Shown: positions 1 to 64,000, counted from the first letter of the stretch. The stretch is DNA of 64,000 bases from Fervidobacterium nodosum Rt17-B1 (GCF_000017545.1 NC_009718.1:248001-312000); one strand, 5' to 3'. Made by a program: numbers and translations. The notes: a model not told the origin generated them from the letters alone.

Positions 1-231
1 AGAACTGGAGAGCACTTTATGGAATTCGCAATCCCTGGTTTTGTTAAAAGGTTCTGCACGCCTAACGCTCTTTTCACGTTGAGAGAATATTTAAACGATT
101 ACGCTTCAGAAGAGACAAAAAGATTGGGTCATGAACTCATAAAGACCGAGCTTGAAAGAGTTAACAATAGGGATTTAGTTGAGAAGTACCTCCAAAGAAT
201 CGATAGTGGTGAGAGAGATGTCAGATTTTAA
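1..231 (+). CDS. hydG: [FeFe]-hydrogenase maturation radical SAM enzyme HydG, C-terminal end (5' partial)
   Basis: The frame is open from base 1 and ends with TAA at 229-231, so only the last 76 residues of HydG are present. HydG cleaves tyrosine to make the CO and cyanide ligands, delivered as an Fe(CO)2CN synthon, for the hydrogenase H-cluster. The tail reads through FAIPGFVKRFCTPNALFT and ends GERDVRF, typical of the HydG C-terminus. The cysteine of RFCTPNA falls where the third ligand of the auxiliary Fe-S cluster is expected, judged from its distance to the end. The gene overlaps the next one by 14 bases, and hydE follows, the same order as in Thermotoga. The radical SAM core lies outside the window. 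Confidence 0.85.
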   Translation, partial: RTGEHFMEFAIPGFVKRFCTPNALFTLREYLNDYASEETKRLGHELIKTELERVNNRDLVEKYLQRIDSGERDVRF

Positions 232-478
232 AACACTCAGTAAGTATCTTGAAGATGTTGCTAAAATGCTTAACACAAAGGTGTGGATATGTGAAAAAAT
301 AGGTCGAAGGTTGTCCTGCATTGCACGAGCAGGTGAAGAAAGTTACAGTGAAGCATATCAAGTTTACGAAGATGATAAATACGTGGTTTTTGCTGAAAGG
401 CAATTAAATAATTCCGAGGAAAGCGAGTTGATAATAGATTTCATCGTTAAGTATTTAAAAGTAGGTGATTGTAAATGA
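218..478 (+). CDS. small conserved protein between hydG and hydE (TM1268-like position)
   Basis: This 86-residue protein is assigned from the ATG at 218, preceded by a GGTGAGAG ribosome site; an upstream in-frame start at 179 would lie deep inside hydG. It overlaps the end of hydG by 14 bases and the start of hydE by ATGA, so it is translationally coupled to both. It has no signal peptide or membrane segment, and a lone cysteine pair is not arranged as a cluster motif. Thermotoga has a small gene in the same position between hydG and hydE. The function is unknown; a role as an accessory factor in H-cluster assembly is inferred only from position. Confidence 0.75.
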   Translation: MSDFKTLSKYLEDVAKMLNTKVWICEKIGRRLSCIARAGEESYSEAYQVYEDDKYVVFAERQLNNSEESELIIDFIVKYLKVGDCK

Positions 479-1524
479 TAGAAATAAAAAAGATACAAAA
501 TGTTGATTTGGATTATCTAACTTATCTCTTGAGTACAGATGAACATAACGAAGAGATATTTAAAGTAGCTGATGAGGTAAGAAGAAAATACGTAGGTACA
601 GAAGTACATCTGAGAGCTATTATTGAATTTTCAAATTACTGTTCACAGCATTGTCTTTACTGTGGTCTGAGGGCTGAGAATAGAAATTTAAATAGGTATA
701 GAATGACGGAGGAAGAAATTTTAGAAAGAGCAAGGTTGATTGCCAAACTTGGTATAAAGACAATAGTGTTGCAGTCTGGAGAGGACCCTTACTATACAAC
801 GGAAAGGATAAGTTACCTTATTACTGAGATAAAAAAGCTCGATGTAGCTATAACTTTGAGCATAGGGGAAAGAGATTTTGAAGAGTACAAAATTTGGAAG
901 GAACTTGGTGCTGATAGATACCTTATGCGTCATGAGACAGCTTCACCAGAATTGTACGCAAAACTCCATCCAGGTGATTCTTTCGAGAATAGAAAAGCAC
1001 ACCTATTTGAGTTGAAAAGACTCGGGTATGAAACGGGAGCAGGCTGTATGGTTGGGCTTCCCGGTCAAACACCTTACGATATGGCTTTAGATTTGGCTTT
1101 TCTCAAAGAATTGGATGCGGATATGATAGGTATTGGACCGTTTATACCAAATCCAGATACACCTCTTGCGAATCAAGGTGGAGGAACATTAAAAGACACT
1201 TTAAAAATGGTGGCACTTGCACGAATTGTAGTACCAACAGCAAATATACCAGCTACAACAGCGTTGGGTTCTATAGACCCGTTTGGTAGGCAAATGGGAT
1301 TAAAGTGTGGAGCGAATGTGATTATGCCGAATTTAACACCGAATCCCTACAGACCAAATTACTCCCTATATCCCGGTAAAATCTGCTTATTTGAAAAAGA
1401 TACCGCCTGCGTCGAGTGTACAAAAGCGATGATTAAAGGTGTGGGACTTGTCGTTGGAGAAGGTTACGGATACAGAAGAAAAATAAATATTGAAGAATAT
1501 AAAATAACAGCTGTTGGTGATTAA
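475..1524 (+). CDS. hydE: [FeFe]-hydrogenase maturation radical SAM enzyme HydE
   Basis: This 349-residue protein is HydE, the radical SAM enzyme that acts after HydG in building the diiron subcluster. The SAM-binding CX3CX2C motif is C56, C60, C63 (CSQHCLYC). A second cysteine set, C304-x7-C312-x2-C315 near the C-terminus, matches the spacing of the auxiliary cluster of Thermotoga maritima HydE. That cluster is not conserved in all HydE proteins, which supports a Thermotogota origin. Length is the family norm. The start overlaps the stop of the upstream gene (ATGA). The last codons and the stop lie inside a 16-bp perfect hairpin that probably ends the transcript. Confidence 0.95.
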   Translation: MIEIKKIQNVDLDYLTYLLSTDEHNEEIFKVADEVRRKYVGTEVHLRAIIEFSNYCSQHCLYCGLRAENRNLNRYRMTEEEILERARLIAKLGIKTIVLQSGEDPYYTTERISYLITEIKKLDVAITLSIGERDFEEYKIWKELGADRYLMRHETASPELYAKLHPGDSFENRKAHLFELKRLGYETGAGCMVGLPGQTPYDMALDLAFLKELDADMIGIGPFIPNPDTPLANQGGGTLKDTLKMVALARIVVPTANIPATTALGSIDPFGRQMGLKCGANVIMPNLTPNPYRPNYSLYPGKICLFEKDTACVECTKAMIKGVGLVVGEGYGYRRKINIEEYKITAVGD

Positions 1525-1540
1525 CACCAACAGCTGTTAT
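1504..1540. terminator. perfect 16-bp hairpin at the convergent hydE / TM1266-type gene junction
   Basis: Arms 1504-1519 and 1525-1540 are perfect inverted repeats with a 5-base loop that contains the hydE stop codon. Downstream on the + strand is only a broken T-rich stretch. The symmetric stem could act for both convergent genes. Confidence 0.75.
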
Positions 1541-1575
1541 AAACCTTTTAAATTTTTTGAGCTTTCGAGATAAAG

Positions 1576-1845
1576 TTAAACTTCTAATTTCATGTATTTT
1601 GCTTGTACTCCATCGATACTGTTTAGTTTTTGGCAGAGTTCTTCGTGTTTTGACTCATCGTCTACGAGTTCTAATATGATAAGTCCAACTGGTGAGCAAT
1701 ACTGACCTGCACCTTCGTGTAATCCAAGACGCGTTTTGATGTAACAACCGTACTCTGTCAAAAGTTTTTGAACTTCCACTGCGGCTTGTTCGCGTTTGTC
1801 AACTAAAATAGCCATAACTGTTCTTACTGTAATATCTTTCGCCAT
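1576..1845 (-). CDS. TM1266-family iron-only hydrogenase system regulator
   Basis: This 89-residue protein belongs to the family named after TM1266 of Thermotoga, usually found beside hydEFG and annotated as a putative iron-only hydrogenase system regulator. The family is ACT/NikR-C-like in fold, with the sequence opening MAKDITVRTVMAILVDKRE and a central GLHEGAGQYC segment. The ATG at 1845 follows AAGGGGGAT; the longer frame to 1863 has no better site. It is convergent with hydE and divergent from the ABC transporter behind it. It has no obvious DNA-binding helix-turn-helix, so its regulatory role rests on the family name and context. It could instead sense or bind a small ligand. Confidence 0.8.
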   Translation of the reverse strand: MAKDITVRTVMAILVDKREQAAVEVQKLLTEYGCYIKTRLGLHEGAGQYCSPVGLIILELVDDESKHEELCQKLNSIDGVQAKYMKLEV

Positions 1846-1890
1846 AGTCCATCCCCCTTTCAAAAGGTTGAAATAGAGTAAATCAATTAA

Positions 1891-1920
1891 ATTATACTAA
1901 ATTTTTCTATACATTGTCAA
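1891..1920 (-). promoter_or_regulatory. sigma-A type promoter of the TM1266-family gene
   Basis: Read on the minus strand, TTGACA at 1920-1915 and TATAAT at 1896-1891 are separated by 18 bases. This places transcription start about 40 bases before the gene at 1845. Confidence 0.65.
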
Positions 1921-1968
1921 GTTTTTCACTAAGTTTAATTAATGTGAGATAAAATGAAATAGATGTAG

Positions 1969-1974
1969 TATAAT
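1969..1974 (+). promoter_or_regulatory. -10 element upstream of the ABC transporter operon
   Basis: A TATAAT lies 40 bases before the first permease codon, in an AT-rich divergent region. No convincing -35 is seen at the right distance, so the promoter is only tentative. Confidence 0.35.
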
Positions 1975-2013
1975 TAATATTAAACGAAACAAAAAAATTT
2001 GGAGTGATTATAA

Positions 2014-2760
2014 ATGCAGAAAAGAATAAATTACTTAATAGGTATAGTTGTTATATTTCTTATTTGGACAATAGCTTCGTATTTTATTAATTCACAACTT
2101 ATACTCCCTGATCCATTAGTGATTTTAAGAACGATGTTGCAAGAACTCTCAAAAGATATACTTTGGAACAGCCTATTTTACACGCTTTTAAAGGTTGTTG
2201 TCGTGCTTTTTCTAACGGTTTTATTTGGTGTTTTTATTGGATTTATTATTGGGCTTAACGAGACTTTGTATGAAATCTTCAGACCATTTGTTCTTTTTAT
2301 CCAAGCTTTTCCGATAATAACTTGGCTTGCTTTGGTTATGTTCATATGGGGAATTGGATGGACAGGTCCGGTAGTTGTTAGTTTCCTATCTTTACTTCCT
2401 CACGCGATACTATCCACAGCTATAGGTATACAAACAACGGATAAACGCTTAATCGAAATGGCTCAGGTGTACAATGTTAAAAGGTCTAAAGTTGTGAAAG
2501 ATATATACCTTGGGTCTATATTGCCACAATTCGTAAGTACAATTCAAGTTGTTATCGGAAATGTTTGGAAGGTTGTCGTTGTTTCGGAATACATGTGCGG
2601 TGATAAGGGTATAGGTGTGCTTATCGCTTGGGCGAGGCAGTCTGTTTCTGTTGAAAAAGTTTACGCTTACACGATGATAATAATTACAATAGGGCTATTT
2701 GTTGAAAACTTTGTTAACGTAGTCACAAAGAAAGCTATTCAAAAATGGAGTATAGCGTGA
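2014..2760 (+). CDS. ABC transporter permease, SsuC/TauC/ThiX type
   Basis: This 248-residue inner-membrane protein has about six hydrophobic segments and the binding-protein-dependent permease pattern, with the cytoplasmic EMAQVYNVKRSKVVKDIYLG loop that contacts the ATPase. It forms the channel of an importer for a small anion or heterocycle (sulfonate, nitrate or thiamine-precursor families share this fold). The start follows GGAGTG. It is the first gene of a three-gene permease / ATPase / binding protein operon. No riboswitch is visible upstream, so thiamine precursors are not specially favoured. The substrate is unknown. Confidence 0.85.
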   Translation: MQKRINYLIGIVVIFLIWTIASYFINSQLILPDPLVILRTMLQELSKDILWNSLFYTLLKVVVVLFLTVLFGVFIGFIIGLNETLYEIFRPFVLFIQAFPIITWLALVMFIWGIGWTGPVVVSFLSLLPHAILSTAIGIQTTDKRLIEMAQVYNVKRSKVVKDIYLGSILPQFVSTIQVVIGNVWKVVVVSEYMCGDKGIGVLIAWARQSVSVEKVYAYTMIIITIGLFVENFVNVVTKKAIQKWSIA

Positions 2761-2793
2761 ACATAGCTTGATATTTTGGTTTGGGGTGATGAT

Positions 2794-3516
2794 GTGCAAG
2801 AAATAAGAGATGAATTAGATGTGATTTTGAGTGTTGAAAATTTGAGTAAATCGTTTGAAAAGTTAAAGGTATTAGAAAATATATCTTTTAACCTTCAAAG
2901 AAATATGTCAATAGCATTTCTTGGACCTTCTGGCTGTGGTAAAACAACTATGATAAGGATTATTGCTAATTTGGAAAAGGATTACGAAGGTAAGATTGAA
3001 AGAAAATATTCGAAGATAGGATACGTCTTTCAAGAACCAAGGTTGATACCATGGAAGAGTGTACTTGAAAATTTGAAATTTGTTTGTGAGGATGAGGAAA
3101 AGATAATGGATGTTCTTAAAGTGATGAAAGTAGACAAGTATGCAGGTTATCTTCCGGCCAAATTAAGTGGTGGTATGAGGCAAAGGGTTAACCTTGCAAG
3201 AGCGTTGGTGACAGAACCAGATATTCTTTTTTTAGATGAGCCGTTTGCGTCGTTAGATATCCATACGAAGATAGATATAATAAACGATTTAAATAAAAGG
3301 CGTGAGGAGAAAAGATATTCAATGATAATTGTTACACATGATATCAAAGAGGCAATGCTTTTAGCTGATAAGATTATTCTTTTGAGTGATAAACCTAGTA
3401 CCATAATTGGTGAGTTCATCACAGCTGGTGTACCAAAAACAATAAGTGACGAAACTTTTCAAAAGATTGAATCAAAGATACTTTCCGAAGTCATTAGGAG
3501 GTGGAGTGCGGTATGA
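2794..3516 (+). CDS. ABC transporter ATP-binding protein, SsuB/TauB type
   Basis: This is the nucleotide-binding subunit of the importer, 240 residues from the GTG at 2794, which sits six bases after GGGGTG; a TTG at 2776 in the same frame has no good site. Walker A is GPSGCGKTT, the Q-loop is in GYVFQEPRLIPW, the signature is LSGGMRQRVNLARAL and Walker B is ILFLDEPFASLD. All the residues needed for ATP hydrolysis are present. It overlaps the binding-protein gene by ATGA (3513-3516). Confidence 0.9.
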   Translation: MQEIRDELDVILSVENLSKSFEKLKVLENISFNLQRNMSIAFLGPSGCGKTTMIRIIANLEKDYEGKIERKYSKIGYVFQEPRLIPWKSVLENLKFVCEDEEKIMDVLKVMKVDKYAGYLPAKLSGGMRQRVNLARALVTEPDILFLDEPFASLDIHTKIDIINDLNKRREEKRYSMIIVTHDIKEAMLLADKIILLSDKPSTIIGEFITAGVPKTISDETFQKIESKILSEVIRRWSAV

Positions 3517-4433
3517 AAAAAGTGTTGTTTGTTAGTATTTTACTTTTATCGGTTTGGATTTATGCGGTAAGTTTTATTAATCCATTTGGTCCAACTATTT
3601 TTCCTGTTGCTGGATTAATAGGTAAAGAAGTTAGGACGGATATATCACTTGATATGAAATTTTGGAAGACATTGGATGAAGCAACAGCTTACATAGTTTC
3701 AAAGAAGGTTAATTTTGCAGCTTTACCTGTGACTTTCGCGGCAAATTTGTACACGAAGGGAATTGATGTCAGACTTGTTGGTGTTTACAGCTGGAGACTT
3801 TTCTATGTTGTAGCATCACCTGATTTCGAATTTAAAGGATACCAGAGCTTGAAGGGTGAAAAAATTTACACGGCACACGGTAGAGGTCAAACAGCGGATG
3901 TTGTTATGAGATACTTACTTGTAAGGAATGGGCTTGAACCAGACAAAGATGTGACATTTGCTTACGCTCAACCTCAGGAGATAGTTTCTTTGTTTAACAG
4001 CGGTAAAGTCAAAGTCGCAGCTATTCCAGAACCATTTGTGACAATGGTACTTTCAAAAGGTAAGATAATATTAGACTTGCAAGATGAGTGGAATAAAGCG
4101 AGTGGAACAAAATATGGAATACCAATCACAGGTATATTTGTTACAGGCAAACTACAGGATTATTCAAACACTGTCAAATTGTTTGAAAAATCGTTTATTG
4201 CAAGTTTGAATTGGTCATACAATAACGTTGATAAAGCCGTTGAAATAACAAGTAAGCAATTGGGCATACCTGTAAACGTATTAAAAACATCTCTCAGCAG
4301 AAGTCAATACAATTACGTACCAGCGAAAAATTGCAAAGATGAGGTACTTACTTACTTGAAAAAGCTCAATGAACTTTACCCAGATGGAATGCCAAAAGTA
4401 CCAGATGAAAATTTCTTTTTCACCGGTAAGTAA
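3513..4433 (+). CDS. ABC transporter substrate-binding protein, NMT1/SsuA-like
   Basis: The 306-residue product begins at the ATG at 3513, after TAGGAGGTG; the track start twelve bases earlier lacks such spacing. The first 18 residues form a signal peptide, so it is exported. The middle resembles the NMT1/ThiY/SsuA binding proteins, with YQSLKGEKIYTAHGRGQTAD and KVAAIPEPFVTMV segments that line the cleft in this fold. It captures the ligand for the permease and ATPase encoded just before it. The ligand cannot be read from the sequence. The operon is inserted between the hydE and hydF parts of the hydrogenase maturation cluster. Confidence 0.8.
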   Translation: MKKVLFVSILLLSVWIYAVSFINPFGPTIFPVAGLIGKEVRTDISLDMKFWKTLDEATAYIVSKKVNFAALPVTFAANLYTKGIDVRLVGVYSWRLFYVVASPDFEFKGYQSLKGEKIYTAHGRGQTADVVMRYLLVRNGLEPDKDVTFAYAQPQEIVSLFNSGKVKVAAIPEPFVTMVLSKGKIILDLQDEWNKASGTKYGIPITGIFVTGKLQDYSNTVKLFEKSFIASLNWSYNNVDKAVEITSKQLGIPVNVLKTSLSRSQYNYVPAKNCKDEVLTYLKKLNELYPDGMPKVPDENFFFTGK

Positions 4434-4472
4434 TTTCTAATTTTACCCAAGAATTTTGTAAGGAGGCACAAA

Positions 4473-5684
4473 ATGTTACCTACAAGCGGTTTTAGAAAAC
4501 ATATCTCCATTGTTGGGCGAAGAAACGTTGGAAAATCTTCATTTATGAATGCATTAACTGGACAGGAAATCTCTATCGTTAGTGATACCCCTGGTACGAC
4601 TACGGACCCAGTTCACAAAGCCATGGAATTATACCCACTTGGTCCTGTGACTTTAATCGATACACCTGGACTTGACGATGTTGGTGAACTTGGTGAGAAA
4701 CGTGTTGAAAAGGCTATAAAAGCATTTTATAAATCAGATGCAGGAATTTTAGTAGTCGATGATTTTCCACATGAATATGAGATGAAAATTAAAAAACTCT
4801 TCGATGAATTGGAAATACCATTCATCGTTGTGGTAAATAAATCTGATATACTTGGTGAAAAAGCAAATGAGATAGCGAAAGAGTATGAAAAGATCTTTTC
4901 TGTTCCGGTGTTTGTTGTAAGTTCTCTGGGGCGTCAAGGCTTTGAAGAGATAGGTAAGACACTGAATAGTATAATTCCAAGCGATGAAGAAATACCATTT
5001 ATTCCGGACTTTATCGAAGGTGGAGACTTGGTTGTACTTGTTGTACCTATCGACTTAGGCGCGCCAAAGGGAAGGTTAATAATGCCTCAAGTTCATGCGA
5101 TAAGGGAAGTACTTGATAAGGAAGCAGTTGCGATAGTTGCTAAAGAGAGAGAACTTAGGTATACTCTTGAAAAACTCAACGAAAAACCTAAGTTGGTTAT
5201 AACCGACTCTCAAGCTGTGATGAAAGTGGATTCTGATGTGCCGGAAGATGTTTACCTCACAACATTTTCTATTTTAGAGTCTCGTTACCGTGGTGATATA
5301 GAGTATTTCGTTGAAAGTGTTTATAAAATAGAAGAACTAAAAGATGGAGATACTGTTATTATAATGGAAGGATGCACACACAGACCACTTACGGAAGATA
5401 TAGGTAGAGTAAAAATCCCAAGATGGCTTGTCAACCATACAGGAGCTAATTTAAATTTCAAAGTCTGGGCTGGTGTTGATATGCCAGAATACGAAGAAGT
5501 AGCAGATGCGAAGCTTGTTATACACTGTGGTGGATGTGTCAATACACGAAATCAGATTATGAGAAGAGTGCGGATGTTCAAAAGACTCGGTATACCTATG
5601 ACAAATTATGGAATTGTAATATCTTACATGCATGGGGTGCTTGAAAGGGTTTTAAAGCCACTGGGAATTGTCGTTGAAAAGTAA
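4473..5684 (+). CDS. hydF: [FeFe]-hydrogenase maturation GTPase HydF
   Basis: HydF is the GTPase scaffold on which the diiron subcluster is assembled before transfer to the hydrogenase. In this 403-residue protein the N-terminal Era-like GTPase domain shows G1 [10 protein letters not shown]3 DTPG (63-66) and G4 NKSD (122-125). The C-terminal cluster domain carries C301, H303, C352 and C355 (CTH and CGGC), the ligand set of Thermotoga HydF almost to the residue. The start follows AAGGAGG. aspA follows after 16 bases, an arrangement also seen in clostridial hyd clusters. Confidence 0.95.
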
Positions 5685-5700
5685 TGAGGGTGATGTGATA

Positions 5701-7080
5701 ATGAATTGTAGAACAGAGAAAGATTATTTAGGTGAATGCCTTATACCTGAAGATGCTTATTATGGTGTTACCACTCAAAGAGCTTTGGAATTATTCCCTT
5801 CTACAGGTGAAATTTTAGATGATAAATTCATTTGGGCATATTTTATGATAAAAAAATCGGCAGCGATTTTAAATAGCCAGCTAGGATATTTGGATAATCA
5901 GATTGCTCAAGCTATACAAAAAGCATGCGATGAATGGGAGAAATTGAAAAGTTATATCGTTGTCGATCCACTATCAGGTGGTGCTGGTACATCGGTAAAC
6001 CTAAACATAAACGAGGTTATAGCTAACAGAGCTACGGAATTATTGGGTGGTAAGAAAGGTGAATACATTGTTAACCCATACAATCATGTAAACCTACACC
6101 AATCGACGAATGACACATTTGTCACAGCTGGGAAGATAGCTGTAATCGTCAGATTAAGAGAATTAGTGGAGGCAGTTATAAAATTACAAGAGAAGATACA
6201 AGAAAAGGAGAAAGAATTTTATTCTATAAGAACAATCGCTCGAACTCAGTTGATGGATGGTGTCCCTATACTTATGGGACAACAATTTGGTGCATGGGCA
6301 GACGCACTTGCACGTGACAGATGGAGATTAAACAAAGTTGAAGAGCGGATTAGAAGTGTAAATATAGGCGGAACAGCTATTGGCACGGGAATAGGCGCAC
6401 CAAAAGAATACGTTTTGAAAATAGTTGACGTATTGAGGCAAGTCACGAACGTCAAAATTGCTAAATCAGAAAATCTAATAGATGCAACTCAAAACCTCGA
6501 TGTGTTTGTTGAAATCCATGGGTTGATAAAGGCACTTGGAGTCAATCTATTCAAAATATCGAATGACATAAGACTTCTTGGGAGTGGACCTAATGCAGCC
6601 ATAGGTGAGCTTGAACTCCCAAAAGTACAAATTGGAAGCTCTATAATGCCAGGAAAAGTCAATCCAGTTATTCCAGAGTACGTTATGCAACTTGTTCTTG
6701 CGGTATTTGGACATGACGAAGCAATTTCTCATGCCACAGCTCAGGGGAATTTGCAGTTGAATCAATTTGCTCCATTAATAGTTCACTATACACTTAAGTC
6801 CATGCAATTTTTATCAAAAGCTTGTAACTCGTTAAGTGATTATATAGCGCAAATAAAAGTTAAGGAAGAAAAGTGCAAAGAACATCTTAAAAAATCAACT
6901 GCAAATTTAACCCCACTGATAAATTATTTTGGGTATGAAAGAGTAGCTGAGAAAATAGTAGAAACAAATTGGGATATAGAAAAGGCAATAGAACTGTTAG
7001 CTAAAGAAGAAGGCATTTCATCTCAGGAACTTGTGAAAAAATTGAATATAGACAAAATGACCGGGCTTGGATATTATTGA
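5701..7080 (+). CDS. aspA: aspartate ammonia-lyase (fumarase/aspartase superfamily)
   Basis: The enzyme splits L-aspartate to fumarate and ammonia in the cytoplasm. The superfamily loop GSSIMPGKVNP is at residues 312-322 and is followed by VIPE, the aspartase form, where class II fumarases usually have TQCE. The N-terminus EDAYYGVTTQRALE also fits. Length is 459 residues from the ATG at 5701, behind GAGGGTGAT; the frame opens at 5668 inside hydF but without a site. Its place directly behind hydF matches other anaerobes, and ammonia is a proposed source of the bridging dithiomethylamine nitrogen, so a supply role is a reasonable inference. Fumarase activity cannot be fully excluded. Confidence 0.85.
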   Translation: MNCRTEKDYLGECLIPEDAYYGVTTQRALELFPSTGEILDDKFIWAYFMIKKSAAILNSQLGYLDNQIAQAIQKACDEWEKLKSYIVVDPLSGGAGTSVNLNINEVIANRATELLGGKKGEYIVNPYNHVNLHQSTNDTFVTAGKIAVIVRLRELVEAVIKLQEKIQEKEKEFYSIRTIARTQLMDGVPILMGQQFGAWADALARDRWRLNKVEERIRSVNIGGTAIGTGIGAPKEYVLKIVDVLRQVTNVKIAKSENLIDATQNLDVFVEIHGLIKALGVNLFKISNDIRLLGSGPNAAIGELELPKVQIGSSIMPGKVNPVIPEYVMQLVLAVFGHDEAISHATAQGNLQLNQFAPLIVHYTLKSMQFLSKACNSLSDYIAQIKVKEEKCKEHLKKSTANLTPLINYFGYERVAEKIVETNWDIEKAIELLAKEEGISSQELVKKLNIDKMTGLGYY

Positions 7081-7155
7081 TTTTAGGTAAATTTTGATTT
7101 ATAATAGCATTGGATTTGAAATTTATATATATAATTGGGATGGTGAAATAAATCA

Positions 7156-8088
7156 ATGATTTCAATGCTTTATACTTTTTTAGCTTCTTTTATATTCACA
7201 CTTATCATTATTCCTTTTTTAATAAAAATAGCCTTTAAATTGAATATCGTTGATAAACCTGATTATAAATTGAAAACCCACGAAAAAGCTACCCCATACT
7301 TAGGTGGGGTAGCTTTTGTTCTTTCTTTCCTGATATTTACGCCATACAGCTTGTTTAGGAAATTGTACATTACGGTATTAAGTTTAATGGGATTGTACGA
7401 TGATATCAAATCAACAAATCCTTGGATAAGGTTAATTGTAGAATTTCTTATAGGATTTTTAGTCTCGACAAGATTTTTGACAAGCCCTGTTGAAATATTT
7501 GTAGCCACGTTTTTTTACGCATTTTTAATTAACTCGGTAAATATGATGGATGGCATGGATGGAATTTGTGCAATAACTTCTGCTATTGCGGCTTTTGGAC
7601 TTATTTGGACCGTTATGTTCCCATACGATAAATTTTATTTAATATCATTGATGGGAGCATTATTAGCTTATCTAATATACAACTTCCCACCTGCGAAAAT
7701 TTTTATGGGTGACATGGGGAGTTACACGATAGGTGCAATTTTAGGAGTTTCGGTGATATCCTCCTTTTCAAAAAGTTTATCCCACACTGTAGCTGCTTTG
7801 ATAATTTTGACTCCATTTTTCTTAGACACATTTACGAGTATGATTAGAAGAATATTGACAGGCAAATCACCATTTTACGGTGACCGCGACCATATTTACG
7901 ATAAATTATACCGCAGATTAAATAGCAAAAGGAAAACTTTCACGGCTATGGCTTTAATAAGCTCTGCATTTTGTTTCTTAGGAATGATTTACATAAAATT
8001 TGAAATAATCTCGGCGCTATTTACGATTGTTTTAATTATCTTTTTAACGTTAAAACTGAAACTTTTGAAGTACGATGAATTAAAATAA
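7156..8088 (+). CDS. MraY/WecA/TagO-family undecaprenyl-phosphate sugar-1-phosphate transferase
   Basis: This 310-residue polytopic membrane protein transfers a sugar-1-phosphate from a UDP-sugar to undecaprenyl phosphate, the first step of a surface glycan. Family motifs are all present: TPYLGG near residue 47, DD of GLYDDIKS, NSVNMMDGMDG, FMGDMGS and the DRDHIYDKL loop. It lacks features that would mark it as the cell-wall MraY and is closer to WecA/TagO, so an exopolysaccharide or secondary polymer role is likelier. About ten hydrophobic segments are visible. An unusual 13-bp hairpin lies inside its 5' coding part. It ends in a strong terminator. Confidence 0.85.
   Translation: MISMLYTFLASFIFTLIIIPFLIKIAFKLNIVDKPDYKLKTHEKATPYLGGVAFVLSFLIFTPYSLFRKLYITVLSLMGLYDDIKSTNPWIRLIVEFLIGFLVSTRFLTSPVEIFVATFFYAFLINSVNMMDGMDGICAITSAIAAFGLIWTVMFPYDKFYLISLMGALLAYLIYNFPPAKIFMGDMGSYTIGAILGVSVISSFSKSLSHTVAALIILTPFFLDTFTSMIRRILTGKSPFYGDRDHIYDKLYRRLNSKRKTFTAMALISSAFCFLGMIYIKFEIISALFTIVLIIFLTLKLKLLKYDELK
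7284..7317 (+). repeat. 13-bp perfect inverted repeat inside the WecA/TagO-type gene
   Basis: Arms 7284-7296 and 7305-7317 are perfect complements around an 8-base loop, with five G-C pairs in the stem core and a TTTTGTTCTTTC tract at its foot. It resembles an intrinsic terminator but lies inside codons for the conserved ATPYLGGVAF segment. Confidence 0.7.
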
Positions 8089-8130
8089 AAAACCCCTAAA
8101 TGGCTTTAATAAACCATTTAGGGGGTTTTT
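8088..8130. terminator. bidirectional intrinsic terminator
   Basis: A-rich arm 8088-8103 pairs with 8114-8130 (one bulged G), closing a 10-base loop and flanked by A and T runs. It serves the + strand transferase gene and the convergent SHOCT gene. Confidence 0.9.
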
Positions 8131-8140
8131 ATATTATTAC

Positions 8141-8401
8141 TCACTTTCCTTCAATTAAACTTTTCAGCTTTCTATATTCTTCTTCTGTTATCTCACCTTT
8201 TGCTAATCTTTCGTTTAAAATATCAAGATGCTTGTCTTTTGGTTGGAAAACCGACAATTTAGAAAAGAATATTTTGTAGACTATATAAACTGCAAGCAAA
8301 AATAGTGCGAACGAAATTATCGGTTTCAGCCATAAGAGCCACGTACCACCCCAAAAACTTGGTCCTATTCCGTAAAATCCGTGACAAAAACCTCTCCACA
8401 T
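8141..8401 (-). CDS. small membrane protein with C-terminal SHOCT domain
   Basis: The 86-residue product starts at the ATG at 8401, preceded by a perfect AAGGAGGTG; a longer frame to 8479 runs into the insertion sequence. It has a glycine/tryptophan-rich N-terminus, one membrane segment at about residues 25-43, a charged linker and a SHOCT motif (LDILNERLAKGEITEEEYRK) at the end. SHOCT modules are thought to help oligomerisation. Only 47 bases separate its start from the left end of the insertion sequence, so its native promoter may have been lost or replaced. Function unknown. Confidence 0.75.
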   Translation of the reverse strand: MWRGFCHGFYGIGPSFWGGTWLLWLKPIISFALFLLAVYIVYKIFFSKLSVFQPKDKHLDILNERLAKGEITEEEYRKLKSLIEGK

Positions 8402-8474
8402 AAATTTCACCTCCTTCTGTTTTTCAAATTCGGCTCTATAATAAATATTGGGGTGGGTAAAAAGGAAAAAATAT

Positions 8475-8563
8475 AGCACTTATTCTGAATGCCTGCTATA
8501 ATAAAAACTGTTTTATGACAAAAAAAACACTCAAAAAGAAAGGAGGCATCCAGAATAAGTGCT
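8475..8563 (+). repeat. inverted repeat covering the transposase ribosome site and start
   Basis: The left arm 8475-8493 is complementary to 8545-8563 at 18 of 19 positions. The right arm takes in the last bases of the GGAGG site and the GTG start. The likely transposase promoter lies between the arms, so only transcripts entering from outside the element would contain both. Confidence 0.75.
8494..8502 (+). promoter_or_regulatory. extended -10 promoter of the transposase
   Basis: TGC directly precedes a perfect TATAAT (8497-8502), 57 bases before the GTG start. No clear -35 is present, which is acceptable for extended -10 promoters. Confidence 0.55.
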
Positions 8564-9746
8564 CAAATCTAATTATATCACTGAACTTTTAAAATCGAAA
8601 GATATTATTCTTCACCAAATGAATGAGAATGAAAGTGAAATAGAACTTCACATAAGTCAGGTACAAAAGCCCCACAAATGTCCTAAATGTGGTAATATTA
8701 CAAGTAAGGTACATGATTATCACACACAGAAGGTAAAAGACGTACCTATAATGGGCAAGAAAACATATTTGATTATAAGAAAGAGAAGATATGTCTGCAA
8801 AGCATGTGGGAAGAAGTTTTTTGAACACATAAGTTTTTTAGGCAAATCTCAAAGGATGACAAATAGACTTGCAGCATATATTATAAGTCAACTTGGAAGT
8901 TTAACAAGTATGAAAGAGATAGCAAAACACACAAATGTTTCAGTGACAACAGTTATGAGATTGTTTGATAAAGTAAATCCAGGTCAAACTGTAGATGAGT
9001 TTTCTTCTGAAGCAATATGTGTAGACGAGTTTAAAGGCAATGCAGGTGGAGCAAAATATCAATGTATATTTGTAGATCCTGTAAAAGGGCAAATAATCGA
9101 GATTTTGAAAGATAGAAAGCAAAATATTTTAATTGAGTATTTTAAGAGGCTGAAAGGTAGAGATAAAGTAAAATATTTTATCTGTGATATGTGGAGACCA
9201 TTTGTAGAGGTAGCAAAAACATATTTTAAAAACGCTAAAATAGTGATAGACAAATTTCATTTTACCCGATACGTTTATTGGGCTTTAGAAAATGTGAGGA
9301 AAAGGGTACAAAAGAAATTAGGAAGTAATTTGAGGAGATATTTTAAGAGGAGTAGGAAGTTATTATTGAAGAATTATGAAGAACTTGAGCCTGAGCAAAG
9401 AGAAGAATTAGAAGTAATGTTTTGGTATAGTCAAGATTTGAGGAAAGCCCATCAACTCAAAGAAGAATTTAAGAGAGTGTTAAAGAGCAGTAATTCTGAA
9501 GAAGCAAGACTCGTATTAAAAAAGTGGATAGAGAGAGCAGAGCAAAGTGGACTTTCTGAATTTATGAGATGTGTAAAGGTTTTTAGGAGCTGGTTTTCGG
9601 AGATAGTAAATGCATTTGATGTTCCGTATACTAATAGTATGACAGAAGGTTTTAACAACAAAATAAAGGTACTAAAGAGGAATGGATTTGGATACAGGAA
9701 TTTTGAAAGATTCAGGAAGAGGATTTTGTACAGTTGTGGTAGATAA
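8559..9746 (+). CDS. ISL3-family transposase
   Basis: This 395-residue DDE transposase has an N-terminal zinc-finger region (CPKCGN and CKACGKKF) followed by a helix-turn-helix (residues about 100-135, SLTSMKEIAKHTNVSVTTVM) and the catalytic core. The acidic triad is likely D in CVDEFKG, D in ICDMWRPF and E in NSMTEGFNNKIK. The GTG start at 8559 follows AAAGGAGG by twelve bases. The frame is full length with no stop or frameshift, so the element could be active. It catalyses movement of the element described at 8449-9897. Confidence 0.9.
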   Translation: MLKSNYITELLKSKDIILHQMNENESEIELHISQVQKPHKCPKCGNITSKVHDYHTQKVKDVPIMGKKTYLIIRKRRYVCKACGKKFFEHISFLGKSQRMTNRLAAYIISQLGSLTSMKEIAKHTNVSVTTVMRLFDKVNPGQTVDEFSSEAICVDEFKGNAGGAKYQCIFVDPVKGQIIEILKDRKQNILIEYFKRLKGRDKVKYFICDMWRPFVEVAKTYFKNAKIVIDKFHFTRYVYWALENVRKRVQKKLGSNLRRYFKRSRKLLLKNYEELEPEQREELEVMFWYSQDLRKAHQLKEEFKRVLKSSNSEEARLVLKKWIERAEQSGLSEFMRCVKVFRSWFSEIVNAFDVPYTNSMTEGFNNKIKVLKRNGFGYRNFERFRKRILYSCGR

Positions 9747-9771
9747 GTTGAAAAAGTTGAATATTTAAAAA

Positions 9772-9788
9772 CCCACTATATGAGTGGG
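9772..9788. terminator. short hairpin after the transposase
   Basis: CCCACT pairs with AGTGGG around a five-base loop, 25 bases after the transposase stop. A T run appears only 20 bases later, so it is a weak terminator candidate. The rest of 9790-9875 is AT-rich and holds a TACATTAA/TTAATGTA palindrome. Confidence 0.4.
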
Positions 9789-9897
9789 CAAAAGTGGTAT
9801 TAGTTTTTTTAGATTTGATTGCCTATAATATACATTAATAACATTTAATGTATGCTTGAAAAAGCTAAAAAGGTGGGCATTCAGAATACCCACCCCA

Positions 9898-10657
9898 CTA
9901 CTTGACAAAGAGCCAAAATTATTTCTACATGGCATATTATCCTGAGAAAGGCTTTCAAGGGTACTGGGATTTTTACGCTGAACAACTGATGTTGTACATT
10001 CTCGGCGCGGGTACACCTAATGAAAAGTATAAAATTGATGACACAATTTATTATTCATTTAAGAGAAATTATGGAAGTTATAAAACAGAAAAATTCATAC
10101 ATTCATGGTTTGGTTCTCTTTTTACTTACCAATATTCGCATGCATGGATAGATTTTAGAAATTACGTCGATAAATTTGGTGTTAATTGGTATACCAACTC
10201 TGTGCTTGCAAGTATGGCTAATTATTACTTTTGTCAGGATAATAAAGAAAAATACAAGAGTTTTACAATTGGGTGGGGTGTAACTGCTTGTGATACACCG
10301 AATGGTTACAACGGATTGCTTGGTACACCACCTTCTGGGAATAATAACACAGTCCATCAAATTGATGGCACTCTTGCTCCGTCAGGAGCCTTAGGTTCAA
10401 TTGTATTTACCCCCAAAGAATCACTTTGGGCATTAGATAATTATTATAAGATGCCGCAATTGGTTGGGAAATATGGTTTGAAAGATTCATTTAACCTTGA
10501 TTTAAATTGGTTTGCTACAGATTACATAGGGATAGATAAAGGGATAACACTGCTTATGATTGCAAATTACAAAGATGAGTTCATCTGGAAGATATTTATG
10601 AGTATCTCCTATATAAATGATGGACTTAAAAAATTGGGATTTTCTTATAAAAGTTAA
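9898..10657 (+). pseudogene. 5'-truncated glycoamylase-like gene, cut by the insertion sequence
   Basis: The frame begins at the right edge of the insertion sequence and matches the intact downstream paralogue from about its residue 153 to the end, segment by segment: FYMAYYPEKGF with FYMGYSYERGF, GSLFTYQYSHAWIDFR with GSLFTYQFSHAWIDFR, and GALGSIVFTP with GALGSIVFVP. The first roughly 150 codons are missing. A TTG at 9902 could in theory start a 251-residue product, but it has no ribosome site and would lack part of the catalytic barrel. The retained part has no internal stop, so the damage looks recent. Confidence 0.8.
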
Positions 10658-10686
10658 AAAATTTATTGAGAGGAGAGCGGCATAAT

Positions 10687-11877
10687 ATGAAACCACGTGA
10701 CATTATAGAACTTGAAGAAAAATTGTGTTTCGAATTTTTTTGGAACGAGGTGTCTAAAAGTGATGAAGGTTATGGACTAATTCTTGATAATACGCGAGAC
10801 AAAGATGTGGCGAGTATAGCTTCAGTGGGTTTTGGTCTTAGTGGCATACCGATTGGTATAGAACATGGCTGGATTACAAAAGCTGAAGGAAGAGAAAGAG
10901 CCAAGAGGACACTTGAAACTTTTCTCAATAACGTTGAGCAAAAAGAAGGATTTTTCATCCATTTTGTGAATATGAAAGACGGTAAACGTACATGGCAATC
11001 GGAAGTTTCCATTATTGACACAGCATTATTTTTAATGGGAGCATTAACTGTAGGTGAATATTTTGGCGGAGAGGTTAAGGATTTATTTGAACAGATATAT
11101 TCAAGGGTAAATTTTCCGTGGTATTTAGATAAGGAAAATAATCAATTTTACATGGGATACAGTTACGAACGAGGTTTTTGGGGGCATTGGGATAAATATG
11201 CAGAGCAGTTGATGATGTACTTTCTCGGAGTAGCGTCGCCGACGTACCCGGTAGAACCTTCTGTTTATTGGTCGTTCCAAAGAGATATCGGAAATTATAA
11301 GGATTACGAACTGATATACACATACACAGGTTCGTTGTTCACATACCAATTTTCACATGCATGGATAGATTTTAGGAAAATTACCGATAAATCTGGTGTC
11401 AATTGGTTTGAAAATTCTGTTAAAGCCTCATTAGCAAATTGGGAATATTGCAAAGAGATGCATGATAAGTATAAAACTCTGCACGAGTACTCTTGGGGAT
11501 TGACCGCATGTGATTCGCCAAGTGGTTACAGAGGAGATTTTGGGGCACCACCATCTGCAAACAATAATACACAGCATTATGTTGATGGTACTGTACCGCC
11601 ATGTGGAGCACTAGGTTCCATAGTTTTTGTACCGGAGATTGTTGAAGAAACGGTAAGATATTACTATGAAAAAGTACCACAACTATGGGGAAAGTACGGA
11701 TTCAAAGATGCGTACAACTTAGATAAAAATTGGACATCTGAGGTTTACATAGGTATAGATAAAGGTATTGAATTGTTGATGATTGAAAATTACCTAAGTG
11801 GATTGATATGGGATATAGTTATGAAAAGCGAATATATTAGGAAAGCAATTAAAATGCTTGAAATGGAAGAAAAATAA
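10687..11877 (+). CDS. glycoamylase-like domain protein (PF10091; GH144-like), cytoplasmic
   Basis: The 396-residue product starts at the ATG at 10687 after GAGAGGAGAG. It resembles the glycoamylase-like family, an (alpha/alpha)6-barrel family that includes GH144 beta-1,2-glucanases and a domain of cyclic beta-1,2-glucan synthases. Signature stretches are HWDKYAEQLMMYFLG, FTYQFSHAWIDFR, WGLTACDSPSGY and GALGSIVF. There is no signal peptide, so it would act on imported oligosaccharides. It lies 29 bases behind its truncated paralogue, so the two once formed a tandem pair. Substrate is inferred from the family; another beta-glucoside is possible. Confidence 0.75.
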   Translation: MKPRDIIELEEKLCFEFFWNEVSKSDEGYGLILDNTRDKDVASIASVGFGLSGIPIGIEHGWITKAEGRERAKRTLETFLNNVEQKEGFFIHFVNMKDGKRTWQSEVSIIDTALFLMGALTVGEYFGGEVKDLFEQIYSRVNFPWYLDKENNQFYMGYSYERGFWGHWDKYAEQLMMYFLGVASPTYPVEPSVYWSFQRDIGNYKDYELIYTYTGSLFTYQFSHAWIDFRKITDKSGVNWFENSVKASLANWEYCKEMHDKYKTLHEYSWGLTACDSPSGYRGDFGAPPSANNNTQHYVDGTVPPCGALGSIVFVPEIVEETVRYYYEKVPQLWGKYGFKDAYNLDKNWTSEVYIGIDKGIELLMIENYLSGLIWDIVMKSEYIRKAIKMLEMEEK

Positions 11878-11882
11878 AAAAA

Positions 11883-11909
11883 TCAAATCCCCCTTTCCGG
11901 GGGATTTGA
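11883..11909. terminator. hairpin after the glycoamylase-like gene
   Basis: An 11-bp perfect stem (11883-11893 with 11899-11909) with a five-base loop lies six bases behind the stop. No T run follows on the + strand, so efficiency is uncertain. The rest of the gap up to 12116 is AT-rich except a run of G tracts at 11917-11933. Confidence 0.6.
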
Positions 11910-12116
11910 CACTTACGGGGGGAGGGGATAGGGTCATTCATTTAACATTGTTGAATTTATAATTTATTTATGATTTTCAATATTAATTGTATTCCTTAAA
12001 GCTTAATAAATCCTTAGAATTTCAAAATTTAAATACGAATTTTTCTAAGGTTTTTTAAGGTTTTATTTATAGTATAAAAATATATCTCACGATAATTTTG
12101 AAAGGAGGGATTGGCT

Positions 12117-13043
12117 ATGAAAAAGGTTTTATTGATTTTTGCTGTTGTGTTGATTTTAGTTGTTATGTTCAGCTGTACACAGATTTCTGAAATGCTCTCT
12201 TCAAAAGCAAAGGTTTCAGTTGTGCTAACAACTGGTACGGAAGGCGAAGGTGATACCACAAAACCGCAAGAATATTCAGATGTAAGTACCCTGGGAATTT
12301 TCAGGAACGAGGCACCTTGGATCAAAGATATTCAAAAATTAGAAGTTAAGGTCTCTAAGTTCTCTTACAAATATTCTACAGGCCCTGGCGAAGGAAAATG
12401 GGCAACTCCAACTTCAGTTGATCAAGTAATTGATTTAGTGTCATTAGACTCAACCGATGTCAGCTGGTTGACATTCGATATTCCTAAAGGTGCGGTTATT
12501 GTAGCCTTAGCATTTGAAGTAACTCAGGCTACGGTTACAATAAATGACCAAAGTTATCCTGTGACAATTCCTTCGGGAAAGGCTAAAATTGTTCTAAAAA
12601 ATATGAACTGGACAATCAATGAAGATGGTGAGATTGCTCTAAGCATTGATTGGACAAGGAGTATCATAATGATTGGGCCGAATTCATATATGCTTGTTCC
12701 ACGCATTGCTTACAGATGGAGAGGTGATTTGAAGGATTTATGGGCGATAGAAGGTCGTATAACACATAATGGCGCGGCTCCAACTGAACCACTTTTGATA
12801 GGGTTGTACAATGGAACAGATACTACAGCAACACCTCTTGTTCTAAAGATGATACCGGTTAGAAAGGAAGGAAACTTCTACCTTGGTAAACATAAGCCAG
12901 GCGAATACACAGTAGTTGTTTGGAATAACTTGACATTTACTTATGAAGGGACAGATGTGACCTTCAATGCAACTGAAGCTACACGAACAACATTTGACCA
13001 CGGTAAAACAAATGCTACGACAAAATTGAATTTGACTTACTAA
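12117..13043 (+). CDS. lipoprotein with DUF4382-like domain
   Basis: This 308-residue protein starts at the ATG at 12117, after AAAGGAGGG. Its N-terminus is a lipoprotein signal ending in VVMFSC, so it is probably membrane-anchored outside the cytoplasm. Residues about 60-210 follow the pattern of DUF4382 domains: a VIDLVSL strand, a hydrophobic central strand, a TIPSGKAKIVLK turn and the ALSIDWTRSI strand leading to MLVPRI. The remaining C-terminal part looks like a beta-sandwich ending GEYTVVVWNNLTFTYEG. It is monocistronic with its own terminator. Function unknown. Confidence 0.7.
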   Translation: MKKVLLIFAVVLILVVMFSCTQISEMLSSKAKVSVVLTTGTEGEGDTTKPQEYSDVSTLGIFRNEAPWIKDIQKLEVKVSKFSYKYSTGPGEGKWATPTSVDQVIDLVSLDSTDVSWLTFDIPKGAVIVALAFEVTQATVTINDQSYPVTIPSGKAKIVLKNMNWTINEDGEIALSIDWTRSIIMIGPNSYMLVPRIAYRWRGDLKDLWAIEGRITHNGAAPTEPLLIGLYNGTDTTATPLVLKMIPVRKEGNFYLGKHKPGEYTVVVWNNLTFTYEGTDVTFNATEATRTTFDHGKTNATTKLNLTY

Positions 13044-13065
13044 AAAATAATCTAACAATTTGAAC

Positions 13066-13093
13066 AAAGCCCACCGATTGGGTGGGCTTTTTT
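13066..13093. terminator. intrinsic terminator after the DUF4382-like gene
   Basis: AAAGCCCACC (13066-13075) pairs with GGTGGGCTTT (13081-13090) around GATTG and is followed by a six-T run. The stem is also placed to stop the convergent ABC exporter transcript. Confidence 0.9.
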
Positions 13094-13108
13094 GATTATA
13101 TAACTTTT

Positions 13109-14674
13109 TTAATCGTTCATATTAATTATCGTTTTTTTCAATTTTTTATAGTAAACTATTGCAAGAATTATGGAAAGAACAATTGAAACTATCAATGATG
13201 TCCAGGATAAGATTATAGTCCAGCCTTTTGACTTGGGACCAGCTGATAGATAGCCTATTGGGAAGAGCATACCAAAGGCTAATCCTAATGTTATTCCTTC
13301 GATTATGAACGTAGTTACGGTTGTGAATGGTTGATTTTTTCGCCTTCCAGGCTTTGTTATACTGTAATACGCTCCTATGAGTGCACTAAGTAGAAAAAGC
13401 AAAAGCGCGAGTGGTAAGAAAATAAAAGCTTCCTTGGAGTATCTGTTGGTTAACAGTGCCACTAAATTTATTAAAATGAGCAAAAGAAAGTTCATTGATA
13501 CTGGTATAACTAATTTTGGAATTATTATAGATGATTTTTTAGATGGTAATATTTTAACTATTTCTGAGTATTTAAATTCGTCCATAGTTAATAACCCAGA
13601 TTCCATAGCGCAATACAAAACAGCGATAGCAAGAAACGGTACGCTTGAACTAATAACAGAATTGGATACAAACATCATGAATAAACCAAATGCGACGGGA
13701 TAAAATATGAGAAATATAAATTGTTCGTTTCTCTGCAATGCTTTTAAATCTTTCCAGAAAAACGGGCCGAATTTTGAAGCATACGAAGAATTATTTGAGA
13801 GTTTTACTTCATCTTTTTTCTTAGTTTTTGTGCGAATTTCTTCGTATATTACTTTATCAGCTAAGTACCAAAATAGAATAGAAGCAACAATTGATATAGC
13901 GATAATAATTGATATCAATAATTTATCACTTGAATAAGCCCAAGTTAAAACATTGTATTTGGAAGTAGTAAAAGCAAACCACCTAATAATATTCTCATTT
14001 TCTGCAAGCTTTGTAACATCAATATCTTGAAGGTAAGAAAATCCAAAATATATAAACACAAGTAGTAAAACTATAATTACGTTTATTTTCCTTACGATAC
14101 TCTTCGAATTAATACCACCACTCAATATCGAAAAAAGTGCAGAAATCGAAGTAATAAAACATAATTGCAATAAGGTTTTTAATAGAAAAGTGTAAGATAC
14201 GTTCTTCCAACCAAGCATGAATCCAAAAGTTGCGCCCAAAAAGAAGGCAATTGTGAAGAGTTGGCTTGAAAGGGAAATGATGAGATTGTAAATTGTTAAT
14301 ATCCTTCTTTTAATAGGCATTGTTAAGAGCAGTTCCAACTCATCTGTCCTTGAGAATGCGTACATTCCAGTTCCTATAAACCCAACAATGTAAAATATGG
14401 AAAACATCGTTATATTCATCATGTAAAACATAATACCAATCTCTTCGAATTGTGGATAAAACTTCAAAGCTTCGTAAAGTTTCGAATAGATACTTTTATT
14501 TGAGTAAAGTATGAATAAAAACATCGGTAAAATACCGATAATCATTGTTGAAATATATCTTAAGGCGTAATTAGTATTTCCGATTTTTGCTTTTTTTCTT
14601 TTTATCTGCCGGGTTGTTTGCATTGTTGTTGGTGAAAGACCAATGTATTTAAACAGTATCGATAATTCATTCAT
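13109..14674 (-). CDS. ABC-2 type exporter permease, 12 membrane segments
   Basis: The 521-residue membrane protein has two groups of about six hydrophobic segments separated by a charged cytoplasmic loop (ADKVIYEEIRTKTKKKDEV). This is the layout of large ABC-2 permeases that move antibiotics, peptides or ions out of the cell. The ATG at 14674 follows CAGGTGTC. The gene lies 42 bases behind its ATPase partner on the same strand. Substrate unknown. Confidence 0.75.
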   Translation of the reverse strand: MNELSILFKYIGLSPTTMQTTRQIKRKKAKIGNTNYALRYISTMIIGILPMFLFILYSNKSIYSKLYEALKFYPQFEEIGIMFYMMNITMFSIFYIVGFIGTGMYAFSRTDELELLLTMPIKRRILTIYNLIISLSSQLFTIAFFLGATFGFMLGWKNVSYTFLLKTLLQLCFITSISALFSILSGGINSKSIVRKINVIIVLLLVFIYFGFSYLQDIDVTKLAENENIIRWFAFTTSKYNVLTWAYSSDKLLISIIIAISIVASILFWYLADKVIYEEIRTKTKKKDEVKLSNNSSYASKFGPFFWKDLKALQRNEQFIFLIFYPVAFGLFMMFVSNSVISSSVPFLAIAVLYCAMESGLLTMDEFKYSEIVKILPSKKSSIIIPKLVIPVSMNFLLLILINLVALLTNRYSKEAFIFLPLALLLFLLSALIGAYYSITKPGRRKNQPFTTVTTFIIEGITLGLAFGMLFPIGYLSAGPKSKGWTIILSWTSLIVSIVLSIILAIVYYKKLKKTIINMND

Positions 14675-14716
14675 TTTAAGACACCTGCCTTTGTTATGCT
14701 TATTGGTTTATTAAAA

Positions 14717-15457
14717 TCACAATTCTTCAACAAGTTCTTTTATATCTTCTGAAGCGGTTAAATTAAGGAATATATCTTCAAGTGATTGACCATATTTTTC
14801 TTTAAGTTCAGTGACACTTGCTTCAGCGATGATTTGTCCTTTATTTATTATCGCTATTCTATCGCACATCTTCTCTGCTATTTCGAGTATGTGTGTGGTC
14901 ATAAATACAGTGGTACCTTCTTCTGCATATTTCTTAAGAAGCTCTTTTAAAATTTTTGCACTTTTGGCATCTAGCCCGACTGTTGGTTCATCTAGGAAAA
15001 GCACTTCCGGTTTTCTCATCAAAACAGATATGAGCATTAGTTTTTGCTTCATACCGTGTGACATTTCGCCAGCAAATTTGTCAAGATAATCCACACCAAA
15101 AACATTGCAAAGGTCATCTATGCGTGATTTAACAGTTTTTTTATCCAACTTATAGATAGAAATAATAAATTCAAGGAATTCGTATCCTCTAAGGTGTTCG
15201 TATATTTTAGGTTCATCTGGAACAACGCCTATCCTTCGCTTTATTTCTATTTCTTTGTTTTTCATATCCATACCAAGGATTTCAACCATACCAAACGTAG
15301 GTTTCAGTGCACCAGTTAACATTTTTATCGTGGTTGTCTTACCCGCGCCGTTTGGTCCAAGAAATCCAAATATCTCTCCTTTTTTTACATTTAGGTTGAT
15401 ACTATCGACAGCTGTAAAATCACCAAACTTTTTTGTTAAATTAACCGCTTTTATCAT
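14717..15457 (-). CDS. ABC exporter ATP-binding protein
   Basis: This 246-residue ATPase has Walker A GPNGAGKTT (34-42), signature MSHGMKQKLML, Walker B VLFLDEPTVGLD and the H-loop in FMTTHILE. The signature lacks the usual SGG, reading SHG, as in the CcmA/NatA/BcrA export group. The ATG at 15457 follows GAGGTGATG. It pairs with the permease immediately downstream, and together they form an exporter driven by an extended -10 promoter. Confidence 0.88.
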   Translation of the reverse strand: MIKAVNLTKKFGDFTAVDSINLNVKKGEIFGFLGPNGAGKTTTIKMLTGALKPTFGMVEILGMDMKNKEIEIKRRIGVVPDEPKIYEHLRGYEFLEFIISIYKLDKKTVKSRIDDLCNVFGVDYLDKFAGEMSHGMKQKLMLISVLMRKPEVLFLDEPTVGLDAKSAKILKELLKKYAEEGTTVFMTTHILEIAEKMCDRIAIINKGQIIAEASVTELKEKYGQSLEDIFLNLTASEDIKELVEEL

Positions 15458-15509
15458 TTAATTCATCACCTCTTACCTTCTTTTAAAAGTTGTGAAATTT
15501 TTCTAATAC

Positions 15510-15518
15510 ATTATAGCA
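15510..15518 (-). promoter_or_regulatory. extended -10 promoter of the ABC exporter operon
   Basis: On the minus strand TGC directly precedes TATAAT (15515-15510), about 50 bases before the ATPase start. No -35 consensus is visible. Confidence 0.5.
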
Positions 15519-15532
15519 CTAACACTAAATAA

Positions 15533-15561
15533 CATAAAGTCCCCTTTTGGGGGACTTTATG
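15533..15561 (-). terminator. hairpin after the beta-propeller lipoprotein gene
   Basis: A 12-bp stem (15533-15544 with 15550-15561) with a five-base loop follows the lipoprotein stop by 22 bases. The T-rich tract after it on the minus strand is short. It separates this gene from the exporter promoter. Confidence 0.75.
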
Positions 15562-15583
15562 TGGGGTTTATAGAAATTACATT

Positions 15584-18500
15584 TTATCTTCCTATAATTT
15601 TATACATTGGCAGATTAAGTGTTGAAATCGGTTTTACTGCAGGTAAGTTAGTAATATCGTAAAGTAATATTCCGTTATCTGTTCCTACAACCATTTGTCT
15701 GTTATCAGCTTCCGTATGAAATGCGTAAGTTAAACCTTTGAAATCTATGTCAGTTATTTTCTCACCGCTTGAAGATAATATCTTTATTCCAAATCCACCA
15801 CCAGATACAAAGATTTTTTCTCCGTACCAGGATATATTCCGTGCAGGTGCACCTTCGAAAACAGGTGTTTTTGTCAAATTATCATCATCTTTTTCTGTAA
15901 GCGTGACACCGTTTCTATCAAGTATCCATATACCGTTGAAATCACCATCAGCGACAAAAATTCTATCGAAGTATTTATCTACAGCTATTGCCAAGTCGTT
16001 TCCAGGATTGTACTTCTTAAGTGTGTATCCGTTTGGACTTTCTGTAATAACGTAATATGGTGTTGAAATTTTTCTCTCATCGTTGAAGCCAAGAATATTT
16101 CCAGCATTATCTGTAAGTAAAGTATACCTAACTATCCCAGCTTGGCCACATGATACAATAACATGAGATGGTTTTTGAGCTTCAGATATGTAATCAACGA
16201 CAACTTGCAACGATTTTGGTTCAACGTTTTCCTCAATTGATGAGAAATATGGTATATTTTGACTTATTGTTGCTGGAAGCGTTACCGATACTCCTAGTGA
16301 ATTACCATCATAGCTAAAAATTTCTACAACGTTTCCTGAACTTTTCTTCCCCAAAACGTAAGCTCTTCCTTGCGCGTCTATTGCGACATCATATATAGAG
16401 TTAAATCCAGATAGATCCAAAGGAGTTGCCGTAGATAAATTCAAAGTTGTATAATCAAAATCATACAATTTTGCGATTTTTGATTCAGTATTTGCAACGA
16501 CTATTTTTGCTACTCTTGTTGAGTTACTTTTTGGTACAGCTTTCATTTTCACATCGATTTTGTTCAAAAATTGACCGGTATCCCATCTTCTAATTGTCGG
16601 TTCAAGTGGATCTCTTACATCTAAAACATATAAACCATTACAATGGAATCCATCACCGACTGCAAAAACAAAGTTGTTTAGATATTTTATATCAAAAGCT
16701 TTGTATAACTTATTTGGTTCATTTTTCGAATCGTTTAAGTAAGTTGTAAGCCCTTTACCACTATCGAGAACAATCGCATGATTGTTACTATCGTCTTCTT
16801 TTATAAATAACATATCTGTAAATTTAGCTCCAAGCTCAAATGCAACCTCAGATGATATGGAATCGTTTATCCATTTTCTAATTCTGTCGATTGTGAATGC
16901 GTATAAATTGTTGTTTGACAACTTTACGCCTTTAACTTCTGTATCAAATAGATTGTTGGCTAAATTTGTTACGGAAGATGATGGAAGCTCATTGGGGGCA
17001 TTTTCTGCATCTGAAAGGTTTACATATTTTACGCTCTTATAATCTGAAAATGCAATAACAAATTTCGAATTAAATTGACCTATATCTAAATCGTTTACCT
17101 GCCCTTGATAAAGAATAATTACATCATTGATGGTAATATTTGGTATATTGACTAAGTTAAGCTTTAATAGTCCGTAATTACTGACAGCCAAATATGCATT
17201 TGTGCCTGAAAGTTTTATGGAGCTTATCTTACCTTGGGTAATATCTACTTTTGAGTTTGTTTTTGTTCCAAATTTTGAGTACGTAGATACTGGAACTTGT
17301 AATCTCTTTATTATTTTTCCGAACTCTTTGCTTGCAACTATTGGATTCGCGGGATCTTTTAAATCCACAACAGTTAATCCACGAGTACCTTCACCTATAA
17401 TTGCATAATGTTTGTAAATTTTTATTGATGTTAATGTTGTTCCAAGGTCTATTTTTTTAATTAGCTTTGGTTGACTTTTGTCTGATGCGTCTATAACATA
17501 AAGGCTTGTGCCACCAACAGTATAAATATAGTCTTCTACGACATCTAAATCTACAAGTTCTGAATCATCTGAATTTACGAAAAATCCCTCAAGCTTTATA
17601 GTTGGCAGGTTTATAGTGCTTGATATATTAATTATTGATTTTCCATCAAAGCTCTTTGAGATTACATACGAATATCTTGGCTTTGAGTTCGTTTTGAAAG
17701 TAACTTCTGCCGTTGAAGATGCTTTTGAAAGATCGTAAGCGGTAACTGATGCTTTATATTGTGCGTTGTATTCTAAACCACTTACTATAAATTCCGTAGC
17801 TGTTGTTTCAGAAGTTAGTATAGTGCTTGAACCTTTTAAAATTGAAACCTTATATTTAAGTCTGTCGTTAGGATCGTTATCTATACCATTCCAACGTAAA
17901 ATAAAGTACGTTGGTACTATTTCATTCTGAAATGGTTGTACTATTTGAACTGTCGGTGATTGATTTATTATGTTTACCATTTTTTGGACAGTTCTTTCTG
18001 CGTCGTAAACATCTTTGGCGTAAATATCTATAATGTAATTGTCTCTTGGAAAACTTTTAATTGGTATTTTTACTTGGAGGTCTTTTTCATTTTTCCAAAT
18101 TATGCTTCCGTCCAACTTCAAGACTTTTACCGATGATATTATTCCATCATTTTCAGGATCAGATATATTAACAGTAACTTCTTCGGTTTCTTCAGTTATA
18201 ACTTCAGGTGTTATAATTACTACAGGTTGGAGATTATTAACTTTTATCTTTTTTTCTATGCTGACACTTTTTCTACCATCACTAGCTGTTATTGATAGTG
18301 TGTGCTCTATATTGAAAAATGCAGAGTTCAAATTCAGCTTTGATGCGTAATCATTTAACTTTAATTTTGTCAAATTTTGCCCCGAGGCAAATGTAATGTC
18401 ATCCAATTTCCATGTAACGGTTGGGTTGTTTCCAGTTACGGTGACTGAAAATTCTTTAGTTCTGTCTACTGAGATGGTCTCGGTTACTTGGGTTATATCG

Positions 18501-18619
18501 TTGTTATCATACTTTAAGTTTCTTATGCTTAAAACTGAAATGTTGGAGCATGAGAATAAATAAAACAAAAGTATAGGTATTCCAATAAACAAAAAAATGC
18601 TTGAATAAAACCTTTTCAC
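15584..18619 (-). CDS. large lipoprotein: Ig/fibronectin-like domains plus LVIVD-type beta-propeller
   Basis: The 1011-residue product is assigned from the GTG at 18619, behind GGGGGGAT; a 27-codon upstream extension has no site. A lipoprotein signal ends in LLFYLFSC. Next come two Ig- or cadherin-like domains (to about residue 215, with SDPENDGIISSVKVL) and one fibronectin-like domain containing IDNDPNDRLKYKV. The rest repeats the LVIVD/propeller theme, with blocks such as YIYTVGGTSLYVIDASD, AIIGEGTRGLTVVDLKD and FAVGDGFHCNGLYVLDVRD. It is probably exposed outside the inner membrane and binds other proteins or glycans. It is monocistronic, with an extended -10 promoter. Function unknown. Confidence 0.75.
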   Translation of the reverse strand: MKRFYSSIFLFIGIPILLFYLFSCSNISVLSIRNLKYDNNDITQVTETISVDRTKEFSVTVTGNNPTVTWKLDDITFASGQNLTKLKLNDYASKLNLNSAFFNIEHTLSITASDGRKSVSIEKKIKVNNLQPVVIITPEVITEETEEVTVNISDPENDGIISSVKVLKLDGSIIWKNEKDLQVKIPIKSFPRDNYIIDIYAKDVYDAERTVQKMVNIINQSPTVQIVQPFQNEIVPTYFILRWNGIDNDPNDRLKYKVSILKGSSTILTSETTATEFIVSGLEYNAQYKASVTAYDLSKASSTAEVTFKTNSKPRYSYVISKSFDGKSIINISSTINLPTIKLEGFFVNSDDSELVDLDVVEDYIYTVGGTSLYVIDASDKSQPKLIKKIDLGTTLTSIKIYKHYAIIGEGTRGLTVVDLKDPANPIVASKEFGKIIKRLQVPVSTYSKFGTKTNSKVDITQGKISSIKLSGTNAYLAVSNYGLLKLNLVNIPNITINDVIILYQGQVNDLDIGQFNSKFVIAFSDYKSVKYVNLSDAENAPNELPSSSVTNLANNLFDTEVKGVKLSNNNLYAFTIDRIRKWINDSISSEVAFELGAKFTDMLFIKEDDSNNHAIVLDSGKGLTTYLNDSKNEPNKLYKAFDIKYLNNFVFAVGDGFHCNGLYVLDVRDPLEPTIRRWDTGQFLNKIDVKMKAVPKSNSTRVAKIVVANTESKIAKLYDFDYTTLNLSTATPLDLSGFNSIYDVAIDAQGRAYVLGKKSSGNVVEIFSYDGNSLGVSVTLPATISQNIPYFSSIEENVEPKSLQVVVDYISEAQKPSHVIVSCGQAGIVRYTLLTDNAGNILGFNDERKISTPYYVITESPNGYTLKKYNPGNDLAIAVDKYFDRIFVADGDFNGIWILDRNGVTLTEKDDDNLTKTPVFEGAPARNISWYGEKIFVSGGGFGIKILSSSGEKITDIDFKGLTYAFHTEADNRQMVVGTDNGILLYDITNLPAVKPISTLNLPMYKIIGR

Positions 18620-18659
18620 AAAAATCCCCCCAAATAATTTTGTATAAAATCTAAATAAA

Positions 18660-18668
18660 ATTATAGCA
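18660..18668 (-). promoter_or_regulatory. extended -10 promoter of the beta-propeller lipoprotein gene
   Basis: TGCTATAAT is read on the minus strand, 41 bases before the GTG start. It overlaps an AGCAC/GTGCT inverted repeat and has no -35 consensus. Confidence 0.5.
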
Positions 18669-18706
18669 CATTTAGTGCTTAATTTTGTACAAGTTTGCAA
18701 TTTCTA

Positions 18707-19711
18707 TCAACTTTTTCTTTTCATGAGCCAAAACATAAACGGGGCGCCAATTAAGGAGGTTATTATACCAACTGGTATTTCCACAGGATTGAGAAGTGTA
18801 CGTGAAAGGGTATCACACACTGACATAAATAATCCACCAATTAAAATCGTCGACGGAATGTTTTTTCTATGTGAAGGTCCAGATATCATGCGTGCCATGT
18901 GCGGGACTATCAAACCTACAAAGCCAATAATTCCTGTTTTAGATACAAATGCTGCAGTTACAAATGAACCAAGCAAATAAAAAAGCCACTTTACGCCTTC
19001 AACATTTACTCCTAGGCTTTTTGCCTCCTTCTCACCAAGTGACATCGCATCAAGTTGTTTGCTATACAATAAAGATAAAAAAACGAAAACACCTAATGAT
19101 AATGCTGGAACAGGTATATCAGAAAAAGTAATACCAGAAAATGAGCCAAAGAGCCATACATGACCTGTTACTAAAGTTTTTTGCGCTATGTTCAATAATA
19201 ACATACTGCCTGCAGAAAACATCGTACTCACCAATACACCGCTTAGTACGAGATGAACTACTGGTATTACACTCCCTTTTCTTGCCAAAGTTATAGTCAT
19301 AAGAGAAGCAATTACCGCAAAAATGAAGCTCATTGTTGGAATGCTTACATGTGCAATAGAATTGACCACAAAATATACAGCAAGTAAAGCTCCAAAGCTT
19401 GCACCCGCGGATGTTCCCACTAAATATGGATCAACAAGAGGATTTTTCATAATTGCTTGGAAAGTGTTACCAACGATTGATAGTGCGATACCTGTAAGTG
19501 TTGCCATGAGTACCCTTGGAAATCTTAAATTCCATATCATGTACTTTTCTGGAGAATCTTCAGTTAAAAGTTTAAAAATTTTGAAAACGCTTACATTCAC
19601 TGTACCGAAGGATAGATTTAAGAGAAAGACCACAACAAAAATAACAGGGAGAGAGTATCTCCCTGTTTTTAAAATCAAAGACTTTAACTTGGACAAATTA
19701 CTTTCCTCCAT
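18707..19711 (-). CDS. btuC: FecCD/BtuC-type ABC transporter permease
   Basis: The 334-residue polytopic membrane protein belongs to the BtuC/FecD/FhuB family. Markers are WNLRFPRVLMATLTGIALSI, the GNTFQAIMKNPLVDPYLVG helix region and GLIVPHMARMISG near the C-terminus, which forms the ATPase contact. The gene overlaps the 3' end of the binding-protein gene by 14 bases. The upstream cobalamin riboswitch makes corrinoid import the likely role, rather than iron-siderophore import. No btuD ATPase gene follows; the next gene is an unrelated lipoprotein, so the ATPase must be supplied from elsewhere. Confidence 0.88.
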   Translation of the reverse strand: MEESNLSKLKSLILKTGRYSLPVIFVVVFLLNLSFGTVNVSVFKIFKLLTEDSPEKYMIWNLRFPRVLMATLTGIALSIVGNTFQAIMKNPLVDPYLVGTSAGASFGALLAVYFVVNSIAHVSIPTMSFIFAVIASLMTITLARKGSVIPVVHLVLSGVLVSTMFSAGSMLLLNIAQKTLVTGHVWLFGSFSGITFSDIPVPALSLGVFVFLSLLYSKQLDAMSLGEKEAKSLGVNVEGVKWLFYLLGSFVTAAFVSKTGIIGFVGLIVPHMARMISGPSHRKNIPSTILIGGLFMSVCDTLSRTLLNPVEIPVGIITSLIGAPFMFWLMKRKS

Positions 19712-20588
19712 AGAAGAAATTATAGAAAATATCGAGATATTTGAATATATGTGGAGCCGCTTGACTTACTTCGTCACCATCAACTACAAAGATTTTGTTG
19801 TTTTTCACAGCTTTAAGATTTTTCATTATTGAATGATTTTTGACAGCCTGTTCAACAGACTTTACATCACCATAAGCACCAATGATAATTACATCGGGAT
19901 CTTGTTGTACCAACCATTCCCAGCTTACCGATAACCAACCGTTATTTCCGGAATATGGAGCTGCGATATTTTTACCGCCAGCAATAACAATAAGTTCATT
20001 CATATAGGACCCCGTACCAGCTGTCCAAAGTTCTTTTACTTTTTCATCAGGTACGGTTATAGTGAAAAATACTGTAGGTCTTTTTTCAAGAGGTATTTTT
20101 GAAGTTTTTTGACCAACTTCAGTCATTTTTTGCCTCAATTCGTTGGTAATTTTATCTGCTTTTTCTTTTACGTTGAAAACTGCTCCGAGTTGTCCAACTG
20201 CTTTTATTATGTCGGTGAGAGTGTTGGCGTTCAAAACATAAGCGGTAAGATTTGCTTTTTCAAGTTTCTCAACCTCTGGGAATTGGAATCCACCAAACAT
20301 CAGTACAAGATCAGGCTTTAAAGAATAAATTTTTTCAATATTAAGCGGAACCATGTTACCTATATTTTCCGCTTTTTTGTAATTATCCCATGCTGTAACT
20401 CCAACAATCCTATATTCCAATCCCAAAGCTTGAAGGTACCTTGTTGCACTTGGTGCCGCGGAAACTACTCTACGAGGTGGCATAGGAATGTTTACAATTC
20501 TTCCTGCATCATCAACAACCGCAATAGCTAAGGAAAGAACCGTAAACAATAACAGTACCAATAACCAGACTTTTCTCAAAGTTTTCAT
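19698..20588 (-). CDS. btuF: corrinoid ABC transporter substrate-binding protein (BtuF-like)
   Basis: This 296-residue exported protein starts at the ATG at 20588, behind GAGGAGGGG. A signal peptide of about 22 residues precedes DDAGRIVNIP and the class III binding-protein fold, with RRVVSAAPSATRYLQALGL in the first lobe, a long rigid helix and KPDLVLMFGG; the second lobe includes QDPDVIIIGAYGD. It would capture vitamin B12 or another corrinoid. The leader carries a cobalamin riboswitch, so expression should fall when the cofactor is plentiful. An iron-chelate ligand is the alternative, but the riboswitch argues against it. Confidence 0.85.
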   Translation of the reverse strand: MKTLRKVWLLVLLLFTVLSLAIAVVDDAGRIVNIPMPPRRVVSAAPSATRYLQALGLEYRIVGVTAWDNYKKAENIGNMVPLNIEKIYSLKPDLVLMFGGFQFPEVEKLEKANLTAYVLNANTLTDIIKAVGQLGAVFNVKEKADKITNELRQKMTEVGQKTSKIPLEKRPTVFFTITVPDEKVKELWTAGTGSYMNELIVIAGGKNIAAPYSGNNGWLSVSWEWLVQQDPDVIIIGAYGDVKSVEQAVKNHSIMKNLKAVKNNKIFVVDGDEVSQAAPHIFKYLDIFYNFFYGGK

Positions 20589-20609
20589 ACACAAACCCCT
20601 CCTCTATGC

Positions 20610-20648
20610 AAAAATTTTTTGCCATCCCCAGGCTACGTGGTGGATGGC
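20610..20648 (-). promoter_or_regulatory. expression-platform hairpin of the cobalamin riboswitch
   Basis: GCCATCC and GGATGGC (20648-20642 and 20627-20621 on the minus strand) form a 7-bp hairpin between the aptamer and the ribosome site. An A-run and a five-T run follow. It could act as a terminator or control access to the ribosome site; which of the two is not clear. Confidence 0.5.
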
Positions 20649-20654
20649 TCCCTT

Positions 20655-20809
20655 CCTTTGCATGTTAGGTCTCCCGACTCGTGGATCATCCTACTCTTCA
20701 CACCTTCCCAGCCAAAATTAGGCCAGTGGTATATTGTGAATTTCGTCCCCACTCACGGTGGCGGCCCCGCGCCGGATTTTCACCGGGCTTCCCTTTCAAC
20801 ATGCAAAGG
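20655..20809 (-). promoter_or_regulatory. cobalamin riboswitch aptamer
   Basis: A perfect 12-bp closing stem joins 20809-20798 with 20666-20655. In order on the minus strand the leader shows GGGAAGCCCGGTGAAAATCC, GCCGCCACCGTGAGTGGGGA, the B12-box-like CCACTGG, GGGAAGG, GGATGATCC and GAGTCGGGAGACC. These are the conserved blocks of cobalamin riboswitches in the right order. It controls the btuF-btuC operon. Confidence 0.93.
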
Positions 20810-20841
20810 GAGGTTTATTTATATTTTTATCCTTAAATTTT

Positions 20842-20870
20842 ATTATAAACCACTCTTTTTCAAAATTCAA
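20842..20870 (-). promoter_or_regulatory. promoter of the btuF-btuC operon
   Basis: Read on the minus strand, TTGAAT at 20870-20865 and TATAAT at 20847-20842 are 17 bases apart, placing the start just upstream of the riboswitch. Confidence 0.65.
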
Positions 20871-20919
20871 TATTTACTTTCTTGAATTAAAGCTACATAT
20901 ACATGTTTTTTGATAAGCA

Positions 20920-21288
20920 TTATTTCTTAAAAGCTAATTTTCTGAGTTTTTGTACGTTATAAATGTTATACAGCGAAAATATCATCAGAACGATATCCGC
21001 GTTAGTTAATTTATAGATAGATTCACCAAAAATTTTATTAATCATGGAAAATATGAATGTTAGAAATACGTACCCACCAGTTATTAAAAATAGGATATTT
21101 CCAACGTAAAGATGCGCTATGCGGTATGATATAGCTGGTTTGCCAAATTCTCTGAAGCTTGTTAAAAATACAAGAGAAAATGTGAAAAGTATAAGTGCAA
21201 ATATATACTGTTTTTCAAAAATATACATAATAGATATAAGGAAAGAAGAAAATATCGATATCCAAAGATTCAAATTTATGTACTTCAT
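20920..21288 (-). CDS. small membrane protein downstream of feoB
   Basis: The 122-residue product starts at the ATG at 21288 behind GGAGG, which overlaps the feoB stop as ATGA. It has four hydrophobic segments (about residues 5-22, 26-45, 63-85 and 95-112) and a basic tail. It is the last gene of the feoA-feoB unit, so it may assist ferrous iron uptake, but it does not resemble the cytosolic FeoC. No family was recognised. Confidence 0.65.
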   Translation of the reverse strand: MKYINLNLWISIFSSFLISIMYIFEKQYIFALILFTFSLVFLTSFREFGKPAISYRIAHLYVGNILFLITGGYVFLTFIFSMINKIFGESIYKLTNADIVLMIFSLYNIYNVQKLRKLAFKK

Positions 21289-23171
21289 GATAACAGCCTC
21301 CAAGAAATATTAACCAAAAATGCGATAAAATAAGAAATGGTTAAACTATAAAGTATCGCAAACAACGTGTATTTGTTACTATTTGTTTCCGCCTTTATAG
21401 CTGCAAGTGTTGCAAAGCAAGGTATGTAACCTAGAACAAATACCATCAACGTCGCTGCTGTAGCAGGTGAAAGCACTACGTTTTCAATACCGTTGTAGAA
21501 TTGTGAGAATGATGATACTATAATTTCTTTTGCTACACCACCAAATATAAGTGCGGAAACTGTTTGCCATGAAAAACCTAAAGGCCTAAATAAGAATTCT
21601 AGAGATTTGCCAATCATGGCAACAAAACTATTTTCAATATTGTTTGGATCTGGAAAATACGAGAGTGCCCATACAATTATGCTTGCTGCAAAGATTATTG
21701 TTCCAGCTTTTTCGATAAAATGTTTACCTCTGTTCCACATATACACTGCTATATTTGATAATTTTGGAAGCCTGTACCGTGGTAATTCCATTATAAAAGG
21801 TACAGTTTCTCCTTTAAGTATAACTTTGTTGACAATTCTTGATGAGATAGCGGTAAGTACTATACTTAAAAGATAAATTAAAAAGAAAGCTTCAGCTTTG
21901 TATTGCGAAAAAGCCACGCCTATTATCATTAGATAAACAGGTATTCGTGCGTTACAACTTATGAATGGAGACACCAAAATGGTTGTTATTCTTTCTCGCT
22001 CGTCAGATAAGCCACGAGCTGCCATTATTGAACTGACGTTGCAACCAAACCCTAAGAGTAAGGTCATAAATGAACGACCTGTCAGTCTTAGAGAGTACAT
22101 TAATTTATCCATAATAAATGCTATTCTTGGTAAATATCCACTTTCTTCCATTATCCCAAGTGCAAAGAATAAGGCAAATATGCTTGGTATAAAAGCTAAA
22201 ACACTTCCAACGCCATTTATAATTCCATCAGATATTAAAGATTTAAACATAGTGTCGTTTCCTATAAATTCGACAAGTTTTCCAAATAGGAATTCCAAAA
22301 GTCCAACTAAAGGTTCCGAAGTTTTAAATGTAAAGTTAAATGCTAAATAAATGAGTGAAATAAATATAGGTATGCCTAAATATTTGTGCGTTAAAACATG
22401 GTCTAAAGCTTCCATGGTGGATAACAAATTGTTCGATTTGGTAAAACATCTCGAAATTATTGCGGTTATGTATTCATACCTCTTTTTAGCTATTTCCGTG
22501 GCTATTGATTCATCTGTTGTAAAGTCGCAATTATTTATTAATTCACGAACGAATTTATCGTTCTCAAGGTATTTTATTGCCATAAATCTTTTGTTGTATT
22601 CGTTTGAGACGCAATTTTCTACTTTCTTTATTAGATTTTCTATTTCTTCGCCATATTCAAATAATTTTGTTCGCGTTACCTTTTTAAATGAGTTAATTAT
22701 CGTTTCCTTCAATTCGTCAATACCTTCACCTGTATGGGCGGAAGTTAGAACTACTGGTACACCCAAAAATGTTTGTAACGCTTCTTTATCGATGTTTATG
22801 CCATTCTTCTTTGCTTCGTCTATAGTGTTAAAAACTGCAACAACATTTAAGCCTAGTTCAAGAGATTCTAACAAAAGGTACATACCTTGTTCAGGTGTCA
22901 TGCTATCTATAACAACGACCGTGACATTTGGAGGAGTAAAAAGAAGAAAGTCTCGTGTAACCTTTTCATCTAAAGAAGTAGCAGAAAGCGAATAAACACC
23001 TGGTAAATCAACGAAGTGTAATGTATAGTCCCTATAGCTTGTTGCGCCTTCAATTCTTGTAACTGTAACACCCGGCCAATTCGCAACGTATTGGCGCGCG
23101 CCAACAAGTTTGTTGAATAAACTAGTCTTGCCTACATTTGGATTTCCAAGAAGACCGACTGTTATTACCAT
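21285..23171 (-). CDS. feoB: ferrous iron transporter FeoB
   Basis: The 628-residue protein is the GTPase-coupled Fe(II) permease of the inner membrane. The N-terminal G domain shows G1 GNPNVGKTS (9-17), G3 DLPG and G4-like NTID. A helical dissociation-inhibitor domain follows, then the polytopic core with a Gate motif in MTLLLGFGCNVSSIMAARG and a second in VLGYIPCFATLAAI. G4 deviates slightly (NTID rather than NxxD with Lys), typical of FeoB. It lies two bases behind feoA and overlaps the small membrane protein by ATGA. Confidence 0.93.
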   Translation of the reverse strand: MVITVGLLGNPNVGKTSLFNKLVGARQYVANWPGVTVTRIEGATSYRDYTLHFVDLPGVYSLSATSLDEKVTRDFLLFTPPNVTVVVIDSMTPEQGMYLLLESLELGLNVVAVFNTIDEAKKNGINIDKEALQTFLGVPVVLTSAHTGEGIDELKETIINSFKKVTRTKLFEYGEEIENLIKKVENCVSNEYNKRFMAIKYLENDKFVRELINNCDFTTDESIATEIAKKRYEYITAIISRCFTKSNNLLSTMEALDHVLTHKYLGIPIFISLIYLAFNFTFKTSEPLVGLLEFLFGKLVEFIGNDTMFKSLISDGIINGVGSVLAFIPSIFALFFALGIMEESGYLPRIAFIMDKLMYSLRLTGRSFMTLLLGFGCNVSSIMAARGLSDERERITTILVSPFISCNARIPVYLMIIGVAFSQYKAEAFFLIYLLSIVLTAISSRIVNKVILKGETVPFIMELPRYRLPKLSNIAVYMWNRGKHFIEKAGTIIFAASIIVWALSYFPDPNNIENSFVAMIGKSLEFLFRPLGFSWQTVSALIFGGVAKEIIVSSFSQFYNGIENVVLSPATAATLMVFVLGYIPCFATLAAIKAETNSNKYTLFAILYSLTISYFIAFLVNISWRLLS

Positions 23172-23173
23172 TC

Positions 23174-23650
23174 TTACTCCTCCAAATCTGTTACAGAGTT
23201 TTTAAGCACATTATCCCTTATCTTAGTTACCATAACTTTCGATAGTCTTCCAAAACCAATGTCAAATATTCCGACGGAAGTCTTAACTCTCCTATCAGGC
23301 AATATCTCGATAGTTTCATTCTCAATTATCCCACATCTACTTAAAGATGACCTTGCAATTCTACCAGCTAGGATATTTACAACTTTATAAATTCCAGGCT
23401 CTACAAAAGTAGCGGGAAGTGGTATTTCTTCGATAAGTTCAACTTCAACTAAATCAGCTTCAGCATCTCTTAGAGAGATAGTTTTATTGAAGACTTTGTA
23501 AAGCCTTGGGTCACCCATTGGTGCAGCTTTAATCACCTCTATTCTTACACCTGGAAGTATTCCAACAGCCCTTAATTTTGGCGAAATATCGGAAGGGAGT
23601 ACACGTTTAACTTCTACAATTGCACCTATCGGTACCTCGGAGAGTTTCAT
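23174..23650 (-). CDS. feoA: FeoA protein with two FeoA-like domains
   Basis: At 158 residues this is twice the usual FeoA length. Residues 1-75 form one SH3-like FeoA domain (MKLSEVPIGAIVEVKR to SLRDAEADLVEVE); residues 80-150 form a second, more divergent one (PGIYKVVNILAGRIARSSL to GFGRLSKVMVTKI). It is thought to support FeoB activity at the membrane. Start follows GAGGTGA. It opens the feoA-feoB operon with a sigma-A promoter upstream. Confidence 0.85.
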   Translation of the reverse strand: MKLSEVPIGAIVEVKRVLPSDISPKLRAVGILPGVRIEVIKAAPMGDPRLYKVFNKTISLRDAEADLVEVELIEEIPLPATFVEPGIYKVVNILAGRIARSSLSRCGIIENETIEILPDRRVKTSVGIFDIGFGRLSKVMVTKIRDNVLKNSVTDLEE

Positions 23651-23759
23651 AAAGTCACCTCACTGTGGAATAATTTGGTAATTCTTAATGTTAATTATCA
23701 AAAAAAGATTAGGTTCAAGAGGAATTTTCTAAAATTAGGTGAAACTTATTCTCAACAAA

Positions 23760-23788
23760 ATTCTATAACATATTATGTGTAGTGTCAA
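23760..23788 (-). promoter_or_regulatory. promoter of the feo operon
   Basis: On the minus strand TTGACA (23788-23783) and TAGAAT (23765-23760) are 17 bases apart, about 105 bases before feoA. The spacer contains ACATAATATGT, an 11-base near-palindrome that could be an operator; no clear Fur box was recognised in the 23651-23959 gap. Confidence 0.65.
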
Positions 23789-23847
23789 GGAAAATATTAG
23801 TCAAAATTTTTAAGTTTATTGTTTTTAATAAAAATTTTTGATTTTAG

Positions 23848-23876
23848 TTGACTATTATTGATTGAAGTTATATAAT
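23848..23876 (+). promoter_or_regulatory. promoter of glnA
   Basis: TTGACT (23848-23853) and TATAAT (23871-23876) are exactly 17 bases apart, giving a leader of about 77 bases before the glnA start. Confidence 0.75.
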
Positions 23877-23959
23877 AAAATTAATTTTCTTTTTACTGCA
23901 TGTTTTACCTAATTGAACACTATTTCTTAAATAACAACTGGTATATGGGGGGGAAGTTT

Positions 23960-25279
23960 ATGGAGCGAAAAGATGTTTTCAAATTTATCGAGGAAAACCA
24001 AGTAAAGTTTATAAGGCTTCAGTTCACGGATATAAACGGTACGATGAAGAATGTCGAAATACCGTCTGATGAACTTGATTCTGCTTTGGATAGTGGGATA
24101 ATGTTTGATGGTTCATCAGTTGAGGGTTTTGCAAGGCTCCATGAGTCTGATATGTATCTTAAACCTGATTTGAGAACAGTTGCAATGCTTCCGTGGACTT
24201 TTGATGGACACAGAAGTGCAAGAATCATATGTGATGTTTACAATGACCCTGAAACGTCATTCGATGGAGATCCAAGGTATAGATTGAGGCTTGTTGAAGA
24301 AAAAGCTAAATCAATGGGTTTTATTCCTTATGCTGGACCCGAGGTAGAGTTTTTTATCCTACCACGTGAAAAAGGTAGACCTGTATTTGAATTTTTAGAT
24401 AAAGGAAGTTATTTTGACTTATTACCTGTTGATATCGCGGAACATATAAGAACTGAAGTGTCTGTTCACCTTGAGGAAATGGGACTTGACGTTGAAACAA
24501 CACACCACGAAGTTGCGCCATCTCAACATGAAGTAGATTTTAGATACGCAGAACCACTTTTTGCCGCCGATAATGTTCAAACAGTAAAGTTGGTTATAAA
24601 AACACTTGCGATTAAAAACAATTTGTATGCGACGTTTATGCCGAAACCATTTTTTGGTGTCAATGGCAGTGGTATGCATGTGCATATGAGTTTGTTTACT
24701 TTGGACGGTAAGAACGCATTTTATGACCCGGATGCACCAGATGGAATCTCTCAAACAATGAAGTATTTCCTCGGAGGATTAATTGCACATGCAAGAGAGA
24801 TAACAGCTATAACTAACCCCACTGTAAATAGTTATAAAAGGCTCGTTCCAGGTTATGAAGCACCCGTGAATATTGCATGGAGTAAAGGTAACAGAACAGC
24901 GTTAATAAGAATTCCAAAAGCTCGTGGTAAATCAACAAGACTTGAGTACAGAGCCCCAGATCCATCTTGTAATCCTTACCTTGCTTTAGCTGTAATGTTT
25001 GCTGCAGGACTTGATGGAATTGAGAATAAAATAGAACCTCCTGCTGCCGTTGAGGAAAATATATATCGTATGTCTGAAAGTGAAAAAATCAAAAGAGGTA
25101 TCAACAAGTTACCATCAAACTTGAAAGAAGCTTTAGTAGAAGCTGAAAAAAGTGAACTTGTTAGAAAAATTCTTGGAGAACACATATGGGAAAAATTCTT
25201 AGTTTTGAAAGAACGCGAATGGTGGGAATATACGACAACAGTGACTGAATGGGAGAGAACTAAGTACGAGAATATTTAA
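23960..25279 (+). CDS. glnA: glutamine synthetase type I
   Basis: The enzyme makes glutamine from glutamate, ammonia and ATP in a dodecamer. The 439-residue product is assigned from the ATG at 23960 behind GGGGGGGAAG; in-frame upstream codons lack a site. Motifs include the substrate loop VNGSGMHVHMS, the metal ligands in GPEVEFF and the latch DGSSVEGFAR. The region near the adenylylation tyrosine reads EENIYRMSE and lacks the NLYDLP site of enterobacterial enzymes, so control by adenylylation is unlikely. It stands alone with a strong promoter. Confidence 0.97.
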   Translation: MERKDVFKFIEENQVKFIRLQFTDINGTMKNVEIPSDELDSALDSGIMFDGSSVEGFARLHESDMYLKPDLRTVAMLPWTFDGHRSARIICDVYNDPETSFDGDPRYRLRLVEEKAKSMGFIPYAGPEVEFFILPREKGRPVFEFLDKGSYFDLLPVDIAEHIRTEVSVHLEEMGLDVETTHHEVAPSQHEVDFRYAEPLFAADNVQTVKLVIKTLAIKNNLYATFMPKPFFGVNGSGMHVHMSLFTLDGKNAFYDPDAPDGISQTMKYFLGGLIAHAREITAITNPTVNSYKRLVPGYEAPVNIAWSKGNRTALIRIPKARGKSTRLEYRAPDPSCNPYLALAVMFAAGLDGIENKIEPPAAVEENIYRMSESEKIKRGINKLPSNLKEALVEAEKSELVRKILGEHIWEKFLVLKEREWWEYTTTVTEWERTKYENI

Positions 25280-25302
25280 TTATATTTAGGTTATAACATG
25301 AG

Positions 25303-27009
25303 GTGGTTGGACTGTTTTTACCGATTACAATGGAAGAGGTTCAAAGGAGAAAATGGAATAAATTAGACATCATATTTGTGACGGGTGATGCGTATATCGA
25401 TCACCCGTCTTTTGGTGTTGCACTACTTGGGAGATTACTTGAATCAAAAGGTTATAAAGTTGGAATAATAGCACAGCCAGTAAGTGTTGAAGATATAAAA
25501 AGGCTTGGAAGGCCTAATTTGTTTTTCGGAGTGACTTCTGGAAGTGTAGATTCTATGGTGGCAAATTATACTGCATCTAAGAAAAAAAGAAAATCAGATG
25601 ATTATACACCAGGTGGCATAAACAATAGAAGACCAGATAGAGCTGTCATACAATACGTAAATATGATCAAGCAAGCTTTTAAAGATGTACCTATTGTTGT
25701 AGGTGGTATTGAGGCGAGTTTGAGAAGGTTTGCGCATTATGATTGGTGGAGTGATAAAGTTAGGAAATCTATACTTGTAGATTCTAAAGCCGATATCCTT
25801 GTTTATGGAATGGGAGAACATGCTGTACTTGAGATAGCTAAACGAATTGAAACCGGGAAAAATTTAGATGGAATACTTGGAACTGTAATATGGAAAAGTG
25901 AATTAGATAAATTAGATGAATCTTTCGAAATAGTTGAAATTCCTCCTTTTGAAGAAGTTTCGCAATCTAAAGATGCTTACAATGAAATGTACAAAAAGAT
26001 AATACATTTAACTGACCCCATGAAAAAAATAAAAATCGTTCAAAAGCAAGATACGCGATATGTTATACAATATCCACCTTCCATGCCATTAAGCTCGAAG
26101 GAATTAGATGAACTTTACCTTTTGCCGTACGAGAGACGTGTTCATCCATTTTATGAAAATTTGGGAAGAGTGAAGGCAATAGAGACTGTTAGGTTTTCCA
26201 TAACGGCCGTACGTGGTTGTTTTGGAAACTGTTCATTTTGTGCAATTACACATCATCAAGGTACGCATGTGACTTTTAGAAGTGAAGAATCTATATTAGA
26301 GGAAGTTAAAATTCTTACGAAAATGCCAGATTTTAGAGGAACTATAGTCGATGTTGGCGGACCAACAGCAAATATGTATGGTTATACATGTACTATAAGG
26401 GAGAAAAACGGACAATGCCTTAAAAGTTGTATGTTTCCTAAAGTTTGTAAATCTATTGGGAGAGAAGATAGCGCCATAAAATTTATAAACTTGCTCCAAA
26501 AAATAAAAAGCCTTCCAAAAGTAAATCATGTCTTTGTAGGTTCTGGAATTAGGCATGATTTAATTCTTTATTCTACAGATGCACAGTATATAATAGAAAA
26601 TCTTGTGGATTATACTTCAGGACAGTTGAAACTTGCACCTGAACACGCACATCCGAACGTTTTAAAACTGATGCATAAGCCTTCAATTGAGCTTTTTCTG
26701 GAATTCAAAAAGAGATTTGAAGAGGCCTCAAGAAGGAAAGGCCAAGAAAAATACGTTATAGGTTATTTTATAGTTGGTCACCCAGGAGAAGGTGAAAAAG
26801 AAAATTTGTATTTAATGGAATTTGTAAAAAAACATCTTGGGTATATTCCACAGCAAGTGCAGATATTTACACCTACTCCCGGAACGTTGAGTACAACGAT
26901 GTACTATACTCAAAAAGATCCATTCACTGGTGAGAAAATCTTCGTTATAAAAGATGAAAAGACACGTGAAAAATTTAAACAACGAATAATTTTTCAACGT
27001 AGGGACTAG
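25303..27009 (+). CDS. YgiQ-family radical SAM protein (UPF0313)
   Basis: The 568-residue protein has an N-terminal B12-binding-like domain (DIIFVTGDAYIDHPSFGVALL) and a radical SAM core with CFGNCSFC as the cluster motif, then a DUF3362-like part rich in cysteines (CTIREKNGQCLKSCMFPKVC). The substrate is unknown. Start choice is uncertain: the GTG at 25303 overlaps the GAGGTGG tract, and a CTG or the ATG at 25330 are alternatives. Its last 35 bases overlap the convergent racemase gene. Confidence 0.85.
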   Translation: MVGLFLPITMEEVQRRKWNKLDIIFVTGDAYIDHPSFGVALLGRLLESKGYKVGIIAQPVSVEDIKRLGRPNLFFGVTSGSVDSMVANYTASKKKRKSDDYTPGGINNRRPDRAVIQYVNMIKQAFKDVPIVVGGIEASLRRFAHYDWWSDKVRKSILVDSKADILVYGMGEHAVLEIAKRIETGKNLDGILGTVIWKSELDKLDESFEIVEIPPFEEVSQSKDAYNEMYKKIIHLTDPMKKIKIVQKQDTRYVIQYPPSMPLSSKELDELYLLPYERRVHPFYENLGRVKAIETVRFSITAVRGCFGNCSFCAITHHQGTHVTFRSEESILEEVKILTKMPDFRGTIVDVGGPTANMYGYTCTIREKNGQCLKSCMFPKVCKSIGREDSAIKFINLLQKIKSLPKVNHVFVGSGIRHDLILYSTDAQYIIENLVDYTSGQLKLAPEHAHPNVLKLMHKPSIELFLEFKKRFEEASRRKGQEKYVIGYFIVGHPGEGEKENLYLMEFVKKHLGYIPQQVQIFTPTPGTLSTTMYYTQKDPFTGEKIFVIKDEKTREKFKQRIIFQRRD

Positions 27010-28051
27010 TAAACGCTCTAAGTGCGCATCCATAACTCATTCTGAATTTTAGAATATCTCCTACATGAAACTCTCTATCACAATCGGTCACGTCTATTAT
27101 CAAATGGTCGCTTGAAGCATGTAAAACTTTTATATTTTTATCAAACGGTATCAACCCATCTGGTTTAACGTCTTGCTCACCAACGGCTAATATAATTCTC
27201 TTTCTGTATCCTTTATCTTCAAAGTGAGGAGTTCTGCCAAAAGCGTCCTTACCCAATTCTCCAACAGGAACAGAAGGCTTATAATCAACCTCAACGACTT
27301 CAGCCTCTAATATAACAGTATCTTGTTTTAAGTACGGTATATCTCTATCACCCGTTGCATCAGTTCCAAGAATTATTCCTTCGCCTACTCTAAATTGATT
27401 TATACCTTTTGGTAAAGAACCTTCTTCGAGCATTTTTAGCGTGACAGTACTTCCACCGCTTACTTTCAATTCGTAACCAAGTAATTTTTCAAGTTCATTT
27501 TTTATGGAAAGAAGCATATTCATATTTTCTTTTGTTGGTAGTACTCCACCGTAGCAACCTACATTTGTGCCTATGCCTACCAATCTTGCAAATTTTAGTT
27601 GTTTGCTAACTTCGTAAATCTCAGAAATTGCATGTTCGTACCAAACACCTTCACGTAAATCGCCAACGTCTATCATGTAAATAATTTGAACATTCTTTTG
27701 GAGTTCGCCAACAATTTTATCGATTTCGTAAGCTGTTTCTGGCATAGATACGAGAATTTCATCAGCGTATTTTACTGCCAAAGGTAATTCAGAAATCATA
27801 GGTATTCTCAAAAGTTGATATGGTCCGGGGACATTATTTTCGTAAAGTTTAATTATATTCTTAAGTCTTGAATCACCTAATTTATCTACGCCGTTTTTTC
27901 GCATTACTCTAGCTATTTCAGGATTTGCAAGTGCTAATTTCGTAACACCTACGAGCTCTATATCGTTACTATGACATATTTCGGCTATTTTTTGAGTATT
28001 ATAAGCAATGCTATCAATGTTAATCACTACCCGCGGAAAAAAAATACTCAT
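26975..28051 (-). CDS. PLP-dependent alanine racemase-like enzyme, ornithine/lysine racemase type
   Basis: The 358-residue protein has the alanine-racemase N-terminal barrel with the PLP lysine in VGVTKLALANP, a phosphate-binding GGSTVTLKM segment and a C-terminal beta domain with VGEQDVKPDGL. It follows the Orr/YhfX-like branch rather than canonical Alr, in which a cell-wall D-alanine supplier would show other motifs. Such enzymes racemise ornithine or lysine; Thermotoga peptidoglycan contains D-lysine, so a cell-wall role is an attractive inference. Its end overlaps the convergent ygiQ gene. Confidence 0.75.
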   Translation of the reverse strand: MSIFFPRVVINIDSIAYNTQKIAEICHSNDIELVGVTKLALANPEIARVMRKNGVDKLGDSRLKNIIKLYENNVPGPYQLLRIPMISELPLAVKYADEILVSMPETAYEIDKIVGELQKNVQIIYMIDVGDLREGVWYEHAISEIYEVSKQLKFARLVGIGTNVGCYGGVLPTKENMNMLLSIKNELEKLLGYELKVSGGSTVTLKMLEEGSLPKGINQFRVGEGIILGTDATGDRDIPYLKQDTVILEAEVVEVDYKPSVPVGELGKDAFGRTPHFEDKGYRKRIILAVGEQDVKPDGLIPFDKNIKVLHASSDHLIIDVTDCDREFHVGDILKFRMSYGCALRAFTSPYVEKLFVV

Positions 28052-28092
28052 TAAGCTCCCCCCAATTGAAAGATTTTATTTTAAATCGGTAT

Positions 28093-28169
28093 TTGTTTAT
28101 GGTAATGTTTTATGGTATAATTACATAAAAGCAAATTAAGTTAGTTATTCTAACTATACTATACCATAA
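28093..28169 (+). promoter_or_regulatory. promoter overlapped by a 10-bp inverted repeat, upstream of pnp
   Basis: TTGTTT (28093-28098) and TATAAT (28116-28121) are 17 bases apart. TTATGGTATA (28110-28119), which covers most of the -10, recurs inverted at 28160-28169, with a second inverted repeat AGTTAG/CTAACT nested between. This may be an operator or a leader hairpin. The promoter would start the long + strand gene run. Confidence 0.5.
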
Positions 28170-28309
28170 GGAAGTTTTCCAAGAAAGATTTTACACTATC
28201 TAATATTTTTTGTAAATGATTTAAAATTATCGAATAAAACAAGAAGAGTTAACTAATTTGAATGGCTTTATTTTAATTTTTTGTAATTCATTATCATGGA
28301 GGGATTTTT

Positions 28310-29113
28310 GTGGATAAGAGAGTAAAGGAAGCTTGTGAATTTATAGAAAGTAAAATCAAAACTAAACCGAAAATAGCTTTAATTCTTGGTTCAGGGTTAG
28401 GTTTTCTAACAGAGAAAGTAGAATTTAAGCAAGAATTGAATTACAAAGATATTCCGAACTTTCCTTACTCAACTGCTCCAGGTCATGAAGGGAAGCTTGT
28501 TTTTGGTGAATTGTTTGGAAAGGAAGTAGTCGTTCTTAGTGGTAGATTTCATATATACGAAGGTTGGAATCCTTCGGATATAAAAATAGTGATACACACT
28601 CTAAAAATGCTAGGTATCGAAAAAATATTGATAACAAATGCTGCTGGTGCGGTTAACACAACATACAAGCCTGGTGATATTGTTCTCGTAAAAGATGTAA
28701 TTAATTTTACCTTCAGAAATCCGTTGAGAGGACCAAATGATAATGATTTAGGTCCAAGGTTCCCTGATATGTTAGGAGTTTTTGATAAAGATTGGATGGG
28801 TAAACTAAAACAAATTTATCCAGAAATGAAAGAAGGGGTTTACATAAGTTTGACAGGTCCTACATATGAAACACCAGCTGAGATAAGGGCAGTTAGGAAA
28901 ATGGGTGCAGATTTGGTCGGTATGTCAACTGTACCAGAGTTAATAGTTTGTGCGCATGTGGGTATTAAGGCTCTCGTTTTGTCTTGCGCAACAAACATGG
29001 CAGCTGGAATATTGGACCAGCCACTTTCACATGAAGAAGTTGTGGAGGTTGCAAATTTGGTAAAAGAGAAATTTACGGAGATTGTTAAAAAAGCTTTGGA
29101 GGTATTAGAATGA
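28310..29113 (+). CDS. punA: purine nucleoside phosphorylase
   Basis: The 267-residue enzyme cleaves purine nucleosides with phosphate in the salvage pathway. It is the trimeric PunA type, seen from ILGSGLGFL (phosphate loop), GRFHIYEGW, ITNAAGAVN and TGPTYETPAEIRA, with the base-binding region MGADLVGMSTVPE. The GTG start follows GGAGGG. It overlaps nrnA by ATGA, and the pair may act together in RNA/nucleotide turnover. Confidence 0.93.
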   Translation: MDKRVKEACEFIESKIKTKPKIALILGSGLGFLTEKVEFKQELNYKDIPNFPYSTAPGHEGKLVFGELFGKEVVVLSGRFHIYEGWNPSDIKIVIHTLKMLGIEKILITNAAGAVNTTYKPGDIVLVKDVINFTFRNPLRGPNDNDLGPRFPDMLGVFDKDWMGKLKQIYPEMKEGVYISLTGPTYETPAEIRAVRKMGADLVGMSTVPELIVCAHVGIKALVLSCATNMAAGILDQPLSHEEVVEVANLVKEKFTEIVKKALEVLE

Positions 29114-30108
29114 ATAGAGATTTTCTAAATATAGTCGCGGAATTGAATAAAGCTAAAAAAATACTTGTTGTGGGTCACATAATGCCCGATGGTGATGATG
29201 TAAGTTCTGTTTTAAGCGCTACTTTGGGATTGAGAAAAATTGGAAAAGAAGTGCTTGCTGGAATTGATTGGAGAATACCATGGTATTTTCAAGAATTTGA
29301 AGAAGTAAACGAAATACTATCTTACGAAAAAATAATGGAAGCAAATTTTAATCCAGATATTGTTTTAATTTTAGATGCTTCAAGTCCAGATAGAGTTGGG
29401 AGGTTTCAGGAATTTTTTGATAATCGGACAGTTCTTGTCGTTGACCACCACGGAACAAACACACTCTTTGGAACGTACAATTGGGTTGACACAAAATATG
29501 GTTCAACAGCGCAGATGGTTTTAAGAATCAACACGGAACTTGGTGTGGAGTATGATGAAAGATTAGCAACGCTTAACCTAATGGGTATAGCTACTGACAC
29601 AGGATTTTTTAGATATTCAAATGCCGATGAAATAGTTTTCTCCGATGCTACAAAACTTGTCTCTTTGGGCGGAAAAATGTACCTTGTTTCAAGATTATTT
29701 GAAAATAAAAGAGTTGAACAATTTAAATTACTTTCAACAATGATTGAAAATATGAAGATGGAGTTGGATGGTCAAATAGTTTATTCTTACCTTTCAAAAG
29801 AAGATTATGAAAGAAATAACTGTAATGAAGATGATAGCGGAGGTTTCGTTGGAGAATTACGCTCAATAAGGGGAATTGAATTGGCGATATTTCTATCAGA
29901 ATATGAGAAAGGTGAAGTTCACGTGAGTTTTCGTTCACGTGATTGGTTTGATTGCAGTCGTCTTGCTGTTTTTCTTGGTGGTGGTGGGCATCCAAGGGCC
30001 GCAGGTTGTACTTTAAAAGGAAATCTTAATGTTATTGTTGAAGAAGTAATTAGAGAAGCAAAAAATATGTTCGTTAGTCAAAGAGAGAGTAGACTACTTA
30101 TCAAGTGA
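29110..30108 (+). CDS. nrnA: DHH/DHHA1 phosphoesterase, NrnA-type oligoribonuclease / pAp phosphatase
   Basis: The 332-residue protein contains the DHH phosphoesterase metal motifs GHIMPDGDD, the DAS of ILDASSPDRVG and DHHGTN, and the C-terminal DHHA1 glycine-rich motif GGGGHPRAAG. It degrades short oligoribonucleotides and pAp, and related proteins also degrade linearised c-di-GMP (pGpG), which is of interest next to two GGDEF genes. It is coupled to punA by ATGA. The following gene has an open frame that begins inside the 3' end of this one. Confidence 0.9.
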   Translation: MNRDFLNIVAELNKAKKILVVGHIMPDGDDVSSVLSATLGLRKIGKEVLAGIDWRIPWYFQEFEEVNEILSYEKIMEANFNPDIVLILDASSPDRVGRFQEFFDNRTVLVVDHHGTNTLFGTYNWVDTKYGSTAQMVLRINTELGVEYDERLATLNLMGIATDTGFFRYSNADEIVFSDATKLVSLGGKMYLVSRLFENKRVEQFKLLSTMIENMKMELDGQIVYSYLSKEDYERNNCNEDDSGGFVGELRSIRGIELAIFLSEYEKGEVHVSFRSRDWFDCSRLAVFLGGGGHPRAAGCTLKGNLNVIVEEVIREAKNMFVSQRESRLLIK

Positions 30109-30304
30109 ATTTACCCACCTTGGGGGGATTAAAACGACTAGCACTGTAAATTCCAAATACAAGTTTATAAGGGAAGTTTACAACGGTTATGAATATCTTT
30201 CGAACGAAGATGGAATTTACCTTTTAAGGTTTATTCCAAGAAATTTTATTGATAACTTCGATAAATTCATTATAACTCTTAATTCATTCTCAATTTTTAA
30301 CCGT

Positions 30305-33300
30305 ATGTTTTTGCCAATAACAGCAGAAAAACATGATGAATATTACATTGTCAAATTCGCTTACTCGGATGAGAAACCCGTGCTAAATTACGAGGACAAA
30401 ATAGATGATCAATCCTTGAGAGATTTGATTTATTCTTTGATGTTTTATATTTACGGTGTTAAAAGTGGTGTATTTCCTTCTTTAGGTTATTATTCGTTAG
30501 ATGATATCTTTGTATATGCAGGCCAAATATTCTTTTTACCACCTACTGTCTACTCATGGGATTTTATATATAAGGTACTTGATAAATCAGGAAGGAGTTT
30601 ATTTGTAGCTCCAGAATTTTTAGAAAAAGGTACCACAAACTTTCAATCCACACTTTACGTCTGTGGTAAGATTATAGAATATTTCGATCATAAAAAGAAA
30701 TATAATTTTATTACTCAAGAATTGGTGAAAGAAATACCTGAAGACAGAAAGTTTTACGATGGATGGTTAAAAGAATTTGGATTATTTGACAATGAAGAGA
30801 TAGAAGAGTTCTCTAAAGAAATGTTTGAAAAAATAAAGAATTCAAAGGAAAAATTCAATATAATAAGATTGAAATCAGCACGTTGGATAGAATTAAATGC
30901 TGTATTGCTCAGTATAAATAAAAAAGTATCTAGTTTAGAAAATTCGGCAATGATATTTGTTAAGAACGACTTTACGAATGTTCCAAGGCAGTTAATGGCT
31001 AAATACAAAGGATACGTTCCCGCTTCTGAATATAACCTGTTTCTAAGAGCTCTTTATGATAATGTAAAGTTTAATTCTATAATTCCAGTTATAATTTCAA
31101 CGTTTAATTCATTTGACAACATTTTTGTATTCATAGAGGATTTAGATAATTCTGATTATTTTGTTCGTAGTTTTATTAGCTACTTAAGCGAAAGTAATTT
31201 GTCTAGTAAAGTATACGTCTTTTCTAAAGAATCAAAGTTTGCCAATTTCACGTTTGAAATCCCTAAATCAATTAAATTTAAAGTCGAAGATAAGCCACAT
31301 GCTTTTGACGAACTTTGTCCAAAGAATTTGAAGTATCTTGCATTACTTGGTGAGAACTTTTCAAGAAATGATGTGAGAAATCTTGAAAAATCTTTGAAAA
31401 ATAGGCTTGAAAAAGAAATCGAATATGGTTTGAAAAAAGGTATTATAGAATTAGATGATGTTAATTATAGATTTTCTAACGAATATTGGAAGCAACTGTA
31501 TGAGTCGATAGATTTAGGAGAAAAGGTTGCTATACATTCTAAACTTGCAAAGGTGTATTTGAATTTGGATAATCCATACAGGGATATTTTAAAAAGCGGA
31601 TTCCATTACACGTCCGCTGGTAAAGATATATCAGCTGCAGTAATTTATTTGAGATTCATAAAGAAAAATTTGGATACATACGTATTTTCAACTGAGCGAA
31701 TGAAAGATATCTTTTCTAGGATTTATTATCTTCTAAAGAAATGTAATCACCTTGACTCTTATGCTTTTCATTCACTCAAATTGAAGTTTCAATATCAATC
31801 TTTTGAAGATTTACCTTTTGAAGTTCCCTTGCCAGAAAGCAAAAAATTTCTGCATCTCAAATTATTGGAAAAATACATCAACAATAAAGAAAGGGAAGTT
31901 ATAGAAGATTTTACAAAGTTTTTTGAAAAACCACAAGTAAAATCTGAATATGATTTTGAAGATTTTAAATTGCTTTCAGCTTACTTAATTTACAATTACT
32001 CGTATTACAGAGTCTACGATAAGTTGGAGAATACCGAAGAAGTAAAAAATATTGTTAATAATATTAAGGAAAAAAACGAAAAGTGGGCGACTTTGAAAGC
32101 AGAATATTTATTGCTGATAGCTAATTCAATGTTATATAAAAACGGAAAAGAAGCAAAGATTTATTTAGAACAAATGACAAAAATCGCGACTCACTATAAC
32201 AAAAAATATCTTTTGATACAAGCATACAATGCTTTTGGTATATTAAATGATGCAACTGCTCTTTCTATTGATAATTTTAGAAGGGCAATTCAAATTTCAG
32301 ATGAGATAGGTTATGTAAAGAGAAAATTTATTCCGATGGTAAACCTTTTAAGAGCATTACTTTATTTTGGATACATTGAAGAAATGCGAGATAAAATAGA
32401 TGAGTTTGGGAAATATAAGTTAATTATAAATAATCCATCAGATTTAGCTTTTTATTATAGAATAATATCATTTTTACCTATGTACGAACAAAAATACAAG
32501 GAAGCAAAAGAGATTCTCAACAAATCTTTAGAGATAGAATCTAATTTTGGATTGCAAAAATCCTCGCTTAGAGCAATCATTCTAAATGAGCTTATCTGCG
32601 GTAATTACGATAATGCAAGAAGAATTATAGTTGAGAATAAAGATGATCCAGCTATAAAAACAAGAGCCTTCGAGTATTTAGTGAAGATGGTTTTAGCTGA
32701 GAATGATGATGAATTAAAAGAAATATGGATTGAATATAAGAACTCATCTTACGAACTTTTAAGGGAGGAGATACTGTATATCTTCGCTGAAAAAATTGCA
32801 AAAGTTGATTTAGACGGATTTTTAAAAGAAATTAGTAAGTGGGAAAATGAGTATACAACCACCGGTGTTAAACTGTCGCTTTTTTACGTATTACTTGCGA
32901 AACATAAGTATCTAAAAACAATCGGGAATCATGTTCGTTTAGCGCAATTAAATTCTGAAATTTGTACACTTGCAAATGATATAAAAATTGATCATCCTAT
33001 CTTAAATGAATGTATAAGTGAAAACACGGATAAGTTCCTTGAATTATTGCATATCTTTAAGAGAATAGACATGAAAATTACTATAGAGCAATTTGTTAAT
33101 CTTTTTGCAGCGGAAATTCATAGGCTATTTAGCGCAGAAAAATTATTTTTGAATGTCAATGATGAACTAATTGGAATTAGTTATAATATATCGAATATTC
33201 CGTATATCACAGAAATTCCAAAAGAAGAGGTATTTCAACTATCGCCATTGGAAGTTTTAATCAAAGAAAACATAGACGATAAATCAAGTTATTTGATTTA

Positions 33301-33892
33301 CATATATAGTGAAAATTACAAATCAAATGATTCTTACGAACTTGAGAAGAGGCTGACGTTATTACAAGAGTTATTTAGCGGGCAATTAAGAGGCGTAATT
33401 TTAAGAGAAAGGGCAAACATAGACAGTCTGACTGGTTTGTATAACAGGTGGAAATTTAACCAATTTATCAACGAACTTTTCGATACAAAATCAAAAGAAT
33501 TTTCAATTTTTATTGCCGATATCGATAATTTCAAAAAAATCAACGATACTTATGGTCATATGGTTGGGGATAGCGTATTAAAAAATATAGCTAAAATTTT
33601 GAAAGAACATGTACGCGATGAAGGATTAGTAGCACGTTATGGTGGAGAAGAGTTTGTTGGGATAGTATATAAATCAAAATATGAAGCAGCAAAATTATGT
33701 GATACTATAAGAGAAAATATAGAGAAAGAATCTTTAAAAATATTTGGTTTCAGAGTAACAATCAGTATAGGTATGGCAGACGTTAATGAAAAAGAAAATG
33801 TTACTGAATTGCTTGGTTTAGCTGATCAGAGATTATACAAAGCTAAAGAAGCGGGAAAAAACAGAGTTGTTTGGGGTGAATATAGATGCTGA
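30305..33892 (+). CDS. giant GGDEF protein 1: pseudokinase-like, degenerate NTPase, helical repeats, diguanylate cyclase
   Basis: From the first canonical start, an ATG, the product has 1195 residues. Its frame is open from 30050, and the translation of 30128-30304 looks coding, so the true start may be a non-AUG codon upstream. Residues 1-115 are kinase-like, with VAPEFLEKG and STLYVCGKII resembling the APE and following helix of Ser/Thr kinases. A middle region aligns with the neighbour's NTPase but has lost the P-loop, keeping only a Walker-B-like VFIEDLDNSD. A long helical-repeat (TPR-like) region follows. The C-terminal GGDEF domain (about 1040-1195) has active-site RYGGEEF and DIDNFKKIND, but the I-site is RDEG rather than RxxD. 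The next gene overlaps by 7 bases. Confidence 0.8.
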   Translation: MFLPITAEKHDEYYIVKFAYSDEKPVLNYEDKIDDQSLRDLIYSLMFYIYGVKSGVFPSLGYYSLDDIFVYAGQIFFLPPTVYSWDFIYKVLDKSGRSLFVAPEFLEKGTTNFQSTLYVCGKIIEYFDHKKKYNFITQELVKEIPEDRKFYDGWLKEFGLFDNEEIEEFSKEMFEKIKNSKEKFNIIRLKSARWIELNAVLLSINKKVSSLENSAMIFVKNDFTNVPRQLMAKYKGYVPASEYNLFLRALYDNVKFNSIIPVIISTFNSFDNIFVFIEDLDNSDYFVRSFISYLSESNLSSKVYVFSKESKFANFTFEIPKSIKFKVEDKPHAFDELCPKNLKYLALLGENFSRNDVRNLEKSLKNRLEKEIEYGLKKGIIELDDVNYRFSNEYWKQLYESIDLGEKVAIHSKLAKVYLNLDNPYRDILKSGFHYTSAGKDISAAVIYLRFIKKNLDTYVFSTERMKDIFSRIYYLLKKCNHLDSYAFHSLKLKFQYQSFEDLPFEVPLPESKKFLHLKLLEKYINNKEREVIEDFTKFFEKPQVKSEYDFEDFKLLSAYLIYNYSYYRVYDKLENTEEVKNIVNNIKEKNEKWATLKAEYLLLIANSMLYKNGKEAKIYLEQMTKIATHYNKKYLLIQAYNAFGILNDATALSIDNFRRAIQISDEIGYVKRKFIPMVNLLRALLYFGYIEEMRDKIDEFGKYKLIINNPSDLAFYYRIISFLPMYEQKYKEAKEILNKSLEIESNFGLQKSSLRAIILNELICGNYDNARRIIVENKDDPAIKTRAFEYLVKMVLAENDDELKEIWIEYKNSSYELLREEILYIFAEKIAKVDLDGFLKEISKWENEYTTTGVKLSLFYVLLAKHKYLKTIGNHVRLAQLNSEICTLANDIKIDHPILNECISENTDKFLELLHIFKRIDMKITIEQFVNLFAAEIHRLFSAEKLFLNVNDELIGISYNISNIPYITEIPKEEVFQLSPLEVLIKENIDDKSSYLIYIYSENYKSNDSYELEKRLTLLQELFSGQLRGVILRERANIDSLTGLYNRWKFNQFINELFDTKSKEFSIFIADIDNFKKINDTYGHMVGDSVLKNIAKILKEHVRDEGLVARYGGEEFVGIVYKSKYEAAKLCDTIRENIEKESLKIFGFRVTISIGMADVNEKENVTELLGLADQRLYKAKEAGKNRVVWGEYRC

Positions 33893-36800
33893 ATTTTGAA
33901 GTTTTGGAATTTTTAGTTGAAACATATTGGAGTAAAGATTATATAGTTGAACAAGATGGAAAAAGAAAGCTTGCCAAGTTTGTAAAAGAAGGACTTATTA
34001 CTAGACCCGAAGAAGCAGTTTTAAAATCAGAGTTAGCTAAAAACATTCAGGGAATAATCGTCCCTGAAAGTTTTGTTTTTGAGAAATCAACTATATTAAT
34101 TTACGATATTGATAATATCAAATACTATAGCAAATTCGACGAAGAGATGAAAAAGCTTGTATCTTTGTTTTTATTAAACGTTGTTAGAAACATTCTCCAT
34201 ATTCCAAAATTGTACGTCCCTGTTCTCGGTTTTATGGATATAGTCAAAGTGGGAACTGATATATTGCTGTTTTTACCTTTTGTACAAGATTATAAAAAAT
34301 TAATTGACTTAAATGTTCAGGAGAAAGAAATTCAGTATTTTATCGCTCCTGAGGTTATTCAAAATTCTTTGGTAATAGATAGCTCAACAATTTACGTTTT
34401 TGGAAAGGTAATAGAAACTGTAACAGAAGATGAAACAATTAAAGAACTATCTTTTGAGATGACCAAAGAAGAGCCATCACTAAGAAAGATAAAAGAGGAT
34501 ATACCATACTTTACTATTTCAAGAAAGAAAAGAACACTTGCGTTAAAGAGGATAGTTCGAGATGAGGAAAGTGAAATATTAAAGTTTATTGAAGATGAAA
34601 GTGCTGATGGGAATTTTTTGGGAGTTGTAGGTAGCCAAAGAATAGGTAAAACTACTATTATTGAAAATATTGAGAATACATTAAGAGAGAAAGGTATTCC
34701 TTTCTTACATGCGATGAGCGGCTCAGATATAATTGCTCAAACATTACAACTCGTGTCAGATATCATACCAAGTGAACTACTTAACGAATTGTCGAAATGT
34801 ATTGAAAAAACGTGTAAAATAGATACTATTTCTATAGCAGTTGTACAAGCCCTTGAGAATTTAAATAAGGTTGTTATATTTGTCGATGATTACCATGAAG
34901 TTCACGAAACTCTGAAATCTTTTCTCAAGAAAATTTCAGATTTGAGTAAGAGTAAAAAGATAAAGATAATAGCATTCAGTGTCGAAGATTTTGAGGAATT
35001 TGAAAAAAGAATATACATTAGTCCTTTCACAGTCGAGCAGGTAAAGAATTTGCTTGAAGTTTCTTTTAACACAGTGCATGAAATTAACATTCTTTCCAAT
35101 TGGTTAACAATAGTATCGAATGGTTTGCCTGGCGTAGTAGTAGAGTATTTGAGATACCTTTATGAAAATGATGTTCTTTACTTTAAAGGCAATGAATTGA
35201 TGTACGATTTAGATAAATTAGCAGAGATAGAGATGAAAGATGTTTTTGAGAAAAAAATAGAAAGTCTTAGCAATGAAGAAAGATATATTGCTATTCTTGG
35301 GCAAAAGTTCACAAAAGATGAGATAAAAATGCTTAGTGATAAAATAGGTAAAGAAATAGATATTTCTAAGTTTGTGTCTGAAGGGATTATTTACAAAGAG
35401 TATGATAAATACCGTTTTACGTTAAGGCAATATTGGGAATTACTTTATAACAGTATACCTTTACAAAAAAGAATTGAATTCCATAAATTTTTCGCTGAAA
35501 AATCTAATGATATATTCAAAAAAGCTTGGCATCTTGAAATGGTTGGGAATAAGGTAAGTGCTGCTACCGTTTATCTGAAGTATATCAGAGAACTTCTTAA
35601 CTATTACGCTTCTCCTTCTCTTGTTAAGTCTGTTATTCGTAAGGTAAAGGAAATTATTGGAAATAGAATTTCTTACGCGCTCATAAAATTCGAAGTAGAA
35701 CTTCTTACAAGAACAGAAGAGATGGAAGAGCTTAAAAGCTTAAATATTCCGGAAACAAGGCTTTATTCATATCATTTAGCAAAGAAATTTTTCTTTTCGT
35801 ATGATGAAAAAATGACGTATGAAATTTTGAAGAGATTTCCAAACGCATACGGCAAAATTGGTGAGTTAAGAAAGAAATTGCTCTTTCTACGTGCAGAGTA
35901 CGAAATCACAAAGAAAAGAAGCGATTATTTTCAAAAAGCCACAGCTATAGTTTCTGAATTAAAAGAAAATAATCCTATTCACGCTGATATTCTTGTTGAT
36001 GTTTATTTTTTCACTGCGCGCGTTTTATCTGGTAATCCTCAAAAGGCTTTGCAATATCTTAAGAAAGCCGAAACAATAGCTTTGGATTATAATTTTGCTC
36101 ACAAGTTGCCAAGTATATACAATAATATGGCTATTGAAAGTTCGAACATGCACATTTCGATGGCTTATCTGAAAAGGTCCGTTGACATTGCAAACAATAT
36201 AGGACTTCCTGCAAAAGGCTATCTGGCACAATTAAACATTTTGTATCATCAATTGTATGCTGGAAAAATTAACGATTTTATAAATGGGATTTCAAGTATA
36301 AAACCAAGAATAGAGCTACTTGGATTGACACATGAAATTGTTTATGCCAATTCATTAGAAGCTTATTATCATGCTTACAATTTTGAAATTGAGGAAGCTC
36401 TCGAGCACATTACAGAAATTGAAAAATTAACGAATGAAACTTACGATGCAGAGAAAATTTTTTTAAATGTTTTAGTTAGAAATTTTGAATCAGTGAAGAA
36501 ATTAATTTCAGAAATAGAGATTTCTAAATTAGATGAAGAAAACCTAAATGTTTTAGAGATTATAAAAAAATTTGAAAGTAATGAGTTTGGAATTATGTGG
36601 GAAAAGTACATAAATAGAGGAGGAAAGGTTTTTAGGGAAGAAATGTGCGCTGTTTTCGGCGATAAACTTGTTAAATTAACCCCTGAACTTTTCAGAAAAG
36701 AACTTGAGTATTTGGAAAATAGATTTACATTAGATGGAAGTTTACTCTCGCTTGCGTTGGTTTATGAAGGATATGGTCATTATTATAAGGGAATTGGGAA

Positions 36801-37848
36801 AATTTATAAGGCGAATGTTTACTATTCGAAAGCTATAACAATTTACAAGGATATAGGATTGATTAAAGCTGCAGATTCTTTGTCTAAAATGTATGATATA
36901 TCAACTTCTACAGAATCATTAAAGGAAATTGAAGATACAAGATCTCTTTTACTCGATGTCTTAACGAGCTTAAAAGTTGTTGATCCAAAAACCGATCCGC
37001 AAGTTTTAATGGATTACTTTGTTTCAAAAGTTTTATCTGTTTTTCCAGTTAAAAATGTTTATTTCAAAATATACGATAGCGTTTTAGATAAAACATTTGA
37101 AAGTGGTATTGGGGATTTCAAAAAATATGATATGGATTATATAAGTGTTTCACCGTTAGAAATTTATCTTTTGGATAACTTTGATCCTAAATCACATTAT
37201 GAAATTTATGCGTCTAACCCAGATGTTTCTTTCAGTGAAGAGTTAAAGCAAAAACTTATTTCTAAAATAGAAATCATAGAATACGGTTTTGTTGCTGTTT
37301 TCAAAAGTTTTTTAACCCGTATGAGAAGTTACGTTGATCCACTTACAAAGCTGTTTACAAGGTATTATTTTGCTGAACTTTTATCTCAATATTTTGAAAA
37401 CGCAGTTAATCAAAAAGATAGTCTTGCTATAGTCATGTGTGACATAGATAATTTTAAGAAGATTAATGATACTTATGGACACCTTACAGGTGACAAGGTG
37501 CTTAAAACTATAGCAAAAATTTTGAGAGATAATGTTAGAACAACAGATATTGTTGGAAGATTCGGAGGAGAAGAATTCATAATGGCATTTCCATCAACAG
37601 ATTCTGAAGAGGTTGTTTTAATATTAGAAAGATTAAGAAGACTAATAAAGGATGTTCAAGAATTCCCATTTAAGTTAACTCTTAGTTTTGGAGTTGTAAG
37701 TTATCCACAAGACACTGAAAATATTATAATAAAAGCCCCAGAAGATCTTATAAGACTTGCTGATACTGCCTTATACCATGCTAAGAATACAGGAAAAGAT
37801 AAGATTGTTGTATATTCGGAGGGAATGACAGGTGGATTACATGCTTAA
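33886..37848 (+). CDS. giant GGDEF protein 2: pseudokinase-like, STAND-like NTPase, helical repeats, diguanylate cyclase
   Basis: This 1320-residue paralogue of the preceding protein keeps features the other has lost. Its N-terminal region (1-180) looks like a degenerate protein kinase (IAPEVIQNS, STIYVFGKVI). Residues from about 247 form an NTPase with Walker A VVGSQRIGKTT and Walker B VVIFVDDYHE, then a winged-helix/helical part, TPR-like repeats (HADILVDVYFFTARVLSGNP region) and a GGDEF domain at about 1151-1310. The active site RFGGEEF is at 1227-1231 and the inhibitory I-site RTTD lies just before it. It makes c-di-GMP, presumably in response to a signal sensed through the NTPase and repeats. 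No membrane segment or phosphodiesterase domain is seen. Confidence 0.82.
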   Translation: MLNFEVLEFLVETYWSKDYIVEQDGKRKLAKFVKEGLITRPEEAVLKSELAKNIQGIIVPESFVFEKSTILIYDIDNIKYYSKFDEEMKKLVSLFLLNVVRNILHIPKLYVPVLGFMDIVKVGTDILLFLPFVQDYKKLIDLNVQEKEIQYFIAPEVIQNSLVIDSSTIYVFGKVIETVTEDETIKELSFEMTKEEPSLRKIKEDIPYFTISRKKRTLALKRIVRDEESEILKFIEDESADGNFLGVVGSQRIGKTTIIENIENTLREKGIPFLHAMSGSDIIAQTLQLVSDIIPSELLNELSKCIEKTCKIDTISIAVVQALENLNKVVIFVDDYHEVHETLKSFLKKISDLSKSKKIKIIAFSVEDFEEFEKRIYISPFTVEQVKNLLEVSFNTVHEINILSNWLTIVSNGLPGVVVEYLRYLYENDVLYFKGNELMYDLDKLAEIEMKDVFEKKIESLSNEERYIAILGQKFTKDEIKMLSDKIGKEIDISKFVSEGIIYKEYDKYRFTLRQYWELLYNSIPLQKRIEFHKFFAEKSNDIFKKAWHLEMVGNKVSAATVYLKYIRELLNYYASPSLVKSVIRKVKEIIGNRISYALIKFEVELLTRTEEMEELKSLNIPETRLYSYHLAKKFFFSYDEKMTYEILKRFPNAYGKIGELRKKLLFLRAEYEITKKRSDYFQKATAIVSELKENNPIHADILVDVYFFTARVLSGNPQKALQYLKKAETIALDYNFAHKLPSIYNNMAIESSNMHISMAYLKRSVDIANNIGLPAKGYLAQLNILYHQLYAGKINDFINGISSIKPRIELLGLTHEIVYANSLEAYYHAYNFEIEEALEHITEIEKLTNETYDAEKIFLNVLVRNFESVKKLISEIEISKLDEENLNVLEIIKKFESNEFGIMWEKYINRGGKVFREEMCAVFGDKLVKLTPELFRKELEYLENRFTLDGSLLSLALVYEGYGHYYKGIGKIYKANVYYSKAITIYKDIGLIKAADSLSKMYDISTSTESLKEIEDTRSLLLDVLTSLKVVDPKTDPQVLMDYFVSKVLSVFPVKNVYFKIYDSVLDKTFESGIGDFKKYDMDYISVSPLEIYLLDNFDPKSHYEIYASNPDVSFSEELKQKLISKIEIIEYGFVAVFKSFLTRMRSYVDPLTKLFTRYYFAELLSQYFENAVNQKDSLAIVMCDIDNFKKINDTYGHLTGDKVLKTIAKILRDNVRTTDIVGRFGGEEFIMAFPSTDSEEVVLILERLRRLIKDVQEFPFKLTLSFGVVSYPQDTENIIIKAPEDLIRLADTALYHAKNTGKDKIVVYSEGMTGGLHA

Positions 37849-38761
37849 TATTTCAACTAATATCACAAGAAAAATTCTTGAGACTCTTTGGAATTATGGT
37901 TGTGATTTATTTTTGAATGAAGAACTCGCGGATCATGTTAATTTTAAGTTAGGAGGTAAAGTCCCACTATTTGCAATTCCAAATTCAACTAATGGTTTTA
38001 TAGAAACAATAAATCTACTAAATAAGGAGGGTATAGAATTTCGGATTATAGGTCGTGGAACAAACATCCTTCCTGTTGATGAACCTTTGCCATATGTTGT
38101 TGTTTCCACGGAGCGAATGGATGATGTTTTCGTTGACAACGAAAAAATACAAGTAGGAGCTGGCCTGTCATTCAAAAAATTGTGCCTTGTTGCGCTTGAA
38201 AACGAGCTTTCTGGTTTTGAAAACGCTTTTGGTTTACCCGGTAGTGTTGGTGGAGCTGTTTATATGAACGCTGGCTGTTATGGTTGGGAAACTGCTGAAA
38301 ACATTGTTGAAGTTGTTGCTTTTGATGGTAAAGATATTATAAAACTGGGTAAAAATGAAATAGGGTTTGGATACAGAACTAGTATATTTAAATCTGAAAA
38401 AAATCTAATAATTCTCCAAGCTACATTTAAGTTGAAAAAGGGGAATAAGAATGAAATATATAATTTAATGCTTGAAACGATGAAAAAACGTTATGAAAAG
38501 CAACCTTTAGAATTTCCAAGTGCTGGTAGTGTTTTTAAAAGACCGAGACCGGATTTTTATGTTGGGACAGCTATTGAATCTCTTGGTCTAAAAGGTTTTT
38601 CAATTGGCGGAGCACAGATTTCCGAAAAACATGCTGGATTTATAATTAACAAAGGTGGTGCGAAGGCAGAAGATGTTTTGAAATTAATAGAATACGTAAA
38701 AGACAAAGTTAGAGAAAAATACAATGTTGAACTTGAGACAGAAATTGAAATATGGAAATAA
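37841..38761 (+). CDS. murB: UDP-N-acetylmuramate dehydrogenase
   Basis: MurB reduces UDP-GlcNAc-enolpyruvate to UDP-MurNAc with NADPH and FAD. Landmarks are LGGKVPLFAIP and IIGRGTNIL in the FAD domain, GLPGSVGGAVYMNAGCYG, and the C-terminal SAGSVFKRP with the catalytic serine and AGFIINKGGAKAEDV. The ATG at 37841 is chosen, behind AGGTGG; a GTG at 37832 behind GGAGGG is possible. It overlaps the preceding GGDEF gene by 8 bases. Confidence 0.92.
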   Translation: MLNISTNITRKILETLWNYGCDLFLNEELADHVNFKLGGKVPLFAIPNSTNGFIETINLLNKEGIEFRIIGRGTNILPVDEPLPYVVVSTERMDDVFVDNEKIQVGAGLSFKKLCLVALENELSGFENAFGLPGSVGGAVYMNAGCYGWETAENIVEVVAFDGKDIIKLGKNEIGFGYRTSIFKSEKNLIILQATFKLKKGNKNEIYNLMLETMKKRYEKQPLEFPSAGSVFKRPRPDFYVGTAIESLGLKGFSIGGAQISEKHAGFIINKGGAKAEDVLKLIEYVKDKVREKYNVELETEIEIWK

Positions 38762-38790
38762 TATAAATTTTAAATACGGAGGTGTAAATC

Positions 38791-40143
38791 ATGGGTATTG
38801 ACAAAGGATTGGTATGGAAAAAGAGAACACGTGAAGAAATTGAGGTTTTTTCCGAAAGTTATAAAACGTTTATAGACTATGCGAAAACCGAAAGACTTGC
38901 AATTGAATATTTTGAAAAATTATTAATAAAGGCCGGGTTTGTAAGCATAGATAATTATACGGGTAACGAAGATGGAGTCTTTTTCGTAAACCGTGGAAAG
39001 TCATTGGTTGCCATTAAAGGAGATATTACAAAAGGTATAAATTTTGTAGCAGCACATGTTGATGCTCCAAGGATAGATTTAAGACCTTATCCTTTATACG
39101 AAGATAGTGGAATAGCACTTGGCAAGACTCATTATTACGGTGGAGTTAAGAAATACCAATGGCTTAGTTTACCGTTAGCATTGGTTGGAGTTGTTGTTAA
39201 AGAAAATGGTGAAAAGATAAATGTTTGTATCGGCTGCGATGAGAAAGATCCGGTTTTTGTTCTTCCAGATTTATTGCCACACCTTGATAAAGAAGACAAA
39301 AAGGTAAGTGAACACTTTAAAGCTGATAAAATGAATGTCATTTTAGGTTCTATACCTCTTATAGGTGAAGAAAATGAAGCGGTTAAGAAAAATGTTTTAA
39401 AGTTGTTAAAGGAGAAATACAACATAGATGAAGAAGATTTTATAAGTGCAGATTTAGAACTCGTTCCTGCGTTGAAACCAAGAGATGTCGGAATTGATGC
39501 AGGTATGATAGGGGCTTACGGTCACGACGATAGGATATGCGCCTATCAGGCAATCATGGCGTTTGTAAATTCAGAAGTTTCTAAAGACCAAAAAGCAGCT
39601 GGAGTTATATTATTTGACAGAGAAGAGATAGGTAGTGAGGGTGATGCTGGAGCTCAAGCAAGATTTTACAAATCGTTTGTAAGAAAGTTATTAAAAATAA
39701 AAGGTTTTTCAGATGCAGAGAGTGCATTTGATGAAATCATCAATAAATCTTATGTTATTTCAGCGGATGTTACAACGCTTTATGACCCTTCATATCCAGA
39801 TGTTCACGATAAATTGAATGTTGCAAAGCCGGGCTACGGAGTTGCGATTGTTAAATACACAGGTCGTGGAGGTAAAGGTGGGGCTAGCGAAGCACATGCA
39901 GAGTTGGTTGCGAAAGTACGGGGCGTTCTCAACAAAAATGGCATTTCTTGGCAGAGTAGTTTACTCGGAAAAGTTGATGTTGGTGGTGGAGGCACTGTTG
40001 CAAAGTTTTTAGCTCAGGAGGGTTTTGATACAATAGACATGGGACCTGGATTAATGAGCATGCATGCTCCATTTGAACTTGTTTCGAAAGCCGACTTATA
40101 CGAAACTTATTTGGCATTTAAAGTGTTAATGGAACAACTTTAA
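38791..40143 (+). CDS. M18-family metallo-aminopeptidase
   Basis: The 450-residue protein matches the M18 zinc aminopeptidases, which release N-terminal (often acidic) residues from peptides. Metal and catalytic residues sit in AAHVDAPRIDL, GHDDRICAYQ, DREEIGSEGDAGA, DVHDKLNVAKPG and MHAPFELVSKADLYE. Length is normal for the family. The start follows GGAGGTG. The neighbours murB and marR give no functional clue, and it probably acts in the cytoplasm. Confidence 0.92.
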   Translation: MGIDKGLVWKKRTREEIEVFSESYKTFIDYAKTERLAIEYFEKLLIKAGFVSIDNYTGNEDGVFFVNRGKSLVAIKGDITKGINFVAAHVDAPRIDLRPYPLYEDSGIALGKTHYYGGVKKYQWLSLPLALVGVVVKENGEKINVCIGCDEKDPVFVLPDLLPHLDKEDKKVSEHFKADKMNVILGSIPLIGEENEAVKKNVLKLLKEKYNIDEEDFISADLELVPALKPRDVGIDAGMIGAYGHDDRICAYQAIMAFVNSEVSKDQKAAGVILFDREEIGSEGDAGAQARFYKSFVRKLLKIKGFSDAESAFDEIINKSYVISADVTTLYDPSYPDVHDKLNVAKPGYGVAIVKYTGRGGKGGASEAHAELVAKVRGVLNKNGISWQSSLLGKVDVGGGGTVAKFLAQEGFDTIDMGPGLMSMHAPFELVSKADLYETYLAFKVLMEQL

Positions 40144-40184
40144 TTTCTTCAATTTTTCTTGTTTAGAAGTGATGAGGTGAAAAA

Positions 40185-40613
40185 ATGAACGACGAAATGA
40201 TTGTTCAACTTGAAAAGTTACTTAGAGAAATATGTTTTAAAATAAGAGTTCATGGTCGAGAAGCTTTGAAAAATTACTCTATAACACCAGCTCAATTTGA
40301 TTTGCTACAAAAAATTTATTTCAATGGCCCACAAACAATGACAAAATTAAGTCAAATGTTAGGTATTGCAAAAAGTACAACAACAGGTTTAGTAATGAGA
40401 CTTGAGAGGGATGGATTTTTGAAAAGAAGGCAGAAAAAAGAAGATAAAAGAGTCTCTTTTGTTGAAATAACACCACTTGGAGAAGAGGTTATAAAAGCGG
40501 TCATAAATTACAGAATAGATTATGTAAGAAGCGTTACTATGCAATTACCCGAAAACGATGTTGAAAAATTATACTCATTGTTAGATAAGCTAGTAAAAAA
40601 TATGAACAATTAA
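40185..40613 (+). CDS. MarR-family transcriptional regulator
   Basis: The 142-residue dimeric winged-helix regulator has the MarR layout: helical dimerisation N-terminus, a recognition helix in MLGIAKSTTTGLVMRLE, and the wing KRRQKKEDKRVSFVEIT. It binds DNA near genes it controls, often those for export or envelope functions. Its place just before an envelope gene group (PEGA, Omp-alpha-like, patatin) hints at a link, but no operator was identified. Ligand unknown. Start behind GATGAGGTG. Confidence 0.85.
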   Translation: MNDEMIVQLEKLLREICFKIRVHGREALKNYSITPAQFDLLQKIYFNGPQTMTKLSQMLGIAKSTTTGLVMRLERDGFLKRRQKKEDKRVSFVEITPLGEEVIKAVINYRIDYVRSVTMQLPENDVEKLYSLLDKLVKNMNN

Positions 40614-40651
40614 CAGATGATTACAAATAGTAAGGTAAAAAAGGTGATTTA

Positions 40652-42049
40652 ATGAAGGTAATCAAAAAGGTTTTTTTGTTCTTTTTAATTTCTGGAACAT
40701 TTTTATACCCTTTGCTACTTCTTGCTTTGACTGTTATTGGTGAAAACGGAAGTATAGTTTACTATAACGATAAATTAATAGGTACCATAAAAAACGCAAG
40801 TATTACATTTGACGCCACATTTCCAGGCTATTTGAAAGTCATCAAGCCTGGTTATATATCTTTTGAAAAATATTTAACTGAAGATGGGACAATAACGGCA
40901 ACTCTAACTTTGCCGTCTTATCTTCAACTTAATGTTAATCCAAAAGATGCAGTAATATCAATTGATGGATTTTTACAAAAAACTTTAGACAACAAAATTG
41001 TTATTTCTCCAGGAAAACATGTTATAGATGTTAGCGCGCCGGGTTATACCACAAAAACAATTGAGATAAACATTCTTCCGTACGAGGAAAAATTTATAGA
41101 TATTTCTCTAAAAAAAACCACAACATTGCGTATTGAATCTGATAAAAAGATAGAAAATGCATTTTTTGATAATTTGCCAATATCTCTCCCATTAACATTA
41201 GAAGTTATACCTGGGAAACACAAATTAATTCTTCCAAATAACTTTGTAAGAAATAATGTAGAAATTGAAATCCCGAGTCAAGATGAATATACAATTAAAA
41301 TTGATACTCATGAGAAATTCCTACTTTCTGTATCTGGAAAACCCAACGATGCTTACGTTCAAATAAAGGATCAAGTTTATAAAGCACCATTTAATATTAG
41401 TTTTCCAGAAGGTGTCTATAACATAAAAATTTTTTCTCAGGGATATGAAGAATATAAAACAACAATTGATTTAGATAGAAATAAAACGCTTTATTTTGCA
41501 TTAAAACCATTGGAGGAGGTCACTGTTAAATTTAGAAAGAAAGGTTACACTGTCGAATTTGATGGATTTGCTCGTGAAAGTGTTCCAAAAAGTCCGATAT
41601 TTACTACAATAAAAGACGAAAAAGGGAATATTGTGTGGCTAGGGTTTAGTGATGGGACCTTTGAAGATATTCCAAAAACTATTCCTATTCTTATTGGGCG
41701 TAACCATTCTATTTTTGTTGCTAATACAATTTATAATGGCCCAGCTATAGTACATGTGCAAAGCGGTCAAAGGGTCTTATCCTTTTTTAATAATGAAAAA
41801 ATAGGTGAATATGAGATAAAGAATTTTACCATCTTTGATAATAAAACAAATTGCCTTGTCAATATTTATTCCAAAGAAAGAATAGATGTTTATTGGGATG
41901 GAAAGTACATAGGAAAAACTCCAATTTATCTTTTTAATGCAGAGGAAGGGATTCATAACGTTGTTTTTAAAAATGGGGGAATTACATTATCAGAAGTCAA
42001 TTATGAAGTTAGGTCTTCTCGCTTGAATGAGATAAAATTTGGTGAATAA
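40652..42049 (+). CDS. exported protein with repeated PEGA domains
   Basis: The 465-residue product has a signal-like hydrophobic N-terminus (residues 7-30) followed by several PEGA-type beta-sandwich modules, seen as repeated LQLNVNPKDAVISIDG, PGKHVIDVSAPGY, PGKHKLILPNN, FPEGVYNIKIFSQGYEEY and DVYWDGKYIGKTPIY units. PEGA domains occur on bacterial surface proteins and are thought to bind or space other proteins. It lies before the toga spacer gene. Function is unknown, but a periplasmic or envelope role is likely. Confidence 0.75.
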   Translation: MKVIKKVFLFFLISGTFLYPLLLLALTVIGENGSIVYYNDKLIGTIKNASITFDATFPGYLKVIKPGYISFEKYLTEDGTITATLTLPSYLQLNVNPKDAVISIDGFLQKTLDNKIVISPGKHVIDVSAPGYTTKTIEINILPYEEKFIDISLKKTTTLRIESDKKIENAFFDNLPISLPLTLEVIPGKHKLILPNNFVRNNVEIEIPSQDEYTIKIDTHEKFLLSVSGKPNDAYVQIKDQVYKAPFNISFPEGVYNIKIFSQGYEEYKTTIDLDRNKTLYFALKPLEEVTVKFRKKGYTVEFDGFARESVPKSPIFTTIKDEKGNIVWLGFSDGTFEDIPKTIPILIGRNHSIFVANTIYNGPAIVHVQSGQRVLSFFNNEKIGEYEIKNFTIFDNKTNCLVNIYSKERIDVYWDGKYIGKTPIYLFNAEEGIHNVVFKNGGITLSEVNYEVRSSRLNEIKFGE

Positions 42050-42083
42050 GTGATATTATGAATTTATAAAGGGCGGTGGTAAG

Positions 42084-43388
42084 GTGAAAAAGCGATCGTG
42101 TTTGTTGTTAATAAAAGTTATTTTTGTGTTTTTCTTTTCAATTACTTCGGTTTTTGCTGCTACAATAAAAGACCTTTCGCCATCTGCTTCCGATTACAAA
42201 GCAGTAAATGCATTAGTTGACATGAAAATATTAGACGTTGATTCAAATGGAAACTTTAAGCCCTCGCTTCTTATTACTAAGTTGGATCTTGCAAGGTATC
42301 TTTACAACCTTATTGATTATTACAACCTTAATAACTTATCAAGATTACAAACAAGTTTAGGTGATGTCGTAACATCAAGTGATTTAAAAAAATTGGATAG
42401 TAAAATCTCAGGTTTGGACAGCAGGATTTCCGGTGTTGAGAAACAAATTCAATCGATTCAAAGTAGTCAAAATAATCTTCAAGATACGGTTAAGAACCTT
42501 CAGGTAAATATAAATGAAATGGCAAAAAAGATAGATTCTTTAGAAAAAAAGATTTCCGCTCCAGTTTCAACTCCTTCAATACCATCATCTTACCAAGAAA
42601 CGTTAACAAGCTTGCAGAAAAGTGTGAATGATTTAAAAACTCAGCTATCAAATAATGAAAAACAACTCTCAACTATAAAGCAGCAAATATCAGTAAATGA
42701 GTCTAGTATTGAGAATTTGAATAAATTAATCCAAAAAAATACCGAAAAAATAGATAGTCTAACTAGTAATATATCCAGTTTAACTAATAATGTATCAAAA
42801 ATAAATAATAAACTTGAAATTGTAGACAATATTTTAGTTAATTACTCGAATGAGATTCAAACTATTAAAAATAGTATAGAAAACATTAATGTTAATACGA
42901 AAAATACCAATAACAGAATAGACTCTCTTGAAAAACTAATGCTTTCTATTAATTCATCGTTAGATCAAAGATTGAAAAAAGTCGAAGAAATAATAAATAA
43001 AGGTGATGAATTTCTAAAAAAATTGGATGCGGTGGATGCTATTACTGTGGAGAATGCTTTTAATAATATCCAACTTTTAACAAACAGATTTGACCAGATA
43101 GAACAGAGATTTAATAAAATTGAAGACTATGTTAATACGTTAAATGTAGAGCAAATGAAAATTATGAACGAAATTTCAAAGTCCAAAGTAGAGCAAGAAA
43201 AAATAAATGAAATAGGTTCTAAATTAGAGACTTTAAATGATTATCAGCAAAAAACAAATAACGAGATTTCGAAAATGCAATCAAACTACGACCAACTTAA
43301 AAATGAACTGAATATAACAAGATGGATTGCTATAGGAAGTCTTCTTCTTTCAACTGTACTTTTCTTCATTATAATAACTAATCAATAA
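42084..43388 (+). CDS. Omp-alpha-like envelope spacer protein: SLH domain, coiled coil, membrane anchor
   Basis: In Thermotoga the rod-like Omp-alpha spans the periplasm between cell wall and outer toga. This 434-residue protein has the same plan: a signal peptide (1-25), one SLH-like domain (about 27-88, ending in LDLARYLYNLIDYYNL), a very long coiled coil (about 95-405, rich in Q, N, I and K heptads such as NLNKLIQKNTEKIDSL) and a C-terminal membrane segment at 410-432. SLH binds cell wall and the C-terminus anchors the sheath. Length is close to the known protein. Start follows GGGCGGTGG. Confidence 0.85.
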   Translation: MKKRSCLLLIKVIFVFFFSITSVFAATIKDLSPSASDYKAVNALVDMKILDVDSNGNFKPSLLITKLDLARYLYNLIDYYNLNNLSRLQTSLGDVVTSSDLKKLDSKISGLDSRISGVEKQIQSIQSSQNNLQDTVKNLQVNINEMAKKIDSLEKKISAPVSTPSIPSSYQETLTSLQKSVNDLKTQLSNNEKQLSTIKQQISVNESSIENLNKLIQKNTEKIDSLTSNISSLTNNVSKINNKLEIVDNILVNYSNEIQTIKNSIENINVNTKNTNNRIDSLEKLMLSINSSLDQRLKKVEEIINKGDEFLKKLDAVDAITVENAFNNIQLLTNRFDQIEQRFNKIEDYVNTLNVEQMKIMNEISKSKVEQEKINEIGSKLETLNDYQQKTNNEISKMQSNYDQLKNELNITRWIAIGSLLLSTVLFFIIITNQ

Positions 43389-43399
43389 AGGAGATATTT

Positions 43400-44182
43400 A
43401 TGATAGGTTTAGCTTTGGAAGCTGGTGGGGTAAAAGGTTTTTCACATATAGCCACACTTAAATTATTTGAATTGTGTGGGAAGAAGCCAGACATAATTTC
43501 AGGTTCATCTTTTGGTTCAATTGTCGGGACTCTTTATGCACTCTATCAAGATTCTGAAAAAGTTTATGGAGTGTTGGCGGAAAATATAACAAACTTTTTA
43601 AAAAGGAAAAAATTTTCCAATTTCAAATTTTTCAATTTTGAATTAATCTTGGTGGAATCTCTTGTAGATCTCGATGATTATTACGATTTCTTTAAATCTC
43701 TCTACGGTCGAGCTAAGTTTTCTGATTTAAAAATTCCTGTTGATGTTGTTGCTTTTGATATGGAAAATCTTGAATCTATAGTTATTAACGAAGGATTTTT
43801 AGTCGATGCAGTCCTTGCCAGTTGCACAGTGCCAGGTGTCTTTGAACCAACTTATATTGCAGGTACCAAAATGTTAGATGGTGGTGTTCTATCACCAGTT
43901 CCAGTGATTGAACTAAGAAATAAAGGGGTTGAAAGAGTCGTTGCAAGTATTTTTGAGGAACCAAAAAATTCTTATAACACACATATGGAGCTAATGCTTT
44001 ATATTGATTCAATTAAAGGAGATATAATTCTTCAAAGAGAAATAGAGACAGCGGATTTTGTGATTTCTTATCCAATCTCAGTTCAGTGGACTGAACTGGA
44101 AAAATACAGGGAAGTTTATAATAACGCTCTAAAAATAATTTACAATAGGAGAGATGAATTTGAAAATTTCATTGGGCGGTGA
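43400..44182 (+). CDS. patatin-like phospholipase
   Basis: The 260-residue protein has the complete patatin active site: oxyanion loop GGVKG (9-13), nucleophile GSSFG (35-39, S37) and the Asp of LDGGV (D160). It should be an acyl-lipid hydrolase of the bacterial RssA/YjjU type. No signal peptide is seen, so it probably works on the inner face of the membrane or inside the cell. The start follows GGAGATATTT. It overlaps a degenerate second copy by 29 bases. Confidence 0.85.
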   Translation: MIGLALEAGGVKGFSHIATLKLFELCGKKPDIISGSSFGSIVGTLYALYQDSEKVYGVLAENITNFLKRKKFSNFKFFNFELILVESLVDLDDYYDFFKSLYGRAKFSDLKIPVDVVAFDMENLESIVINEGFLVDAVLASCTVPGVFEPTYIAGTKMLDGGVLSPVPVIELRNKGVERVVASIFEEPKNSYNTHMELMLYIDSIKGDIILQREIETADFVISYPISVQWTELEKYREVYNNALKIIYNRRDEFENFIGR

Positions 44183-44912
44183 CATTGTACATTACATTGG
44201 TGCAATTGGATTTTTTAAATCAATAGATGAAATTGAGGAAAATAAAAGATTAAGTGGTGATTTTGAGATTTACTGTTCTGGTTTTTCATGTATACCAGCT
44301 TTGTTGTGGTATTATAACAAAAATAGTGCTTACAATACTCTTTCAAAAATGTGGAATGAATTACCAAAAATTTTTCCTAATGCCTCGAAAAATTCATTGA
44401 AGGAAATCTCAAAGAATGTATTTACTCTCGTGAAAATGCAGAAAAAGTTGGATGAAGAGGAAAGTAGGAAAAATTTGACGCAATTTTTTGAAAAATGGGT
44501 TCCAAATTTTGAAATAACTGGTTCTGAGAAAATAAAATTTTGTTCATTTAACCTTGAATCATCTCAAGAGGAAATTTTGGTAGGGAACTCCATAGACATA
44601 ATTGCAAAAGCAATTAATTACCCTATTGATTTTTCACCTGTGAAAGGTTATACTTCACTAAGTTGGATATTTGGAATTCCGCTTGGAGATGTTATAATAT
44701 ACATTGATTGGATAAAAAGTTTCAAACCTCAGAGAGCCTCAGATTACCTTCTTTTATCGACTTTCTCAAGAACACTTAATATAGCCAAGGATAGAATTTC
44801 AAAATCAAAATATTTTATCAATATAGAGATCGATAATAATTCTAATTTTGCTATCATAGCCAACAAATTTTATCAGGCTGGGAAAAAACTAACAGATTCT
44901 ATATATAAGTGA
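44154..44912 (+). CDS. degenerate patatin-like protein (pseudoenzyme candidate)
   Basis: This 252-residue protein shares the start of the patatin fold with its neighbour: SLGGDIVHYIGAIGFFKSID parallels LEAGGVKGFSHIATLKLFE, and CSGFSCIPALLWYY parallels SGSSFGSIVGTLYALY. The serine (S45) remains but the final Gly of GxSxG is Ile, and the catalytic DGG motif is replaced (GYTSLSW). It is thus a likely non-catalytic partner. It begins inside the catalytic gene, at an ATG behind AGGAGAG, so both should be made together. The relation is read by eye from two short stretches and is not proven by alignment. Confidence 0.65.
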   Translation: MNLKISLGGDIVHYIGAIGFFKSIDEIEENKRLSGDFEIYCSGFSCIPALLWYYNKNSAYNTLSKMWNELPKIFPNASKNSLKEISKNVFTLVKMQKKLDEEESRKNLTQFFEKWVPNFEITGSEKIKFCSFNLESSQEEILVGNSIDIIAKAINYPIDFSPVKGYTSLSWIFGIPLGDVIIYIDWIKSFKPQRASDYLLLSTFSRTLNIAKDRISKSKYFINIEIDNNSNFAIIANKFYQAGKKLTDSIYK

Positions 44913-44949
44913 GAAAAAATGCAGAACTAAATTTAAGGAGGGGACTATT

Positions 44950-45624
44950 ATGAAAAAACTAAAAAGCGTAATAGCTTTGATTTTACTTGGTTTACTTTTT
45001 GTGAACTTACTTATGGCTCAGACGACAACTACAACAACTTCAACATCCAAAAAATCCAAAACTGTAAGAGTATCAGCGGATTACGTTGAGCCAAAAAGCG
45101 ATGTTATTTATTACAAAGGAAGAATTTTTGTCAATATTGAAGAAGATAAGGTAAGTGTCAAAACTTCTGAAATGTATGTTAAAAAAGTAAATGATAAGTG
45201 GAAGATAGTAGATATACCTGCAAAAGCAGAATTTTCATTTGATGGTGGTAGTGCCGTAGCAGATAAAATGACTTACGACCTTGATAATAGAACAGGTACC
45301 TTAACAAATACAACTGTGACAATTATTGACTCAAAGAGTAATGAAAAGATAACGATTATTGCAGATACTATAAACTTTGATTTGGATAACGATAAGTACA
45401 GTGGTACAAAAAAAGGAGGAGTTAATATAACAAAAGGTGATATTACGGCTGTTGCGGATAAATTTGAATACGATAAGAAAAAAGGCGAACTCACCCTTAT
45501 TGGTGCAGTTGTTATTAACGATTCAAAGAAGGGTGTAAAAATGACAGCGTCTGATGCGGTTATATATACTGAGAAAAACGATATGAAAGCCAATAATGTT
45601 AGTATTGAGTTGAAAGTAGAGTAA
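44950..45624 (+). CDS. LptA/OstA-like periplasmic protein
   Basis: The 224-residue product has a signal peptide ending in LMAQTTT and a run of beta strands of the OstA type, with VRVSADYVEPKSDVIYYKG, SAVADKMTYDLDNRTGTLT and ITAVADKFEYDKKKGELTL matching the jelly-roll repeats of LptA. LptA bridges LPS transport across the periplasm in Gram-negatives. Thermotogota are not known for canonical LPS, so this may carry another lipid or glycolipid to the toga. Ribosome site AAGGAGGGG. Confidence 0.75.
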   Translation: MKKLKSVIALILLGLLFVNLLMAQTTTTTTSTSKKSKTVRVSADYVEPKSDVIYYKGRIFVNIEEDKVSVKTSEMYVKKVNDKWKIVDIPAKAEFSFDGGSAVADKMTYDLDNRTGTLTNTTVTIIDSKSNEKITIIADTINFDLDNDKYSGTKKGGVNITKGDITAVADKFEYDKKKGELTLIGAVVINDSKKGVKMTASDAVIYTEKNDMKANNVSIELKVE

Positions 45625-45676
45625 TTTGTAATAGACCATTCTAAGTAAGAATTGTAAGAATTTTTGTGAAAGAGTG

Positions 45677-46603
45677 ATGAATTTGAAGAGGATTATCATT
45701 TCTGGTCCCACTGGTGTTGGCAAGACAGACTTAATTGTTGAAATATCAAAAAATTTACCAATAGAAGTCATTTCCATGGATTCTAGGCAGATTTATAAGT
45801 ATATGGATATAGGAACAGCTAAGCCTGACCCATATCAGTTGATGTTAGTTAAGCATCATATGATTGATATTATAGAACCTAATGAATATTTTAATGCCTT
45901 TTTGTACCAAAAAATGGCAAAGGAAATTGAAAAAGAAATCCTATTAAGAGGAAAAATCCCTATTTATGTTGGAGGTACTGGACTTTATATAGATGCTCTT
46001 GTAAAAGGTTTTTTTGAAGGAGTACCACGTGATGAAAATATCCGAAAAGAACTTAGTAAATTAAATGAACAAGAGCCAGGCATATTGAGAAAAATGCTTG
46101 AAGAATTTGATCCAGAAGCCGCAAGCAGAATACATCCACAAGACATGAAAAGAACCATCAGGGCATTGGAAGTTTATCTAAAAACGGGAAAGAGAATTTC
46201 TGAATTACAAAAACAAGATAAATCAGATGATTTTGTTTTAATTGTTTTGAATACAGACAGGAACATACTGTACGAACGTATCAACATTAGAGCTGAAAAA
46301 ATGATCGAACACGGTTTAATAGACGAGGTTAAAGAACTCATAGAAAAATACGATAAAACACTCGATACCTTTAAAACTATTGGATACAGAGAGATAATAG
46401 ATTATTTAGATGGTATATATGGTCTTGAGACTGCTATTCATCTCATCAAAAGAAACACAAGACATTACGCAAGAAGGCAGTTAATATACCTTAGAAGATT
46501 TAAAAACTCATTATGGTTTGATCCACTTCACTCTGAAACAAAAGAAAAAATCGTAGAGATAATTTCTGGTGTTTATAACGAATTATCTCAAAAAAAAGAA
46601 TGA
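45677..46603 (+). CDS. miaA: tRNA dimethylallyltransferase
   Basis: MiaA adds a dimethylallyl group to A37 of tRNAs reading UNN codons. This 308-residue copy shows the P-loop GPTGVGKTDL, the SMDSRQIYKYMDIGTAKP motif, the YVGGTGLYIDAL segment and IGYREIIDYL in the C-terminal part. The ATG at 45677 is chosen; a GTG one codon earlier is possible. It stands between envelope genes and dnaX. Confidence 0.93.
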   Translation: MNLKRIIISGPTGVGKTDLIVEISKNLPIEVISMDSRQIYKYMDIGTAKPDPYQLMLVKHHMIDIIEPNEYFNAFLYQKMAKEIEKEILLRGKIPIYVGGTGLYIDALVKGFFEGVPRDENIRKELSKLNEQEPGILRKMLEEFDPEAASRIHPQDMKRTIRALEVYLKTGKRISELQKQDKSDDFVLIVLNTDRNILYERINIRAEKMIEHGLIDEVKELIEKYDKTLDTFKTIGYREIIDYLDGIYGLETAIHLIKRNTRHYARRQLIYLRRFKNSLWFDPLHSETKEKIVEIISGVYNELSQKKE

Positions 46604-46659
46604 AAATTAATAACGTTTATTGTGGAAAAAACTGGTTGGAAAAACTGAGGTGAAATTTT

Positions 46660-48213
46660 ATGGAAGCATTATACAGAAAATACAGACCCAAAAATTTTTA
46701 CGATATTGTTGGTCAGGAACACATAAAAAAGCTTTTAACGAATGCTTTAAAACTTCAAAAGATAAATCATGCATATATCTTTGCTGGTCCAAGGGGGACA
46801 GGAAAAACCACTACCGCGAGGATATTAGCGAAATCTTTGAACTGTGAAAAAAATCAATTTGGTGAGCCATGTAACGAATGCACATCATGCCAAGCTATAG
46901 ATAATGGTTCTCATCTTGATGTTATAGAGTTAGATGCTGCATCGAATAGAGGTATTGATGAAATAAGAAAGATAAAAGAAGGTGTAAATTTTACTCCCGT
47001 AATGGGAAAATACAAAGTATACATTATAGATGAAGTTCACATGCTCACAAGAGAAGCTTTCAATGCTCTTCTTAAAACATTAGAGGAACCACCACAACAC
47101 ATTGTTTTTATACTTGCAACAACCAATCCTGAAAAAATTCCTCCAACAATAATGTCAAGATGCCATGTACTTGAATTCAGAAACATATCTGAAGAAAACA
47201 TAATAAGTAAATTAAAATCAGTTTGCGAAAAAGAAGGTTTTGACGTAACATATGAAGCTTTGAAGAAAATAGCAAAACGTGCTGAGGGTGGACTAAGGGA
47301 TGCACTTTCAACGTTAGAGCAAGTCATTAGATATACAGGAGGAGAAGTTACCGAAAAAATAGTTGATGAAGCATTAGGACTTATAAGTGAAGAAACCATA
47401 GAAAAATTTATAGAAGCAACATTAAATAACGATAGAGAGTTGATCGAGAAAATATTGAATGATATTTACATAGAACGTGGTGACTTTGATACATTCATAA
47501 ACCAATTGATTGAAAAAACTTTAGAGAAAAAAGAAGATAATATGTTAAAATTAGCAAGTGATTTTTATAATGTTTTGAAAGAAATCAGATTTGCAGAAGA
47601 GAAACTTTTAATTGCAAGGTTAATGTTCCTATCAATTGCTAATAGATATCACGGTAAATATTCGAATATTTCTAATGTTGCCTCAACTGCTCGATCTTCT
47701 CAGGACAATGTTGGTACTAAGCAACTTTCCAAGAATATTCAGGATGAAAAAATTACGGAACAAAATGAAAATACACTTCCACAAAGCGAAAAGATGCCAT
47801 CAGCACAATTAAACGAAAGTGTGAAAAATGAAGACATTCAGGTTGACTTGAAGAGAGAAGAGAAAGAAGAGAAGCATTTATCTCAAAATGTTTCACAAGC
47901 TAAGTTCTTAAAACAAGTAACAAAAGAATTGTTAGAAGAACTCAAATTAAACGGCGATTTATCGATATTTGTTGGTTTATCATTGGCAACTGTATATGAA
48001 AATGAAGATAGTATAAAAATTATCTTTGACAAATCAAAACAGTTCAGTTATGAAGTAATAAAGGAGAAGAGGCAAGAAATAGAATTACTCTACAAAAATA
48101 AAAGTGGGTTAAACAGACCTGTTGAAGTTATCCTATCTGATGAGATTACAGATCCAGTTCTTGAAAAACTCAAAATGCTTTTTGATGACAACAAATCTTC
48201 CTTAGGAGGGTAA
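46660..48213 (+). CDS. dnaX: DNA polymerase III tau/gamma subunit
   Basis: The clamp-loader ATPase is 517 residues. It has Walker A GPRGTGKTTT, the four-cysteine zinc module (C of SLNCEK and the CNECTSC cluster), Walker B IIDEVHML, the sensor 1 TTNPEKIP and the SRC motif MSRCHV. Residues 1-340 are the AAA+ and collar, followed by a charged, coiled C-terminal extension. Start follows GAGGTG. It sits five bases before pilT. Confidence 0.95.
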   Translation: MEALYRKYRPKNFYDIVGQEHIKKLLTNALKLQKINHAYIFAGPRGTGKTTTARILAKSLNCEKNQFGEPCNECTSCQAIDNGSHLDVIELDAASNRGIDEIRKIKEGVNFTPVMGKYKVYIIDEVHMLTREAFNALLKTLEEPPQHIVFILATTNPEKIPPTIMSRCHVLEFRNISEENIISKLKSVCEKEGFDVTYEALKKIAKRAEGGLRDALSTLEQVIRYTGGEVTEKIVDEALGLISEETIEKFIEATLNNDRELIEKILNDIYIERGDFDTFINQLIEKTLEKKEDNMLKLASDFYNVLKEIRFAEEKLLIARLMFLSIANRYHGKYSNISNVASTARSSQDNVGTKQLSKNIQDEKITEQNENTLPQSEKMPSAQLNESVKNEDIQVDLKREEKEEKHLSQNVSQAKFLKQVTKELLEELKLNGDLSIFVGLSLATVYENEDSIKIIFDKSKQFSYEVIKEKRQEIELLYKNKSGLNRPVEVILSDEITDPVLEKLKMLFDDNKSSLGG

Positions 48214-48217
48214 TTTC

Positions 48218-49275
48218 ATGTTAAACATTTACGAAATTGTTAGTAAGGCAAGAAATATGAGGGCCTCAGATGTTCACTTATCCGTTGGTAATCCACCAAT
48301 TGTACGGGTTGATGGTTTTCTTTCAAGAATGCAGGGATATCCTATAATTGAAAAATCAGATTTAAAAGAGGCAATTAAGCACCTTATGATGGAAGAAGGT
48401 ATTGCTTCCGAAAATATGGAAGTAGATTTTTCCTTTGGATTTGAAGACGTTAGAATAAGAGCAAATTTATACTATGAAAGAGGTAATCCGACGCTTGCTT
48501 TGAGAATTATAACAAAGAAAATAAGAACATTTGAAGAACTTGGTTTACCACCCGTTTTGAGAGAATTTTGTGAAAGAGATACAGGTTTAATAATTGTTAC
48601 TGGTCCAACGGGAAGCGGTAAATCCACAACACTTGCTGCCATGGTAGATTATATAAACTCTAAATACGCTTATCATATAATCACTATAGAAGACCCTATT
48701 GAATATATTTTCGAAAACAAGAATTCTCTTATTCATCAAAGAGAAGTTGGTAAGGATACGGAAAGTTTTGCAGACGCTCTTAAATACGCTTTAAGACAAG
48801 ATCCTGATATCATATTAGTTGGGGAAATGCGTGATCTCGAAACAATTTCGCTTGCACTTACCGCTGCAGAAACCGGGCACTTGGTCTTTGCAACGCTACA
48901 TACTAACTCGGCAGCAACCGCCCCAGAAAGAATAGTCGATGTTTTCCCGGCACACCAACAAAAGCAAGTATCATTGCAACTTGCAAATACTCTTGTGGGG
49001 GTAGTTTACCAAAGACTTGTACCAAAGAAATCGTCTGGAGTAATACCGATAGTTGAAGTTCTCGTTGCCAACATAGCTGTCAGAAATTTAATAAGAGAGG
49101 GAAAAATACATCAAATAGAGAGTATAATGCAAACTGCTCAAAAGCAGGGAAATATATTATTTGACGATGCTTTACTTAAGGCTTACTTTTCAAATGAAAT
49201 AACAAAGGAATCTGTGATTGGATTTGCACGCAATCCTGAGGAGGTGGCAAAGAAGATAGGATGGACAGGAGTTTA

Positions 49276-49276
<1 letters not shown>
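48218..49276 (+). CDS. pilT: twitching motility ATPase PilT
   Basis: The 352-residue hexameric ATPase drives pilus retraction. Walker A is [10 protein letters not shown]; the Asp box ITIEDPIEY, Walker [11 protein letters not shown] and the His box [13 protein letters not shown] follow in order. The C-terminal motif includes [10 protein letters not shown] short pilin-like gene lies 5 kb downstream, but no other pil genes are in the window. The stop overlaps the preferred prfA start (TAATG). Confidence 0.95.
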
Positions 49277-50969
<1,693 letters not shown>

Positions 50970-51031
50970 AGATAGTGAATAAATTTCAAAGGAAAGAAGC
51001 CTTGTTAAATCAATTATTCTCTTAAGTTGTG

Positions 51032-51058
51032 CCGGTATGACAAAATCTTTTGTTCCGG
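51032..51058 (+). promoter_or_regulatory. leader hairpin reaching the rho ribosome site
   Basis: CCGG (51032-51035) and GACAAA (51039-51044) pair with TTTGTT (51049-51054) and CCGG (51055-51058). The last two bases are the first Gs of the GGAGGTG site for rho at 51057. It could hide the site at low temperature or by a bound factor. Confidence 0.4.
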
Positions 51059-51071
51059 AGGTGTTTGGCGT

Positions 51072-52340
51072 TTGACAGATGGAATTAACATGAAACAACT
51101 TGAAGATATGACAATGAAAGAACTTTATGAGCTTGCAAGAAAATACGATATACCAAGGTATACAAGTATGAGAAAACAGGATTTGATATTTGAAATTTTA
51201 GAAGCAAAAGCCAGAGCTGAGGGTTATTTCTTTGGAGAAGGAGTTTTAGAGATAGCCCCAGATGGTTATGGTTTTTTGCGTAGTTTAGAGACCATGCTTA
51301 CAGGTCCAAAAGATATCTATGTATCACAATCTCAAATAAGAAAGTTCAATTTGAATACCGGTGACATCGTATCAGGAGTTATTCGACCACCAAAAGAAGG
51401 CGAACGTTTTAACGCAATGATAAAAATTGAAGCTATAAATTACAAGCCACCAGAATTTGCCAATGAAAGGGTGAATTTTGAGAACTTAACACCAGATTAT
51501 CCAAAAGAGAGATATATACTCGAAACAGATAAAGAAGTATACTCAACAAGACTCATAGATTTATTTGCTCCCATTGGAAAGGGTCAAAGAGGGATGATAG
51601 TAGCTCCACCTAAAGCCGGTAAGACAACTATTTTGAAAGAAATAGCCAATGGAATCGCGAGAAACCATCCTGATACAATTAGAATAGTCCTCTTAATTGA
51701 TGAACGACCTGAAGAAGTTACAGACATAAAAGAATCCGTTAATGCAAAAGTAATAGCAGCCCCGTTTGATATGCCTTCCGATAAGCAAATTAAAATTGCG
51801 GAATTAACCCTTGAAATGTGTAAAAGACTTGTTGAATATGGAAATCATGTGGTAGTTTTGCTTGATAGTTTAACACGCCTTGCAAGAGTTTACAACATTA
51901 CTGTCCCACCGAGCGGAAAATTGTTAAGTGGTGGTGTTGACCCAGCTGCTTTGTATAAACCTAAACATTTCTTTGGTGCAGCGAGGAATACACGTGAAGG
52001 TGGAAGTCTAACGATAATTGCAACTGCACTTATAGAAACAGGTTCAAAGATGGATGAAGTCATTTTCGAAGAATTTAAAGGAACAGGAAATATGGAATTG
52101 GTTCTTTCAAGGCAACTTGCAAATAAAAGAATTTTTCCTGCCATTAATATCTCACTTTCAGGTACAAGAAAAGAAGAATTACTACTTAGCCAAAACGATC
52201 TTAAGAAGATATGGATAATCCGTAGAATGCTTAGTTCAATGTCTGAAGAAGAGGGAATTAAACTAATTTTATCTAAATTAAAAGAGACCAAATCAAATGA
52301 TGAGTTTCTTGCCTTAGTGGATGCACAGAAAAGTGTTTAA
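51072..52340 (+). CDS. rho: transcription termination factor Rho
   Basis: Rho is the hexameric RNA helicase that terminates transcripts. The 422-residue product begins at the TTG at 51072, eight bases behind GGAGGTG, in preference to the ATG at 51090 or upstream codons. It shows the N-terminal Rho domain (KELYELARKYDIPRYTSMRK), RNA-binding fold with DGYGFLRS, Walker A PPKAGKTT, Walker B VVVLLDSLTR and the Q- and R-loop residues GGSLTIIATALIETGS. Order prfA-upp-rho-nfnAB is continuous. Confidence 0.95.
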   Translation: MTDGINMKQLEDMTMKELYELARKYDIPRYTSMRKQDLIFEILEAKARAEGYFFGEGVLEIAPDGYGFLRSLETMLTGPKDIYVSQSQIRKFNLNTGDIVSGVIRPPKEGERFNAMIKIEAINYKPPEFANERVNFENLTPDYPKERYILETDKEVYSTRLIDLFAPIGKGQRGMIVAPPKAGKTTILKEIANGIARNHPDTIRIVLLIDERPEEVTDIKESVNAKVIAAPFDMPSDKQIKIAELTLEMCKRLVEYGNHVVVLLDSLTRLARVYNITVPPSGKLLSGGVDPAALYKPKHFFGAARNTREGGSLTIIATALIETGSKMDEVIFEEFKGTGNMELVLSRQLANKRIFPAINISLSGTRKEELLLSQNDLKKIWIIRRMLSSMSEEEGIKLILSKLKETKSNDEFLALVDAQKSV

Positions 52341-52372
52341 ATAGTTTAACATTTTTAGGAGGAATTTATAAA

Positions 52373-54624
<2,252 letters not shown>

Positions 54625-54660
54625 AAATAAAGTTGGTTAAAATGCATCACGAGGTGTCAT

Positions 54661-54933
54661 ATGTTTTACATAGAATTAATCGTCTCGATGGTAATTCTTC
54701 TAATGATAGTTGCGATAGTTTCAATGACGATTCCAATGCAAAGAGAGATGTTAAATGAAGCTATAAGACAAGAAAAAGCGCAGCTTATTGCAGAAAATAT
54801 GTTTTGGGAAACGATAGATGAGACTGCGTTAAAGAGCCTTCCCAATAATTTTACAAAAGAATTTACCGTTGAAGTTGACAACCAAAAGTACAGAGTAATC
54901 ATAGAAGCTGAAAAATTTGATAGACAAAAATAG
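54661..54933 (+). CDS. short membrane protein resembling the N-terminus of a type IV pilin
   Basis: The 90-residue protein starts at the ATG behind GAGGTG. Its first 27 residues (MFYIELIVSMVILLMIVAIV and on) form a hydrophobic helix with a Glu at position 5, resembling mature pilin or minor pseudopilin, but without a leader peptide. Residues 28-90 form a short charged region. A pilT gene lies 5 kb upstream, and this is the last gene of the long + strand run, ending in a terminator. It could also be a simple membrane protein. Confidence 0.55.
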   Translation: MFYIELIVSMVILLMIVAIVSMTIPMQREMLNEAIRQEKAQLIAENMFWETIDETALKSLPNNFTKEFTVEVDNQKYRVIIEAEKFDRQK

Positions 54934-54946
54934 ATAATATTAAAAA

Positions 54947-54982
54947 ATCCCGGTCGGGTGTAACAACGACCGGGATCTTTTT
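54947..54982. terminator. strong bidirectional terminator
   Basis: ATCCCGGTCG (54947-54956) pairs with CGACCGGGAT (54967-54976) around a 10-base loop and is followed by T runs; A runs precede it. It separates the + strand gene run from the minus-strand glucan operon. Confidence 0.92.
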
Positions 54983-54991
54983 GTTTTTATA

Positions 54992-56005
54992 TTACCGTAT
55001 TTTTTTCACTGATTCACGTTCTATCAATTTTGTTGGCAATATTATGTTTCGTGGCAATCTTGCTTTTTTATCAAGTATTCTTGAGATGAGCAATTGGGCA
55101 GCAGTAACTCCCATTTCCCATCTTGGCTGCATAACGGTTGTTAGCCTTGGGTTAGTATACTGTGCAAATGGAGCGTCATCGAACCCTATTATTGATACTT
55201 CGTCTGGTACTTTAATTCCATGGTCTTTCAATGCATCTATGGCACCTAAAGCAGCCCAATCGTTTACCGCAAAGATTGCGGTGAAGTTTAAACCATACTT
55301 CTTAAGATGTTGTGTCACGCTAACCCAACCGTGCTCTGAATTATATCCTCTGTGTTCTCCATAGTATATATTAACTTCGCTTCTGTTAGGCAACTTTTCA
55401 ACGAATTTCCTTATTCCTTTTTCTCTATCTAATGCTGCTGGAGATACTTCTGGACCGGGAATAAATAAAATGTTTCTGTGACCGTTGACGTAGAGGTATT
55501 TAATTGCTGAGTAACCACCAGTTACATTATCAACATTTACAACATCAAAGTCGATTTCATCAACTCGGAAATCTATTAAAACAACTGGAACACCGCTTTT
55601 TGTAAATTTCTCGATTAATTTTTGACCACCAAACAACTCTCCTAATATAATTCCATCCACCTTCCTGCGAAAGTACTGATCAAGTATGTGTTCTTCGATA
55701 TCAACTTCCCATTTTGGAAGTGCGAGCATAATATCGAATTGTTTAGTATACGCATATTCCTCAATTGCCATTACTATATCACTGTAATGGTAACCCCTTA
55801 TGTCTGGCATAAGTACTCCTATTGTGCGAAGGAGTCTTCCAGTTCCTTCTTTAAATGAAAACGCTGGCTTATAGTTTAATTTTTTCACCGCGTTTAAAAC
55901 TCGCTTTCTTGTTTCCTCGGAAACTCTGTCGCTTCCATTTAAAACCCTTGAAACGGTTGCTATTGATACATTAGCTAGCTTAGCGACCTCGCGTATATTT
56001 GCCAA
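54992..56005 (-). CDS. LacI-family transcriptional regulator
   Basis: The 337-residue repressor has the LacI helix-turn-helix NIREVAKLANVSIATVSRVL at its start and a periplasmic-binding-like sugar domain, with GIKVPDEVSIIGFDDAPFAQ and a C-terminal arginine-rich contact. Start is the TTG at 56005 behind GAGGTGATC. It is the last gene of the glucan operon, 15 bases behind the GH16 gene, so it probably controls that operon in response to a beta-glucoside. No operator palindrome was identified within the window. Confidence 0.9.
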   Translation of the reverse strand: MANIREVAKLANVSIATVSRVLNGSDRVSEETRKRVLNAVKKLNYKPAFSFKEGTGRLLRTIGVLMPDIRGYHYSDIVMAIEEYAYTKQFDIMLALPKWEVDIEEHILDQYFRRKVDGIILGELFGGQKLIEKFTKSGVPVVLIDFRVDEIDFDVVNVDNVTGGYSAIKYLYVNGHRNILFIPGPEVSPAALDREKGIRKFVEKLPNRSEVNIYYGEHRGYNSEHGWVSVTQHLKKYGLNFTAIFAVNDWAALGAIDALKDHGIKVPDEVSIIGFDDAPFAQYTNPRLTTVMQPRWEMGVTAAQLLISRILDKKARLPRNIILPTKLIERESVKKIR

Positions 56006-56020
56006 ATTAGATCACCTCTG

Positions 56021-56869
56021 TTACTCTTCATCTAATGTATACACTCTTACATAATCAATGTAAAATCTGGCCGGGAAGGGTGTTGTATTATCTGGATAAC
56101 CTGGCCAATAGCCACCTACGGCAAGATTCAGTATGATAAAGAATGGATTATCAAAGACCCAAACTTTTCCACGATTTTCTATGGCTTTTTTGTAAACCGC
56201 ATGGTATATTTCATCGTCAACGTACCATATTATCTTTTCTTCATCCCAAATAATGCCGAATACATGGAAATCATCAACAAAAGATGGTTTGGTAGTTACA
56301 TCAATCATATATTTTCCACTAATTCCGTAACTTCCGCTGTACCCAGGTCCATGCATTGTTCCATAAACTGTCTTTTTATCGTGACCAAGAAATTCAACTA
56401 TATCTATTTCACCGCAGGTAGGCCAGCCTACGTACCTGAAATTCTCACCAAGCATCCAAAATGCTGGCCAGAGTCCTTTACCTTGAGGAAATTTTAATCT
56501 TGCCTCTATTTTTCCGTATTGGATACTGAATTTATTTTCCGTTGTCATCCTCGTTGAAGTGTAATTATATGTACCTTTTGAGTCTTTTACAACTTCTTTT
56601 CTTGCTTCGATAACAAGCATCCCGTTTTCTATCCACGCGTTTTTTCCATCTGTATAGTACTGCCATTCACCGTTACCCCAACCGTTGTTATTTCCAATTT
56701 GGAAGTTCCATTTTGTTCTATCTACCTCTTTTCCATTAAATTCATCAGACCAGATTAATTTCCATTTATCGCTTTTTAACAACGCATATTCCTCCTTTGT
56801 GAAAGAACAACCAACTGTAGAAAGAAGTACTAATAAAACCATAATTAATAACAGCAACTTTTCTCTCAT
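56021..56869 (-). CDS. GH16 endo-beta-1,3-glucanase (laminarinase), lipoprotein
   Basis: The 282-residue enzyme hydrolyses beta-1,3-glucan (laminarin) or mixed-linkage glucan. A lipoprotein signal ends with LLSTVGC (C21), so it is anchored outside. The GH16 active-site motif GEIDIVE places E154 as nucleophile and E159 as acid/base, with D156 between. WSDEFNG and WPAFWMLG are other family markers. It lies between the GH3 beta-glucosidase and the LacI regulator, supplying oligosaccharides for import and cleavage. Confidence 0.92.
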   Translation of the reverse strand: MREKLLLLIMVLLVLLSTVGCSFTKEEYALLKSDKWKLIWSDEFNGKEVDRTKWNFQIGNNNGWGNGEWQYYTDGKNAWIENGMLVIEARKEVVKDSKGTYNYTSTRMTTENKFSIQYGKIEARLKFPQGKGLWPAFWMLGENFRYVGWPTCGEIDIVEFLGHDKKTVYGTMHGPGYSGSYGISGKYMIDVTTKPSFVDDFHVFGIIWDEEKIIWYVDDEIYHAVYKKAIENRGKVWVFDNPFFIILNLAVGGYWPGYPDNTTPFPARFYIDYVRVYTLDEE

Positions 56870-56888
56870 ACCATCACCTTCCTAAAAT

Positions 56889-59042
56889 TCATATCTTTAT
56901 TTTTCCAATCAGTCTTATGTCTCTTGAGGACGCACCTATGCGGAATTCGTATTCACCTTCCTCTACAATCCATGAGTTTCCATCGAAAGAAGCTAAATCG
57001 GATGCGAATAATTCAATAATAATGTGTTGTACTTCGCCTGGTTCTAATAGTTTTGTTTTCTCAAATGCTTTCAATTCTTGGTATGGCTTGTCTATCTTCA
57101 CAATTGGTGCTCTTACGTAAAGTTGTGCCACTTCTTTACCTGACCTGTTGCCTGTATTTTTTATGTCAAATTCAACAACAAATTTTGAACCAACACGTTT
57201 AATCGACAAGTTCGAATATTCAAATGTTGTATAAGAAAGTCCAAAACCAAATTCGTATGATGGCTCTACTCTAAATGTATCATAATATCTGTATCCTACG
57301 TATATCCCTTCATCGTATACAATGACAGTTGGATTATCTCTCGGTTCACCCGGGAACGAACGCGATGGAACATCATTGTAATCTTTTGGGAATGTTGTTG
57401 GCAATTTTCCTGATGGATTTACGTCTCCAGTAAGAACATCTGCAAGAATTCTTCCAGCTTCTTGACCTGGTTGCCAAACAAGTAATATACCATCGCATAA
57501 ATTTTTCCAACTTTCAACTTCTATAGGTGAACCAATGTTAAGAACAACGATGACCTTTTTGTTGTGTTTTCTAAATATCTCTGATACACTTTTCAAAAGT
57601 TCAAATTCATCATCACTAAGATAATAATCTCCCTTTTCTGCTTTTCTGTCGTAACCTTCTCCGGATATTCTCGTTATAATAACAACAGCGACTTCATTTC
57701 TTTTTGCAATTTCTTCGAGTTGTGATTCTTGGATGAAATTTTCAGGTAGTTTAGGTTTTATTTCTTCTCCCCAACTTCCTCTAGTAACTTTGTAATCTCC
57801 GCTTCTGAATTCTTCAATTTTTTCTCTGTAAAGTTTGGCTAATTCTTGATCAACGCTTAAACCTCTTTCTAATACACCATCTAAGAAGTTAACAGTGTAC
57901 ATTGGGTGAGTTTCTCCGCTACCCGTTCCACCGCGTATCGTTTCAATTTGTCCAGTTCCAAATAACGCAAATTTTGTGTCCTTTGAAATTGGCAATACAT
58001 CATCATTTTTCAATAATACCACACCTTCACAGCCTGCTTCGTAAGAAATTTTTGCGTGTTTTTCTAAATTCGGTTTATTTGAATATTTATAACCTTTGAA
58101 TGCCGGTGTTTTGAAAAGAATTCGGAGGATATTCCTTATTCTTTCATCTATTATCTCTTCTGTGAGCTCACCTTTTTCAAGAGCTTCTTTTATATCATCT
58201 CTTTCGTCTTTTGGCCTCAAATGTGGAACAATTTGGAAAGACTTTCCAGGCATTATCAAATCGTTTCCAGCCATAAGTTGTTTTGCAGCGCTGTCTCCTG
58301 CAAACCAGTCTGTCATAACAAAACCATCGAATTGCCATTCATCTCTTAAGACCTTCATTAATAACCATTTGTTTTGTGAAGTGTAATATCCATTGAGTTT
58401 ATTGTATGAACTCATTACAGTCCATGGTTTAGCTTTTTTAATAGCTATTTCAAATGGTTTAAGGTAAATTTCTCTCAGAGTCCTTTCAGAAACAATTGTA
58501 TCTATCGTCATCCTATTTGTTTCCTGTTCGTTTGCAACAAAGTGTTTTATACATGCACCTACTCCTTGAGATTGCACGCCTTCAACGAAACTCGCCGCCA
58601 TTTCTCCTGTTAGTAGAGGATCTTCTGAGTAGTATTCAAAATTTCTTCCACCCAATGGATTTCTGTGTATGTTTATCGCTGGTGCAAGAAGAATATCTAC
58701 TCCGTACTCTCTAACTTCTTCTCCCATGGCTTCTCCAACTTTTTTTAGAACTTCCCTATTCCATGTTGAGGCTAACATCGTTTCAACTGGGAAAGCCGTT
58801 GCGTGATATTTATTTTCATCATTTTCTCTTTCTGGGTCTATACGAAGTCCAGCAGGTCCATCTGCAAGTACCGTTCTAGGAATCCCGAGTCTTGGTATCT
58901 CAAATGTGTCACCTGCTGCACCTTTAACTTTTGGTTTTGGATTTCCTTCTATCCAAGTAGCCCCAACACCAACAACAAAATTAATCTTTTCTTCCATTGT
59001 CATACTTTTTATAATTTCCTCAATCTTTGTATCTTCAAACAT
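56889..59042 (-). CDS. GH3 beta-glucosidase
   Basis: The 717-residue enzyme is close in length to Thermotoga Bgl3B. It has three domains: the TIM barrel with the nucleophile Asp in GFVMTDWFAG (about residue 244), the alpha/beta sandwich with GTGSGETHPMY, and a C-terminal fibronectin-type III-like domain (EFDIKNTGNRSGKEVAQLYV). It cleaves terminal beta-glucosyl units, most likely from laminari-oligosaccharides taken up by the ABC permeases next to it. No signal peptide, so it is cytoplasmic. Start behind GGGAGG. Confidence 0.92.
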   Translation of the reverse strand: MFEDTKIEEIIKSMTMEEKINFVVGVGATWIEGNPKPKVKGAAGDTFEIPRLGIPRTVLADGPAGLRIDPERENDENKYHATAFPVETMLASTWNREVLKKVGEAMGEEVREYGVDILLAPAINIHRNPLGGRNFEYYSEDPLLTGEMAASFVEGVQSQGVGACIKHFVANEQETNRMTIDTIVSERTLREIYLKPFEIAIKKAKPWTVMSSYNKLNGYYTSQNKWLLMKVLRDEWQFDGFVMTDWFAGDSAAKQLMAGNDLIMPGKSFQIVPHLRPKDERDDIKEALEKGELTEEIIDERIRNILRILFKTPAFKGYKYSNKPNLEKHAKISYEAGCEGVVLLKNDDVLPISKDTKFALFGTGQIETIRGGTGSGETHPMYTVNFLDGVLERGLSVDQELAKLYREKIEEFRSGDYKVTRGSWGEEIKPKLPENFIQESQLEEIAKRNEVAVVIITRISGEGYDRKAEKGDYYLSDDEFELLKSVSEIFRKHNKKVIVVLNIGSPIEVESWKNLCDGILLVWQPGQEAGRILADVLTGDVNPSGKLPTTFPKDYNDVPSRSFPGEPRDNPTVIVYDEGIYVGYRYYDTFRVEPSYEFGFGLSYTTFEYSNLSIKRVGSKFVVEFDIKNTGNRSGKEVAQLYVRAPIVKIDKPYQELKAFEKTKLLEPGEVQHIIIELFASDLASFDGNSWIVEEGEYEFRIGASSRDIRLIGKIKI

Positions 59043-59084
59043 GTTTTTTTCCTCCCTTTGAAGTGTAATTGTATTTTCTATAAA

Positions 59085-59993
59085 TTATTCACCCGTTATT
59101 CCCGTTCTTTCAAGACTTTCAACAAACTGACGCTGCAATATGAGATACGTAATCAAAAGTGGAAGTATAGTAATAAGTGTTGCTGACATTCTTATGCCCT
59201 CGTTAATTCTATTTGCGGCGCTCCCATCAGCAGTTGGAAACATAACAGCATACCTTGCCACAAAATCTCTCAACGCTATTGGTATAGTTTTTATATTATT
59301 ACCAAGTAGTAAGCCCGTCAATAGCGTTTCGTTCCAATACCACACAAGCGAGAATATGAAAGTCGTTACTATCGCTGGAATTGAAAGCGGAAAAACTATC
59401 TTATAGAATATTTGGAAGGAATTCGCACCATCTAATTCGGCAGCTTCATCAAAAGTTTTGGGAAGCATGTTGAAAAAGTTGTAATACAAAAGTATAAAAA
59501 TTGCACTTCTAATTCCTTGTCCAGTTAAAGCAGGGAGAAAACTAACAAAAGGTTTTCCGGTAAGATTCAATCTACTGAAAAGCATATACTTAGTAACTAA
59601 AGTAACCTGTGATGGTATCAAGAAAGTCGCCAACATTAAAAATATCCAAAATCGTTTCAGAGGGAATTCAAACCTTGAAAGTCCGTAAGCGATTAACGCT
59701 GTTACCAACGTTTGAAACAAAGCAGGGATAGAAGACATGTAAACACTGTTTAACAATGATTTTGTGGCATCAAGAACTTTCCATGCTTTGGAAAAATTTT
59801 CTAATGTTAGCTTAGTTGGAATCCAATTCACCGTTGGGTTAACAAGATCTTCAACACTCATGAACGATGTTGTTATCATATAAAGGAGAGGATACAAATA
59901 TGCGTATCCAACGCCGATTAATATAAAGTATATGATGAATTTTGTAGCAGGGTCTTTTAAATGCTTATAGTATGAAAAATGTATTTTTTTCAT
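59085..59993 (-). CDS. sugar ABC transporter permease, MalG type
   Basis: The 302-residue membrane protein begins at the ATG at 59993, behind AAAGGGGG; a longer frame lies inside the previous gene. It has six segments and the MalG-type EAA loop TFDEAAELDGANSFQIFYKI, which docks on the ATPase. It overlaps the MalF-type gene by ATGA. The MsmK-like ATPase is not in the window, nor is the binding protein. Confidence 0.88.
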   Translation of the reverse strand: MKKIHFSYYKHLKDPATKFIIYFILIGVGYAYLYPLLYMITTSFMSVEDLVNPTVNWIPTKLTLENFSKAWKVLDATKSLLNSVYMSSIPALFQTLVTALIAYGLSRFEFPLKRFWIFLMLATFLIPSQVTLVTKYMLFSRLNLTGKPFVSFLPALTGQGIRSAIFILLYYNFFNMLPKTFDEAAELDGANSFQIFYKIVFPLSIPAIVTTFIFSLVWYWNETLLTGLLLGNNIKTIPIALRDFVARYAVMFPTADGSAANRINEGIRMSATLITILPLLITYLILQRQFVESLERTGITGE

Positions 59994-60844
59994 TTTTTGT
60001 ACCCCCTTTCTCTGAACAGTAAAAATGCGATTCCAATTATTATCATAACCGCTGCAAAGTAAATCCAAGAGAGTGCCGACGAGTACGAATATGGTTTATC
60101 AATATCAAACATCCTTTGAGTAATACTTGTATTAACTGGGTTATTCGCAAATGATGCCAAATCAACGATTGTGTATATTGCATTGATGAGTAAAAATGGC
60201 CTTATCAGTGGTAAAGTGATTTTCCAGAATATAATCCAGCTATTTGCACCATCTATTTTTGCGGCTTCATATACACTACTACTTATTTTTTGAAGCCCAG
60301 CCAAGAAGAATAGAATTTGCACACCTGAAAACCAAAGTATCAGCACTAAGTTATTAAACATATATATGAATGGATAACTAATAGTATTAGGCATAACCAT
60401 AAAAAATTTGTATATAAAGTATCTTCTTGGATCAACTATCTGTGCTGCGTTGTTTGCAACAAGTTCAGAAATAACAGGACCGCTAATAATAACCACTGGC
60501 AGGAAGTAAAGCAATCTAAAGAATGCACGAGCCCTAAGTTTATTGTTCAAAAGTATAGCTATTATGAGAGAGAATACTAAAATCAGAGGTGTTGAAAGTA
60601 CTATGCTCAAGATAGTATTCCAGAAATTAATTGGAAAAGCCGGATCTGTTCTAAATGCGTATATGTAATATTTCAAACCAACGAATGTTGCTTTTATTCC
60701 TTCAACGGTGAAATTAACATTGAAAAAGCTTAAATAAAGTGAATAGAAGAATGGATAAGCTGTGAATATAAGAAAACCAGCGATCCATGGTGAAATGTAT
60801 ATATATCCACTTATAGCTTTCCTCGTCTTTCTTGTCATTCTCAT
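59990..60844 (-). CDS. sugar ABC transporter permease, MalF/UgpA type
   Basis: The 284-residue MalF-type permease has six segments and the EAA loop SSVYEAAKIDGANSWIIFWK. The start ATG at 60844 overlaps the stop of the DUF5696 gene (ATGA) behind GGAGTTG. With the MalG-type partner it forms the channel for an oligosaccharide, most likely beta-glucan fragments. Confidence 0.88.
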   Translation of the reverse strand: MRMTRKTRKAISGYIYISPWIAGFLIFTAYPFFYSLYLSFFNVNFTVEGIKATFVGLKYYIYAFRTDPAFPINFWNTILSIVLSTPLILVFSLIIAILLNNKLRARAFFRLLYFLPVVIISGPVISELVANNAAQIVDPRRYFIYKFFMVMPNTISYPFIYMFNNLVLILWFSGVQILFFLAGLQKISSSVYEAAKIDGANSWIIFWKITLPLIRPFLLINAIYTIVDLASFANNPVNTSITQRMFDIDKPYSYSSALSWIYFAAVMIIIGIAFLLFRERGYKK

Positions 60845-63120
60845 TTTCTATCAACTCCACTTACCAGATTTGCTGAATTGTATTTGAAACAAATCCACGA
60901 ACGTGGATTAACAAGCTTTTTATCAAATTTGTAAATATCGTTTGTGTAATTTACAAGAATGGCTTTTTTATTTTCATAAACAACTAGTACCACTCCAGGT
61001 TCAAGAACAATTCTGTCAACTATCTTGTAACCACGTACATTTTTTAGAGCATCGTTTATCTCGTTGTACACTTCTAATATCTTCTCTTTCCAGTCGGCAA
61101 ATTTTGTTGAAGGATAATCCCAAAGTGGTGTTTTCTTTATCTTGTAATTATCCACCCATGTTAATATGAATGAAGGTAATGCACCATATTCAATTGATTT
61201 AAGGATATCTTCTCTTGAAAAGAAGCTGTTGTTTATATACGGTGTATAGTAGTCAATCGAACCGCTCAAAACTATTTGCAGGAAAGGAACAGTATCAGTC
61301 TCAAATAAGTACTGACTGTTGTTCATAGGAGTTTCAAGAAAACCATCTGCAAATTTCCATGTGTAATCGTTTGGTGTATATAAATATAAACTATTCATTC
61401 TAGATGAAATATTTTCGAGCGTTTTTTTAACAAGGTTTAATGCTTGCCATCTTTCAAACTCTGAACCGTATCTCAAATCGCCGTAAAGTTTATTCGCGTA
61501 TTCCTTTATCGCTATGTTTGTGATGCCTTTTGATGTAAGAATTGAAGATTTCTTTTCTAAATATTCACTTGCAAGTTTTACGTTTGTGTAATATGACCTG
61601 TAAAGCCATAGATCTTTATTATCCCGCTCTTCGTAAATAACAGATTGGGAAAGGTTTATGCCTACTTCTTTCTTTAAATTTATCTGTTTTTCACTCACTT
61701 TTGTCACATTGTCGACAAAGTATACTTCGTAACCTAATTTTTTTGCGTAATTTAGAAAATCAAGTAATTGTCTTTCACCACCTATTTTTTCTTCAAACGA
61801 CACTTTACTTATCTTACTTCCATGCACTCCACCACTTTGCCAACCGTCGATAAGTACTTTAACATTCTTAATTCCCATTTTATTAAAATCACTTACTATA
61901 TTTTTCATATCTTCAGCTGTTGTAATAGGAATTGTGCCATAACCGATAACTTTTTTTTCAATATCAGAAGCTATAATAGTAATAGCGATTGGAACATTGC
62001 CTGTCTTTGTAGTTTTTCTTAAAAGATTTGATAAGTATTTTTCTCTGTAAAACTTTGCCATTCCCACGTAATCAGCATCGTAACCTACAAGGAAATTAAG
62101 TTCCAATCTTGCATCAAAATTGTTCATCTTATTTTGTGCAACTTGTATCCCAGCTCCACTTCTACTCGTTGGTTGAAGGTATTTTTGCCTGTATATGAAC
62201 TTTGCCGTTGCCCAATTGTAATTGCTGAGTATTCCGCTGGGGTATGCAACTATCGCAGAGTACTCTTTTCCAGAAGTAACAACACCGAAAATGGCATTGT
62301 TCTTGGTACCGTGAGAAATTCCAAATACTGGTGTAAGTACATTTGGCTCTTCTCTCAAAAAATCGTTAGGTCTTCTTGAACGAAGGTCGTTAACAGAAGT
62401 AAGATTCTCGATACCATAGTCCTTACCGTATGTTCTTTTTTCAAACCAGTTTAAATAGTGCGCTGGTTTTGAAAACCTAATTAACGCACCCGGTCCATCT
62501 GGAACAAAGATATAACCTTCTATTTCGTTTGATACAACGCTTCCAATAAATGGTGCGAACATTACAGAAGCAAGGGTAAAACTTCCTTTCTCTTTAATTG
62601 ATGATTTCTTTAAAGAAAATACAACTTTCTCATCTTTGAGTTCGACAGTAACATCGAGTGATATACCAATTGGTTTGAAATAGAATGTATAAGTAAATCC
62701 GTTTTGTATTTTTGAAAATCTCTTATCTACTTGCCCGTCTGCACTTCCCATAACGTTCGATATACCACGTTCGTCGAAGTATTCAATCATAACAAGTGAT
62801 TTGGCTATAAATTTCCAAACATCGTTCATCTCATTGAATGCCTCTGAGTCTTCTAATACATCTCCCCATACGTATCCATTTCTTTTATCTACAATTCTTA
62901 CTGATGAAGTGGAAATATTTATCCATAATTCTAATATGTTATTCTCAGCTATTTTTGTGTAACCTTCGGTTGTGAATTTAGAAGCAACTGCAACAGGTTT
63001 ATCAGGTCTTGTGAATCTATTTGACAAAAATTCATTGCCAACTGTCTGTGGTAAAAATATTACAGGTAAGATCATCAATATTAAAATTAAAGTTTTAATT
63101 TTATCGGATATTCCTAACAC
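60841..63120 (-). CDS. DUF5696-domain exported protein
   Basis: The 759-residue product starts at the GTG at 63120, seven bases behind AGGAGGTG, with a signal-type segment (residues 8-30). The remainder resembles DUF5696 proteins, which have an N-terminal beta-sandwich (GYIFVPDGPGALIRF) and a barrel-like half (YGTIPITTAEDMKNI, VKVLIDGWQSGG, the acidic GFLETPMNNSQYLFETDTVP). The family lies beside sugar ABC permeases in many Firmicutes and Thermotogota and may be a glycosidase of unknown specificity. It overlaps the preceding YIP1 gene by 20 bases. Confidence 0.75.
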   Translation of the reverse strand: MLGISDKIKTLILILMILPVIFLPQTVGNEFLSNRFTRPDKPVAVASKFTTEGYTKIAENNILELWINISTSSVRIVDKRNGYVWGDVLEDSEAFNEMNDVWKFIAKSLVMIEYFDERGISNVMGSADGQVDKRFSKIQNGFTYTFYFKPIGISLDVTVELKDEKVVFSLKKSSIKEKGSFTLASVMFAPFIGSVVSNEIEGYIFVPDGPGALIRFSKPAHYLNWFEKRTYGKDYGIENLTSVNDLRSRRPNDFLREEPNVLTPVFGISHGTKNNAIFGVVTSGKEYSAIVAYPSGILSNYNWATAKFIYRQKYLQPTSRSGAGIQVAQNKMNNFDARLELNFLVGYDADYVGMAKFYREKYLSNLLRKTTKTGNVPIAITIIASDIEKKVIGYGTIPITTAEDMKNIVSDFNKMGIKNVKVLIDGWQSGGVHGSKISKVSFEEKIGGERQLLDFLNYAKKLGYEVYFVDNVTKVSEKQINLKKEVGINLSQSVIYEERDNKDLWLYRSYYTNVKLASEYLEKKSSILTSKGITNIAIKEYANKLYGDLRYGSEFERWQALNLVKKTLENISSRMNSLYLYTPNDYTWKFADGFLETPMNNSQYLFETDTVPFLQIVLSGSIDYYTPYINNSFFSREDILKSIEYGALPSFILTWVDNYKIKKTPLWDYPSTKFADWKEKILEVYNEINDALKNVRGYKIVDRIVLEPGVVLVVYENKKAILVNYTNDIYKFDKKLVNPRSWICFKYNSANLVSGVDRK

Positions 63121-64000
63121 GGTACAACACCTCCTGGACAATGCTAAATGCGGTTTCTACTAGTTGATCCCAAAGCATGTAAACGATAGAATAAACGAGT
63201 ATTATCACGAAAACCCAACCTAATGTAAATAAAATACTTTTCACCGTGTTCTTAATATCATAGTCGTGTGTTTCTTTTACTCCGGTAAATAACATCACAG
63301 CACTCCATGAGATTAAAAACATCGATGCAAAATCGATTAAAAACTTTTCGTTATATGTAAGCACATATGTACTCAATATTACTAATGGTTGGAATAATAT
63401 ATACGGTGCAAAAGAATATGCAGTAAAAACGTATATATCTCTCAACGTTCCTTTGCCGTCGTTTATAGAGCTGACAAGCCAGTTGGATATAATCCACAAA
63501 AATAAAATAGACGATGATGTTAGTAAAACAAATCCAACGTTTCTATCGCTTGTATTGAGATTAAATATAAAACTTCGGCCAAAATAATCTACTAAGATAA
63601 CTAAGAGGAACATTAAGTAAATAATTGAAGCGGAAAGAACAGAGCCATGCTTTTTCTTTTGCAAATAATAGAAAGTATCCAAAGGATGCCTAAGAATATT
63701 TTTTATATAAAGTACGTCCGATAGCAACTTATTTTTTACATGGAACTTTATTTTAATCTTCCCATACCTTGATAATAAATCAATAATTGTAAAAATTAAT
63801 ATGATGATTACAAGTAAAGACAAAATAATTCCCATATTCTTCTGCAAAAAATTATTTCTCATTTCCCAAAAAGCATCTGAGTAATCTCTTCTCGCGAAAG
63901 CTTCCTTGAAATGCAGTGCAGCTTTATCGTACCGAGCTGATTGGAAATATGCTTTGCCAAGTCCATAGTGTGCTATTTTGGAATAACCGTCGTAAGTCAT
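63101..64000 (-). CDS. TPR plus YIP1-type membrane protein (5' partial, cut by the window edge)
   Basis: The visible 299 residues have a TPR-like helix pair at the N-terminus (YGLGKAYFQSARYDKAALHF), then a membrane segment and a YIP1-like module with five or so membrane segments. The frame is open to the last base, and the ATG at 64000 is only the window edge, so the full protein extends further upstream (often NHL or propeller repeats in such proteins). It is the first visible gene of the glucan operon, coupled by overlap to the DUF5696 gene. Function unknown. Confidence 0.7.
   Translation of the reverse strand: MTYDGYSKIAHYGLGKAYFQSARYDKAALHFKEAFARRDYSDAFWEMRNNFLQKNMGIILSLLVIIILIFTIIDLLSRYGKIKIKFHVKNKLLSDVLYIKNILRHPLDTFYYLQKKKHGSVLSASIIYLMFLLVILVDYFGRSFIFNLNTSDRNVGFVLLTSSSILFLWIISNWLVSSINDGKGTLRDIYVFTAYSFAPYILFQPLVILSTYVLTYNEKFLIDFASMFLISWSAVMLFTGVKETHDYDIKNTVKSILFTLGWVFVIILVYSIVYMLWDQLVETAFSIVQEVLYRVRNIR

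Follow-up and report, generated by a model that had tools for sequence, protein, structure and literature searches.

In a 64,000-nucleotide stretch of the Fervidobacterium nodosum Rt17-B1 genome (NC_009718.1:248001-312000; hereafter the window, with all coordinates counted from its first letter), two very large genes, A and B, lie one behind the other and overlap. A sequence-only reading had described them as adjacent paralogues with a common order of parts, and our ORF calls and alignment bear this out: the genes share 7 bases (33886-33892), and the proteins align at 27% identity over 896 columns of the TPR-GAF-GGDEF part (E value 2e-65). Both consist of a kinase-like part, an NTPase region, a TPR part, a GAF-like domain and a GGDEF domain, in that order. 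The lengths proposed earlier were 1320 and 1195 residues; the former holds for B (ORF 33886-37848), but the latter, counted from the first ATG of A (ORF 30305-33892), is too short, as an open, conserved frame reaches upstream to about 30134, with no ATG, GTG or TTG in the added part, and encodes about 1252 amino acids. Neither protein has a 19-residue window above 1.7 on the Kyte-Doolittle scale, in agreement with the proposal that both lack membrane segments. The locus comprises the following genes:

29110-30108, + strand: nrnA-type DHH/DHHA1 oligoribonuclease/phosphatase gene, directly 5' of A (Pfam DHH 2e-13, DHHA1 3e-14)
30134-33892, + strand: gene A, about 1252 aa, predicted pseudokinase, dead NTPase, TPR, GAF-like and GGDEF parts
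33886-37848, + strand: gene B, 1320 aa, predicted pseudokinase, STAND NTPase, TPR, GAF-like and GGDEF parts
37832-38761, + strand: putative murB, overlapping B, its identity read from its sequence

The nrnA-type gene also matched the NCBIfam NrnA model (1e-28), below that model's cut-off. Its end lies 13 bases from a G-run that precedes A, and the putative murB gene overlaps B by 17 bases, so nrnA, A, B and the downstream gene are likely on one transcript. A scan against Rfam found no element in the region, and promoter and terminator scans gave scores near chance level. Across the genome, matches over cut-off to domains of the c-di-GMP network numbered 17 GGDEF, 9 HD-GYP-type, 1 EAL and 2 PilZ. 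For F. islandicum, multi-omics data are reported in which genes for the turnover of c-di-GMP (GGDEF, EAL, HD-GYP) rise 2-5 fold during keratin utilisation (PMC13157175).

We found that the B-type gene is a single-copy gene beside nrnA throughout Thermotogales. The nrnA neighbour, to which the sequence-only reading had rightly pointed, adjoins the B-type gene in 36 of the 40 relatives' loci (L011-L036 and L039-L048; the exceptions are L037, L038, L049 and L050), and relatives belonging to the same family likewise have a putative murB gene 3' of B. The tandem pair, for which a search in other Thermotogota had been suggested, was found only in Fervidobacterium and one sister genus (L011-L019, with a partial copy in L064), and A was retained in every fetched genome of both genera. 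Thermosipho-type and Pseudothermotoga-type genomes carry one copy at the same place, and a group with 1208-aa proteins (L041-L047) mostly lacks the kinase C-lobe. In a named genome collection, the nearest relatives were from Fervidobacterium (50% identity), with Thermosipho and Pseudothermotoga farther off. A search of genome contigs beyond Thermotogota, which favours near relatives, returned 7 confirmed loci, all from Fervidobacterium, Thermosipho, Pseudothermotoga or Thermotogota, and tblastn against plasmids gave no match. The expectation of an uncommon family holds for the restricted pair and fails for the single-copy form, which is common; moreover, a protein with kinase, TPR and GGDEF parts was described in 2005 (PMC1262709), which makes the architecture of A and B a variation on an already known kind.

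In a tree of the TPR-GAF-GGDEF part, the A genes grouped together (100/100), and this group fell outside their own family's B genes (99/98); a clade uniting A with the tandem B was rejected (AU p 0.006). A recent duplication within Fervidobacterium is accordingly not favoured, with the long branch of A as a caveat; that branch makes both the tree placement and the age of A uncertain. The tree could reflect a duplication older than the family, with later loss of A elsewhere, or else rapid evolution of A.

For B, we arrived at the following domains and motifs:

33886-34551, + strand: kinase-fold domain, aa 1-222 (AlphaFold, Foldseek, residue counts)
34216-34224, + strand: VPV at the HRD place
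34270-34281, + strand: LPF at the DFG place, within these bases
34345-34353, + strand: APE, kept
34549-35421, + strand: predicted STAND NTPase, NBD-HD-winged helix (motifs, model, Foldseek)
34630-34656, + strand: P-loop
34870-34890, + strand: Walker B
35122-35133, + strand: GLPG
35425-36891, + strand: TPR-like helical superhelix, aa 514-1002 (model; Foldseek matches to TPR proteins)
36931-37317, + strand: GAF-like alpha/beta domain, aa 1016-1144 (seen only in the modelled secondary structure)
37324-37812, + strand: GGDEF domain (Pfam 3e-44)
37537-37548, + strand: I-site, RTTD
37564-37578, + strand: GGEEF

The kinase part of A and B was not called by Pfam or NCBIfam, and its profile matched PDB entries weakly (E 0.25-1), many of them kinases at corresponding places; with so weak a sequence signal, structure prediction was needed. 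The AlphaFold2 model of B residues 1-222 (pLDDT 91.6) has the strand and helix order of a protein kinase in a bilobal fold, and its top 50 Foldseek matches were all protein kinases (E about 1e-7 to 4e-6). We aligned the first 222 residues of 40 sequences (31 B-type, 9 A-type), with the HRD and DFG places located from the strands of the B model. The HRD aspartate was found in 0 of 40 sequences (V, Y, F, A, I, T or C instead) and the DFG aspartate likewise in 0 of 40 (P, L, A or I), and the beta-3 lysine place held K in 22 and R in 15. Scaffold residues were kept, namely the APE glutamate in 36 of 40 and the pairing arginine in 33 of 40. By its modelled fold and its missing catalytic residues, the N-terminal domain of B is a pseudokinase. 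A degenerate kinase-like N-terminus had been proposed before, and the peptides quoted for it fall in the kinase APE/alpha-F region of both proteins.

The model of B residues 216-1145 (pLDDT 89.1) comprises an NBD, a helical domain, a winged helix (helices plus a beta hairpin), a helical superhelix and an alpha/beta domain. Its best Foldseek match was PH0952, a STAND protein with a TPR sensor, with MalT, CED-4 and plant NLRs among the later ones (STAND matches include 6mfv, E 9e-11, and also 8bob, 8jol and 7dfv), and the NTPase sequence profile matched the plant NLR Roq1 over 200 residues. Among 40 B-type rows (the window plus 39 loci), the GK of the P-loop was present in all 40, D334 was invariant and D335 near-invariant as the Walker B acidic pair, and GxPG was found in 36, with GLAG in the other 4. 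A STAND-type NTPase in B is supported by these motifs and the model, and we infer ADP/ATP switching for it. Structure prediction, the check that had been suggested for each protein and was run on B, recovered both the kinase fold and the STAND assignment. Between the repeats and the GGDEF domain, the helix-strand order of the B model fits a GAF domain, for which a profile search gave no sequence match; the sequence-only reading had the TPR-like region and the C-terminal GGDEF domain right in both proteins and missed this one. Pfam placed GGDEF far above cut-off in A and B (2e-40 and 3e-44), GGEEF was present in every A and B reaching that position, and both window proteins carry DxDxFKxxND; from these motifs, A and B are predicted to be diguanylate cyclases with cyclase activity. 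The RxxD inhibition site was found in 38 of the 39 B-type rows readable there (one contig ends before it), the sole row without it having an insertion, RNKND.

A is an unequal twin of B, as two of its regions illustrate:

30875-30901, + strand: P-loop place of A by alignment, SARWIELNA, no GK[ST]
33518-33655, + strand: GGDEF motifs of A, DIDNFKKIND ... RDEGLVARYGGEEF; active-site motifs retained, no RxxD

Across ten A orthologues, we found the P-loop in 0/10, GxP in 0/10 and RxxD in 0/10, and GGEEF in 10/10, counting one (L018) that was assigned by eye and that also has a chance GGEEF near its N-terminus. An NTPase region without a P-loop means that A and B are not equivalent, and the NTPase assigned earlier to both proteins stands for B, with its STAND motifs and PH0952 as best match, and falls for A, which has neither P-loop nor GxP. 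When A of the window is compared with its orthologues, conservation is highest in the GGDEF domain (55-61% identity) and lowest in the NTPase region (17-34%); the TPR part shows 35-50% identity among A orthologues. The frame of A is open in all ten orthologues over the covered length, and both genes appear to be under purifying selection (dN/dS 0.26 and 0.18 for A and 0.135 for B, from simple Nei-Gojobori counting limited to few pairs). In almost all of the domains and pairs that we compared, A has changed faster than B.

The two genes also differ in how they appear to begin, and two elements bear on the start of A:

30122-30127, + strand: GGGGGG, Shine-Dalgarno-like, gene A; a G-run is present in all A orthologues
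30134-30136, + strand: ACG, proposed start codon of A, 6 bases 3' of the G-run; arrangement conserved in 7/10 orthologues

The frame of A is open back to 30050, and its first ATG, GTG or TTG comes only at 30305; read from 30134 onward, the frame encodes a kinase N-lobe alignable with those of relatives. A G-run followed after 5-6 bases by an in-frame ACG occurs in 7 of 10 orthologues from two genera (the window, L014, L015, L016, L017, L018 and L019), the run being GGGGGG, longer, or GGGGCGG, and the bases between the run and ACG, like those 3' of ACG, are almost wholly different among the seven. L011, L012, L013 and L064 have a TTG near the place instead of ACG. In the complete 1.95 Mb genome, A is the sole site of the pattern GGGGGGN6ACG, and the mirror control has 0 occurrences. 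Between L015 and L016, a close pair, 12 of the codon changes in the first 59 codons after ACG are synonymous and 15 are not, and synonymous changes in the other two frames of the same stretch number 1 of 26 and 5 of 27; for the 55 codons that precede L016's first canonical start, dN/dS comes to 0.19, similar to the 0.26 of the rest of the gene. In relatives, by contrast, B-type genes do have an ATG, GTG or TTG to start from, in many cases with a similar G-run ahead of it. Because the spacing of G-run and ACG is conserved amid diverged flanks, coding selection is evident behind the ACG and the motif is unique in the genome, we think that ACG, judged from sequence, seems to be the start codon of A in most orthologues. 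ACG is a very poor start codon in bacteria and is hardly ever used, and our literature searches found no natural bacterial ACG start, a weak negative. The stretch after ACG is more diverged overall between L015 and L016 than the rest of A. A frameshift fusion of nrnA and A was rejected, given the gap between the open frames in L015 and L016.

Translation of A might instead begin at a near-cognate ATT, ATA or ATC beside the G-run, or at an internal ATG that omits the kinase N-lobe, which we consider unlikely. An ATT does stand directly 3' of the G-run in the window, and ATT and ATA starts are documented for bacteria (PMC13009471), but such ATN codons are not conserved and lie 0-3 bases from the run, against 5-6 bases for ACG in 7/7, and L014 has no ATT, ATA, ATC or CTG close behind its G-run, leaving ACG alone there. 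As for the ATG at 30305, the first canonical start in the window, a Shine-Dalgarno is missing there and the codon is not conserved (the first canonical start in L016 is a TTG 56 codons in), and coding constraint reaches upstream of it. The missing start codon and P-loop could also be signs that A is a decaying copy, a future pseudogene, in which the GxP region and I-site have gone as well and evolution is faster than in B. That the frame is open in 10/10 orthologues with GGEEF in 10/10, at a dN/dS of 0.18-0.26 and of 0.19 between ACG and L016's first canonical start, makes decay very improbable; moreover, the losses and the ACG are identical despite nearly wholly different flanks, unlike random decay.

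Our preferred model, to which we give a probability of about 0.55, is that A and B are signal-gated cytoplasmic diguanylate cyclases, with B as the switch and A as a scarce, ATP-blind, unbraked partner pairing with B. At rest, the TPR sensor of B would keep its ADP-bound NTPase core closed; binding of a ligand to the TPR/GAF part, possibly aided by the non-catalytic kinase domain as a docking platform, would let ATP replace ADP. B protomers would then assemble, their GGDEF domains meeting as active dimers, and c-di-GMP at RxxD would brake B. A would be a duplicated partner with neither ATP switching nor product braking, low in amount because of its ACG start, and would most likely work by pairing with B through the TPR and GGDEF domains. 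The domain order, the predicted folds of B, the motif gains and losses, the conservation of the pair and the coding sequence 5' of A's first canonical start are observed, whereas cyclase activity, ADP/ATP switching, A-B pairing and low expression of A are the predicted parts of the model. Purifying selection on A, the nrnA neighbour in 36 of 40 loci and the c-di-GMP network of the genome also speak for it. We see pairing with B as the likeliest use of A, at roughly one chance in two, because A lacks the ATP and feedback steps and yet keeps its cyclase, and because RcbAB offers a precedent. GGDEF enzymes are active as dimers, with RxxD as the binding site for their product, but only 57% of diguanylate cyclases have RxxD and it is not required, so its absence from A is not rare in itself; an I-site mutant of a T. 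maritima cyclase, R158A, lost product inhibition (PMC4215984). As to the ligand, the sequence suggests none, which counts against the model, as does the faster evolution of A, which also fits a subunit with a separate role of its own. Tentatively, at a little under even odds, we regard this as a lineage-specific pair in which one STAND cyclase was turned into an ATP-blind, product-insensitive partner of the other, and in which the ACG, retained by selection in two genera, determines how much of that partner is made.

The main rival to A-B pairing makes A a cyclase working independently, unbraked and constitutively active at a low level, by which the basal c-di-GMP pool would be set; the tandem would then be a relic of duplication. 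The joint loss of the ATP switch and the I-site beside a kept active site would suit such an enzyme, initiation at ACG, as proposed, would limit its amount, and its place in the tree outside the family's B genes (99/98, AU p 0.006) perhaps reflects long divergence. We nevertheless hold this to be rather doubtful, as the whole TPR and GAF-like part of A is under selection, beyond the needs of a free-running cyclase, and we retain pairing with B as the preferred reading.

To our knowledge, neither the asymmetry of A and B nor the ACG start has been described. In B, an anaerobic thermophile lineage would have coupled immune-type STAND switch machinery to the output of c-di-GMP. With a switch and a brake in B and neither in A, the way in which ATP state and product feedback combine in a cyclase complex is directly testable, and the proteins, expected to be thermostable, would be suited to structural work. 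The ACG, if shown to be the start, would be a selection-kept start codon outside the NCBI table-11 set, and gene finders ignoring ACG would misplace the N-terminus of A, as in the 1195-aa ORF call. If the whole reading is true, the locus holds a natural ACG-initiated bacterial gene and a c-di-GMP switch with built-in asymmetry.

Among known systems, PknK and cyanobacterial kinase-AAA regulators have, as A and B do, a kinase followed by a large ATPase/helical region, whereas their kinase is active and their output is other than GGDEF. A kinase plus MalT-like protein of M. tuberculosis is listed in PMC1262709, together with a Clostridium thermocellum protein of kinase, 6 TPR and GGDEF (gi|23020879, 1826 aa). 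Compared by description, the latter resembles A and B in having the kinase domain first, TPR repeats, a C-terminal GGDEF and a very large chain; it is listed as a Ser/Thr kinase of 1826 aa, whereas the kinase of A and B is dead and their chains are smaller. Unlike in that description, a GAF-like domain and, in B, a STAND NTPase are recognised in A and B, whose gene is tied to nrnA and has undergone duplication in a single lineage. Proteins of the STAND type, among them PH0952 and MalT, are autoinhibited in a closed ADP form until an inducer allows ATP, upon which protomers assemble head to tail (PMC6468293). They share with B the P-loop, Walker B, GxP, winged helix and TPR superhelix in the same order; B differs in its GGDEF cyclase output and in the pseudokinase ahead of the NTPase, and A in having no nucleotide-binding motifs at all. 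In the RcbAB system of Vibrio vulnificus, one TPR protein derepresses the GGDEF of the other through TPR-TPR contact (PMC12282931). It is, like A and B, a two-gene unit of TPR proteins governing GGDEF output, whereas RcbA is without a GGDEF domain and A and B both carry one, which sets them apart from RcbAB-type pairing; kinase and NTPase domains, present in A and B, go unmentioned in the abstract on RcbAB. For the start of A, the nearest parallels are infC, ccpN and cvfC1, with conserved AUU or AUA starts behind a strong Shine-Dalgarno; in S. aureus such starts lower expression (PMC13009471). The proposed ACG is not among these codons nor among the table-11 starts, and the likeness lies in a strong Shine-Dalgarno joined to a weak start codon and kept across species.

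ORF finders limited to ATG, GTG and TTG starts truncate the 5' end of gene A, and the gene A orthologues at six loci of relatives (L014-L019) would also be shortened by such finders, to an extent that differs among loci. The feature concerned is:

30050-30305, + strand, 5' part of gene A, cut short by 57 residues.

When gene A was compared between L015 and L016, dS was 0.68 in the first 55 codons versus 0.125 in the remainder, a roughly 5-fold higher synonymous divergence at the 5' part.

Among relatives, the B-type proteins (homologues of gene B) of L041-L047, a group of 1208-1211 aa, retain the kinase N-lobe; most of the C-lobe is gone, and with it the APE and alpha-F motifs. One genome has its B-type gene broken in two, owing to either a frameshift or an assembly error:

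L048:6248-9945, split B-type gene, two overlapping ORFs of 981 and 295 aa.

Elsewhere in the window, two adjoining genes (40652-43388) are probably envelope structure genes, a family 3 glycoside hydrolase gene lies near that of a DUF5696 protein, and the iron-uptake neighbourhood (FecCD permease gene, FeoB) holds an unusual large LVIVD-repeat protein:

15584-18700, - strand, LVIVD-repeat protein of 1038 aa, adjoining the FecCD permease gene and FeoB.
40652-42049, PEGA-domain protein.
42084-43388, SLH-domain protein, long coiled coil, likely C-terminal membrane segment.
56889-59042, family 3 glycoside hydrolase gene.
60841-63141, - strand, DUF5696 protein, 766 aa (E 2.5e-171).

Finally, the two PilZ-domain matches of this genome adjoin each other (G000:C1, 414655-415583), and these adjacent proteins may act as c-di-GMP receptors for the gene A/gene B system.
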